From Mytilisepta virgata (taxonomy: Eukaryota; Mollusca; Bivalvia; Mytilida; Mytilidae): a stretch of 64,000 bases of DNA. Positions 1-64,000 of the stretch are shown piece by piece. The stretch covers positions 18,569,139 to 18,633,138 of the forward strand of contig CM051512.1 of assembly GCA_028015205.1 (NCBI GenBank). Reading direction: 5' to 3'. Position 1 is the first letter of the stretch. Every line of letters starts with the position of its first letter. The notes below the pieces were generated by a model that saw only the letters and a list, made by a program, of their open reading frames with translations, was not told the origin of the DNA and did not search any database. Position numbers and translations under genes: made by a program.

Positions 1-129
1 ATACAACACAAGTTAATGCCTTCCAATATATTCAGGAGTTCCTTTTTGGATAACAAGTTTTGAATAAACTTGCTTTTTAGTGGACGTAATTTCGTTTTGA
101 AATTAGAACTTTTAATTGTAGTCCTGGCC

Positions 130-1125
130 TAAATAACTTCCAAACCAGAGGCTCCCAGGAGCCTGTATTGCTCATCTGATATTTCCATTTGTTCATTGCT
201 AAAGGAGTTTGAGATTAACATTCCTGCCATGTTTGGTTTAATTCCATTCATTAATTTTCAAGAAGCCATTTGTATGTTATTTCCATAGGGTCTTTTTAAT
301 GTTTAAAGGGTTCATACACCTTTTTTGTTCCATTTTTCAAGGACTTTCCCATAACTTTTCAAGGATGTTTTATGAAATTTCCATACCCAAAAAACCAGGA
401 ATCCAAACGGTTTCGAAGAAGTTTGTACGTATTTCCCATAAGGTCCTATGTTAACTATGTCCCAAGGTGGTGGCCATCTTAGATTTCCAATCGGCACCAA
501 AATTATAAATTTGGTAGAGGACCATCTAAGGAACATTCCTGCAAAGTAGAAGTTCATTTAGTCTTGAGGTTTCTGACAAGTAGATTTTGAAACATTGGGT
601 GCTGTGTTAACTATGTCCTGCAGTGGTAGCAATCTTGGATTTTCGATTGCCATCCAAATTTTAAATTTGGTACAGGACCATCATACAAGCATTCAGGCAT
701 ATTATTATCAATTAAATCTGTCAAATGGTTCCAAAGAAGAAGTTGTTTGTATATATTTCTCATAAGGTCCTATGTTAACTATGTCACTTGGTGGCAGCCA
801 TCTTGGATTTCCAATCGGCACCAAAATTACAAATTTGGTAGAGGACCATCTAAGGAACATTCCTGCAAGGTAGAAACTCATTTGGTCTTATCTTTTCTGA
901 TTTTTAAAATTTTGGCCAATCAGAACAGATTATTTGGCCTGGCAGCCATGTTGAATATTCCATCGGAACCAAAATTACAAATTCTGCCAAGTTTGGTTTT
1001 ATTTGGTTCAGTGGTTTTATTAGAAGACTGAAATGTGAAAAGTTAACGGATGGAAGACGACGGACAGACAACGGGCGCAAAGTGATGGCAAAAGCTCACC
1101 CTGGCTTTTGGCCAGGTGAGCTAAA
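130..1125. repeat. Composite bivalve-type repeat with internal direct repeats
   Basis: A block near 441-560 recurs at 765-885 almost unchanged and at 596-700 in diverged form (tgttaactatgtc..., caccaaaattacaaatttgg, gaggaccatctaaggaacat). It ends with ggaagacgacggacagac and a hairpin at 1093-1122 (agctcacc..ggtgagct). Related endings occur at 12139-12218. I recall this ending from mussel genomes. Probably a non-autonomous element. Confidence 0.75.
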
Positions 1126-2114
1126 AATAAAATGGGGCAACATTAGTCATTTATTTCCTTTAATCAAGTATCTCAGGGGAGATAACTTTGATAATCCACC
1201 TTTAATGTGTAAAGTTCCAAATGAGCAACTTTGGTGAAGGGGAGATTATTGAGTCAAGTTTCCCATTTCTAGGATTTGCAGTCAAATGAACTATAACATA
1301 TTAATAATAATTTCACAGATTATACAAAAATTTTAATATTCTAGAGGAAAGAAAAGAGTCACAAGAAATTGTGAAAAGTTTGAATAATGTGTACAAAGGA
1401 AGACATTACATAAAATTAAATAAGATGTTACAATATAGGCCATTAAAATTAATTCCTTAATTCTCATCCAATCTAGTTGGTCATACAAGTTTACACTGTA
1501 TCTAATATTGTGTAAAGAAAATGTGCTGAATTTAATTAAAAATTTATTTGTTTTCATACAACCAAAATAATTTGCAAATCCATATTTTTCAATACAGTTA
1601 GATAAGAAATGAATAAATTTTTTATGACCCCTTTAATAATTAGGTATTTTTTCAATCATGCAGTTATGTAATTAAGTTTGTAACTTAAGCAAATAATTAA
1701 AACTAAGCTAAAGGGCAGTACGTAAATACAAAATTATGTACAATAGTGTAATAATCTCTACAAATGTCTGTGTACACATAACTATGAAGGCATCAATACA
1801 AATAAACCCCAAAAATTTAATGGGGTACAGGAGTATTCCAGAATTTTAGGAATTTTATGAGTGTTTTGGGGATTTTTCATTGTTCTACTTCAATTCTGTG
1901 TCCCAAAAACAGTTTTTGATAATTTTCAAACATTAATCTAAATAATTTCTTTATTTTAGCTTAATTAAATGCATCTTCAATTAAAAAGATGTTTGTAACA
2001 GTATTTCTGAATAACAATGTGTCTGTCTGGTAGATTTTTTAGTAATTTGAACAGTTCTGCACAAAAAAACTTAAATATGAAGTCATTTAAATCCTAAACT
2101 TATTGTCACTGATG
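1126..2114. other. 3' flank and 3' UTR of the exon chain
   Basis: AT-rich DNA without a convincing ORF. The right part should be the 3' UTR of the chain ending at 2115. Confidence 0.4.
1950..1955 (-). terminator. Candidate polyadenylation signal AATAAA
   Basis: TTTATT on the plus strand is AATAAA on the gene strand, 160 nt beyond the stop at 2115. Such hexamers are common by chance in this AT-rich DNA. Confidence 0.35.
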
Positions 2115-2160
2115 TCAAAGAGATACAATGTACGGTGGATTAATTCTGGACACAAAACCC
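2115..2160 (-). CDS. Chain exon j, terminal
   Basis: 46 coding nt after acceptor catgtag|GGGTTTT. Encodes GFVSRINPPYIVSL then TGA at 2117-2115. Minus-strand AATAAA at 1955-1950 is a possible polyadenylation signal. Confidence 0.7.
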
Positions 2161-5100
2161 CTACATGAAGATAAAATAAGTCAAAACAAAAAGACGGTAA
2201 TTTTATTATTGTTCTTCATATGAAAGTCATAGTCAGACTTTAAAAGACTAAAAAACTATATTTGAAATATATAAACAAATGTGCGTTATAAATGACAGAT
2301 TATGGTAAGAAATTTGAAATATATAAAAAGTTGTGCATTATAGACGACAAATTACGGTAATTACGGTAATGACTTTTTACCTGATATCTCTGGGCTGAGG
2401 TAGTGATGGGATGGCAGAATTCATATCTCTGAAGGCATCTGTAAATATATTAAAACATTTCTTATAATACAAAAGAATTCAATCAAATCATATAAGAGAT
2501 ATAACTATTTTTTGTAGATTATAAATTAAATTTTCTTCAAATACAATTTCAAGTGATCAAATCTCTGAAGATGTAAATCTATACCATTCATATGGTTCTC
2601 TGAATGTTTTATATCTTATTTGATATGTGTGTGATTCCTATAATTTGAATAAATTTTACAGTAAATTCATATATAAGCTTTTCGAATTTTCAACTTTATT
2701 ACCGGTATAAGCAAAGTTTAAAACTGAGTATTTGTATAAAAAGTTAAGATTTTTTCTTCTAACCTTGTAACAATATACATAAGGTTAAGAAAAATTATTC
2801 TTTGATTCTCATCCAATCAAAAATTCAGACTGACAAATTTTCTGGGCTTGGTTTTGTAAAACCTCACTTTAAATCTGAGTATTTTTTGAAATGCTAAGTT
2901 GTAAGCAACCCAACTGGACAGTATTTGAGGTGAGAACAAATTGAGGAAATCCTCACATGAAACCCAGACCTGAGCATTTTTCTTTAAAAATTCAGAATGA
3001 AGGGATGAGAAACAAGGAATTAATTCTGGCCTAGGTCATTGATCTTTCACACAATTGAAAAGATACTGTTAATTGTCCTAAAAGAATACAGTAAACAACA
3101 ATTGTTCTTTCAGAAAAAAACCCTTATTTTCTTGTAACTAGCAAAGCCTGAGCAGTAAGATACTTCACACAAAACCAAGGGGCCCATCGAGACTGTATCA
3201 CTCATTTGGCAGCTATTTACTAACATATGTAAAAATATCTATCTTTCATTTTGAACTAAGTAGGACAATCATAGATAATAATTATTTTTGAAATAACAAC
3301 TTAAGAAAATTCCATTAAAATGGGCAAATAATTTTCAGATAAATTATTTTATAGAATCTAATGTTTAAGGCAGACACCATGCATGGTACATGTGTATTTC
3401 ATATTTTAAAAAGGAACCATCTAAATTTGTCCAGCACTTCAAAAAAAAAGTTTTCAAGGACTATTTCATTAAAGACTGGTCTCAATTACCAAATTAATGT
3501 TTTGTTTCATGAAAGATTTTTTAAATATGACCAAAATATAATTTTGAAAAAGAATCATCCAAAGACTAATGAATTTTTCTAATTTGTGCCAATTTTAAAA
3601 AAAAGAGTTTTTGAATATTTTTAGACTATTTTCATTTTTCAGAAAAGCAACCACGTTGGTTAGAGATAAATTACTGAACACCGTGAAGTGGGCCATCACC
3701 CTGTATGAATGGCAATACAGCATCCATAAAACGTTATCAATCTTTTGCCATATTCTATAATGCTTTATTGACAATGGATGACAAGTGATGGAGATCACAT
3801 AGTTCACATCTGGCAATTAGCACCTGCTAAAAACCCTACACCAGAAAGTTATTTTAGCTAAAGAGCAAAGAAAAAAATCTATTCACCCTCACTCATTTCT
3901 TTACACCAATAATTCAAAAGTTTAAGACAACAGAATAAAAAAATTGCACAAGAAGTTTATTTCATTAAGAGAGGTGAAATACTATGATTTCTGAGAAATC
4001 TGATCTTAGTCAAAAGAAAGTTATACTTCACTTTATGAACCATTACATAAAAACATTGCAGCTTAGTCACATAAAAAAGTACATATCCTTATATTTTTGC
4101 ATTAAATCCTGTAAGGCCAATTCAAAATAACTGATAGATTATCATCTACCCCTGCTGACGAATATGGGATACACAGAAGAGTTTTATTTTTCATTACACT
4201 GATCACTCCTAAACTCATGTTTAGCCATGCCAATGTGTGCAAAAATTCTCACAATCTGCAGGTTCATTTGGCTAATCACAGCCACACATCAATTTTTTTT
4301 ATAGGAAACAGTCTTGAGAAATTTCCGAAAATCACCATATATTAAAATAAAAAAATATGGCGTGGGCAAATTTTCAAGGGGTGGATGTGAATGTTAGTCT
4401 ATCAATTATTTGGCCAAAATTAATCAATAAAATACAGATTAACTAATCGTGTACAAACAGAACTGAACACCTTTATCTAATTCATGCATGTGCGATGTGT
4501 ATTAATGTGCTGATTATTGACCTGTTGCAGATTTAAGTTATTCAAGATGGTGATATATGTAGTATAAAGAAACTATAAATTATATATTTATTAAAAGAAA
4601 AAAAATCCTATAAATATTCTGTAAAAAGATGGGCAATCTATAACATAGCCAATTTGTAAGAGCCAAGACTTCAAATAAAATATTTATTTATACAACAAAC
4701 TACATACCGATATATATATACATGTATATATAATGAATTAAAGTCAGTCAAGTAAGCTTATTGATAAAGGATTAGGATTAAGGACAAGGGAATTTCAAAC
4801 ATCACCTATACTAGCATAAACAAACAAATGTAAATCAAAATTTTCTGGCAAATCATTAGTTCACTCAGGGACAAAACAATATATATATATTGAAAAACCA
4901 CATTGACACGCCTAGACTCACAGTTTTCAAATGGGTCTTTTGGCGGACGAATCTGTGCTAAAGTTTCTTCCAAAGTAGGAACACCTTCACAAATTGCAAA
5001 AGGATAACTCCTCCGTTGAGGTGGAGGAGTTAGTGCCCTTGGAATGTGCTGTTGCACTGTTATGATTCGTCTTGGAAGACGTGCTGGGACAGTCTCTGGA

Positions 5101-8100
5101 AACTCGTTGTCTGAGCTCTGTAGTGTGCAGAAATTAGAAATAAAACAGAAATAAAGTTATGAACAGAAAAAGAAGAGAGACATGCTTTTAAAGTTTTATG
5201 GCTGAAAATGAATTTCAATACAATTTTATTGAATATCAATGTTAAATATTATATTTTGGTCCTCTTATCTTATCATATTTTGAACTAAAGTGAATTAATT
5301 TTTTAAAATGTGAAATGCATTTTCAGCCAATCAAGTGCACCTATTTACATTTGTGCTGATTATACTCACAAAATGTTACCATGACAACTCTTACCTGCAT
5401 GAGTATATGCTGTTCTGACATTGAGTCCTACTAAAGTCTGAGCAATGTTTGGTGTGCCTTCATGCAGTGCCACCTGCAGACGATGTTTGAAATCATCTTG
5501 TGTAAATGATCGACGTATTGACATAATTTGTTGCGAGCAGTTATAAAATCCTTCTTCCTCATTACACTACAGCAGGTTAGGAAAAAAGCAGAAAATATAG
5601 AAATACAGCAAGCTACAAAAATGTTTAATACACACTAGCATAAAACTATCTATTGAGTTATCTCTCTTTACCAAGTCCTCTAAAGGGAGAAAATTATAAC
5701 ATTTGATCTCCCTTGGTTTAGGGCATATAACTAGTTAGAAATGACCAAATGAGTTATCTCTCTTTACCAAGTTCTCTAAGTGGAGACAATTCTTACATTT
5801 TATCTCCCTTGGTTTAGGGTAGATAACTAGTTAGAAATGACCTAATGAGTAATCTCCCTTTATTAAGTTATTAAGGGGAGACAATTCTAATTGATTTAAT
5901 ATCCATTGGTTGAGAGAAGACAACTTTTCTTATTTGCCAAATTTTTTGCACAATAGACAATGATCTTTCAAATGTATAGTTAGCACTGTTTGATCTTTTA
6001 ACCAAATATAAAGAAATTCCAAACTTGAAGAAAAGCAAATCTAATATAATTAAATTATCACTGAATGTGCAAATTATGGCAAATAATAAAATTAAAAAAA
6101 TCAATCTAATATTAAACATTCCAAACTAAAATTACTTTTTGGAAGCAACAAATCGATCAAACTAGCTACACCTTCCTTAAAAATGTTATTAACTGCATAT
6201 CTGTGACATTTAAGCTCCATAACTTGGCAGCTAAAACTTATTACAAAGCAACCCATAGCTCTGCCAATTTGTATAGAAGACATTTATTGTGTAACGGGGA
6301 ATGATTAAAAAGAAGCTGTCTTGAAAGACAGTAAATGAGATTTTCCTTCAACACTTATTGATGCAGCCTATCCTTCCACTTTACTGTTCCCTTACATCAC
6401 CAAATTAATAACCCAGTTTTTTCCGTCGGAAAATTCTTTTAAGAACAAAAATCAAGCTAAAGACAGTAAAGATGACTTTTTCACAATGTTAAAGGTTTTA
6501 CAATGACTTAAAATATGAAGAAGAGATATAAAAACAATGGAGTCAAATTTTTCTTCAAAGTGCTTTGGGGAATTTTTGATTATTCTTGAATGTCCAAAAA
6601 GTGTTCAGAACACAACTGTATATTATAATGAATCTACAGTACCTATCCATACTAGCCATGCTATTTTTTTTAATTAAGTGTGTAATGTAGCATTAAATTT
6701 TCAGGTTCTACCAAAATGGCATCTAATTCTAGTCATGGAATAAAATAGCTGTCAAAAGCTCCTAAATCAGATCAGTCCTATAAAGCATTTAATATAGGCA
6801 TTTACATACAGCCTTACAATTACAATACATTATTAAATAATGGTAGCTCCACTATCCTATTCTATACTATTCAGGTCCAACTCATATGAATATACATTCG
6901 AATGAGATGGATACAAAATGTCCACTGGGAACTAAAATTCCCTGTATCAAATCTCAAACCTCTATTTCAAAAACAATTTGTATTTGAAATTCTGTTACTG
7001 CATGCTCTGATATGTGCATGTAAACATTATTAGCTGAATTTTATTTAAATTAAACTTAACTAACAAAAATTTAGCTAAAAATCAATTTTTTCCATCTAGA
7101 ATTATGTCAGGTTTTTTATTTATGCCACTATGCCAATGTCTACTAACTTTCATGCTACTATGCCAATGTCTACTAATGGTTAAGTACTGTTATTTAGAAC
7201 GTGTTTCATGGGAAGAAGAAAAGTGTATTTGAAGAGGGATTTGTATGATAAAAGTTGTCAAAATACACAAAAATCACAATGATCTTAGTTTTTTGTGTGA
7301 AATTTGAAAGAATTAAATTCAGCAGAATAGACTTTAAAATGTCATATTTACTCTTTGTTTAAAAATTCATAAATAAATGTACAACAATTAAAGATAGATT
7401 ACAAGACATAAAATAATGTAATATAATTTTCAGACTTTTTTTCCAGTCAACTCCATTATCTCAGTATTAATTAAAGTCAAAAATATTTTTATATTTCAGG
7501 AGAAAATAAAGAAAAATTATAAAAATCTGCCACCGACAGATTGTTATTTCCTTTATCCTGTTGACAGGACATTTTAATTCTGAAAATTACATGTAGCCAA
7601 ATATTGCAAATCAAAATGTATGAAGTTCAAGATCAGAATAACCAACACCCAAAAATCCTACGAAGTTATAAAATTCAACCAAGGACCATAATAAATGTAA
7701 AATTTTAAATTTATAAGATTCAGTATTAAATAAATTTCACCTCTTACATTCTTACATGCTTTAAAGGTATCAATGTAAAATTTTCTCTGCAAAAAACTGT
7801 CATCATGCAAACATATATGTACTGATACTTTACATTCAACAAAAAGATTAGGTAGTCAATTCAACCAATATACATACCACACACAGATAAAAAATATATT
7901 TCATTACGTTTGGAAAGCACACAAAACCCACCAAAAAAAATATGTTACTATAAATAATTAGCCAATAAAAAACAGACAATGAAGTTTGGATTACCTGTAT
8001 TTTTGGCTCAGGAGTCTATAAAGGGGGAGATATATGAAATGTTAAGTGTTGTCAATTTTTTAAAATCATAAGTGAAAATTATCAGAAATTTTATGAAAAA

Positions 8101-11100
8101 TTATTCTTGATATCAATACCCTATAACTTCATCAGTCACAAAGCAAGCAAATTTATTTTTGTCTACAATTAACAGCCTACACACCCTTATCAAAAACTTC
8201 CAGACTTATATGCTTTAATAACTCATTTCATAAATATCATCCTGTTGTTTAGCAACATTTTATTTTTCTAACTTTTTACTGCTTTCAGTTATCCAAAAAC
8301 TATAAATCAATTATTCATCAATTTCATGCAAAAGCAACAGTTTTATTTATCTAACATTCCAATGCTTTCAATTTTCCTAAAAATAATTACCTGCCAAATT
8401 TCATGCAATTAGTTTGATCAGAAACATTGACAAAATTCTCACAACATCATGATGATTTCTCAGTTAAATATGATAAATATGGGTAAACTCGATTAAATAT
8501 TTCCTTCACCGTGTTAAGTATAAATAAATTCATTGGTTAGACTGAATTCTCAGAACATACTCTTTTTTCGAATAGTGGTGGAGGTGGGAGCTTCTGTCTG
8601 TTTATAAAGTCCATCATTTGGTCATAGGACTGACAAAAATATTTCAAAACTTCCTCATAAAAATATTGACGTCAAAAAAATTCATATGTAAAAACCGTAT
8701 TAAAAATACTCATATAAAGTTTAATTTCAAAATCTCTGACAGTAAATTTTGTAGAAACATAATAATGACAGTGTAAACAAATTGTTTAATTTTAATTTTT
8801 TTTTAAAATAATTAATTCGAAATCCTATGGATCAATTGTCAAAATTTAACATGTCATAATAAAAGATATTTTAACAAAACATTCTGTAAAATCTTTTACC
8901 GTTAGAACTTGTGGACCTCAAATAATTGATGAGCCCTGTTTATCTCCCCTTACATAAAAAACCTAAATTATCTCCCTTTATAAAATCCCAATCTGTGTAC
9001 AACACTTACAAAGAATGCCATTTCTCTCTGTTTGTCTTCCTCTGTACGTTTTTTTATATCAGCCATTCTCTGTAAATGGAAAAAAAAAATACAACACTGA
9101 ATTTCTGAGGTCATTAAAATCAGCATTGAAATCAAATTAATTTTTCATAAAAAAAATTTCCGCAAAAACTTTCAAATAATTTGACTTATTTTAAGCGTAT
9201 AATTCATGAATAAAATGTTTGGGAATGAAGAAATGAAAATCTAAAAAAAAAATTGCCTTTATTCTTTGTGTCAGATCTTATTTTGCAATAATCTTTATAC
9301 ACCACATTGGCAAAACCTTCTTATTTGAGGTTCTTCCATTTTTGTAGATTTTGTGATATGATAAATTCACATGCAGCTTTCTCTTAAAAATATAAAAATA
9401 TACAGAACCTTGTTCATTTGCAAGTATCCTAGAAATTTAGTAAATAAATTAACTGGACTATATTTTCTAAAGTGAGTTATGAAATGCCTTGCAGATATTT
9501 TACAAAATTAACAATCTAAGAATATAACTTTCATCATCAATCCTAAAAGTGGGTTTACAACTAAAATTATGGTATTCACTTTTTGTGCTCTTTCTATGCT
9601 CCTCTCCTCAGCAAAACAAGGAATTCCTCCATTTCTTCTTCCCTCATATTTACTGACAAAATGTGGTTCTTTCTTCTGTGCTCTCATAAACTTCTCAAAA
9701 CTTGTTGTCGTCTGTAATAGAGAAAACATCAATTCTGTAAAACTTGTCATTTGTACAAAAGTTTATATAGTGGAAATAAAACAAATTGTATATATACATG
9801 ACCTACTTTTTAAAATGAAAAGCATCAAGCATGACCTACTTTCAAAAATGAAAAGCATCAAGCATGACCTACTTTCAAAAATGAAAAGCATCAAGCATAT
9901 TTTACAGATCTACAAAAAACATATGCTAATAAATAAGGAAATGAACACATTTTTGTATCAATGTCAAAATTTCCAGCATAGATATCTTAGCAGAAAAGAT
10001 TAAGAAGAAACCAGATGTAAATGAAAGAAATTTATGATGGATATCATCAAAAGCTATGAAATATATCTGATCATGAACTGGAGATGTATAACATTTCTTC
10101 TTGGCATGTAATTGAGATATGAAATTCGTTAGTTAAGCATGATTTTTTGAAGAAAAAGACATATCTACATGTAATTTACATATGATGTTGTTAGATTCCT
10201 CTTTCCATCACAAAATGGTGTGTCACTTTAACCATTAAGTATCAAATCAATGTAGCTAAAAAAAACTTTTAATTGTGAGCTGAAGGTAGAAGCTATTCAC
10301 TTTAGTATAACACAGCCATGAAATCTAAATGATCAATTAATAACTCAAGATAGATGTTCTTGTTAGCAAGTCTTAAATATGTTTTAATAAGCTATATGAG
10401 ACCGTAAAATAAATTATATAAAATGTGTTTAAAAAATACTAAGTTTATAGATGTTTAAAAAAGAAACTGTGCCCATACCAGACAAACAAGATATTCCTTA
10501 AATAAAACAGCCCCCTAATTCTAGAACAATAATCTATACATTTTCTAAAGAAAAAACCTTTTGCCAATTTCTAATTCTTACTGGTTTCAAATCCACAGAA
10601 GATGTTTTTGTAACAGGTAGGGGTAGAGATACAGGTCTTATACGTTTGATGGGTTTCACTTTAGCTAATCTAGTACAGCCAGGCAGCTGTCAAGCAGAAT
10701 AAATTGTTTTTTTTTAAATGTTTTTAAAACTGTTTACTATCTCAAAATTCAGATAGATCAATTGACAATAATTTTCGTTATTTAAATATTGACTGACACA
10801 CTTTTTATTTTGACTGATTAATCTATTGACAAATAAATATTCATTAATTTTTTTTTTGCAAGATGGTCAACCATATCTTCAACATTCTAGCTTATATTGA
10901 CAACACAACAACACAGTTCTCATTAAACTAAATAATAAATAAACTTTGGAAATCAATGACTTCTCTTGTTTATAGTAACTGTGCAATATCTCATGTTAGC
11001 AATGTTCAACTTGCAGTTTAAACTCACTTGAAAAAAATCAGGGTGATTAAAACAACATTAAATCTAACATGCATTTATTTTTCGTAAATAAGTCGTTGAG

Positions 11101-11359
11101 AACCATCAATTCAGCCATTCCTCAAACAATAGATATTATTAAAAATACTAATGAGGTATCTTTGGTAAGCACTAAATATTTAATTTTGGTTGTTAAAATA
11201 CATTTCAAAATCTTTAAATTAACTAAGCAAATCTGTTTAAATTTTATGCCAAATAAAATTAATAAATCACACCAGTTCTACTTTTGTTTCTACATGCAAA
11301 CAACAAATTCTATTTTTACCAACCTTTGACCTTCGGAGCAACATGGCTCCTCGAAAGAC
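2115..11359 (-). CDS. Ten-exon chain: alternative C-terminus of the carboxypeptidase, or a separate gene
   Basis: Exons 11359-11324, 10686-10582, 9711-9580, 9069-9010, 8629-8561, 8015-7995, 5566-5395, 5110-4922, 2438-2381 and 2160-2115 join in one frame and end at TGA 2117-2115. All borders are GT-AG. The first six are phase 0 throughout, so they fit after exon 16 and would give a carboxypeptidase of about 1097 residues. Alternatively the first exon holds an ATG in fair context (GGAGCCATGT), preceded in frame by the TAG of the acceptor, which would start a separate protein of about 290 residues. The protein is basic and proline-rich with no domain I recognise. A minus-strand AATAAA lies at 1955-1950. 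Confidence 0.72.
2381..2438 (-). CDS. Chain exon i
   Basis: 58 nt, acceptor tttacag|ATGCCTT, donor ATCAG|GTAAAAA. In phase 1 it reads AFRDMNSAIPSLPQPRDI. It agrees with the exons on both sides despite 2.5 kb of intron upstream. Confidence 0.72.
2439..4921. other. Intron between chain exons h and i
   Basis: 2.5 kb AT-rich intron. Apart from the inverted-repeat element at 4112-4416 and an AT-rich run at 4709-4735, no structure was seen. Short ORFs at 3361-3582 and 3595-3816 look like chance. Confidence 0.5.
4112..4416. mobile_element. MITE with TAAGGCCA-type ends
   Basis: The left end taaggccaatt...ctgatagattatcatc is matched in reverse by ...gatgtgaatgttagtctatcaattatttggcca. The arms are about 40 bp with mismatches. 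Related in its ends to the element at 53491-53834. Confidence 0.6.
4922..5110 (-). CDS. Chain exon h
   Basis: 189 nt. The acceptor that keeps the frame is gagctcag|ACAACG; another AG seven bases upstream would shift it. Donor AAACT|GTGAGTC. Encodes HIPRALTPPPQRRSYPFAIC and EGVPTLEETLAQIRPPKDPF. Ends in phase 1. Confidence 0.78.
5395..5566 (-). CDS. Chain exon g
   Basis: 172 nt, acceptor ctgtag|TGTAATG, donor ATGCAG|GTAAGAG. Encodes NCSQQIMSIRRSFTQDDFKH and ALHEGTPNIAQTLVGLNVRT. The other two frames contain stops. Ends in phase 1. Its EGTPNIAQTL segment resembles one in the next exon. Confidence 0.82.
5654..5940. repeat. Tandem repeat, about 96-bp unit, three copies
   Basis: Units begin near 5654, 5751 and 5847 with gagttatctctctttaccaa-like sequence and include atctcccttggtttaggg. 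The third unit is more diverged. It lies in the intron between exons f and g. Confidence 0.8.
7995..8015 (-). CDS. Chain exon f, 21-nt microexon
   Basis: Acceptor ctttatag|ACTCCTG preceded by a CT-rich run (tctcccccttta), donor ATACAG|GTAATCC. Encodes TPEPKIQ. Phase 0, so inclusion is optional for the frame. Confidence 0.6.
8561..8629 (-). CDS. Chain exon e
   Basis: 69 nt, acceptor ttgtcag|TCCTATG, donor AAAAGA|GTATGT. Encodes SYDQMMDFINRQKLPPPPLF then EKR. Phase 0. Confidence 0.8.
9010..9069 (-). CDS. Chain exon d
   Basis: 60 nt, acceptor tttacag|AGAATGG, donor TTCTTT|GTAAGTG. Encodes RMADIKKRTEEDKQREMAFF, a likely charged helix. Phase 0. Confidence 0.75.
9580..9711 (-). CDS. Chain exon c
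   Basis: 132 nt, acceptor attacag|ACGACAA, donor CAAAAA|GTGAAT. Encodes SFEKFMRAQKKEPHFVSKYE and GGIPCFAEERSIERAQK. Phase 0 at both ends. The overlapping plus-strand frame is a shadow. Confidence 0.8.
9797..9900. repeat. 33-bp tandem repeat, three copies
   Basis: Unit containing atgaaaagcatcaagcatga, repeated at a 33-bp period. It adds in-frame repeats to a chance plus-strand ORF. Confidence 0.85.
10582..10686 (-). CDS. Chain exon b
   Basis: 105 nt, acceptor ttgacag|CTGCCTG, donor CCA|GTAAGAA. Encodes LAKVKPIKRIRPVSLPLPVT and flanking residues. Basic and proline-rich, phase 0 at both ends. Confidence 0.75.
11324..11359 (-). CDS. Chain exon a (36 nt)
   Basis: Acceptor attttag|GTCTTTC, donor AAAG|GTTGGTAA. 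Encodes VFRGAMLLRRSK in phase 0. Either a small internal exon or the first coding exon of a new gene starting at the ATG within it. A second possible donor 4 nt further on would break the frame. Confidence 0.5.
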
Positions 11360-11544
11360 CTAAAATTAGCACAGAAATTCTCACTGGTTGAAAAAAAAAA
11401 GCATAAACATGAAGTTCTGGGAATTGAATTGCAAATTAGCAAACAAAGCCAAATTTAAACACACAAATACAGGTTTCCCTTCTATTTTCTTATCATAAAC
11501 ATTTTTTTTTGAAGAAATAAATTCAGTAATTGTGTTTGTTTAGT

Positions 11545-11805
11545 TGGGGTTTTACTCTGTTTTCAGCAAATTTGGCTATTTCGCGGCGGCCAGTTTTTAT
11601 TGGTGGAAGAAGCCAGAGTACCCGGAGAGAACCACCGACCTTCGGTAGGAAAATTGCAAATCTTTGTCAATTAAGATCAGAGTCGAATACACCCTGCTAC
11701 AGAAGTTTCAAAACTCACAACCTCAGTGTTGACAGGCTAGTGATCATTAGTAGCCATGACAAACTACCAGACAAATCGGCCACCCAGGCCCACTGTATAC
11801 TTTAA
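11545..11805 (-). mobile_element. tRNA-derived SINE
   Basis: Read on the minus strand: gtggccgatttgtctggtag (A box-like), then ggttgtgagttttgaaac (B box-like), then a body with ggtggttctctccgggtact and ggccgccgcgaaatagcc. This body is widespread in molluscan DNA as I recall it. The promoter boxes have decayed, so the copy is old. It is not a functional tRNA gene. Confidence 0.75.
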
Positions 11806-11989
11806 AACATTTCCTATAATGCTCTGTTTGTGACAATATTCATACCACTGGTTTGAAAGAAAAAAATTATGTGCCATTATTTGAACAAAGCCATAGATAC
11901 ATAACATTATAATACACCCTTAGAAATTATTTAACAAGTCAATAAGAATAAGGTAATTCTGATCCATGCAGTATCATTCACTTTCTCAA

Positions 11990-12222
11990 CATACGACGGG
12001 ACCAAAATTAAAGGCTGCATGGAGACTGTATTGCTCACTCTGATTTTATTTGCCATTTAAGTTAAAATTTGGTATTAATGGACACCATGATAAAAGAGTA
12101 ACACCTATGTCATTGTTAAGTAAGTTCAGTTGCATAGTTAATATGAAAAGTTAATGGACGGACGACAGACACCAAGTGATGACAATAGCTCAAACTGGCA
12201 TTTGGCCAGGTTAGCTTAAAAA
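11990..12222. repeat. Repeat copy with GGACGGACGACAGAC tail and hairpin end
   Basis: Contains ggctgcatggagactgtatt, then ggacggacgacagacaccaa and the imperfect hairpin agctcaa..ttagct at 12189-12218. Same family as 130-1125. Confidence 0.65.
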
Positions 12223-13487
12223 GTATTTAGAGGGTTGTAAAAGTAAACAAAGTTCTACAAAATACAAATCAAATATTAGGACTATAGACAGTAATCAATC
12301 CCATGATAATTGAGGGCAATGAGCTTGTCAAACCAGAGCTTACTTATCCATACTGTCAAAAAATAAGATACTTTTTCTCGAAAACATTGCAACTCTAACA
12401 CAAATAATTTTTTAATATTACTGGTATAATCTATGTTCATTGTTATAAAGTGAACATGCCGTAAAATAAATTTCTGTAACACTGTACAGATGTTTCATGT
12501 GATTAAAATAAAATACATTTGTGTATTTATACCCCAGTAATGGATAAAGGGCAGTTTATTCTTTATTTGCATAAATTAAAGTAAGAAGTTGAGAAAAACT
12601 AAAAATCTGGAAAACAAAACTTGCCAAAAGCTTAAAATCTAGAAAATTCCACAAAATTAAAACCTATGTGAATAAGAAGAATTTCCACTTTCAATTTATG
12701 AATTCATTCCTCGTACGATTGGGGGTTAATCTGGGAAAATTGTGTTATTAGACATTTTTGCTTTGTGACATTAAAATTCTGCAGGAAAATGTACTACAAG
12801 TAATTGCAAAGTAATCTATATAAATACACTCATTCCTATACGAAATAAGAGTTATCTCTCCTATCTTCAATTTATATAATAACTTGTTACACTGGATTAT
12901 AGCCCAATATCTTTGTTGTTTTATCATACAAAGTTCTACCCATTTATGGTAAAAAAAAATACTAATCTACTTTTCAACCACAAAACAATAACACTTAATT
13001 CCCTTTTTAGCAACAAACTGCAAATTTTGTCTTAAAATGACACAAAAGCTTTTATTTTTATTGGTGTATTTTCACGAACAAGTTATCTTTCTTCTTTTTC
13101 ACAGGCATTGGTGAATTATTTGTTATTCATACACTCAATGTAATATTTCAGAATTAATTACTGCTACACAATAATTTCAATATTTTTCAAAAATAAGTTT
13201 ATTAATGAATTAATAAATATTACAGCTTGTTGCATATGTTCAATTTCTAATAATGTTTTCTAAAGGCAGTTTACTATTCAAATTTACATGTACCTGAAAG
13301 TTATCAACAATGTCAAACTTTTAAGAATAAAAAAATTCCACCTTATAATACTTTCCTGTGACCAAAATAAAAACTATCTACATAAGACATACCACCATCT
13401 ACATTGTATATCTAAAAGTAAAATTTTCCAATACTTGCATTTTTAAAAGGGAAAACACATGGCTAAAATACGCAAAAATTAATTACA

Positions 13488-13497
13488 TTTATTTATT
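13488..13497 (-). terminator. Candidate polyadenylation signals for the short form
   Basis: Two overlapping AATAAA hexamers on the gene strand, about 500 nt beyond the stop at 13994. Weak evidence in AT-rich DNA. Confidence 0.3.
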
Positions 13498-13993
13498 GAA
13501 ACCATTAAATACTATGTGATCTTTTAACTGTCACTATAATTATGAAATATTTTCAATATTTTAGAATAGGAGCAGAAAAAAATCGCTGCTATGAGAGGTA
13601 AAAAATTGTAATTGTACAAATGATAACATACAATCTGATATACTGTGATCAATTTTGAAATTTTTGCCAAGCATTTTTTAATTTGAATCTTTCTTCATAG
13701 ACAAAATTTAAAGATTAACTGATTCAAGTGATGCACCTTTTGTAATAAGTTATCACTAGCAAAAATCAAAATGCAACTATTAATTATTGCAATCTGCATC
13801 GTGTTGCATTCTTTTAACAATAATAACAATTCTAATTAATATCCAAAATAATTTAGTAGTAAAATATTCCATATTTACATACATAAAGCCAGTGGCAGAT
13901 CATGTAATTACTGAATTATACAAACACTATAAGCAATTTAAATTTAAAAAAAAAACTTGAATTTCTCTTTAACAGAGTTCCTTGATGAGAATT

Positions 13994-14620
13994 TTATCCC
14001 AATGAACTTCCCTTTAAACCTGAGTTTCTAAACATGTTTCTAGCATAAAACCAAGTTTTCTTTTTATTTGATTTGACTGTTCTTTTGAGGGAAGTCATTG
14101 TTTTGTTCGAATTCATGTCCAATGTAAATATTTTTGGTTTCACATCAAAAATCACACTTCTGTTTATTTCTTTCATATCTATTTTCCTATCATATACTTT
14201 CCATTTTTCATTTAATTTAGGAATGTCAACACAAGAGGTATTCATGGCAAATCTATGATTAACATTAAATGTTTCTTCTGATTTGATTATATTTTCTCCT
14301 TTTGTCAGATAATCTCCTAGAATTCTTTCACTGATCCTAATTTTCTCTATTTTCATCAAAGAACCTTTTCTCTTTAAAGTTGTATTAAATTTTTGCAACA
14401 TTAAAGGCCTGCTTTGCTTGCAATTTTCAAAATCATTTTGATTTTTAACAGATATACAATTATTATCATCTGTCATGGATGTATTGTCCATTTTTGTTGC
14501 TTTTACGCAATACTTTTGTCTAAGTGGTGATGCAGCATTTATAAATCTAGGAAAAGTTACAGATTTTTTCTGAATGACACTAAAATCTAAAGAGCTACGA
14601 GGTTTTACCAAAGCTGTTTT
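13994..14620 (-). CDS. AGBL2: AGBL2-like exon 17, terminal exon
   Basis: Acceptor tggctag|AAAACAG continues exon 16 in phase 0 for 208 codons to TAA at 13996-13994. The tail is basic and has no domain I recognise: it starts [15 protein letters not shown] and ends [12 protein letters not shown]. Minus-strand AATAAA signals occur about 500 bp downstream (near 13488-13497). A possible internal donor TGC|GTAAAAG (near residue 37 of the exon) could turn it into an internal exon. The length of the open frame in such AT-rich DNA argues that it is coding. Confidence 0.65.
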   Translation of the reverse strand, partial: KTALVKPRSSLDFSVIQKKSVTFPRFINAASPLRQKYCVKATKMDNTSMTDDNNCISVKNQNDFENCKQSRPLMLQKFNTTLKRKGSLMKIEKIRISERILGDYLTKGENIIKSEETFNVNHRFAMNTSCVDIPKLNEKWKVYDRKIDMKEINRSVIFDVKPKIFTLDMNSNKTMTSLKRTVKSNKKKTWFYARNMFRNSGLKGSSLG

Positions 14621-17600
14621 CTAGCCATGTGAGCATGATAAGATTATAGACAATGTACAACAATATAAAGATCAGTCACACAATATATGATGTTAATAGT
14701 TAAAATATATTATGAATGAGGTATAAAACAGGCTGACATGCAAATTATTCATGTTATAAATTTTTTCAACAAACTGAAATATCATTGGACAAATTATAAT
14801 GATTCATATCTAGTATATTTTTTAATAAAACTAATTACATATGAAATGTGATTTTATGATGAAACTGTCTGTCAGTGATTATCAAAATATTCATTATATT
14901 TCTTTGTTGTGTGTAATTTTTTTTGATATTCCCGTAAATATATAGATCACATGACTTCTTTTGGTATCCCCTTCAATATATAGATCACATGACATATGTT
15001 GGTATCCTCTTCAAAATATAGATCACATGACCTATTTTATTTTATTTTATTTTACCTATTTTGGTATCCCCTTCAACATATATATACCTATAGCAGACCA
15101 GTGCTAGGGGTTTTCTTGACATTGTTGTGAGGTGCATTATTTTTCTCTATACTTAAGGCCTAACTATGACTTTCAGATGAAGAACAGCAATAGGCCTTGC
15201 TTCTTCCTATATGCTTCTTTACTAAACCAAAAAAAAAAATTATTTAAAAATAAAAATTTTAACTACTAAACATTTCTTACACAGAACAAGCTATTCTACA
15301 TTTCCCCTGCTCCCTATAAATTTCAATTTCTTAAATTCAATTTACTTTAAAAGCTAATTTCATACATGTCACTGAATTTCAAAGGGAGAAAACTTTTGTA
15401 TGATTCTTACCTGCTTTGGTACAGATTTGTCTCCCCTTTCTCTTTCACTGAAGTCTGAACATGCAGTTATATTGGGTAACGCCTGATGTTAAAAGTACAA
15501 AGGACAATGGTAAATAACTACAACAGCATGCATGAGAATAAAATTAAACCAAGGATATTAATAAGCAAAGAGAGAAACATTAAAAATAAATTTTTTTATA
15601 AACATGCTAAATTAAAAAAAAACCTTCAAAATGATTTCTTGTTCATATATTTAATTGTATTTTTTTAAACAAATAAATATTTATACTAAGGCGTCATCCA
15701 TAATTGTCAACATTTTTCACGAGATAACAAACCGCACAAAGGGGATTCCAAATTCAACATTTTTAGCGAGCACTTTATAAAAATCAGTATGTCAATTCCG
15801 TAAAATAGAGAATACATGCTGATGATATTGATAGAATTCATGATGCTGAAAAAGTTGTGAACAGTATATAAGGTAACAAAAATCCAACAAACAGCAAATC
15901 ACTGAGCATGCTCTGGACTTGGTACATGCATTTTGAAGGGATGTACATTTAACAATGTCTGTAGATTATCTTTCCGAGTGGAGTGGTACCTGTTCACGGC
16001 AACAATGTTAAAAATTGTTCAGACGTACACTTTTTGAGGGTGGGTGGGGGTTTCCAAAAAAAAAGCTCTTTGTAAACTTGTGAAAAACATTGAAAATTAC
16101 AAATGACCTCTTAGAGTTACACAAATGTTAATTTTAGGCTCAAAACTTTCTAGGATATTAGGTCAAGAAATCTCCACTACTGCCTTTGTAAATTTCGTCG
16201 GACATCAATTCAAATGAACAAGGACCCATCATTGTCGTAACACAATGCAATGATCGAGATAAGCTTTAGCACTTGATTTTGCAATTTCATAGATGCAAAC
16301 CCCTTTTTTGGTCCTATCAGTAAAAACAATCTGAGTTGTCAGTAATTTGTAACTTTTTTCAGTAATCATAATTATTCATAGAATACTATTGCGTTCATCA
16401 ATATATTCGGAATCGTACAAAGACCAAACAGATCGTTTTATAAAGCAAATAATCCTGACACATCCCGAAAGTATTTAAAAATCTGACTCTCTATTGTGCT
16501 TTATCTTTACACGATAATAACCTGTAATGAAAGATTAAAATCTAAACCAGGAACGGTTTTGGATAGGTAATGAACGGAAATCCGTAATGATAGACAATAA
16601 ACCGTAACACCGTAATTTTGACCTGAAATTTGTAATAATTACGGAAAAATCGTAATGGTTTTCATCTATGCAATTTTGATCGAAATTTCGGTGAATAAGA
16701 TCGCTTGTCATCCAATTACATACTACAGAGTTTATATTCAGATCTTTTATACTGCATTGTGAAAATCACTTCATGGTGCAGATTGCTTTTGTGACTGCCA
16801 AATTTGCTTAGCTTATCTAGAACAATGAAAGTGTTCAAGTAATAACAACATGCAATGATATTAACAAAATCTACCATTAGGCCACATAATATTAATTATT
16901 TGATTCTTACCCTCATCCAGGTCTCCTCTTAACCCTCATAGTCAAAATAATTTATTACAACTGTTAAAATTTAGATTAATACTTGTATGCTTAATGCCTT
17001 CAATTCATGTTTTTTTTGTTAATACGTCAACTGAAAACTGACTTGTAGCAAAATGTTTTAGTTATTTCAAAAAAATGAAATAAAAGACAGGTTTGGGACC
17101 ACTTATATATTTAAGGATGCATATTATTTTTTTTTTTTGGAAAGATAAAAATATTTTTTCCTTTAGCAAATTATAAATTCCATCCTCTCAAAATATTTTT
17201 GAATGGATTAGACAAGAATCTAAAAAAATAATTTTATGTGGCCTCGAAATATCACATACAAATATGTCTAACTTCATAAAATAGACTTTTTTTTCAAAAA
17301 CTATTTATCAGACACACACAATATGTAAGTATGAAACAGGAGGGTAGGGCAGGCAAAGAGAATGTTTTTTCTTTTGACTGCAAAGGAATCAATTTTATAT
17401 AAGTAATTAGTTTACACCATATACTTCCAGTGTTTCATACAACCCTATGTAATATTTTAATTAGAAATGACTACAATCCTCTGTTACAACCAATACCATA
17501 TTCCAGAATCTGTGGGTCTTCTCCGCCAATGGAAATCAAATTTTTCTGGAATTTCCTTGTATATATACAAAATACCAACAATATCTTCTATCCTTTATAA

Positions 17601-20600
17601 CACTTACATCCAATTCACTTTCTATAATTTCTTACCATTTTTAACTAATTTTCTCTTCTTTTCAGAAAAATAAGACATTTTTAGGGCATACATTTCAGTG
17701 GAAAAGAAATAAACAGGTTTTACCCCCCCCCCCCCCCTCCCACCAATGCTAATCACCATTAATGAGTTGATCTGTAGAAGCACAATACCCTGGGTATTCT
17801 GCATTTGCCAATACTGAGAAACATAATAACCAGATCAGCAACTGTTTCTCCTTTTCAAAGTTGCCTAGGCAACTATTCCACATATGTATTTAAAAACAAT
17901 TAAAAAAGAGAAATATGTATGTTAGCAACCAGATAAATATTATATTGTAAGTGTATTGTATCACTTGAGTGAGAAACCAGAGTGAGTTATATTTTCTTAA
18001 CCAATGTAGGTAAGGGAGATAATAAATTTGTCTCCCTTTTAGCCTCAGGACAAAAGGGGGAGAATTTAATTATCTCCCTTTCCTACATTGGTTAGGAAAA
18101 GATAACTCACTCTGCTTCCTCATTATGACATAAGAATAATACAATATATACTGGAAATTATGTAATATATACCTATATAAATGTATATGGAAAGGACGAA
18201 AATAGTCATTATATATTCTATTATCATATATGATAGAACTTCAGTCGCTTATATAACAAAGGCTCAGACAAAACAGTTTTAGAAAACAAAGCTCTACAAA
18301 GTTGAAATTTCTGTTTAATGATTTTAAAAGAAGCTCATAGATTTTATTTCATCACTGTTTGGAGCCTCCAGATTTTATTTTTTTTTCGTTAAAAAGCAAA
18401 GCATTAAATTTGTTTGATTTTGAGCGACTAATGTTCATTTGTATAACATAAAGTTAGGAAACAATAATAGTATTATATCTTGGAAATAAATAAAGACTTA
18501 AGAGTTATAACCAGACACCAAAATCTTAAAGGGAAACTGTTGTAAGGGGAGACAACCATGACCATTGCCAGAACCATTTCCATAGAAATCAGCAACAGTG
18601 AAATGCATTTCTGAATCACATAACCATATCTTATCGAAATTTTTTAAAGGTACTTATTTTGGTACATTTTTATAGGCCAATCTTTAAATTTTTAATGGAA
18701 AAAAAAAAAAAAAAAAAAAAAAGTCACAGACATTCTTTTCACTTTATAAAGAAATTCCATCCAAATTATTTTATCCATCTAATTTTAATTTCAATATCAT
18801 AATATTTATTAATTTTTTTGTGATAGATTAAAGACTTGGAAGAAAGCATATCACTGTAGAAAAAAAGACATCTTTACCTCTCCAACGACAAAATTTCTTT
18901 CATTTCTAATATGACGTGGACATGGAGTTGGCAAATCCTATCAAGTTGTAAAAGAAGATATGAGAAAGGGAGACAACTTGCCAATTAAGGTAGTTCCAGA
19001 ACAAAATCCTCCCATTCTATCTAAAAAAACTTAAGGGCTAATCCTTGTTTTAATTTTTTGTTCATCAGAATCAGCATCCAAGTCATACATGATTAAATTA
19101 AAAAAACAATTCATGAAAAATAACAGTTTTAAAATAAAATACATACTGTGCTTGAAAACATTTCTAGATCAAGGGACATCTCTAGGAAAATCCAGTTGAA
19201 GTCTCTTTATTAATATTACAATGTGGAAGATTTTATAAATTAAGTGTAATGGTTGTAAGGAAAAAACATTTTCTAATGAAGTAAAAGTCAAGCAGGAAAA
19301 ATACAGCTTCAAACCAACTACGACATGCACGGAAAACATTTTATCCTTTGTAATGTCACCTTACATTTATTCTACTAAAGTAGTGTTTCAAATGACAAGT
19401 CGGAACAATTTTTTATCCCCAACACTTACAGTTAATGATTTTGACCGAGATTCGTCTTTCGTCTTATCTGATCCCCCAGAGCCATTTTTACGATCTTGTT
19501 GTTCCTTGTCTCGTTGTTTCCGTGATTTTCGTTTCTTTTTCTTTGATTTGGGTTCTACTGGCTTCATTTCTGGTTCCGATTCACTGTCACTGTCACTTGA
19601 ACTGTTTTGTGAAATCAATAAAAACATATTATTTAAGAATATGTACACAAAAATAAGTTCACTAAAAACATTTTTTTATTTCACATTTATTTGTTAATAC
19701 CATGACTATCTAATTGGAAACTGGCCCAACAGAACACAAATATTTGTTCAGAAAATTGAAGCTCAATTTATGTCGAATAAATTTTCAAACGACCTTCATA
19801 GCCTAGCGTCAAATAAAGATATCAAGGCAGACTTACTCAGACTCCTGCATGACTTCTCGCACGTTCAACTGCGCTAAAATTTTTAAACATCCATCCATGG
19901 TTTTCATTGAAGCATTGTCCAACAAATTATCAACATCTTTCCGACTGAGATTTGATTGTGATTTTTCTATCTTTTTAGTCTTTTTCACTTTCTTTTCCTC
20001 CAGAAGATTTGTACTAGTTTCATGGTCCATGCATGTCATAAGGGCTTCTGTAAAAACTGGAGTGGAGATAGTTTCTGGCTCTGGAGTTGGTTTTTCATGA
20101 CTAGACTCTATGCCAGAATCTACAAAAATACATTTATTACTAAAATAAAATATGTTTTATCTTCTCTATCCAAAATTGCAACAAACATTCACTATTAGGT
20201 ATTAAAGATAAAGATAAGATAAAGATATTTTATTTCCTAATCATAGGGCTCATAACAAGCATGTAATCACATAAAGTAAAAATAAAAAGCCTTTCTCTCC
20301 TACTCGCATACACTCACACATACACTATCGTTCTGATTAAGGATGATTGATTTAACAATACAGCATGTAAATGAAAAATAAAATACAGACACAAATGTAT
20401 TTTTATGAGGAGAGTCAGTTGCCTACATTGTATGTATGGAACGAAGGATAACTCTTACTGCCCAAAAAAGAAAAAAAAAAAAAAAAAAAAAATCAAGTAT
20501 AATGTGACAATGAACTGGTGAAGACTATAAATAAAGTTTTATAAGTTTCAGTTAAGCAAATATTTAGTTTCTCAGTGTATAAAATGAGGATAGCAATTCA

Positions 20601-23600
20601 CATAATTTAGAGTTAAAATCAAGGCTATCGTTTGACATGAACCAAATAAGCAGATTACTATCGGATATTTGGGATAAATATGGGTATTTTGTAAAGAGTT
20701 CATCCAGAAAGGTTTTTCTTTCCTTATTATAAAGGGTACATTTAAATAAAAAATGTTCTTCGTCTTCAACCGAGTTCAATGAGCAAAACTGGCATGTTCT
20801 CTCTGATCTTGGCAGTGTAATATTTTTTCCATGTTCATCAATTTTTCGTTCGTAACGGCCTCTCTTAGAAATGATTCTATTGTACAAGCACTTACAAGAC
20901 AATTTTATATTTCTAGGAAAATTCATCTTCTTGTGAAGAAGAGAATGCTACTAGTTTTTAACATGACTAAAGGGGCTGACAATGCATATATTGCAATTGA
21001 AATCAATTAAGAAATGCAAGCATGATTTTGCTTACAATGTCAGAAACAGGAAATCACTTCAAAAATGAACAATGTGGAATGAACAAATTTCTGCAAGTCA
21101 AAATCAACTGTTTAAATGCTTTTGCCGTGGACTGAAAAAATTAATTTCATTCTGCTGACAATTTCATACCTATTGTATTATTGACAATGGTATTACTGGA
21201 CCTTTCCCCAATCATCAACGCCTTGAGGTTTGGTATCTTTGCCCTATCCACCAAACCTCTCTGTTCCAAAACCTGCTGTGTAACATATCTTGTCAGTTCT
21301 AACACCATTTCCGACTGTTTTCTGTAACAAGTAATTTCAAATAAATCGATACAATTTTAACATGTCTTCTGATTGGTTCATTTTTATCAGTCTATCATCT
21401 CGTACACTAAACTTTTCTTTTCTACTGTGAAATCAGTAAAAGGAAACCCAATGATTAAGGCCTTAACTTTGAGAATCCAAAAATTTGTGGGTGTCTGTGT
21501 ACTATGTCATTCAGGTTACTTCTTCACATACCAAACAAAATTACAGTCATTCTTTCAAAATTTTATTAAATTTTCTATTGTTAAATTTTTCTTAGTGATC
21601 AGACTGGGAACTGTAGCAAACCTTATAATCTATTGCAAAATACTGTGAACCACGTAGTTTAAAGGACATATTTAGGATGAATTATATTGACATTTTGGTA
21701 TCTGTATTTTCGGGGGACCACGCAGTACTGTGGCATGGGGTGTTACTCACTACTAAAGATCATATGTTAATTCCTAAATGTTACCAGTCTCTTACCAAAT
21801 TTAATCTAACATGATCTTGCCTTTCATTTTCACCAATATTGGTTAAAAAAGTGATCATATTTCAATTATCAACATAAAGTATAAGAAAACAAGAAGCTCT
21901 TTGAGTGAGCAAAAAGAATTCTCCTTCATCACTGTTTGGAGAAGACTTTGTCAAACGAATAACCAAATTTTTTTCATTAAAAGTATTAAATCACCGTCAT
22001 TTTTATCCTGTTAATATGAAAAACTGTCAAGGAATAAATGGATAGTTTTTGGTATAAAAAAATTTGGTGAAATTATGTGCCTTGGTTCACTCACACAGTA
22101 TGTTGTGAAAGTGTCATTTGTGCTGACATCAGTATATTAGAAATGACAAAATTAAAGACTTAAATGTTCCTTACCTCTTTTTCTTACTTAAAAATAAACA
22201 TTGTAACATAGTAATACAAAACATGCTTTGAGATGCTACATTTTGCAAACATGTGATGTGTCGCATTTCTGGGAATCTTTTTTTTATTTTTTTTTGTTAT
22301 GGCTCCACCTTTTCTTTTCATTAAACATTTAAGTCTGGCTCTCACAATCCTAAATTTTATTATAGACTCTTGAATAATAAATTTCAAAATCTCACAATTT
22401 ACAGAGAAAATTCTCATCCTTGGCTATTCCGCAATGATCATGTTTGTATTTGATATTAAGTCTTATATTAAAGAATTTTCAGTTTCCAAATAATTAAATC
22501 TATTTAGTCAAAGAAATACAAATAATTTACCATTTTTATGTATGTTCACATAAATTTGGATGTAATATAAGATGGCAATCAGATTTTTACTGAGTGTAGA
22601 AGTCAGAAAACTAAAGAATCCACTTATCTTTGGCAGAAGACAAATTTTACAACCTAAGATTAGACGAAAGCAAACTTCAACAACTAATACTACTTACGCA
22701 TTATTTTCCTGAGTTTTCTGATACTCTAGCACCGTTTGACACAAAACTTTACCCATATCCTGGAAATCGTTTACATTGAAATGCCGTAACTGATTCCTGA
22801 AATGCATGATTTGTTCTCAGTTAGTACATCCTTATCATATGCATGATTAAGATTATTTATCATCAGGACAGTATTAGTAGAAAAGTCTCTGGTTTAGCCA
22901 AATTTAATTGCTGGGTAGGGTGTGATTACTATATAATACCTATGATGGCAATTTTTTCTATGCATGTAAATTTTTTTTCTATACATTGTATTGCTTCGGA
23001 TAGAATTTTACTTTACAGATAAGTAACTATATTTTGCCCATGTCATCACAGTATTTCCAGCTATTATTTTTTTGCTATATCAGATCTATAGTGGACATAT
23101 AACTCGTTTTGTTTTGAAACATTTCCATCACATTTTATTTTACTTCGTCCATTTTTTATCTTAGTAAATATTTGATATATCAGATCTATAGTGGACATAT
23201 AACTCGTTTTGTTTTGAAACATTTCCGTCACATTTTATTTTACTTCGTCCATTTTTTATCTAAGTAAATATCCTTGACTATTAACATGAAGAATATACCA
23301 ATTTGGCATATAAAATGTTGAACTTCAGAAGTTGTGTAAAATGTCTTCCCTATTTTTGTTTTGTTTTGTATTTTTTAATCTTAAAGGGCGTTTCATTTTT
23401 AAAATTACAATAACAGGGGTTTATCCAGGGTTATTGGGAAGGGTCGATTTTGGCCTATTTTGGGAAAAATTTTGGTCAATTGGGAACAAAAATTAGAGGT
23501 GTAAGTTAACATTTTTGGGAATTCTGCAAGATTTTAAAATAATTTCCATTGGGAATGGGTCCTTTTACCGGACCCAGCTGGATGGTAGAAAAATCCAAGA

Positions 23601-26600
23601 ATAATGAGTTTTAAATTAATCTAGTTTCTGAAAATAAATTCATTTACTAAATAAATCATCTTACTTGTCTAAAATAGTTCCACTAAATGTTGCTTCTAAC
23701 GTAAAACTGTTGAGTATTCTCATCTGTCTCCACATCACCACACGACCCGTCGATTCTTTGCACCGTTTAATATTAAATTTACATGACTTAAAAGCAAATT
23801 TGTCTGGAGACTGAAATTATAAAACATAATAATTTCAGATATGAAAATAATAATCTTATTTTCACTTTACTGTAAGATTTCAAGAAAACGTTGTGTCTAT
23901 GTACACGGTAAATTGAATATATCTCATTGTGTGATACAAATTTTTGTGGTTTCTGTGGGGTAAGAGAAACAACAAATTCCACTTTTTGACAGTATTTAAA
24001 TTTCATAATGCGTTATCACGCTAAAATACAAATATTTTTCCATACAAACATACTACTGTGGAGTTAAGATTTTGATTATGACAAGCTACACTGTAGTTGG
24101 TCAGAAGTCTTTAGTAGGACTTACCTTTTGAGACATAAGCCAAGGGAACAATCTCTCGTTAAGAAATGCCTTAGCACCACCAAGTCCATTGACATCTTCC
24201 TCTGATGTATTGTTACCATACATAAATACATTATGTTTCCGACTGTGCCCATGTAGGTCACAATACAATAAAATCTGAAAAGACATGCATCAGTAAATAT
24301 TATTTGGTTTTGCTTGACTTGTGTATTTTGAACATTTAAGTCGTTTTATGCCCCTTTTGACCATTTCCATTTATTTTCCTTGTATTCTATCAACGTATGA
24401 GCTGTTTCACAACATACTTACTTTTAATAAATTATTTCATATTACATTTCCTTGTTTTCAACAATTTTTTAATCAAATTTTTGTTATCGAATAATAACTA
24501 GAGGTACTGTTGTCACAGGAGTCCAGCATGCTGGACTGTTTTAGCACGCTAAAACTGATGTCTCCCCTTCCATACCCATAGTTTTTTTAACATTTTTTAG
24601 GGATCATCAAGGTGGCAAATTAAGAGCTATGGTACATAATACATGTAGTTACCTACAGATATGTGCTTCAACAAGGAATGAATAAGGTAATATATAGTTT
24701 AGGGGTGGGGATTCCAACCATTTTTAAGATAAAATAAGGTTTCTGATTTTGAGGGGGTGGGGATGACCCCCAGGGCTAAGATGCATATTGCATTCAACTC
24801 GTCTTGTAACCATGAGTAGTACAATATATGGTTTAGGGGTGGGGATTTCAACCATTTTTAAGATAAATTAAGGTTTCTGGTCTTGAGGGGTAGGGGATGA
24901 CCCCCGGGGCTCAGATGTATACTGCATTCAACTTGTCTTGTTATCATGAATAATAAAATATATGGTTTAAGGGTGGGGATTTCAACCCTTTCCAAGATAA
25001 TGTAGGCTAGGGGGTGGGGACTGACCCCCAGGGACCCAAATGTGGTACTCTGCACTCCGCCTTGACCTGATGCATATACCTTCCAAATATCATGAGGCTA
25101 GCTCAAGAAACAAAAAAGTTATGTTCCGGACATAAAATTTGATTAGAAGAGGAAGAAGAACACTATTGGGTTGGGATCTCAATGGTTTTCAGAATATTTA
25201 GTATTTTATCATTTAAGGGGGTGGGGCATGACCCCCCTATGGTACCAAATGATTTGTCTTATCATAAGGAGTAATAATATATATGGTTATAGGGTGGGGA
25301 TCACAATGGTTTTCAAAATATTAAGTATTTTATCATTTAAGGGGGTGGGGCATGACCCCCCCCCCCTCAGACCCCCTATGGTACCAAATGATTCATCTTA
25401 TCATAAGGAGTAATAATATATATGGTTATAGGGTGGGGATCTCAATGGTTTTCAGAATAATAAGTATTTTGTCATTTAAGGGGGTGGGGCATGACCCCCC
25501 CTCAGAACCCCTATGGTACCAAATGATTCGTCTTATCATAAAGAGTAATAATATATATGGTTATTGGTTGGGGATCTCAATGGTTTTCAGAATATTTAGT
25601 ATTTTATCATTTGAAGGGGTGGGGCATGACCCCCCTCAGACCCCCCTATGGTACCAAATGATTCATCTTATCATAAGGAGTAATAATATATATGGTTATA
25701 GGGTGGGGATCTCAATGGTTTTCAGAATATTTAGTATTTTATCATTTGAGGGGGTGGGGCATGACCCCCCCTCAGACCCCCTATGGTACCAAATGATTCG
25801 TCTTATCATAAGGAGTAATAATATATATGGTTATAGGGTGGGGATCTCAATGGTTTTCAGAATATTTAGTATTTTATCGTTTGAGGGGGTGGGGCATGAC
25901 CCCCCTCAGACCCCCCTATGGTACCAAATGATTTGTCTTATCATAAGGAGTAATAATATATATGGTTATAGGGTGGGGATCACAATGGTTTTCAAAATAT
26001 TAAGTATTTTGTTATTTTAGCCTACATTTTACAGGCTAGGGGGTGGGGACTGACCCCCAGGGACCCAAATGTGGTACTCTGCACTCCGCCATGACCTGAT
26101 GCATATACCTTCCAAATATCATGAGGCTAGCTCAAGAAACAAAAAAGTTATGTTCCGGACAAAAAATTTGATTAGAAGAGGAAGAATAACTAGAATTGCA
26201 ATTGCGAGCAATAGCAGATGTCGCCCCTGGCAGCCATCTTGAAAATGGCGGCCATTTCGAAAAAAAAGTATTGATTGCACACCTTCACATAGTGATCTAA
26301 CTTTCTGCCAAGTTTCATTCAATTCTATCACGGCATCTCCGAGAACTAAGCCGGACAAAAATCATTGGAAAGAAAGAATAATAATAACAAAGAAACGGAA
26401 GAATAACAATATGTCGTCCCGTGACTACGTTCGGGGCGACATAACTAGGTATGATTGTGATCGCCAGCGAGTCACAAGATGTCTCCCAAACAAACCCCCA
26501 TTGCCACTATCTAGAGCTTATCAGAAACCCCCTAAATTCAAATTATTGCAATGTCCTATATAATGACCTTTGAAACGGCGGCCATTTTGAAAATTTTAAA

Positions 26601-29600
26601 AGTCGTTTGCAAAACTTCAGGTCACCCTTAACATATTCCCAAAGTTTCATATTGATTGGACATTGCATCTTTGAGAAACGTCGCGGACAACATTGAACGG
26701 AAAGAAAAAGGAAAGAAGAAGAAGAAGAAGAAGAAGAAGAAGAATAACTAGGTATGATTGTGATCGCCAGTGAGTCACAAGATGTCTCCCAAACAAACCC
26801 CCATTGCCACTATCTAGAGCTTATCAGAAACCCCCTAAATTCAAATTATTGCAATGTCCTATATAATGACCTTTGAAACGGCGGCCATTTTGAAAATTTT
26901 AAAAGTCATTTGCAAAACTTCAGGTCACCCTTAACATATTCCCAAAGTTTCATATTGATTGGACATTGCATCTTTGAGAAACGTCGCGGACAACATTGAA
27001 CGGAAAGAAAAAGGAAAGAAGAAGAAGAAGAAGAAGAAGAAGAAGAAGAATAATAATAAGAAACCGGACAAAAACAATATGTCTCCCAAAACTTTGTTTG
27101 GGAGACATAACCGGACAAAAACAATATGTCTCCCAAAACTTTGTTTGGGAGACATAATAATAATCACTAAAACAATATGTCTCCCTTCGAGAAGGGGAGA
27201 CATAATAATAACAAGATTGCTACACGTAGCCATATGTCCCCCGTAGCAGAGAAAAGTCGAAACCCCATAACATATACAAAATGTGTATTATTGAAATGGC
27301 AGCATAGGGTGACTACCAGTCCTACAAAATTTGAACAAAATCCGATCAGAGGTATCAGGAGTTGCATCCATAAAGTAATTGTGACGGACGGACGGACAGA
27401 CAGACGCAAACCATTACTATGTCCCTCCGTCACGTTGTGCAGGGGACAATAATACATGTCCTAGAAGTCAATATAACTCAAAATTTCAACAAGGGATTGT
27501 GAGTTTGAGGCAAGTAGCATGGTGTATTACCTTCTGATTTTAATTAACAAGAGAAGCTAGTTTTCCGGCTAAAGAACGTTGCTATCTTTAGGTAGTTTGG
27601 ATTTCTTTATAAATAATAACTTGCTGCCCTTAATATTCAAACAAAAGCTTGGTAAAAACTCTGTAAATGTAGTTGCATTGGATTATTTCCCTTTACTAAT
27701 GCAGGTAATTATCAATACAGCAATAAAGCAAGCCTTTACTTACATCATGTCTCTCCTGAATTTTTTCCATGAGTGTTTTTGTATGCCACACTGTAGGAAA
27801 ACTCTCTTTCCGAGGATGTCTATAATTTCTATTTAAATCTCTAGCAGCAAGAGAACATCTGTAATTTCCTACTATCACACCATCTGGGTTCAACATGGGT
27901 ACAATTTTAAATATAAACCTATTGCGAAGTTCCTACAATAAATATAAAATTAAATACAAATTATGCAAATATTTATATACATTATTCAATTCTTTAAAAT
28001 GGTCATTTAAAAGAATATGTGTATATATCCATATACATTTTTAAACTAAAAATTATAAAATATGTGGTTGGATTAAAATTGGGAGCACAATATTTTCTCA
28101 ATGCATATTACATATCCTTTTATTCAAATCAAAATCTGTGAAAAATCATTGTTTTTGTGTTTCTCAAAGATGTTGCTATTTCTTACCTTTGCCACTGGGT
28201 CACTAGATGTAATAAATTCTAACACCCCCTTCATCATCCAGCTAGACTGAGTTTCCCCTGGATGGACACGTGCTGTCACTACGACAAACTTCTTCTTGTG
28301 TTGCTCTTCTTTAGATGCACCTAAAAATAACATAATAGATATAGAATACTGACAACAGCAAGTTGAGATGAAACTGAAATCTTATTTATTATCTCCACTA
28401 AACTCAATTTGTGGCTATTAAATCCTCATGCTGATATTAAAATACAATACAGTTATCTCTTCGTAATACATTTAAAGATTTTCTCATGTTTCCTCAATCT
28501 GAAATTTTTCCGTACAAAGTTGTCGAGAAACAGTTATTTTCAATCTTCAACAAATTGACTTACCAAAATTAGATACAGTAACTAGAAAACAGCTATTGCC
28601 TGCCCTCGTCTCACACAGAACCTCTCTCTTCATACATTCTTTCCTTTCTGGGGCATTAATAAGGGAATCTAAATCTTCCTTTAAATCGGTGAATGTGTAT
28701 GGATAACAATGGGCAAGGTAGCTGACATCATCCTCACAAGGGAATTCCTGCAAAATATGAACTACAATATACTCAGGGTAAATCATATTGTTAGGCCAAA
28801 CCAAACTGATCTTAGTTCTTTGAATTTTGCCGCTCCAGCTTTTGGACGATGTAAATTTTAAGAATTTTTTTCTTGCCGTTCATTTTGCAAAAATGCTGAA
28901 AATTTGCCCCAAATTTTTCATTTTTCAATAAATTAAAAATAAAAATTGTTCGCCTGCTCCTAAAATTTTGTAAAAGTTGGGATTTTTTTCCATTTTTTGC
29001 AATATTTTATTTTAAAAAATGTGTGCCGCATGTAAATTTTATCTGAGCTCGAAAAAAAACAGGTCCTCAAGAAAAAAAATTAAAATTAAAATTTTGCCAG
29101 CTGGCACCTATTTTTGCATTCCAAAAATCCAAAGAACAAAAAATTTATTTGGTGTGACCTTATTTTCCTTAATAATGAAACAGCCCTTTAACCACAAATT
29201 CTTACATATTCACTGTGATTTCATATATATTTTGGATCTTGTTTTTTTTTTTTGCAAGATGAATAAATTTGATTTATGAAGTTCCGTTATGTAAACAATG
29301 TTTAAAATATAATGAGTGCAGTTGGCTTGCTTAAATATACATAAAATTTAGAATCATGAATTTATAGATAATTTTCCCTGTTGCCTTTGAATGTTTTTTC
29401 CATAATTATATTCTCCATTTCATAAAATATTTCAATAATATTTCTTAATATAATTTTGTCTCAATTTGAATACTGACAAATCAAATCACCAGAAAACTTA
29501 AATCTGAATTAAAATTAACTGTAAAGAAAATCTCACTTTGAAAAAAACTTTAACCTAGACATTAAACAATGATACTGCAAATTTTATGTATAGATTTGAT

Positions 29601-32600
29601 AACTGAAAATTCAAAAATTAATTTGATTTTATATCTATATGTTAAAATGTGACAGGGTGAAGGTCACAATAATTAAGCCTTGTATTTTTTGCTTGTATCA
29701 TTCTATTGCAAAATGTACAGTCATCACATTAATAAATACGTTACTGTTGATTGTTAAAAAGTCACAACCCTAAGTTGATGTAATAAGTTTCAAATTTCCA
29801 GTACTTTGAGGATAAGAGTAACCACATTATATACTCACCATCTGCCATTCCAGCATGTAATATGCTATTCCCCTGACCAGTAACGGGCAGTGTAAATGCA
29901 TGACATTGCGAGAATAACTGAAGAAGAAAAAATAGTTCAAAGAGTTTTATTATTAAAAAAAATTTATGTAGTTTATGTTGATGAATAAGAAAGATTTTCA
30001 AAAGTTTAAAAGTAAATGAAATTGCCATTTTTGTCAAAATCACCTTATTTTTTTTCATCAAAGTTTTGAATTTCATTCCCAAAATTTGTCTGAAAGTATT
30101 ATTTTTACATAAGAAGTTTAATTCTTGAATACAATCATTTTGTTTTACATTAGCTTTACATTTCAAATTTTTTTTATCAACACGAACAAGTAAAGACACT
30201 ATTTTACAATTAAAAATAAAAAAATTCAAAATTTCACATTCTTAAGACAGTGAGATCACCAAACAGCTTCAATTCAATTTCCCAGAGATATCAGAAGCAA
30301 TTTTGTTTTACTTGGTGTATAATGTTTTGATAACTACCTAATATGATGTCCTGCTCTCATCCAGCCTTTGTTGTGTAATTTGGCTGCTTTCTCTGAGTAT
30401 TGCAATGGACGCATACCTAGAAAAGACGCAAAACAAAAATTATTTGATATTTATTTAAAAAAAACAAAAATACAATCAAACACACGATGCATCATATTTC
30501 AGGCTCTATATTTCGTTTTTTTTACGACATAAAAACTTTCCGTACAAGTATGTATATATTTCCATACTTTGAATGATTAAAATTATGGACAGCAATGGCA
30601 GCTTCTTAACTTGTTACTTAGCATTAGCTTTATGATAGTAGCTTAATATTATTTCCTGGTACCCAAAACGTCCTTACATTTTTATTTTGTTGTATTTCAG
30701 TTTCAATAAAGTCAGGTTTTCCATAGATTATGCCCTAAAAAGAGCTGCTTTGAAACAGCTAGATATATCCCATGTTTATGCCTTTTTATCTATAACAGAT
30801 ACCAATTTAGTGTTGCAGAATTAAAACATTAATATATGTACACAGTTGGATAATGTCACATATATTTCTACTCGCTTCGAAACAATGTAGGAAATGTATG
30901 GTAAACTTCACATTACAAATAAACTTCATATTTTCCATATATATTTTTGGATACTGTGGTTATGAGATTTAATCTGGCAAATCTGTAGTAATACATTCCA
31001 AAATGGGTGTTAGATCAAGCCCCAATTTCATAAAATATCATACGTCTATGATTAATCATACATCTGATGTTGTATAATAAAATTTGACACAATGACGTCA
31101 CATTTACAAGGAATTGTAGTAGCAGGATCTTTTGAGAAACAGGAACTTGGCCCCTGTCTCACAAATATTTGAAAAAATACAATTAGTCAGCATGGTGGTC
31201 TGATTTCCAGATTCCAGTGTCTTTGTTCTATTGACATTGTGGGACCAGTCTTCATCATATTCATATGAATGTTTGTGAAACAGGAGTCAAATACTTAAAT
31301 TTGTGGCTTCATTTCACCCACAAAAAATATGTTTCCAACAAAAATCTAAAGAAATTGAAGGATCATTTCGGCCCCCTAACAATGAGAGTTACAGAAGTGT
31401 TATAACCTCTAATACAAAATATATTTGAGCACCTACCATAGTTGTAAAGACTATCTCTTTTGAGCAGGTTAACAATTCTGAATTTGTAGACAACTCCTGG
31501 CACCGTATTTGACACTCGGAAGTAATACCATTGAGTATGTCTGTTAGTGTACAGATCTGTTTTAAGCACCAATTCATATTCAAACTGTCCTCTAAAAAAC
31601 AAATAATATCAGATCTTAGAATTGAATCATTTACAATGTGCTAATGGGAAACAATTATTAGTTATAGAATAGAGTAATATAGATTCTCCTTCATGTACGA
31701 GTGAGTTATGGAATTTCTCCACCCGAGATAGTCAAATTTTCGATTTTCATTTTTGTGACCATGTTAAAATCTAAAATTTTACTATTGACGGTGGAGAAAT
31801 TCCATACCTCACGAGTAAATTGAAGGAGAATCTGTTTCTCCTATGATTTTTGACAAAAACCTCAAGAAAATGTCATTGCCATGTAGTTTGTGTACATAGA
31901 CGTCATTTCGGGACTTCTATAGTTTATCGTTCCAATGAGAAACCAGAGTGAGTTATCTTTTCCTAACCAATGTAGGTAAGGGAGATAATAAATTTGCCTC
32001 CCTTTTAGCCTCAGGACAAAAGGGAGAGAATTTAATAATAATAACTGTAGAAAAAAACGGCGGTAAGTAAGTATTATTAAGTAATATTATGTATTTTTAT
32101 CCACCGATTAAACATGTCAAGAATAGGAGAAATGAATATATATACATTAAATAATGTTTAACTAAGTTATTAGGTTCCCCACTCTTTTCTTGACTTGAAA
32201 TTCAAGGACTTTTCCAGGATTTTTCACGGAGGTAATTTTAATTTTTTTCATTTTAGTTCCCTTAATTATCTCCCCTGTGATCAGGATTTTTTTCACTGAG
32301 ATATCATAATACAGTGTATTTACCATTAACCACATTTTCAATGTAATTTATATGCTTCATCAACTTCAATACTTTTCATGCTTAAAGTTACACTTTTTAT
32401 GATTCTATTTAAAGTAATTTATGCTTTTTTGATCTTTTGCTAAAATAACTGTTAAATGAGAAGTGACATTTCAACATTCTTGCAAAAGGAACATAATGAT
32501 GTGTGTAAAATATTCCAAAATAACGGACTCAATTACGATTTTTTTCTATAAAAGTTGTAAATATTTCATTAAAAGTTCATTTAAAATGAATAAAATGAAA

Positions 32601-35600
32601 GTTTCATATTAATGAATGTTGCAATTAGCAACTTATTGGATAAATCTGTGTCACTTGAATTCTTTTTTTTCAATCTGAGTCAAGTGTACTTTACGGTACT
32701 TAAGATTTATAAGGTCACATGTAATGTTTGATTTCTAAAGTACAATATATATTTTTTTTTTAATACTTTCATTTGATATAGGTTGTGTTTAAAATAAAAT
32801 CCCAAGGTATCATGATTATGCAATTTTTGAGTCAATATTGAATTCTTTTATCAAATTAAGATTTTTACATTACCTTTCACAAGGACGTATAACTAACATA
32901 ATATACGTCCTTGCCTTTCACAATCATATAACTTTTTCAAAACTATGAGTTTTTGCCATTTAAGGATGATCGCTGATCAAATAGGAAATAAATAGGATTT
33001 GAAATGGGTGTTTTAGTTTGAGAGAACATATGAATAGTAAACAAATAAGCAAGAAAAAATATATAGGTTCATGTGCTCATTTTAGAGCTATAAGGCCTTG
33101 AAAATTTGCAGGAAATGGGTTTTCTCTGGATTTTTCATTGTCTTTGCATTGACAACTTCAGTCTCTAAAAGATGAATGAAAAAATAAAAAGGATTTCATA
33201 AAATTTTGTCAAATACCATTTTAAGGTATATATGATTGAATTATAAAAGAAAAAAAAGAGGTTCATGGGCAAAAAATTTCATGTTTAAGAAATGGATAAA
33301 ACCCGAGGATTCCAAAAATCTGACAAAAAGACCAAAACATGACCAGGGAGCATCCTTAAGTCATGTTTGCCTATAAAGACTGCTATGAAAATGAAAGGAT
33401 TATAATTGTGGCATACATTAATGAAATAACTTTCAATTATATTATACTGTTGATATACAAAGTCATATTTTGAAATTTATTAAAGGATCTAAAAGAATTG
33501 CAGTGATTTATTTCGTGACACTTCAAAAGGTCATTACAAAAAGGCAACACATTATTGGTATCAATATTAACATTTTTTTAAAACAGGTAATACCAGTAAG
33601 TTTAGGCCACACCAAATTGATTTTTAGTTCTCTGGATTTTTGGGTGTCAAAAATAGGTGCGAGCGAGCAAAATTTTAATTTTAATTTTTTCTTCTTGGGG
33701 ATTATTTTTTTTTGGGCGAAGACCAAATTTAAGTGTGGCACGAATTTTTTTAACTAAAATATTTCAAACAATGGAAAAAATCCCTATTTTTAGAAAACTT
33801 TTAGAGCGAGCGAACAATTTTTATTTTTAATTTCTTGAAAGATGAAGAATTTTGGGAGAATTTTCAGCATTTTGGAAAAATGAAACACCGAAAAAAATTT
33901 TTCTTAAAAATTTAAAAAGTCCGAAAATCAGAGCGGCAAAATCCAAAGAACTAAAAATCAATATTTTGTGGCCTTATTTCAACTGCATTATACAATTATC
34001 AAAAAGGCTAGAGTACAAAATGGATGTGGGATCAATGCCCATGAGGCAAAACACAGATATAAGCAGATACCAAAAATCTGATTAACAGTAAACCATCAGT
34101 GTTTGTAGCTGCCAGCCAGCACACCTCTCTGACTAACTGGGAATCCTCCTGCCATACATAGCCAAACTAACGACTGCATATTTTTTTCTCATTAAAAATG
34201 GAGAATCCCAACCCTGAAGTCTGAGACAGTACAAGTGTATGTAACACAAAGAAGATCAACATTATAACAGTTTGTGGTCTTTGACAGCTGAACGATTTTT
34301 GGTCAACCTTACAAGAAAAGAATTATGGCAATCTTAAAGGTGCTGAGATATATGTGAAAATTAAAACCAGTTTTTACTGACATTATATGTAACACTGATC
34401 ATTGCTTCTTTTTACATTTGTATAACACTGAAAAACCTTTTCTCTAATTACATCAGTTTCAAACAACTAATTTCTTTTCTATCAAATATCTGTCACAATA
34501 ATTACGTTGTATTATATCTCTTAAATGTTCTTTTTCTTTTGAATTTTAAATCCTTTAATAATTCTTATTAATAAAATTTAACAAATGTATCAGTTGTCTT
34601 GTCCCATTATTTTTTAAAATTTTCTTGAGTTGATTGTCCGATATCAGTTGAGGTTGTTAATTTCGTGATCAAATTTCAACAATCAAATTTTCCTTAACTT
34701 TTACAATACACAATCAATTTCACAATGGTCTACTAAAATTCATTTGAGCAATTAAGTGTTTTTAAGACTCTTCAAATAATTTTTTAATAAATAAAGTAAA
34801 TTGTAATAAGAACCGAAGAAAGAAAAGTTCTCATTTTAAATAATGGTGTAATTTTTTCAAATTTTATAAGTATTTAATAATTCTTTGTTTGACTAATTTT
34901 CTATCATTATTTGATAAAATTTCTAGACCAATTAAGTTTACTACAAAGAAAATTGAGAACAAATATCTCCCGTAGTATTTTTAATAACTTTTCCTTGTTT
35001 TCAACTTTGTCATGCTGAAACATAAGATCAGAAAAATTAAATAAAAGTATAGATTAATTTATTTTTTTTTTAAATCTTGGTTAATTTGCTTTTAATATTG
35101 TTATGACAGTCAATTTAAATATTTTGGTCTAGTAGTTAATATTTTATTGCATTAGTAAACATAAATTTGTTCACATGAAATGAGACACAGTTATAAAACA
35201 TAACAGTCAAAGATGAACATTTATCTAAAGTCTTGTGTCCCTATTATTGGTCAATTTCATACTCTCATAATTCTAAAGTTAAGATTTAAATCTGTTAAAA
35301 ATGCATATACTGCTAAGAAAACTTTGATTGAAATGCCAGAAATCAAAATCATGTCAGTCTAAGGAATTACAAAACAAATCCTCTTACAGCCATACCTTGG
35401 CCAGTCCAGTAGTATGGAAAATAATTAAAAGTCAGTCACTATATGGTAAGATATTGACCAAAAAAACTAATATTGACTGATATGTCAAAGGTCGATAAAG
35501 TCTTTTAAATATAAACACCATATTAACAATCTAACAAAGCCATAATTGTTTGCTATATACTAACAGTTATTGTGATGCACAAACAACTGAAAAATCTATG

Positions 35601-38600
35601 TTTGTAGACCACTGACAGACATCAATATGGTCAATATCTCTATTAGCCAGTCAGTTTATAAAATTATTTATCCTGCAACTACGCCTTTAGCTGACCAATA
35701 TAGCCAGTCCAATATTGTTTTCGATATTGGGTCAGTAACCCAATATAGTCTCCTCGTACCCTTTTCCTTACATTCAACGATATTTTGCATTACATTCTGG
35801 TTCACAGTGTTTATGACCTCGTGTTTCCCTAGATTACGCACCAAAAACGGCCCTTCTTCAAATCAGCTATAAATGTTCCAATTGCACGCCTTTTCGCTCA
35901 AACAGATAAGTTAGTGTTGCAGGATAAAAACAATATACTATAAAGTTTATTTGTACTGGCCGCTAAACGGGCCAGAAATACTCGGTAAACCTCGCATTTA
36001 TACCCGTTTCTAAGGCTCGTACAAATAAACTTTATATTTTCTGACAATGTACATCTATTGTATATATACCATGCAGACATATAAACACAAGGAATTTGGA
36101 CGAACTGTATATAATCTTTATATTAAGTACTTACACTCGTCTGGCCTGGCGTAAATTTCCACTTTCAAAACGAGATTCGAAGACTAGGTTTGGACAACAG
36201 CCCTCTGGAACAGGCTGAGGCTGGCGGTCTCGACTACTTCTTTCAGAGTCATAGACTATTAGTACCCCTCGCCATTTATTTGTATATTGCGTGACTTGGT
36301 TATCGAATGTTTTTGGGTGTTGTAAATCTGAAATAAGAAAATAAAGACTGTCACTTAAATTTCTTAAATTTTTTTATTAATATTAGGGTGTCAAAGGAAA
36401 CAGGAAGGCTAATAAACAGAAGTCTTCAGTTTTTAATTATCTTTTAAACAAATCTCCATGAAGTATATAAGAATAACATGTCAAGTTGTGTAATTTCAGA
36501 CCTGACACTGACTGTTCAGGGTACTGACATTTCAGTCATATCATTTTTTACCTATACTGTTTCTTGTTCTACACATTTTGAGCATCATGGTAGAGCTTTA
36601 TCCGATATTCCTACAGTATCAGTATAAGGATTGCTTTAAGCAAGTAAATAGGCAATCCTTAATTCAATTTGCCAGTCTATACTTACTGTTATTCACAGAA
36701 AATTGTGGAGTTTCAAAAATTATTGAAAAAAATCATAATTTTTATTATCATTTTCCAAAATTTTAAATTGGAAAGCAACTTATTCCCATATTTCAAGCTA
36801 TTTGGAACAAACACTAAACTATTTCAGTGAAATAAATCTTGCACTTTTAACAGAAAGGCACAATATTTTTTGCCGTATACTGGCCTAGAGTGAACACAGT
36901 AAACTATTTAGTTATCTTATAAAGCAACGAAGATTACACCTACTAGACATACCCAACAGGTAATTTTTTACACTATATCAACAGTTAATATCGCAGCCGT
37001 AAATGTTTTATTTTGAGGAGAGTTTATACTATGCATCTCTCAACCTGAGTCTTTCAATGAAGATAAACATTAATTCATTCTTGTACCTTGCAGAATAGCA
37101 ATGTGTTATACATAAGGTCTCAATTTCAGACTGTCTGAAGTCACTTTCCAGGATTTTGACATTGTTCCTGGCAAAATTAAGCCTTGTTCTAAATGTTTTG
37201 TAACTTATTTTACATAAATAACATACAATACACAGATCAAGGTCAGAATGGAAGAATACTTCCATATTCATCCCTTATTTTCTGTACACCAGTATCTAAA
37301 GGTCAATTCTTGGTGTCATCCCTGTAATGGCTGTATTTGTATTCTGATATCAAACAGTATGACCAACATCTCAATCTTTGCCCTATAAATTTTTATCATA
37401 TCTGATTTTGCAATTCAGGAAATTTTGAAAATGACAAACTGTTTCAAGATCCTACTTGAACAAAATATTTTCTCACTTTATTATGCTAAGAACACTCCAA
37501 ATTTGTCATGCCCACAGATTTTTGTTCGACAAAGTTTTGAAGCTCATTGAAAATTTAATTTTTCATGCTGACTAAGTGCTTTCCCATGGTTTTCTGTGCT
37601 GCATTGTTTTACAGTTTTAAATACAAGATGGCTAGCGGACAACCAAAAGATTATTTACATTGTTTGGTTACAATGCACCGCACATTCATCAAAATTCTTC
37701 TGGCTATATCTTTTCTTCAAGAATTTTCAGATTGTTCTGCAAGGACGTATTTAAAAAGTCTGTATATAACATTATGCTGTATCCAAGAAATTTTTAATCT
37801 GTCCCAGCGTGATCAAATATTATGCATATTTTCATTACATTGTGTTTTTGTTTTAAATTACCAGTAAATGAGAATTAGAAGTCAGATATTCCTCTTGAAC
37901 ATATTTATTACCAAAGGGAGATACTCCTAATTTATAGCTAAAAATAAATCAGTCAATTTATTACATCTCCTTGTAACTTTGTTAAGGAGAAATAACAGAT
38001 TTATTGATCTCATAAGTAAAAATTTTAATACCTTCCTTTAATCATTTTTGCCAAATTTAGGACTTCAGAGCAGATTTAAACATATATATTATGTTCGGGA
38101 GGGGTATTTGAGAAAAATATTGGTCAAGAAGACAGGAAAATCCCATTCACTCAAAACTGATGATTCATAATGAGGTTCATACCTGAGTTGAGAGTACCTT
38201 CTGTCATTGCTCAAATTCATACAAATTCTTATAGTTTTAGACATCACAAAGAAAAATTTTGACTTCACAATTTAAAAAGTCATTAGGTCAAATGGAGCTG
38301 AATCTTGATGTTAACTGGAGCTGAGAGTTATGTCAATACATCCTATCAGTGGTGAAAACTCTCAAGACTGCCAAATAAATTTTGGTGGAAGGTGCTCATG
38401 AGGACAGAAAAGGCAAACCCATTTTTTCAAATACCCCACCCAAAATACAACTTTGAAATACCCCAAAAACAGAAATGTACATGTCAATGACAAAAATTTT
38501 TGAATTTTCAACAAAAATGGTTAAAATTTATGTTCTTGATCAGTAGTCAAATTTTAATTACTTCAGAATCAAAAAGAGGCTACGGTAGAGATCCATTGCT

Positions 38601-41600
38601 TGAATTGAAGCTGAATGACACCGGTGGATAAAACTCATCTCAGCAATAACTCCAAGATATTTTGCTATTGATAAACAAATTTTCATTTAGAGACGAAAAT
38701 GTGAAGATGAAATCGACACTAAACCAACAATTCTAAAAAATTGCTTTCAACATTCCACGATATGACATTACTTCCTTGCACCATTAACATGACATTATAG
38801 TCTCAACCCACTTTTGCTTTTTAATTTTGAACTGAAAAAAGTACTATTCACTTGTACCAACATTATATGATCTAACAAAAAATCAAGTCAGAAAGAAAAT
38901 CTATTTACATCTAAAAAGAACTCTTCAAGTACTGTAATTTGATGTGAAAGTAAACATAACATGTACAAAAGCAAAATATAGTGGGAAAATATTAAAATGT
39001 CCTTTTCACACTTAAATGAAGCCTTTACAATCGCAGCGGGACATTGATCCTGTTTTACTATTTACTGAATGGTAAATGATGATTGATTTTTATATATCGT
39101 GAATACGTTTATCATGCCCCCTACATACTTCAATTCTAAAACTTTAATTTAGAGCTAAGTTAATGATAAAGTACAAATCTTATAATTTTATTACAAATCT
39201 ATTTTAAGAATACATCAATAGCTTGCTGAGACCTGGAAAATGGACTTAAAAGGGAGGTAATTCATGATTCTTAAACAATTGTTTTTATTCCTATATATAT
39301 CCAAAGTTTATTTTTGAAAGTTGAGTTAAGTTTAAAAATATTTTAAGTAAATTAAATGTAAGCAATCATATGCATAATATCATAAGCAGTTTAAAATGTT
39401 TAATTTGTAAGCAATACAACACTAATTATTATTGAAATATTATTTTTCTTTCTTTTTTCAAAATCATATTTTTTGTAGCAATCAAATGTTGTGATCTGTA
39501 TTCAAGAACTAACTTTAAAATTGAAATAATTTAAAAGATAAACAATCTAGCTTTCTAAATAGCTTTAAATGCAGTCTATCAGTGGTTATTGGTAAATAAG
39601 AAGTGTAAGTACCATGTCCTCATTTTGCTAACAGGATTTGGTATATTTTTGAACACCTTATAGAGAATTTCATGAAGTTAAAACATCTTTTCTCCTATTC
39701 TTGACGTGTTTAATCGGTGGGATAAAAATACATAATATCTTTAACCACTTCCCGGTGATTAAATGTCTATGTGGGAATTACCGCCCTTTTTTCTACAGTT
39801 ATTAGAACGATAAACTAGAGAAGTCCCGAAATGACGTCAATGTAAACAAACTACATAGCAACGTCGTTTTCTTGAGGTTTTTGTCGAAAATCATAGGAGA
39901 AACAGATTCTCCTTCAATTTACTCGGGAGTTATGAAATTTCTCCACCCTCAATAGTTAAATTTTAGATTTTAACACGCTCGCTAAAGACTCGCGTGTTGA
40001 AAATCGAAAATTTAACTATCTCGGGTGGATAAATTCCATAACTCACTCGTACCTGAAGGAGAATCTATATTTATTCTTTTATAACTTATTAAATAAAAAT
40101 TGTCACTTAACTTGCTGCAAATAAGTGTCATTTGAATTTTTGTTTATTTAACATTTGAACCATTTAGTACGAAAGTTTATTTGGGTCAAAATAAATGGTG
40201 AAGAAATACAATTATAACTCGTGGCCATCATTGGGTTTTTTGCCAGATTTAGACCACAAAAAAAATTGTATCTTCAACCAGTCCGTGCCTTTAGCCACTA
40301 GCCTGAAGCTTTACTACAGTAAAGTTTGTTTTGGACTCGTAAAACGTATATATCACTAGTCTGATTATTCTAGTACAACAGCCAGGCCATTACAGTTGGC
40401 TATTGCTCTTATCTGTGTAGTCCTTTTCAATTTAGTATATGAAAGTTATATTCTAGCACACTGAGAAAAGTTTTGTGCATAGACCCCTTCAAATGAAAAC
40501 CTTATCATAAAATATCCAGGCTTAATATGTATGTATACTCTTGAAATTAAACAAAATCATGTAAGAATTTAACTGTCCATCAAATTTGAGGTTTAAAGAA
40601 AATAGTAATACTACATCTATACATAAAACCTTTGATTCTGATTAAATCATTTAATTCAATGATTACTTCATCATTTGACACAAGTCTTTTTCATAAAATG
40701 TAATTGGGCGATATTTTGACCTTCTATACTCGTTACAAAATATCAATTAAATGTCATCGGACCCCTGATTTGCCCATTTTGAATGTATGAACAAATTGTT
40801 GCTATATTTATCTTATCAAAAGACTTTAATGTGCAAGAGACACGGTGGTCTGCTGATCGACTGTAATTTATTACAATTCTGGACACAGGGAAATCCATCA
40901 AATCTCTATATTTTGTCAACATGTTATATCTCACTTAGCAAGGAAAAGTTTTTTCTAAATTTTAACCTTTTTTCTCCATGGACAACCGTTATATTGCTTT
41001 CTGACGAAACAATTTTAGATTTAGTTAAGAAAGTGGAATCTTTAATAATTTAATGAAAATTTGATGTCAATATAATTAGTTCAAATTTTGAAATTAAAAT
41101 AAAGTGTTAGATAAGGTGAAAAAGGAATGGTGTGTTATAATTTAATAATCAATAAATATAAGATTTCAAATTTCTGAATTTTTATATCATTGAATTTACA
41201 CAAGCTATAGTTAAAAAATATCACAGATCAAATAAACCTATTTTTTAAAACTTTCAACACCTAAAAGCAGTCACCATTGTTTTTTGGGCCATTTAGAGAT
41301 TGTACTGTGGTGGGTACTACCGGTAGTCTCCCCTAGTTGAAGGCCACACAGTGACCCCCAGATGTAATCTATCATTTCTTATCATCAATATAATAGGAAT
41401 TTGTCACACTGATATTTGTCAAACGTTCTTACATTTCCATTGGTTGGAAATATGGTAATGCTACCATGGATTAAAAGTTCAAAATCTAGAGCAAAAAATC
41501 TTATGAGGCCCTAACTATTCAGAATTCAAACTAAAATCCTACAGTTTTAAAAATTGAATTGAAATCCTAACCATTTAGAATTTCAGAAACTGAAATTAAA

Positions 41601-42704
41601 CAAGTTCCATTCTCGTGTGTTTGATGGTTGTTGGCATCCTGCCATTTCTATATGACCTCCCCTGGACATTAAAATACATGAACTGAAAAGATAATTCACA
41701 TACCCTTATATATTTTTATTTTAATCTACTGTAAGTCAGAAAAATGGTTTTATAAGTTAACTTTGTATATACTTTCAAATCATCAACTTCAGCATAAATG
41801 GTTTCCAAACTTTAAAATATTAATCAGGGTTAAATTTCTATTTTATAGAATCTAATAAAGTCAATATATGAATTATTTATACTTTGAATGGCTTGTTTAA
41901 ATTTATCATAGACCCATAATAGTTCAAATAAAAATACAAATTTTAACAACTTCTGTTATAAATTTTTACTTCAATATAGTCATAAAAATCCATTTATAAC
42001 TGTAAAAAATGAATAAATTATTATGAAAGGTATCTGGATTTATTACAAAAATTATGGGCAAACTTTTCAAATGTTTTTTATCTTAATATAAAATATGTGT
42101 CTGAACTATAAAATTTGAAACTGGAATACGTAGAAGTTTTAAAATTTTGTATCCTCATAAAATATTTTTTCATAGTATATTTTTGTGTGAATATTCTTGC
42201 TAGTTCAATATTTCAGAGCAGGAAATAAAACTTGATAGAAACCTTTCAAATCTAAGTTAGTCCTCCATAAAATTTAGGTCAGAGTCTTCTAAATATTCTA
42301 GCTTTAAAAACCCCATCTACTAATCGAGTATATAAAATCTGATTAACCCTCCTTTATCTTTGCTGGAAAGACAGCTTATTATCTCCCCTGGTCAACTTCG
42401 TTGAGGGGAAATAACTGACATTTATTTGAAAATTATCTGACTTACCTTCTATTTTGGGATCTAAAAGTTTTTCATAAAAGTTTGGCACTGTTTTAAGAAA
42501 TCTTGGTGTTTCCAGAATCTCACGTTCATGATATTTAGGCCAATATGGGCCATACGGCCAGAATTTAATGTCAGGTGGACGTGTTTTGTAACGAGAAATA
42601 AAATCTTCTAACTGCTCAGAGTAATTCCAGTAACTGGTTTTCAATAACTCATTTCGTGACTGGTATATATTTATCTTGGTCTTCTCTTGTGAAACAACTG
42701 CCAT
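13994..42704 (-). CDS. AGBL2: Cytosolic carboxypeptidase 2/3-like (tubulin deglutamylase), 17-exon form
   Basis: Spliced gene joining exons 42704-42446, 36327-36135, 31591-31437, 30416-30338, 29917-29839, 28747-28564, 28320-28187, 27932-27744, 24274-24125, 23810-23665, 22796-22698, 21321-21170, 20119-19837, 19601-19430, 18937-18878, 15482-15411 and 14620-13994. Every intron is GT-AG and every phase matches, giving 1010 residues. The N-domain motif [10 protein letters not shown] is near residue 140. The M14 metallocarboxypeptidase domain spans about 255-525: zinc ligands His336 and Glu339 (HPGE) and His432 (DLHGHS), substrate-site RDLNR at 392-396, and catalytic Glu513 (FTLEATF). The family removes glutamates from polyglutamylated tubulin and other acidic C-termini, and CCP2/3 act at centrioles and cilia. 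All catalytic residues are present, so the enzyme looks active. After about residue 610 the protein is a low-complexity, charged tail. The choice between CCP2 and CCP3 is not made here. Start: an in-frame TGA lies 12 nt upstream of the ATG. Confidence 0.92.
14921..15090. repeat. Short irregular tandem repeat
   Basis: Three to four copies of a unit of about 37-41 bp containing ggtatccccttcaatatata then gatcacatgac. A (ttttattttatt) run lies between the third and fourth copies. Confidence 0.75.
15411..15482 (-). CDS. AGBL2: AGBL2-like exon 16 (branch point of the two tails)
   Basis: 72-nt exon with acceptor catcag|GCGTTAC and donor CAG|GTAAGAATC. Encodes [20 protein letters not shown] and VPKQ. 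Ends in phase 0, so it can join either the terminal exon at 14620 or the chain beginning at 11359. Confidence 0.75.
15483..18877. other. Intron between exons 15 and 16
   Basis: 3.4 kb. Contains the palindromic element at 17971-18121, a C homopolymer near 17722-17738 and an A run at 18699-18722. The small ORFs inside are not supported as genes. Confidence 0.5.
17971..18121. mobile_element. Near-palindromic fold-back element
   Basis: gagaaaccagagtgagttat...aaccaatgtaggtaagggag is mirrored by ctccctttcctacattggtt...ataactcactctgcttcctc. Arms of about 60 bp flank a central spacer. A truncated copy is inserted into another MITE at 31937-32034. Confidence 0.8.
18878..18937 (-). CDS. AGBL2: AGBL2-like exon 15
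   Basis: 60-nt exon with a good pyrimidine-rich acceptor (ttgatag|GATTTG) and donor GAG|GTAAAG. Encodes [20 protein letters not shown]. Phase 0 at both ends, so it could be skipped without a frameshift. Confidence 0.75.
19430..19601 (-). CDS. AGBL2: AGBL2-like exon 14 (Ser/Asp then Lys-rich)
   Basis: Acceptor aaacag|TTCAAG, donor TTAACT|GTAAGTG. 57 codons: [10 protein letters not shown] (possible casein kinase 2 sites) followed by the very basic [15 protein letters not shown]. The basic run could be a nuclear signal or bind acidic tubulin tails; both are inference. Confidence 0.85.
19837..20119 (-). CDS. AGBL2: AGBL2-like exon 13 (charged linker)
   Basis: Acceptor ttgtag|ATTCTGG, donor CTGA|GTAAGTC. 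93 codons. A Pro/Glu/Thr-rich start ([14 protein letters not shown]) leads into a lysine-rich segment ([13 protein letters not shown]), then the possible helix [20 protein letters not shown]. No named domain. If unspliced, the frame stops right at the donor (GAGTAA). Confidence 0.85.
20205..20935 (-). mobile_element. LINE (non-LTR retrotransposon) 3' remnant
   Basis: A minus-strand frame at 20926-20564 (120 codons) ends in the cysteine/histidine motif found after the reverse transcriptase domain of many invertebrate LINEs: [19 protein letters not shown], followed by tyrosine and a basic run. Below the stop is a 3' end with aggaaataaaatatctttat and a short (ATCTTT)-type tail near 20205-20230. 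The reverse transcriptase domain itself is missing, so this is a 5'-truncated copy. It sits in the intron between exons 12 and 13, in the same orientation as the host gene. Confidence 0.72.
20469..20492 (+). repeat. A-rich homopolymer
   Basis: An adenine run inside the LINE remnant region, with one G near its start. Confidence 0.9.
21170..21321 (-). CDS. AGBL2: AGBL2-like exon 12
   Basis: Acceptor ttacag|AAAACAG, donor ATAG|GTATGA. Encodes [20 protein letters not shown] and a short linker. Probably a C-terminal helix. Phase consistent on both sides. Confidence 0.88.
21322..22697. other. Intron between exons 11 and 12
   Basis: 1.4 kb of AT-rich DNA without a recognised repeat or gene. ORFs at 21373-21648 and 22184-22417 look like chance. 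Confidence 0.5.
22698..22796 (-). CDS. AGBL2: AGBL2-like exon 11 (end of catalytic domain)
   Basis: Acceptor atttcag|GAATCAG, donor AATGC|GTAAGT. Encodes [20 protein letters not shown] and [10 protein letters not shown], the helix that closes the carboxypeptidase fold (xDFxxMGxxLC). Confidence 0.94.
23076..23272. repeat. Direct repeat, about 99 bp, two copies
   Basis: The segment tatatcagatctatagtgga... through cacattttattttacttcgt and the following attttttatct is repeated back to back with one or two differences, so the duplication is recent. Confidence 0.9.
23665..23810 (-). CDS. AGBL2: AGBL2-like exon 10 (catalytic glutamate)
   Basis: Acceptor atttcag|TCTCCAG, donor GACAA|GTAAG. Encodes [20 protein letters not shown]. 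The Glu of FTLEATF (residue 513) corresponds to the general base of M14 carboxypeptidases. Confidence 0.96.
24125..24274 (-). CDS. AGBL2: AGBL2-like exon 9 (third zinc ligand)
   Basis: Acceptor tttcag|ATTTTAT, donor AAAAG|GTAAG. Encodes [20 protein letters not shown]. The His of DLHG (residue 432) is the third zinc ligand. The upstream intron of 3.5 kb carries the large tandem array. Confidence 0.97.
24650..26020. repeat. Tandem array of 133-139-bp units
   Basis: The motif (g)gttatagggtggggatctc recurs near 25292, 25431, 25566, 25701, 25836 and 25971; the last five are 135 bp apart. Each unit also has ggggtggggcatgacccccc and atggtaccaaatgatt. Older, diverged units (tttaggggtggggattt) occur near 24699, 24832 and 24967. 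The array lies in the intron between exons 8 and 9. Confidence 0.92.
25000..25155. repeat. Left copy of a 155-bp repeat flanking the young array units
   Basis: Runs from ggctagggggtggggactga to gttccggacataaaatttga and gaagaggaagaa. It matches 26033-26190 almost exactly, so the young units sit between two direct copies. Confidence 0.9.
26033..26190. repeat. Right copy of the 155-bp flanking repeat
   Basis: Differs from the copy at 25000-25155 by a few substitutions, such as gccttgacc against gccatgacc. Confidence 0.9.
26410..26441. repeat. Hairpin ending in ATGTCGTCCC
   Basis: atgtcgtccc is mirrored by ggggcgacat around a loop of about 12 bases. First member of a series of hairpins in this block. 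Confidence 0.7.
26443..26747. repeat. 304-bp direct repeat, copy 1
   Basis: Starts aactaggtatgattgtgatc and ends in a (GAA)n microsatellite near 26714-26745. The next copy follows immediately. Confidence 0.93.
26748..27052. repeat. 304-bp direct repeat, copy 2
   Basis: Nearly identical to copy 1 (for example cgccagcgag against cgccagtgag), ending in a longer (GAA)n run near 27016-27051. Confidence 0.93.
27079..27203. repeat. Three successive ATGTCTCCC hairpins
   Basis: Hairpins at 27079-27108, 27125-27155 and 27177-27203 each read atgtctccc...gggagacat. The first two are identical with loop aaaactttgttt; the third has loop ttcgagaa. Confidence 0.85.
27204..27455. repeat. Repeat segment with GACGGACGGACGGACAGAC tail
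   Basis: Contains caaaatccgatcagaggtat, gacggacggacggacagac and an ending hairpin gtccctc..ggggac. Typical of bivalve elements that end in a purine/pyrimidine hairpin. Confidence 0.65.
27744..27932 (-). CDS. AGBL2: AGBL2-like exon 8 (RDLNR motif)
   Basis: Acceptor ttgtag|GAACTTC, donor CATGAT|GTAAGT. 63 codons, phase 0 at both ends. Contains [20 protein letters not shown], then [10 protein letters not shown]. The Asn-Arg pair binds the substrate C-terminus in this family. Confidence 0.97.
28187..28320 (-). CDS. AGBL2: AGBL2-like exon 7 (zinc motif HPGE)
   Basis: Acceptor tttttag|GTGCATC, donor AAAG|GTAAGA. Encodes [20 protein letters not shown]. The His and Glu of HPGE are the first two zinc ligands (residues 336 and 339). 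Confidence 0.97.
28564..28747 (-). CDS. AGBL2: AGBL2-like exon 6 (start of M14 domain)
   Basis: Acceptor ttgcag|GAATTCC, donor TTTTG|GTAAGTC. Begins [20 protein letters not shown], the invariant entry into the CCP catalytic domain. A MITE copy ends only 45 bp upstream of the acceptor (28792-29162). Confidence 0.96.
28792..29162. mobile_element. MITE 'TAGGCCA', copy 1
   Basis: In inverted orientation to the copy at 33602-33976. Shared segments include gttctttggatttttgg and aaaaataggtgc. The terminal inverted repeat begins taaggtcacaccaaat. It lies in the intron just upstream of exon 6. Confidence 0.7.
29839..29917 (-). CDS. AGBL2: AGBL2-like exon 5
   Basis: 79-nt exon with acceptor cttcag|TTATTC and donor ATG|GTGAGT. 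Encodes [20 protein letters not shown] followed by MLEWQM, the last strand of the N-domain. Ends in phase 0. A 155-codon minus-strand ORF covers it but mostly runs through intron. Confidence 0.9.
30338..30416 (-). CDS. AGBL2: AGBL2-like exon 4
   Basis: 79-nt exon with acceptor tttctag|GTATGCG and donor ATTAG|GTAGTT. Encodes [20 protein letters not shown], then RAGHHIR, matching the GMxPLxYS..GWxRxG block of CCPs. Confidence 0.94.
30645..30985. repeat. Diverged intronic repeat, copy 1
   Basis: Shares order and words (ttagtgttgcag, aataaacttcatattttc, gattatgccct) with 35745-36060 in the next intron. Direct orientation. Confidence 0.5.
31437..31591 (-). CDS. AGBL2: AGBL2-like exon 3 (CCP N-domain)
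   Basis: Acceptor tttttag|AGGACAG, donor TATG|GTAGGT. Encodes [20 protein letters not shown], then WYYFRVSNT, the conserved middle of the CCP N-domain. Phase agrees with exons 2 and 4. Confidence 0.95.
31681..32131 (+). mobile_element. Large fold-back MITE, copy A (interrupted)
   Basis: Begins agattctccttcatgtacga and ends gtcaagaataggagaa. The first 170 bp fold back on themselves (acgagtgagttatggaattt...gaaattccatacctcacgag). Interrupted at 31937 by a fragment of the 17971-18121 element, and lacks part of the right third seen in copy C. Confidence 0.85.
31937..32034 (+). mobile_element. Inserted fragment of the 151-bp fold-back element
   Basis: Matches the left arm and centre of 17971-18121 (gagaaaccagagtgagttat, ggtaagggagataataaatt). 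Copy C of the host MITE reads straight through this point (ttccaataactgtag). Confidence 0.85.
32881..32913. mobile_element. Very short fold-back with 8-bp flanking direct repeats
   Basis: aaggacgtat is mirrored by atacgtcctt around about 12 bases, and cctttcac stands directly on both sides (32873-32880 and 32914-32921). The flanks look like a target-site duplication. Confidence 0.5.
33602..33976. mobile_element. MITE 'TAGGCCA', copy 2
   Basis: Left end taggccacaccaaattgatt, right end aatcaatattttgtggcctta. The ends form an inverted repeat of about 35 bp. About 370 bp long, with no coding capacity. Confidence 0.75.
35745..36060. repeat. Diverged intronic repeat, copy 2, with inverted repeat
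   Basis: Related to 30645-30985. Contains an inverted repeat: ataaagtttatttgtac near 35939 against gtacaaataaactttat near 36018. Confidence 0.55.
36135..36327 (-). CDS. AGBL2: AGBL2-like exon 2 (CCP N-domain)
   Basis: Acceptor tttcag|ATTTAC, donor ACGAGT|GTAAGTA. Phase 1 in, phase 0+2 out. Encodes [20 protein letters not shown], the signature of the beta-sandwich N-domain that precedes the catalytic domain in all CCPs. The preceding intron is 6.1 kb, the longest in the gene. Confidence 0.93.
36328..42445. other. Intron 1 of the carboxypeptidase
   Basis: 6.1 kb, AT-rich. Contains MITE copy B at 39690-40066. ORFs at 37565-37867 and 40787-41053 on the plus strand have no recognisable family and no splice support. 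First introns often hold regulatory sites, but none could be named here. Confidence 0.5.
39690..40066 (-). mobile_element. Large fold-back MITE, copy B
   Basis: Complete copy in reverse orientation: starts ttctcctattcttgacgtgt and ends gtacctgaaggagaatct. About 377 bp. Confidence 0.9.
42446..42704 (-). CDS. AGBL2: AGBL2-like exon 1 (start codon)
   Basis: Codes residues 1-86 plus one base. Contains [20 protein letters not shown], similar to the N-terminus of CCP2/3 proteins. The donor reads GAAG|GTAAGTC. The in-frame TGA at 42716-42714 fixes this ATG as the first unless a 5' untranslated exon is spliced very close to it. The 5' UTR and promoter were not located. Confidence 0.88.
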
Positions 42705-42879
42705 TTCCGACTTTCACTTCTAGGGCATTTCCCTATACTAATTTAATCCCTTCTCCAATTTAGATTTGTAATTTTTCAAACAACTATAATAAAATAAACA
42801 TAAATGTATGTCTAATCCTAAAGGCTAAATATCATTTTGTTTTTTATTGCACTAGTTTAAGAATTTACAAAAACCAAAA

Positions 42880-43113
42880 TCATGTGACTTTTTTGGTCAA
42901 ATGACTTTCACTTGAAACTGTTGTCTGCTTCTCTGTTTTCCCAGATTCCTCGGCTGTTGCTGGTCTCCTTTTAAGTGAGGCTGATGAAAGATAAAGATGA
43001 GCTATTTTTAGTGACTTTCTTCGAAAATTATGACTGGGACCCAGATTGTCTATCTTGATACACTGTCTCAACATATGGCCTTTGTCCGTATCTGAATCCA
43101 TCAGAAAAAACAT
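42880..43113 (-). other. Small ORF upstream of the carboxypeptidase, doubtful
   Basis: 77 codons starting MFFLMDSDTDKGH, about 180 bp upstream of exon 1 on the same strand. Its composition is more protein-like than the surrounding DNA (charged, few low-complexity runs; for example RRPATAEESGKTEKQ). It could be an upstream ORF in the 5' UTR, an alternative first exon or chance. It cannot extend the main protein because of the in-frame TGA before ATG 42704. Confidence 0.22.
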
Positions 43114-45552
43114 TCAAGTGACTTAGACTTTCTTAATCATGTACATACTTTAAGTTTTAGACTCTTTCCCTTGAAATAAAGGTCAAAAGAGTAAAATCAG
43201 CTCCACGTCTGTTAATGTACCAATAAAATGATGGTTGAAATATAATCATAAAAAAAATACAGTAATATATCAACTTAATCATGCAGAAATATTACTGAAG
43301 TGGTAGAAAAATCCATTAAGCAATAAACTATGATCACGATCCATTAAAAAAATTTTCTTCATGAAGTTAACTGAAGTTTTATCAGGTAAAACTGTTACTT
43401 TTCAATTTAAGTCATCAGAAATATATCTTTACATTTATAGTCCATGTTGCTTATACCTACTTATTTCTGTTAAATAAATTTTAAAAAGTTACATTTTTAC
43501 TCAGTTTACGTGTATCAAAAATGTACTTTTTCTAAACAGCCAATGAAACGATACAAATAAAATGTTTCATTAGACGGCTTAATCCTTTTATATATTTTCC
43601 TCTTGTTCATCTCTAGGTAGTTACATGCATAATGTCTTTCAAACCAAGGTAAACTTCGTTCAAGTCAATCTATATCTTTTTGCACCTTAAAAAGTTACAT
43701 CATTAACTGCACAACTGTGAAAATTGTCACATAAATCCAAGCAAATCTTAACCGTTCACAAAATTAATTTCCTCACAGAATTTTTCGAATCAATGTTTTG
43801 ATTCTTTACACCTAAATCACTGAAATATTTTGATAAGAAATCCACGACAATTTCAAGAGGCAATTCAAAGAATTGGCCAATAACTATTTGACGTTAGAGT
43901 GCGGCATGTAGGTCGTATCTAAAACCTCTAAAGAGTTCCTATTATGAGCCATATCAATGTTCAAGTGTTAGTAAAAACCGTCAAGTATTTGTTTTTTCGA
44001 CACTAATTCAAAGTTTCCTTGACAGAACGGTATCCAACAAACAATACCTCCAAGTCAGAAAATGGTTGGTAAATTTATATATTTGTATCATACTGTCTTT
44101 GTTTAACCTAAGCCAGTAATTATTTTACATGTCACTTTTGAAAGTAGATAACAGAAAAAAATACTTTCCAATATTTAAAATACACATTTTACAATTAAGT
44201 CACCTTTGAACGTACCGTAAATATACACACATATAACCTATGAAAATGACTCCACTTTTACTTTGCCAACAATTTTCAGTCTTTGATCACTGAAATCTAA
44301 GTTCACTTATCAATTCTTTAATAATAGCAAAGAATAAATCTTCTTAATCCAATTTTTTTCCCAAAACTGCAGATTATCATGTTTTTGAAATATCAAGCAG
44401 AGTGCTGTCAATTATTTGTACTTGCAAAGTGAATCAACAAAATATGAAAATGTAAAATTCTTCCAAAACTGTTCTGAATTTAAAGCATATGTATCCTAAG
44501 ACAATTTTGGAACAATCTCCAAACACTTTGATGGATTTTTATTTATAGTCTATTTCAGAAAAATTGATACTTGCACAACATGCTTTAAAATAATCAATTA
44601 CCCCTTTATTAAATTTTGTCATGAAATTTCGATTTCAAAACTTAACAAGTGGTCTGTTGATAAATTATCAATATCCCAACGTATGTCCAAAGGATTTCTT
44701 AAATTATTTTTCAATCTCTCATTTATATCTGTCGATTAAGTCTGTAACTCGGTGACGGTTATATGATGTAAAAATTTCTCTTTTAAATCTATGATAAATG
44801 CCTCAGCAAATATTTCAATATGAACATCTGTAAATGAAATTCTCGCTGCAGTTGTCAATAAATATTGTCACATTTAGTCTAAAATAGTAACAGTTCAAAT
44901 TCTTTTTAATCATTTTACATTAAAATATGAATGTTCAGGTTCACTTCAATACAATTCTTGTCATTCCAAAGAAATAATTCTGTTTCAGTTCAAAAATTGA
45001 TATTTTTGTAACATTCCCATAAACATGAGTTATCATCGAAAAAAAAAGAATAATATTTCCAGTTCCTCAAATATCATGTAAGCCTCCTTATTACTACCAT
45101 ATTTCAAAACACAATGATGACCAAGAATGAATATTCATATTCAACTGGATGATTTTTCGTTTAATCAAAAACACAAGACATATATATTCTGTCCTTCTCT
45201 GGTAAAACTTAAATCAAGCATTACACGATTCGGAAAACCCTCAAACATGATATTTAAATACTTCATGGGATGCTAACAAGTTAACGACATGACTTTTTTG
45301 ACATCATCAGATTCCCATGGATTGACATAATAAACGCTTATTAAAAACCATTTAAATAACTTTGTTCTACTTCAGTGAATACACAATTCTTCCAATAATT
45401 AAAGTCAAACTATATATATTTATTTAAGATGTTTTCATAACATCATACTTTTCATAACTTTATAACTTCTGAGATAAAAGATAACTGTTGAAACATATAA
45501 CCCAACCCAAAGTTATTAAGATTTAATTTCATACAATTATTTTAAATAAAGA

Positions 45553-46236
45553 AGAATGTGTCCATGGGACACAGTTGCCTCCGCTTATAAATATGCAAGA
45601 GTCAATGTACTAATTCAAATCTAATGACGTTTTGTTATCTTTGAAACTTAATGAGTAAAAGTCATAGATTTTGGAAATTCTCAATTTATAAAGAGGCATC
45701 ATATTAACCCAAGAACGATGAAAATGACACAACTCAAATTCGAACTTGATCAGTGTTTGGTGGAAATAAGCATAGTGTACAAGTTTCATAACATTTGGTT
45801 GAGGCAAAGTAAAGTTAGTGTGCGGAAGCAGCAAATTTGTCAATTTTTCAATTTATAAAGAGACATAACTCAAGAACACCCAAATTCGAACTTGATCTGT
45901 GTTTGGTGGTAACAAGCATTGTGTATAAGTTTCATAACATTTGGTTGAAGCAAAGTAAAGTTAAAGAGTGTGGAAACGGCAAATTCAGCAATTTTCTCTT
46001 ATAAAGGGGAATAACTCCAGAACGGTGAATGTAACCCCACCCAAATTCAAATTCGATCTGTGTTTGGTGGTAATAAACATTGTGTATAAGTTTCATAACA
46101 TTTGATTGAGGCAAACTAAAGTTAGAGATTAGAAACTAATTTCAGGACGTACGTATGTATGGGAACATACAGACGGACAGATGGACAAGGGTAAATTTTA
46201 ATGCCCCCCTTGCCTAGCATTGGGGATATAAAAATT
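45553..46236. repeat. Bivalve-type repeat with three internal units
   Basis: Starts gaatgtgtccatgggacaca and ends with gacggacagatggac and atgcccccc. Between lie three units near 45685, 45851 and 46001, each with ttcataacatttggttga and gatctgtgtttggtggt. The start and end match a repeat type I recall from mussels. Confidence 0.75.
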
Positions 46237-47394
46237 ACACTTATGAGGAAAAAATAAAAGATAATTAATTTTTAGATATTTTTTTTTTTGCAGACTGCAA
46301 GGCATTAATTAAAACAAGCCAAATCCAAGGCTAGCCACAAAAAGAGTTTTATATTGCAGACACAAAGACATTAGAAACCAGTTAACCCCCTTCCCCCAAA
46401 CCCAAGAAAACAAACACGAAAAGAAAAAAAGCATTTCTACTCTCAAGTAGAAGAGAATGAAACTAGGGGAGAATACCTGTGCCATCTTTAATCTACCTTG
46501 TCTTCAAAGCCATTTCGTATATATGCCTCGATAAACATCTCATGTTATATAAAATACACTGTTAAAGTATTCCAAGATTCCATTATAATACTAATCAGTC
46601 ATATTTAACTCTCAACCTTGGTTTGTAATGGACAATATCTTTAAACAATTTTTCATTTTCTCCTCCAAATTAAGTCAATTATCATCAGGTAATGATTCAT
46701 GTCCTGACTACAATACCATCTAATGAACCATTATTATATCATACAATAATTACAGCCGCAGGTGTAGTCTCAATTATCAAGGAAATTAGTACAAACACCT
46801 GCGTTTACTTACGTAATTTTGGTGCTCTGAAGAAGCATTAATTGTAGTGACATTTTCTTCTTTATTTTAGCGACAAAGTCATTTTGTAAATTTTGGATCA
46901 GAAAAGAAACAATTTTTTATTTTTCAAATCACTGATATTTTTTCTACTATAATTTACATGAAATAAAGGATGTCGGGCTACTGGTATTTATTAGATTTCA
47001 TAGACGTAACAAGTTTAAGGATTTTTCGTTTGGTACTGACTTTCTTTAAAATATAACTTCAGACAAACATCATAAAAGTATTCTGACCAGATTTTTATGT
47101 GAATTTAATACTAACATGCTAATATTTGCCTCAATTCAAAATTGTATTTACAAATATTATATTTAATATTATTTCCAGTCAATATTTGAAAGTTGTGTTT
47201 GTTTTATTTCAATATTAACTTGTGACTCTTTATCAAAACAACATTCCTCAAGCTTACCAGACAATAATATCAAAATTAAATCGAACTTCATCATTATGTA
47301 TTAAGTGATTATTTTTGTTAGGACTAAACTTCAAGGTCCAGAAATAAAGTTTTGAAATATTTTCTTTTGTAAAGTTACTGGAGCTTTTTTGTGT

Positions 47395-47600
47395 TCAATT
47401 ATACTATAAGCTATCTACAATCATATCTGTAGATATCCGGAGGTACTCTACTACACCCTGAGGCGAAGTCAAAGGGTGCTCAATAATACTATAAGTTATA
47501 AACATTCATATCCGTAGATATGGAGATTTTTACACCCTAAAGTACTCTAGTACACTCTTTGGCGAAGTTTAATGGTGCTCAAAAGTACACGAATAGTGTT
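47395..47600. repeat. Two-copy direct repeat, about 95-100 bp
   Basis: tactataagct...atatctgtagatat...ggcgaag...ggtgctca is repeated with several differences. Confidence 0.7.
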
Positions 47601-49081
47601 AAATTCTCTATATCTACAAAACGAACGTAGATGACGTAGATGACGATTTTATTCCCGGTTTCAGCCCTAATCTGGTGATTTTTTTAAAAAATCAGACACA
47701 ACAAAAAACATTAAAGCAACATTTTTCTGATTAAAGGAAAAAGCTAAAAGTGAAATATGTCAATATGCATACTTTTAACTAGGTTTAGGGTATTACCTCT
47801 GGTAGAATCCTATAGGTATTCAAATATAAAACATTTTAATTGTCATATCAAAGGAAATCTTCGAAATCATCTTTGCCACTCAGTGTCTGGAACGCCACAT
47901 CATAATTATAATAAGTTCCCTGTGGTAATGGTTAGCAACTCCAGGTATATGGGTTAGCAATATAGGTTTTGTGTGATTGACCAATCACAATCAAAGATTG
48001 TACTAACTCAGGGATAATGAGCTTTATCAGTGGGGCACTAACTATTTCCAGTTTTTCAGGACATTCATGTTCTCCCTACACAATTCAAGCGTGCTGGTGT
48101 CCTTGAATTTTCTGCTTTCAATTTCAAGTACTTTTCAAGTATTTAGGACATGTTCGAACCATTTTAGTCGTCGGAAAATGTTTGCCCATGAAGCAAAACA
48201 ATTGAGGCTCACTTGAGCCTGAATACCTCACCTGGCTTCATTTGAAAATGTAAGCTCTGATGAATCCACAAGGCTGCTAAAGAAATGCAAAATTTCAAAG
48301 TGACAAGATTTTTTCTGAAGGAAAATCTGGTTTATAAGGAACTAACTACTTATAAAGCTTTACTCCTCTTTGTAAATTTTTTTACAGTTTCTTTTCTACC
48401 CACAGTGTAAACTCATTTAAAGGGAAACTTTAAAAACAGAAATTCATTTCTATATGTTAAACAAGGTCACTTTTATTTGTCCTACAAATAAGTGCTTTGG
48501 CTCAGAATAATAACTTACAATATTTGTCAGGAACTTTTTGACCTTAGGTTAACAAATATACAGTAGTCGTTCAACAGAATAACTATTGGTACTATTTAAA
48601 TAAACAATTATCCATTGTACATTTTATTAGAATAAAGAAAAGCGTTGTTTTTCTTTAAATTAATTGCACCTGGTCACACCTGTGTATTCAAGACTTTACA
48701 TGCAAACATGCAAAAAATTAGACAGTTTGAACAAAGCCAAACATTCTGATGGGTGAAAAAATGGGCACAATTGTTTAAAAAACTATCTTAAGTATCTCTG
48801 TTTATTTTATAATGATTTCTTTGTCACAGAACTTTAAATGTCTGGTAAAATAAAAGCTTTTGGTAATTTTTTTTGGTAAAAGAAAAAACATTTTGTGTGT
48901 AAATGATTAAGAAAGAGTTAAGACAGCTACCACATAAATTATTGTAAGTTTGCTAAATGCATCCTGTACTCTGCAGTCTCTGCCTTTTAACATGTTTAAG
49001 CCACTAGCCCAAAGGCCAACTCCAGAAAAAAAACTCCTTCAAACTAGAGAATAAGCTACTGTTAGCCCAACAGGTCTAGGA

Positions 49082-49455
49082 TGGATTGATGATTTATTGT
49101 TTAACGTCCAGTGGCAGCATTAGGTGCATATCAGGACAAGAACATGATATGACATGAATAAATATGATCCCTGCTTTGTACGAGACCGACACGCTGAGAC
49201 AGATTTTTAATGTGCTACTTATTTATAAGCTCACAAGGTATCTGTCCAAAGGAAGACATATCACCCCATTTGGAAACATTATACTGACTCCGAGCCTACC
49301 AGTCCTTTGCTCTTACTACTAGATATGCTGCGTGATTGGCGGAAAAGCACCAAATACCAATTTTAATGTGTCTGGTTTGACCCGGTTGTGGAGCGAACCG
49401 GCGACCTTTTGCACTTGAGGCTAGCACGCTACCACGAGATCACCGAGGCAGTTAA
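49082..49455 (-). mobile_element. tRNA-derived SINE, second family
   Basis: On the minus strand: gcctcggtgatctcgtggta (A box-like), ggtcgccggttcgctcc (B box, close to consensus), a body with aggctcggagtcagtataat, and the tail ggacgttaaacaataaatca. The B box is better preserved than in the SINE at 11545, suggesting a younger insertion. Confidence 0.8.
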
Positions 49456-50939
49456 CTGTTCCATGAAACATTTCAATGATAATATGCATTATTACTGTCT
49501 AGTAATTTTCAGTGAGGCCTAATAAAGGTCATAATCCATCTAGCTGAAGGTCTCGGTGCATGAAAAGGTTTTTTGACACAGAATGGACTCTGTTGTGATA
49601 ATGTGACAATGGATGAGACTAATTAGGGTGGATAATTTTTTAAAAGAAAATCTACACACATATGTGACAAATGTTCATACAATAAAATTTTATTGCTATT
49701 GTTCATCTTGCAGTTTTACTGAGGTCTTTAATCTGGTGAAAAATTTTGTATTCAGTGCAAGTTCAAGATAAAATATTCATACAAAGCACACCAAAAAATT
49801 GATATGACTTAATTCATCCTAACATATCTTTTTATTTCTGGACCCTATTAGAAGATGCAGAATAAAAAGCATTAAACAAACATCCTTTTTAGCATTATTC
49901 AGCAAATTTACAATAATCTGCACCGGTTGTTACATTTCACTTAATGATAAAAGTATTTACTCGGAACTGAGATAATGATGTATTGTAAGCAAACATCTCC
50001 TGCCATGAATAGTGACAAACCACTACATAAATTAACTAAAAGTTCAAACACCATACATATCAGTCTGTATTAGGATTAATCCGACATTATCCAGTTTTTA
50101 TAGACTCGCATGTTTAATTTGATTCTCTGCCTACCAACATCAAGCCAATCTTATTTCTGTTGTAACTATAACTTGAACAGCACTAAGTATACGATAACTA
50201 TGTCACATCTACATAATTCTATTTTTAAATGTTTAAAAAAAATAATGAAAGTACGTGTCTAAAAGCCATACTGGCATTGTGAATACAAACTGAACAATCT
50301 GAAGATAGTATTATATACTTATCCTCCTCTAAAACTCAGATGTGAAAAGAACTCAAATTATTATTGTGATAAATATTTAAATGCTGGTTCAATTGACTTC
50401 CTTTTGAACCCCAGGCCTGAATGACAGAATAAGTAAAGATATACATTAAGGTGGGGGGAGGGGGTTTCAGAATTCTTTTTGCACTAGACAACTGGACAGT
50501 ACCTGAGAGCCAACTTTAACTTTAGATCATACTGTACACAACTACACCTAATTTCAGAAGACTAGTTGGACTAGTGATATGTTTGGGTAATCTTATACCA
50601 AACCTAAAGGACCAGGTCCTACAGTAAAGGTACACACTAGCTGATATAATATAATTACACAGTTATTTGATCAACAATCAATTTCCATACGGAAGAAGTT
50701 GGTAAAGACATGTTCAGTTTATGTACTGTAATGTCCATCATATATGATCCTTCTTCATCTTGTATCCAAATCTAAGAAATGATATTCCACAAGGAGGTAA
50801 ATTCTTTTTCTTTTTCTTAGTATGAAGAAGGGGTATAGTGGATTAATTCTTAATGCAAAAAGCCTTCTCCAAATATGACAAAAGTTCAAGCAAAGGAACA
50901 ACAAAGCTGTTCTTCATCCTGAAATCACTCTATGCGGCC

Positions 50940-51228
50940 ATCAACATGAAAACAAGATGCACTGTGAGCCATTGCTCATTACCGATACCCCCACTTTTCG
51001 ATAAGGTCAAAAAGTGAACGAAGTCGTCAAACAGGAAGTTGATGTCACCATGGCTTACCTATAGAAGTCTTGTGACAAAATATCAAGTGGCTGTGATGAC
51101 TGTGTAGTTGCAGAGAAAAGTGTGACGAATAATTTTGTTATGGACAGATGGATGGATGCACACATGGACGGAACCACAAGGGTAAAACAATATACTCCCT
51201 TCTTTTTTTGGAGAGGGGTATAAAAATC
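50940..51228. repeat. Bivalve-type repeat with ATGGACGGA tail
   Basis: Contains gtgagccattgctcattacc, ggacagatggatggatgc and ggagaggggtataaaaat. Similar build to 45553-46236. No gene. Confidence 0.55.
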
Positions 51229-52088
51229 TCACATTCCACTGCAAGACTTTCGCTAGGATCAGACTGAGCAATGTTTGGGTTGCAAAAGGACAGAGCTGCA
51301 AAGTCAAACAATAAAACAGGCAAAGAAAGGTAACAAACATTGTTACAATCTGTCCAATTTACTCTTTTAGATTTATTACAAGAACTTATATACTCCTGTC
51401 ACTGAATATTTACACTGTGAGATTTTGGAGTTTGTAAAAATGATTCCCTTTGTCATCTGCCAATACCTGTTATAATCCATTCAATTTCATATAAAGGTGG
51501 GGTTCATATCTACATTCAAAATCCAAATGATATAAAATGTAATAAAAACTTTAATATATCTTAATGGCCAATCATAAATCATATAATTATACAATATAAA
51601 TTTGTTTTTATTACAATTTTATAAATTGTATATCATAAATTATTATAATTTATGCCTTTAATAACTTTTTTATGTATTGCAATAACCTACATGGAAAGTG
51701 ATCAATATATATTTAAACTTTTAAACGTATTTGTTACCAAAGAATATATTTTTTTCTTCTAACCTTTCCGGACATATAATCTTTCAAAGCAGATGTCTGA
51801 CAGAAAATGGGATTTTTCTTCATTTCTGTTAGAACCAAAGTAATAACCCATTTTTTTCCATTGGAAAAAACAGACAACCCAAATACTCTGCAATTAAAAA
51901 CTTATTCTCAAAGACCACCCAAACCCAAGTACTGATTTTAATGCTGGTAAGTTAAATATGGTTTTATGATCAGTTGTAAATGCAGGCCCAAGCATGTTTT
52001 CTGAGACCTAATAACTTTTTACATGCATTGCTTGGAAGTCCTTAAAAGCACCAAACAAACAGCTTTATAGGCAGAGCAACTTTTCTGT

Positions 52089-52123
52089 TACCCTCCCCCC
52101 CCCCCCTCCCCCCACCCACCTTC
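52089..52123 (+). repeat. C-rich homopolymer tract
   Basis: Long cytosine runs broken by single T and A residues. Confidence 0.9.
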
Positions 52124-53490
52124 TTAAATCTGCTACTATTGGTATAAATAAACAAAAAATATTTTTTTCCATTTTAGCATTGTTTAAATCATTTAAATCT
52201 TTTAGTTTTCTGTCCTATGTTTGTGCTATTCAATTTGTTTTCGTTCTTTGTCCTTATCAATATATTGCAATAAATGTCTATATTTTGGCACATTCTTGGT
52301 AGCCATGGCAGTTTAAAACAGCAGTATCAAAGAACAGGTGGCTGTTTCAAATTCTCTCACCTACTTTATTATAATCATTTATTATAAAATCACGTTAAGT
52401 GCAAATATCAATTTAGTCCTTCAAAACCATTCAAAAGTCAGATCACTTTTTAATTACAGAAACGAATTAAAAATCAATATTCGAAAAAACCATTTTCCCT
52501 GTTAAATGTTATCTTTAATGTTTTATGAGTGATGTACCATTTTCGGCAATATATTATCACACCCTAAACATATACTTAAATAACTACAAATAGAATTTTA
52601 ATTTTTTACTAAGTATATAGTTAAGGAGATTGAAATTTAAAGCCATATAAAACTACACAAGGGAGGTAATTGAAAATGGCAAAATGACATTAAGCCGAGA
52701 TATGGTATTTAAATTTCAATACTATTTTAATATAGAAGTATCAAAATGTAATTTTAAGTTTATTTACATTGTAAGATTTAATAGAAAATGTATTTGAATT
52801 TCATTACAAATTCTGCGGTGCAACTATGAATTATTGTAAACAAATAAAGTTCTTACAAAGAATGTTGACTTTTGTGCATTATAATTGCATACAGAATGGC
52901 TCTGGTGCAACTCAATTTGCAATTGGACTACACCTATATTTACCTTTTCAAATTTGAAAGAAATTAGAAAATTGAATCCCTGAAACTTTAACATTTGTAC
53001 CTTGAAAGACATCTTATACATTAAAACCCCAAATTTCCTCAATGTACAGCTGATGCTCATTGATGCAAAGATTTTGGATTGATCAAAAATAATTTGGAAT
53101 AACAGAAATTTTGAGTTATCAAGAATTAATAATTATACTGATATTGAGAAGCTAAAATAGTGACAAAAAAACAGTTTTCACGCATCAATGTTTAGAACTG
53201 GCTGCCGATACACCTGATCAACCACCAGTCCCCTCCTGATAAAATGAAAGTCCACTGTTTTGGGTGGGTTTTCAACTGCAAATTTAGCAATGCAAAAAAT
53301 CCCAAAAAAAAGACAAAAAAAACATTTTTAGATCTTCATTTACATTTGCCTTGCATTAATGCTTGCAAAAAAAAAAATCCAAAAAGGGCTCTTTTACTGT
53401 AAGATTTTTCTTTTATCTAAAAAACGCTACAGTTTGGTCCAAAAAACTATTTTAACTTCTTGATGCAAGTTGACAGTATTTGTCTTTCTA

Positions 53491-53834
53491 TAAGGCCAAC
53501 TAAAATTAATTAGTAGATTTTCATCCAACTTTTTGAAAAAAATGGGGCGGGTGGGAGGATTTTATTTTTTATTTTTTATTTCATATGAAACTATTTTGTA
53601 AGGTGTTATTAATATGTAAACGTTATAAAATGGCTTATACCGCTTACTACTCTAAAACCATGTTGAATTGTTACAGGAAGATAACAAAAAAGGAAATTAT
53701 TGACACGGATACCGGTAACGGAGATGAACAAAATCTGGAAATCGTAAATTTTAGAAAATAAAAAAAATCGGGGCGGCACGATTTTCGAGGGGCGGGCAGG
53801 GATGAAAATCTATCAATTAATTTTAATTGGCCTA
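53491..53834. mobile_element. MITE with TAAGGCCAA ends
   Basis: Left end taaggccaactaaaattaat...gattttcatcc; right end gatgaaaatctatcaatt...attggccta. The inverted repeats are about 35 bp. Related by its ends to 4112-4416. Confidence 0.75.
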
Positions 53835-55729
53835 AATATCTCATTAACAGTATTATAAACAAATTATGCATATGATCATATATATATTTAAGTTTTCCAG
53901 ACTTGCATGACATATGCAATAACTTATGAAAGCTGAAATGCAAGGTTTTTTTTTTTATCATTTACAGACCAAATTTTTGAAAAAGTCAGAAACAAATATT
54001 TTTAGAATACAATTAATTGTAGAAATATCACAATGTTGTACAAATATCACAATGTTAAATAATATTTATCAATATAAATTGCAGTTTAATTGATCTCCAC
54101 CCAAAACCAATTTACAAATGGCTTCTATAACATTGTCAAACAGACGTCATACTGCAAGAAAAAATATCTGATAAATTTTATAACAAATTGATATTAAATG
54201 TTACTTGTCCTCATTTTGGGCAATTTTTTGAAAACTTCGAAATAAAAGTTCTTGCATCATAAATCATTAGCTAACAATCTATATCTTAATTGTAGCCATT
54301 GATCACAGGTAACAATTACTTTCAGGTTAAAATCATTTATATGATGTAACGCCTCCTGCATTTATGCATTTTTCAAAGATTCTTATTATCTCAAATTGGT
54401 AAGTTTAGGTGTGGGAATAGGAATTAAAACTGGGCCAAAGAATAACTGACAGTTTTTAATATGTAGATAATTTACCCGATGAAGGTGCTGAGAAAGTCTA
54501 CATTCAAGCATCTATATCATGTCTTACACTTTAGGGGCATCTTGACTCAATATTTTCAACCCAAATTAACTTTATTTTTTCACAGTGAGCACATGTATCT
54601 TGAAATTGATCAAAGTTCTTAATATTCTTTCTTCATTTTCAAAATCACATCCTCTGTTATTTTAGCCAGTGACCTTTACCCTTTCACCTTGAAAGTAAAT
54701 AGTTTTCACTCTTCTTATCAGGTTTGCTCTATTTTTTATTTTTGATCTTGACCTTTGATCTTGGAAACATCAAGGTTAAATATTTTTTGTCTGCTGGTTG
54801 ACACTTTAAGACTCAAGATTTAGCGTGCTTACAAGTGGACAGGCAGACATACAGTCATTCATGCTGCTTTTGACTATATAGTCTCTGCTTTCACCAACAG
54901 TTGCTAAGGGATAATAATGACCTATGGTAATAAACGAAAGTTGCCTAATAACAACAAAAAAAAACAAGATGTTTGAGTGACAGTTAATGGGATTTTCTTT
55001 TATGACAGTTTGGTTTTTGTTTTTATTCCTTACTCCGATGGGTAGGTTTCTTCAATATGACTTGAGGCAAAACAAAGAAAAACTGACTCAGCATTACCAC
55101 ATCTTACACCAAAACACTGAGCAGAAAAATACTAAATTATATCTATACAATACTAAAATCTCATAGATTTAATTTTAATAATCATATTTAACATGCAAAG
55201 AAAAACTGTCATACATGATATGTTAAAATTGAAATTAAAATATATATTTCACCCAAGACAGACTTTACATTTTCTATCAACCTATTTAGCCATGAAATCA
55301 GAATCAACATGAGACTGTAGACTGAAGAGATGAACATAAAGCCATCTTCATGCCGTAAATAACATTTCCTTTTATATGTTGCGTTGCCTTTTATTGGGGT
55401 GTTTGGCAAATCTTCTCCTACTGATGGCTTAGCCCAACAACTCACAATACCAAATTCATTTTACATCTTTATTCATCTAGGTACAACTACCGACTAACTA
55501 CAATATTGCAAGCATGCATTTTCATATCATGTGATATATTCTTACATGTGTTAGTTTACAAAAACCAGACATGACCAAAGAGACTTATCGTGGGAACTGT
55601 CTCTATAAAAAACATTCAGAATGGGACTCCGTCGAGGTGTTTATAAAATGAATAAAATACCGCTATAATGTCAGCATCAATTATGTGTTCTACAGTATTT
55701 ATCTCAACTAATTAAATATAGATTCTCCT

Positions 55730-56095
55730 TCAGGTACGAGTGAGTTATGGAATTTCTCCACCCGAGATAGTTAAATTTTCGATTTTCAACACGCGAGCTT
55801 TTGCGAGCGTGTTAAAATCTAAAATTTAACTATTGAGGGTGGAGAAATTCCATAACTCACGAGTAAATTGAAGGAGAATCTGTTTCTCCTATGATTTTCG
55901 ACAAAAACCTCAAGAAAATGTCGTTGCTATGTGGTTTGTTTACATAGACGTCATTTCGGGACTTCTCTAGTTTATCGTTCCAATAACTGTAGAAAAAAGG
56001 GCGGTAATTCCCACGTAGAAATTTAATCACCGGGAAGTGGTTAAAGATATTATGTATTTTTATCCCACCGATTAAAAACGTCAAGAATAGGAGAA
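55730..56095 (+). mobile_element. Large fold-back MITE, copy C
   Basis: Complete copy, about 366 bp, agattctccttcaggtacga to caagaataggagaa. The internal stem pairs tggaatttctccacccgaga with the sequence around gagggtggagaaattcca. Best reference copy in the window. Confidence 0.9.
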
Positions 56096-56968
56096 TATGA
56101 AATATTTAACACTATGTTACTTCGTAACATATAAATTTAAAATGATCAGGTATATATAATCCCTGAATGATATATCATAGATGCCAGAAAAAGCCTTCAG
56201 TTTTGTAAGCGGACCGATTTGTTTATTGGCTGTTCATGACTTTTCCAACCCAACTAGTGATATAAATGTGACAGTCAGTTTTTATTGATTAATCAGTAAG
56301 CTTGAGTATTCGTAGAGAACATTAGATCTTTGGGAAAAAATTTCTGGCAATGCCTCCTAGTCAATCGTGATCCCAGTCAAAACACCTGACATTGAATGGG
56401 TTTGAACTCCAAAACCTTATGTTAATTGACAGGCCAGTTATTATATGGTTACAACAAACTACTTAGACCACTTGGCAACTGAGGTCCCACTGGAATTGTT
56501 TATGCATGTACTTAAAAATCACCAATATTCTCAAGAAAAATTAGATTTTATAATATTTTAAAATTTTTGCCATTTGAGAAAAAAGAGGGATTAACTTTGT
56601 TTAAGTACCACATTTGTTAAAATATTTAGGATTTTTCATGTTGATTTGTGATAATTATAATGTGGCAATTTTCTGAAAAGAAAACTTTCAATACTAATTA
56701 CAATGGTGTTGACACAGATCTTGGGGGAAATATTTTGTTTTCTTCTTTTCTATATCACTTATTCTATCAACATGTTCTAAAATTTATTATATCCAGAATG
56801 ACTAGTGTAAAATATAAAAAGAAACCATGAGGAAGAAAACAATATAAAATCTCTTTACAAACTAATTTCTCAAAGAAATTTCCCTTTTTAACACAGGATA
56901 CAGAGTTTTTATGTTTTTATCGAAACTTCTTCACAGTATAGAAGATCTTACAGTTGTGTACTAATTTA

Positions 56969-57289
56969 GGGACGAGATCAAAAGTTCAGTGTAGGATAAA
57001 AAACTTAATTCACATAGTTTTTTCACTGACCCCCCCCCTCCCCCCTCTTAACTTAATTTGGGAAAAATCGATTGATCAATACGAGCATATGATTTGAGAG
57101 TATACTTTTTGTATCATGGGTCCTGTTTTTCCTCCACAATGTATGTTTGTACTGTATATTGACTTGAATCCGTATTTTTCAATCCGAAAATTGATGTCGG
57201 ATAACAAAACTTGCAGCGATTTTTACCCCCCACCCAAAAACTATTTGAATTAAGTTTTTTATTCTACATTGAACTTTTGATCTCGTCCC
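56969..57289. mobile_element. 321-bp MITE with long inverted repeats and TTA target duplication
   Basis: gggacgagatcaaaagttca...cttaattcacatagttttt at the left is matched in reverse at the right for about 55 bp with few mismatches. TTA stands on both sides (56966-56968 and 57290-57292). A three-base TTA duplication fits PIF/Harbinger-type elements. Confidence 0.85.
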
Positions 57290-57485
57290 TTATCTGGAAA
57301 ACAGATCTGATCTACAGTCCACAAATTATATAAATTCAAAATAAGGACAATAAGTCACCGTTCCTGAACTATACATAATACAAAACTGAACAACACAGGG
57401 CCAAAAGAGAAACAAATCCTAACTTTAATACATAAAACAAAACAACACAAGAAACAGCTGCAAGCTACTCATCAAAGGTTTTAAT

Positions 57486-57695
57486 ACTGTAAATTCGGTA
57501 ATTATTGCGATGTTTTTATTACTGTGAAAAATGCGACAGGGTTGTAATCGCAGTAATTTAAACTCGCACTTTGGAATTTTGTATATGAATTAAGTGGGAT
57601 TTTTCTCAATATCGCAAAAATTAAAATCGAATTTCAGTCTAAAATGACAAAATCGCAATAATAAATGCATGCAATAATTTCTGAATTTACAGTAT
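57486..57695 (+). mobile_element. Small MITE 'TACTGTAAATTC', copy 1
   Basis: Starts tactgtaaattcggtaatta and ends taatttctgaatttacagta. About 208 bp with inverted ends and TA at the border. Confidence 0.8.
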
Positions 57696-59653
57696 TTAAA
57701 TTTAAAAACAACCAACAAGACTACAATAGATACCCTCAAATAAGTAAATACTATCCCAATAAGTGCTAAAATCACATTTAAATTATCCATTTATTGAGTA
57801 TTCAGTATTCCAACTGCCCTCAGCTTAGAAGAACATTTTGTAGTGCATTTAATTGTTCAACAGTACAATTTTGCCCATTTCCAAAAGGGCTGCTGTAAAA
57901 CCTACATTTTTCCCCCACATCAACCGTTTTACCCTCGACTCAACTGAATGTTGGATTCGTATGACCTGCATATTTGATTAAGATTGAATTGATGCTAGAA
58001 TCTCTCTACAAAGTGGTAAATATCGGGTAAAATGACAGTGTATCTTGATAGACAATCTTGATCTATGGACATAAAATATCTGTTAAAATAATGAAATTTT
58101 TAACATTACAGTTTATTTAAATTTTTTTGCACTGAAAATAAAAAAACACATTTTTTTCATCATTAAGATTGTAATTCTACATAAAAAGTAAATGCTTTTT
58201 TCTGTTTAAACTAAATAATCAATATTTGATATTGTTAACAAAAAAAATCAATTTAAAAACAAAAATGTCTTACCTTACAAATCTTATTCTTCCATATGTT
58301 GTTCTTGACAAACACAAGTCATTCACATATCATTTTTATGATTCAGAACTTACTACTATAATGATTTTTAAAATATTTTGTAGAAACAACACGAAATATA
58401 TCCTCAAACTTTCGCTACAATGAAAAGTTATTTCCATTTATGAAATTTAAAGTTCTGTTTTTAACATGTATCTATTACCAATCTCTAATGAACCGTATCT
58501 TAGCTACCGAAACCCAATAACGTACGTTATCTAGCGTAAAATTTCCCCAGTCTTTCAAACTCACAAAAACATGGGTATGATCCTGATATAGAACCAAAAG
58601 TTCATAATGATTTTTACAATGAACTTCACTGTCTATTATATACAGAAACAAACTATAAAAGGATTTCAGTGTGATTGTTTCTTTTGGTATTAACTCAAAT
58701 CCTCGTCCACCCGAAAATTCAATAAGACCTTATCAAAAAACTTTTCTCGTGTCAATTTTGTTAAGCGTTATATGGTGTATTCTCAATAGATAAATATTAG
58801 GAAAATATCCAGTCAAAGGGGATCGAACGTTACGTACACAATGGAAAGCAGTTGTGTAAACATTATCTCTATTTAATCAAGCGGTAATTATGATATCAGG
58901 CACAAAATGGTGGCACATAAATTTTTTGTCAAATTATTTGTTCAATTGGATTATAAAAGTAAAAGTTTAAACGTAAACAATGGAACTGGTTAATGAAACG
59001 TTGACGCTATAAGTATATAAATGAACAGAAATATGTCTTTTCATTAGTCAAAGTAAAATAATATTTATAATATATCTGGTCAAAGATTCATTCATCCAAA
59101 AAAACAAATTATTTCTACAAAAGAAAACTTTTCAAACAATTAAAATCTGTATTTTCCACTCGACTTGAATATTAAACAGATTTATCGTATAATTGATAAA
59201 CGAAATGATAATCTTGCTATCATTATAGATATCAGATCAGGCAGATAATCTTTTTGAAATCTTTAAAAAAATTTGACACCAGATAACATTGCTGACAGAC
59301 CATTGTGTAAATTTCAACACTTGTTTTGATTAAAGTGACATGTATATTAAGAAAAAAATACAATAAACAACCCTCCTGAGGAATTTTATGAAAAAAATCA
59401 TTAAAAATTTAATGCACCACTTCTCTCTGACAAACTGTATTATACTTCCCTTCACTCAATGAAGCCATTTTAACCATTCACAAATAGATTTCAGAGATAT
59501 GCATTTCTTTTATACCTTTTGATTACGATCTTTATACTGACTTTAACTACTGTTTTGTCATTTCAGTTTTCTTTGGCCATTTTTTATTACCACTGGACTG
59601 GTATCTCTGCTTGTGGATTCTGACCCCGAGGCTATTTTCCGTCTAATTATATA

Positions 59654-60223
59654 CAGTGGAACCTCTGTAAACCGAACAGCTGTGGGACCGGAGAAATCGG
59701 CCGGTTTTCAGAGGGTCCGGTTTTAGGAGGTTCCGGAAAAGACGTATCTGATCCGGAGAGTGAAACCGGAAGTGCATTACAATGTATTATAACGATGTTG
59801 TAAAATTGTGCCATGTGCTTACATATGTACATGTACCACGCGCATATTATTTTAATACAATTAATTGTTTTTAATTTCAATCCGACGTTTTTATTGATGC
59901 CTGATTATTGTTTGATTTACGATTTTCACACCTTTATTCAAAATGGTCATTTAGTTTAATGATGTCAATGATTAAGGATGAAATGTATAACGGTTCACTG
60001 ATTTTCCAGGTAATACATTGTTTCGGCCGGTTTCTGGAGGTTAATTTGACAAGAATATATGTTTTGTACCGGAAAATACGGCCAGTGTTCGGAATTCAGA
60101 GGGTCCGGTTTTCAGAGGATTTTTTTACTTGAATATATAGGCAAAAATTCCGGACCGAAAGTAAAAGTTCGGTTTATAGAGGAATCCGGTTTTCAGAGGG
60201 GCCGGTTTTCGGGGGTTCCACTG
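59654..60223 (+). mobile_element. 570-bp TA-flanked MITE 'CAGTGGAACC', copy 1
   Basis: Starts cagtggaacctctgtaaacc and ends gggggttccactg, with TA on both sides. Interior rich in ccggttttcagagg-like words on both strands. TA duplication and CAGT ends fit the Tc1/mariner-pogo group. No transposase. Confidence 0.88.
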
Positions 60224-60938
60224 TATTGCCTTTGGATTTTGATCTGATGGACTTTGCCTACTGTTTTCTTTGCCATTATTTAAAGGCTTAGGCAACAACA
60301 CGTATTCATTACATATGACATGATGTTTAAATAAGAAAGATTGGGCCATTTTCCCCTGATTTTTGTTCACTTCTTGGCACTGACGACTGCTCCATCGCAT
60401 TCAGTGGGGCCTCATTATCACATGACTTACATTATTGTAACAATTTGTTTTTTTACAGTCCCTTGGGTGTCCATTATACAAAGGTTTCAATATATATGAA
60501 AAGCTATAGTTCTAGATTTAGCACCTTTTGTCTGTTTCTACAGATTTTTGTTTGTATTATATATATCGGTACAGTTCCCATAAATAGCAACGCACCAAGT
60601 GCGACTATCTGCTCCTAAGTCTTTTCATAATTGATTTTTTCTACAATAACAAATATCAAAGTAACTTTAAATTAAAACCAACTAAAAGAATTTCAGTTTA
60701 AATGACAAAATTGATTAAATTTGTTAAATTACAATATTGCCACAAGATGGTTATCATTTTAATTTCACAGGGTACATTTCTCCTATTATTTATTATTTAT
60801 GACATTAAACCTTTAAAAAAAGTTTTCGAAAGTAATAAATTAAAATTTATTTTTCATCTTATAACACAGAAATTACTTTATATTCCACCAAACTGAATAA
60901 ATTGCCTTAAATAGTATGAAACAAAAAGTTTCATTTCA

Positions 60939-60960
60939 TATATATATATATATATATATT
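60939..60960 (+). repeat. (AT)n microsatellite
   Basis: Alternating A and T for about 20 bases. Confidence 0.9.
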
Positions 60961-61025
60961 AATATTATCATTAATATCATTGTGATTTGTAAATTAATAA
61001 AAATTTAATAAATTTATAAATATGT

Positions 61026-61961
61026 TTCTTCTATTCTTGACGTGTTTAATCGGTGGGATAAAAATACATAATATTTTTAAACAATTCCCGGTCATTAAAT
61101 TTCTACCTTGGAATTACAGTGGAACCCCCGAAAACCGGCCCCTCTGAAAACCGGATTCCTCTGAAAACCGAACTTTTACTTTCGGTCCGGAATTTTTGCC
61201 TATATATTCAAGTAAAAAAATCCTCTGAAAACCGGACCCTCTGAATTCCGAACACCGGCCGTACTTTCCGGTACAAAACATATATATTCTTGTCAAATTA
61301 ACCTCCAGAAACCGGCCGATACAATGTATTACCTGGAAAATCAGTGAACCGTAATACATGTCATCCTTAATCGATCGATGATTGACATCATTAAACTAAA
61401 TAACCATTTTAAATAAAGGTGTGAAAATCGTTAATCAAACAATCAGGCATCAATAAAAACGTCGGATTGAAATTAAAAACAATTAATTGTAGTAAAATAA
61501 TATGCGCGTGGTACATGTACATGTGTAAGCACACGGCACAATTTTACCATATCGTTATAATACATTGTAATACACTTCCGGTTTCACTCTCCGGAACAGA
61601 TACGTCTTTTCCGGAACCTCCTAAAACCGGACCCTCTGAAAACCGGTCGATTTCTCCGGTCCCACAGCTGTTCGGTTTACAGAGGTTCCACTGTACCCCC
61701 GTTTTTTCTACAGTTATTGGAACGATAAACTAAAAGTCTCGAAATGACGTCTATGTACACAAACTACATAGCAACAACATTTTCTTGAGGTTTTTGTCTA
61801 AAATCATAGGAGAAACAGATTCTCCTTCAATTTACTTGTGAGTTATGGAATTTCTCCACCCTCAATAGTTAAATTTTAGATTTTAACATGTTCGCAAAAG
61901 CTCGCGTGTTGAAAATTGAAAATTTAACTATCTCGAGTGGATAAATTGCTCAAGGGAATCT
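61026..61961 (-). mobile_element. Large fold-back MITE, copy D (split by another MITE)
   Basis: Reverse orientation. The left part 61026-61114 and right part 61696-61961 match copy B, with a TA-flanked MITE between them. The right end lacks the gtacctgaag segment. Confidence 0.9.
61117..61693 (-). mobile_element. 577-bp TA-flanked MITE 'CAGTGGAACC', copy 2, nested
   Basis: Inverted relative to copy 1 and highly similar. TA at 61115-61116 and 61694-61695. Lies inside fold-back MITE copy D. Confidence 0.88.
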
Positions 61962-61991
61962 ATATTTATCATTTTTTCAAAAGTAAAGATA

Positions 61992-62203
61992 TACTGTAAA
62001 TTCAGAAATTATTGCCATGTTTTTATTATTGCAAAAAATGCAACAGGGTTGTAATCGTAATAATTTACTCGCATTTTAGAATTTTTTATATCAATGAAGC
62101 AGGATTTTTCTCAATATCACAAAAATTAAAATCGCATTTTGGTCTAAAATGACAAAATCGCAATAATATAAATGCACACAATAATTTCTGAATTTACAGT
62201 ATA
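61992..62203 (+). mobile_element. Small MITE 'TACTGTAAATTC', copy 2
   Basis: Same family and orientation as 57486-57695, with scattered differences (tattgccatg against tattgcgatg). Confidence 0.8.
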
Positions 62204-62340
62204 TGGAGCCTGGCCTTGTTCTTTAATTTTTATTATATGGGTTACACATCAGTAAGATAACATCCTATGGAACTCAGATTAAGGGAATGGACTGACAACC
62301 AGTACTCCAAATAAGATGCAATGCTTCATTTTCTTATTTT

Positions 62341-62359
62341 TGGGGGGGGGGGGGGGGGG
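62341..62359 (+). repeat. G homopolymer
   Basis: A run of nearly twenty guanines. A matching C run occurs at 62535-62543. Confidence 0.9.
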
Positions 62360-62609
62360 AATGCAATGAAATTAAAACAAAGCAGAAAGAAATGAAATAG
62401 AATAGAGAATGGAAACAAGGAATGTATCAAAGAGAATGTGTCTAGGAGACCAAACAGCAGAAAACAGCTCAAGGCCACCAATGGGTCCCTTAAATGCAGC
62501 AAGAAAATCCCCCACCCAGAAGTGGGCCTCAGCCGCCCCCCCCCAAACAATAATGTATACTAGTTCAGCAAAATGGATGGCACACTAAACTCCGAAACAT
62601 ATAAATGCA

Positions 62610-62700
62610 CCAAAATTATTAAAAAACACAAGACTAACAAAGGCTAGAGGTTTCCGACTTGGGACATGCGCAAAAATGTGGCGGTGTTAAACATGTTTAT
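62610..62700. repeat. Fragment of a mussel-type repeat
   Basis: Contains acacaagactaacaaaggct, cttgggacatgcgcaaaa and ggcggtgttaaacatgttta, words I remember from mussel repeats. Borders not defined. Confidence 0.5.
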
Positions 62701-62959
62701 GTATATTCCATTCTGTTAGCATGTATATTTTCATTTTCAAGTGTAGTTCTCAAAAATATAGGTGCTAAACTTCTCTCACGGTGTTTACAGACACTTTTTC
62801 TTTTAGAAAATTCTGTATTCATGGGTACATTTCAGTGTTAATTTTGATAAAAGTGGATGATTTTTTATATAACACGGATCAACTAGCATAAAGATTGATT
62901 TTTTCATCATAAAAGTAGTTACTAACTAGAATGCACATAAGGTAGATGTACATATTATC

Positions 62960-63107
62960 AGGTTTTCTGCAAACGTATATCGTAAAATATCAGCTGCGAG
63001 ACACAATCTGAAGCTTTTTCGGCGAGTGAGCGTAGCAAACGAGCTAAAAAGCTTCATATTGTGTCGAGCAGCTCATATTTTACAATATTTGTTTGAAGAA
63101 AACTTGA
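62960..63107. repeat. Large inverted repeat
   Basis: gttttctgcaaacgtatatc...cacaatctgaagcttttt is mirrored by aaaaagcttcatattgtgtc...ttgtttgaagaaaac. Arms of about 60 bp; probably part of a mobile element. Confidence 0.75.
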
Positions 63108-63179
63108 TGATAAATTTATCGTATTGTTACCTAGCAATCTTAATGGAATTTCTTACTCTTCAATGGCCATCTGCCTATA

Positions 63180-63290
63180 ACCAGATGTTTTCCTGATATA
63201 TTCGGGTCAACGTTGGGTCAAACATGACGTCACTGATATATTCGGGTCAGCTCATATTAGGGTCGGGTCAACTCTTTACGACGTCACAGT
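63180..63290. repeat. Short direct repeats of CTGATATATTCGGGTCA
   Basis: The 17-bp word occurs twice, followed by further gggtca copies and two gacgtca words. Function unknown. Confidence 0.6.
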
Positions 63291-64000
63291 GCCGAAATAC
63301 GGGAAATTGCGAAGGCCTCAGCAGGTCGATATAGGCATGGGGAAATACGATAAAATAGAATAGAGAATGTGCTAAAAAGACAACCCGACTCATTTACTCA
63401 GTGAATAGAAAAACTGATGGGTGTATCATACTTCTATCATTAAAAAAATCCATTACAATTCTCATGCATTAACCTCCCTTGATATAAAAAGGACAAATAT
63501 CACAGATCAATCATACATGTACACAACAAAAGAATCATTGATTGCCACTTTTATATTGGACTCAAAATGTTCATTGCAACTAGAAATGGAGATATTTGCT
63601 TCATTAAGTTTGGCGAAGATCAGATGAGTTAAAAGGGTGTCAAAAAACAGTATATGTAACTCTTGTAAAAAAAACTTGTGCAAATTAACAAATTATGAAG
63701 ATTTTCATCCACCAGAACCTTAAAAAAACCTCTTTAATTATTTCAGTTTCCAAAATTTGACATGGGCAAAATTCCTAAAATCTTAACCTACTGGGTACAT
63801 GGTTCATACAGGCTCTTAAACTTCAAATTCCATGACTTTTCAAGATTTTTCATTGCTTTTCAATCCCTCAATGAAGATTGTTTTAATGCTATAATCTTTA
63901 ACAGAGACAGCTTAAAACGCTGATAACTAAATGCACTAAATAACAAACCAAAAGAGGTAGAGATCCAGAAATCCTGAATTACCCAAACCCAATGTTGGCA

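What the first reader, a model, noticed from the sequence alone, without database searches (positions are those of the whole stretch)
2115..15482. One carboxypeptidase gene with two tails, or a hidden second gene behind it
Exon 16 ends in phase 0. It can join the terminal exon at 14620 (stop at 13994) or a ten-exon chain from 11359 to 2115 that keeps one frame to its own stop. All borders in the chain are GT-AG. The chain may be a long C-terminal extension of the deglutamylase, or an unrecognised protein of about 290 residues encoded head-to-tail behind it. Either is worth describing.
Basis: partly seen in the sequence, partly recalled or inferred. Interest (0 to 1): 0.75.

Follow-up and report, generated by a model that had tools for sequence, protein, structure and literature searches.

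The report
Carboxypeptidase tail with swappable exons
The suspected second gene is the long, heavily spliced tail of one mussel-type gene for a tubulin-trimming enzyme, and two neighbouring look-alike exons in that tail appear to be used one at a time, a choice also seen in oyster and scallop gene models.

Summary
The chain is real, but it is not a second gene. It is the C-terminal tail of one CCP2/3-type cytosolic carboxypeptidase. In a search with the tail region, 68 of 68 hits carried both Pepdidase_M14_N and Peptidase_M14. Eight of ten chain exons have homologues. Exons 2 (10686-10582) and 10 (2160-2115) do not. The stop at 2115 is not the gene's conserved end: the last exons lie 0.5-6.5 kb beyond the window's left edge, and exons for a long N-terminus lie beyond the right edge.

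With exon 8 starting at 5117 instead of 5110, both are 3n+1 and phase 0 to 1, so exactly one must be spliced in; both or neither gives a premature stop. Of 75 full-length models, 43 carry only exon 7, 27 only exon 8, none both, five neither. I read this as a mutually exclusive exon pair in the tail of a bivalve deglutamylase. The alternative 14620-13994 tail is single-copy with no homologue found: unproven. What the tail does is inferred.

The parts
42446..42704 (-). First coding exon of the short N-terminal form (MAVVSQEKTKIN...), joins 36327 in phase 1
   Evidence: Frame and GT donor; tblastn of M. galloprovincialis P0014 residues 1-103 at 42704-42402, 75.7%
15411..36327 (-). Fourteen exons of the carboxypeptidase core, 36327-36135 to 15482-15411: Pepdidase_M14_N, Peptidase_M14 and linker
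   Evidence: With the first exon one open frame of 782 aa, GT-AG; PF18027 38.0 bits and PF00246 56.3 bits, above cut-offs; colinear with P0013/P0014
13994..14620 (-). Candidate alternative terminal exon, 208 codons plus TAA stop; AATAAA at 13497
   Evidence: Open in phase 0 from 15411; no hit among 87 proteins nor in the search that held it; one match in the genome, itself; weak coding signal; AATAAA
11324..11359 (-). c1, 36-nt cassette VFRGAMLLRRSK
   Evidence: Mussel VFRGALVLERAK (P0013, P0021, P0022) and oyster AFQGSFVLHRSK at the same place; c1-like pattern in 28 of 87 proteins
   Evidence: 0 hits in 87 proteins; 9% of 1334 intron segments score as high
9580..9711 (-). c3, first half of conserved block A (SKYEGRRNGGIPCF.EERS)
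   Evidence: 93% identical to P0002; block A pattern in 71 of 75 full-length proteins
9010..9069 (-). c4, second half of block A, predicted helix
   Evidence: helix 810-838 of the P0014 model, pLDDT about 50-69
8561..8629 (-). c5, 69-nt cassette (SYDQMMDFINRQ...)
   Evidence: Present in P0013-P0015, P0001, P0004, weaker in oyster P0033/35/36; not covered in P0002, P0016-P0022
7995..8015 (-). c6, 21-nt micro-cassette TPEPKIQ
   Evidence: TPEPRLQ/TPEPKLQ in P0006, P0013, P0014, P0016-P0019, P0001, P0004; skipped in P0015 and P0020
5395..5566 (-). c7, 172 nt, phase 0 to 1; exon of the mutually exclusive pair; second acceptor at 5473 gives a 79-nt form
   Evidence: c7-only in 43 of 75 full-length models; short form VAL.EG in P0021, P0022, P0071-P0075; frames
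4922..5117 (-). c8, 196 nt, phase 0 to 1; partner of c7.
   Evidence: c8-only in 27 of 75 full-length models; P0013 starts at the homologous SSDSDF; hhalign c7 vs c8 P = 2.4e-5; 0 of 200 column shuffles
2381..2438 (-). c9, shared exon after the pair, phase 1 to 2
   Evidence: 83-90% identity to Mytilus proteins
   Evidence: 0 hits in 87 proteins; codon score -0.207 against an intron mean of -0.151. Homologues continue into exons outside the window at window coordinates -462 to -602, -1555 to -1696, -3079 to -3111 and -6517 to -6549 with stop

Best explanation
The region is the 3' half of one gene on the minus strand encoding a cytosolic carboxypeptidase of the CCP2/CCP3 type. The chain encodes its C-terminal tail: optional cassettes c1, c5 and c6, a constant block A (c3 + c4), a pair of duplicated exons c7/c8 of which one is spliced in, a constant exon c9, and further exons outside the window ending in ...IRGIKVKTES. 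Shown by sequence: tail and enzyme are one protein in bivalve and gastropod models; c7 and c8 are homologous, adjacent and of the same phase; either alone keeps the frame, both together (c8 from 5117) give a stop 65 nt before the end of c8, and neither gives a stop after five codons. Inferred: selection is enforced at least partly by loss of the frame, with decay of misspliced mRNA; the tail is a mostly unstructured adaptor that places the deglutamylase on particular microtubules, and the c7/c8 choice changes its binding or phosphorylation. At the aligned threonine c7 carries an acidic context (T-x-D/E-D/E) and c8 a proline context (S/T-P). Kinase classes are recalled, not tested.
For: Tail-region search: 68 of 68 hits carry PF00246 + PF18027. 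A second search seeded with a gastropod tail gave 8 hits, seven of them new; six of the seven carry both Pfam domains, P0087 only PF18027. P0002, P0014-P0018 and P0020 splice 15411 to 9711; P0013, P0021, P0022 splice 15411 to 11359. Full-length tally: c7-only 43, c8-only 27, both 0, neither 5 of 75. Both kinds occur within M. californianus, Mizuhopecten yessoensis, Crassostrea virginica and Ostrea edulis. Frames. Homology of c7 and c8. Ruditapes P0077 carries a c8-like exon (hhalign P = 6.5e-5, score 28.1, against a top of 16.9 in 100 shuffles). Complete frame to the end outside the window, 1080 aa (c7) or 1088 aa (c8), no inner stop. Motif contexts.
Against: No RNA reads were available; the isoforms are database gene models, shown as representatives of 90% clusters, so hidden members could include both exons. 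Two short models (P0001, P0005) do join c7 to c8 sequence, and in-frame acceptors for that exist at 5110 and 5056 (135 nt, by arithmetic; start). Five full-length models have neither by this test. c7 and c8 are only weakly alike in the window itself (8 of 34 gapless positions; blastp E = 0.001 for that pair), and hhalign gives probabilities of only 76% and 25% in two settings. No intron pairing beyond chance was found. Tail function has no direct evidence: no Pfam family, no PDB relative, model pLDDT mostly below 50 in the tail. One c7-type row (Haliotis) also has S-P at the aligned site.
Confidence: 0.85

Rival explanations
1. The chain is a separate gene of about 290 residues lying head-to-tail behind the carboxypeptidase.
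For: A few short database proteins (P0001, P0004, P0005) are annotated as stand-alone pieces of the tail; c1 has an in-frame ATG.
Against: 68 of 68 tail-region hits are carboxypeptidases; the joining junctions are present in ten Mytilus models: three with c1, seven skipping to c3.
Confidence: 0.02
2. c7 and c8 are independently included cassettes rather than mutually exclusive; both can be present through the acceptors at 5110 or 5056.
For: P0001 and P0005 hold both; the acceptor at 5110 keeps the frame in this genome, and that at 5056 does by arithmetic (135 nt; start).
Against: 0 of 75 full-length models hold both; P0001 and P0005 are short models (262 and 334 aa); the upstream acceptor (exon start 5117), which fits the P0013 form, shifts the frame after c7.
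Confidence: 0.13
3. The 14620-13994 exon is a genuine alternative last exon, making a short-tailed enzyme of 990 residues.
For: 208-codon frame in phase with 15411; 1 of 100 Markov windows has an ORF as long; codon score reached by 8 of 400 intron segments; AATAAA at 13497; one match in the genome.
Against: No homologue in the search that held it, nor among 87 proteins, though one search also missed the bivalve tails and so was not very sensitive; GC 0.29, like introns (0.31) and unlike the exons (0.39).
Confidence: 0.3

Closest known systems
Cytosolic carboxypeptidases CCP2/CCP3 (AGBL2/AGBL3), tubulin deglutamylases
   Same: Pepdidase_M14_N + Peptidase_M14 and invariant M14 residues; sources name several relatives cytosolic carboxypeptidase 2 or 3. 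A review table lists CCP2 at centrioles and basal bodies and CCP2/CCP3 as deglutamylating (PMC7970040, passages).
   Different: Carries a long spliced tail with block A and c7/c8. The named hits are all molluscs, in searches of limited reach.
Annotated molluscan models such as M. californianus LOC127723104, C. virginica LOC111129975, M. yessoensis LOC110465752
   Same: Same gene with the same tail exons.
   Different: Mostly named uncharacterized protein; no held paper contains any of six such locus ids.
Two-exon mutually exclusive clusters of 3n+1 exons, e.g. FGFR2 IIIb/IIIc (recalled)
   Same: Adjacent homologous internal exons; frame lost if both or neither is used. NMD as a contributor to exclusivity is described in PMC6071210 (passages).
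   Different: Lies in a carboxypeptidase tail. The listings showed no description of one there.
CCP5-like solved structures (8v3m and others)
   Same: Nearest PDB relatives of the catalytic part.
   Different: The best match covers residues 165-517 of P0014 only; no tail.

Membership tests
Cytosolic carboxypeptidase (M14, CCP) | CCP N-terminal domain PF18027 before the M14 domain | tested here: met
   38.0 bits against cut-off 23.2, residues 136-236
Cytosolic carboxypeptidase (M14, CCP) | Peptidase_M14 PF00246 | tested here: met
   56.3 bits against cut-off 21.6, residues 294-450
Cytosolic carboxypeptidase (M14, CCP) | Zinc and catalytic residues (HPGE, NYR, HGH, late Glu; roles recalled) | tested here: met
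   Present in the window protein; invariant in the alignment of 27 relatives
CCP2/CCP3 subfamily | Orthology to CCP2/3 rather than CCP1/4/5/6 | tested here: inconclusive
   Only source names; no tree was built
CCP2/CCP3 subfamily | Removes glutamates from tubulin tails | not testable with these tools
   Needs enzyme assay
Mutually exclusive exon cluster (definition in PMC3228551, passages) | Neighbouring internal exons, surrounded by further exons | tested here: met
   c7 and c8 are 277 nt apart, between c6 and c9
Mutually exclusive exon cluster (definition in PMC3228551, passages) | Similar length and same reading frame | tested here: met
   172 and 196 nt (57 and 65 whole codons), both phase 0 to 1
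Mutually exclusive exon cluster (definition in PMC3228551, passages) | Sequence homology | tested here: met
   hhalign P = 2.4e-5, probability 76%; 0 of 200 column shuffles, best 19.4 against 23.9
[quoted passage not shown]
   70 of 75 full-length models hold exactly one, 0 both, 5 neither; two short models hold both; no reads

The most novel reading that the evidence does not exclude
An ancient splice switch in the tail of a tubulin deglutamylase, present in mussels, oysters and scallops and probably venerid clams, swaps an acidic-context threonine module for a proline-context one and so redirects or re-regulates the enzyme between microtubule populations, with exclusivity secured by reading frame.
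Probability: 0.3. Interest if true: 0.65.

Novelty: new variant of a known kind. Interest (0 to 1): 0.45.

Why it matters
It replaces a suspected orphan gene by a long, richly spliced tail on a known enzyme family. Here the catalytic part is well conserved while the tail varies by splicing, with an exon choice shared by mussel, oyster and scallop models. That gives a testable way in which one deglutamylase gene could act differently in different cells, for example in heavily ciliated gill (inference). It also shows how a keep-the-frame rule can join two alternative exons into a false protein.

Tried and rejected
Separate gene: rejected. A third copy of the c7/c8 motif in the constant part (TMDGCLKILAQLNVRE): profile comparison no better than shuffles (18 and 20 of 100 as good). 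Docking-type pairing between the introns around c7 and c8: longest stretches 13 and 14, within the range of 10 shuffles each or below it. PDB relatives of the tail: none below E = 0.6. Pfam: none for the tail; a sub-threshold Crinkler hit for the 14620 tail (E 0.058, below cut-off) is taken as chance. Fold of P0014 with a 27-sequence alignment: mean pLDDT 48.4, too low for a fold search, so none was run. Counterparts of the oyster Cys-pair cassette in the window: best E 0.02, in the wrong intron. Papers: the listings showed nothing on this tail by title and abstract start; PMC7232765, which names a cytosolic carboxypeptidase once, was not opened. Passages of PMC13279043 were seen and not used. 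Six locus ids occur in no held paper. Copy number of the tail in the genome: not answered.
Full report
1. The observation. The ten-exon chain is as described: 295 residues in one frame, GT-AG throughout, entering in phase 0. Upstream, a 15-exon model from an ATG at 42704 to 15411 gives 782 residues with consistent phases, containing PF18027 and PF00246 above their cut-offs. The alternative 14620 exon is open for 208 codons.

2. One gene, not two. A search with the chain alone gave 12 proteins, among them Mytilus coruscus 'AGBL2_3', in which the end of the enzyme is fused to the chain. tblastn of that protein onto the window runs colinearly from 23723 to 2380. A search with the full model but scored only on its tail region gave 68 hits, all with precomputed PF00246 and PF18027: by the names shown, 66 from bivalves, one from a gastropod (P0076) and one unnamed (P0030). 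A further search, seeded with a gastropod tail and the 14620 exon, gave 8 hits: Babylonia again and seven more gastropod proteins, six with both Pfam domains and P0087 with PF18027 only. That search returned none of the bivalve tails, so its reach was short. By strict patterns, 71 of 75 full-length proteins (900 aa or more) contain block A and 71 of 75 the M14 motif, 67 of 75 both; the misses are P0026, P0053, P0058, P0079 (block A) and P0027, P0052, P0080, P0087 (M14).

3. Which chain exons are real. Against all 87 proteins, c2 and c10 had no hit, and c1, c5, c6 and c8 had hits; c3, c4, c7 and c9 match by tblastn. c1 is a 12-residue cassette seen in mussels (VFRGALVLERAK) and oysters (AFQGSFVLHRSK) directly before c3. 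Codon scores agree: c1 and c8, not used for training, score 0.169 and 0.233 against a training mean of 0.170, while c10 scores -0.207 and the intron mean is -0.151; c2 and the 14620 tail are intermediate (-0.001 and -0.010).

4. The true ends. The 3' exons of the Mytilus proteins are not found in the window but lie just outside it on the same contig: window coordinates -462 to -602, -1555 to -1696, -3079 to -3111 and -6517 to -6549 with the stop of ...IRGIKVKTES; an alternative last exon (SGIADEAFQRL...) starts at -3889. The long N-terminal form has exons at about 73440-72786 and 85067; its join to 36327 in phase 1 (HVHN, as in P0013) is by arithmetic. The gene therefore spans more than 90 kb and both edges of the window.

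5. The exon pair. c7 and c8 align (c7 RRSFTQDDF...ALHEGTPNIAQTL, c8 PRALTPPPQ...AICEGVPTLEETL). In the window they share 8 of 34 gapless positions. Family profiles of 13 and 6 hand-picked rows give P = 2.4e-5 at a probability of 76%; in a rerun with other settings P = 1.5e-4 at 25%, and 0 of 200 column shuffles reach the score (best 19.4 against 23.9). With that start, c7 is 172 nt and c8 is 196 nt, both phase 0 to 1. c7 alone or c8 alone stays open; both give a stop 65 nt before the end of c8; neither gives a stop after five codons of c9.

6. Usage. Proteins were classed by blastp of the window's c7 and c8 at E 1e-3, overlapping hits going to the better exon. Among 75 full-length models, 43 have c7 only, 27 c8 only, 0 both and 5 neither; among the 12 short proteins, two (P0001, P0005) have both, eight c7 only, two c8 only. 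Of the five, P0078 ends before the slot, P0086 (Biomphalaria) has a very divergent segment ending in GYTHAD, P0077 (Ruditapes) has a c8-like exon (P = 6.5e-5 over 25 columns), P0079 (Mya) shares part of that sequence by eye, and P0080 (Potamilus) has another segment. Both forms occur in separate models of M. californianus, M. yessoensis, C. virginica and O. edulis. The gastropod models found use c7-type sequence, apart from the divergent P0086. An internal acceptor in c7 (5473, 79 nt) is used in mussel, oyster and Ruditapes models. The definition of mutually exclusive exons that I used, and the statement that only 0.56% of other exons on the fly X chromosome share length, frame and homology with a neighbour, are from passages of PMC3228551.

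7. How it may work. CCP2 and CCP3 are listed as deglutamylating, with CCP2 at centrioles and basal bodies (PMC7970040, passages). The tail has no Pfam or PDB relative and is predicted mostly unstructured with one longer helix in block A, at low confidence. I infer an adaptor tail. At the aligned position c7 rows carry S/T (12 of 13; one Asn) followed by x-D/E-D/E (13 of 13), and c8 rows S/T-P (6 of 6); one c7 row, Haliotis, is also S-P. That these are CK2-like and proline-directed kinase contexts is recalled. My odds: gene structure about 0.97; mutual exclusivity about 0.85; functional reading about 0.3.

8. The 14620 tail. One match in the genome, itself, no homologue found, moderately unlikely by chance. 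It may be a young, lineage-specific last exon; reads must decide.

9. Limits. No RNA data. Homologues are cluster representatives of gene models. The protein search needs shared five-residue words, so absence outside molluscs is weak evidence.

Noticed in passing
window:5395-5473 (-): Alternative acceptor inside c7, encoded by the Leu-Gln codons (CTGCAG|GTG), used in mussel, oyster and Ruditapes models: an in-frame 79-nt short form.
   Followed up: partly
window:42446-42704 and genome C5 at window coordinates about 72786-73440 and 85067 (-): Two alternative N-termini: a short form starting at 42704 and a long form from exons outside the window, both fitting 36327 in phase 1.
   Followed up: partly
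genome C5, window coordinates -3889 to -4158 (-): Alternative last exon SGIADEAFQRL... of the same gene; Mytilus and scallop models have a similar end.
   Followed up: partly
P0023, P0029, P0034 and other oyster and scallop proteins (linker before block A): Optional cassettes with Cys pairs (HCFQCSRNLHG; FEPFKCSKCM) that could form a small metal site across exons; for the oyster one no convincing counterpart in the window.
   Followed up: partly
window:20567-20947 (-): 127-residue open frame inside an intron that looks by eye like the cysteine-rich end of a LINE reverse transcriptase; not searched.
   Followed up: no
window:25325-26017 (+): Longest ORF of the window, 231 codons made by eye of tandem copies of about 45 residues: a repeat, not a gene by appearance.
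   Followed up: no
window:5640-5885 (-): About two and a half tandem copies of a unit of about 95 nt (...CCTAAACCAAGGGAGAT...) in the intron just before c7, seen by eye.
   Followed up: no
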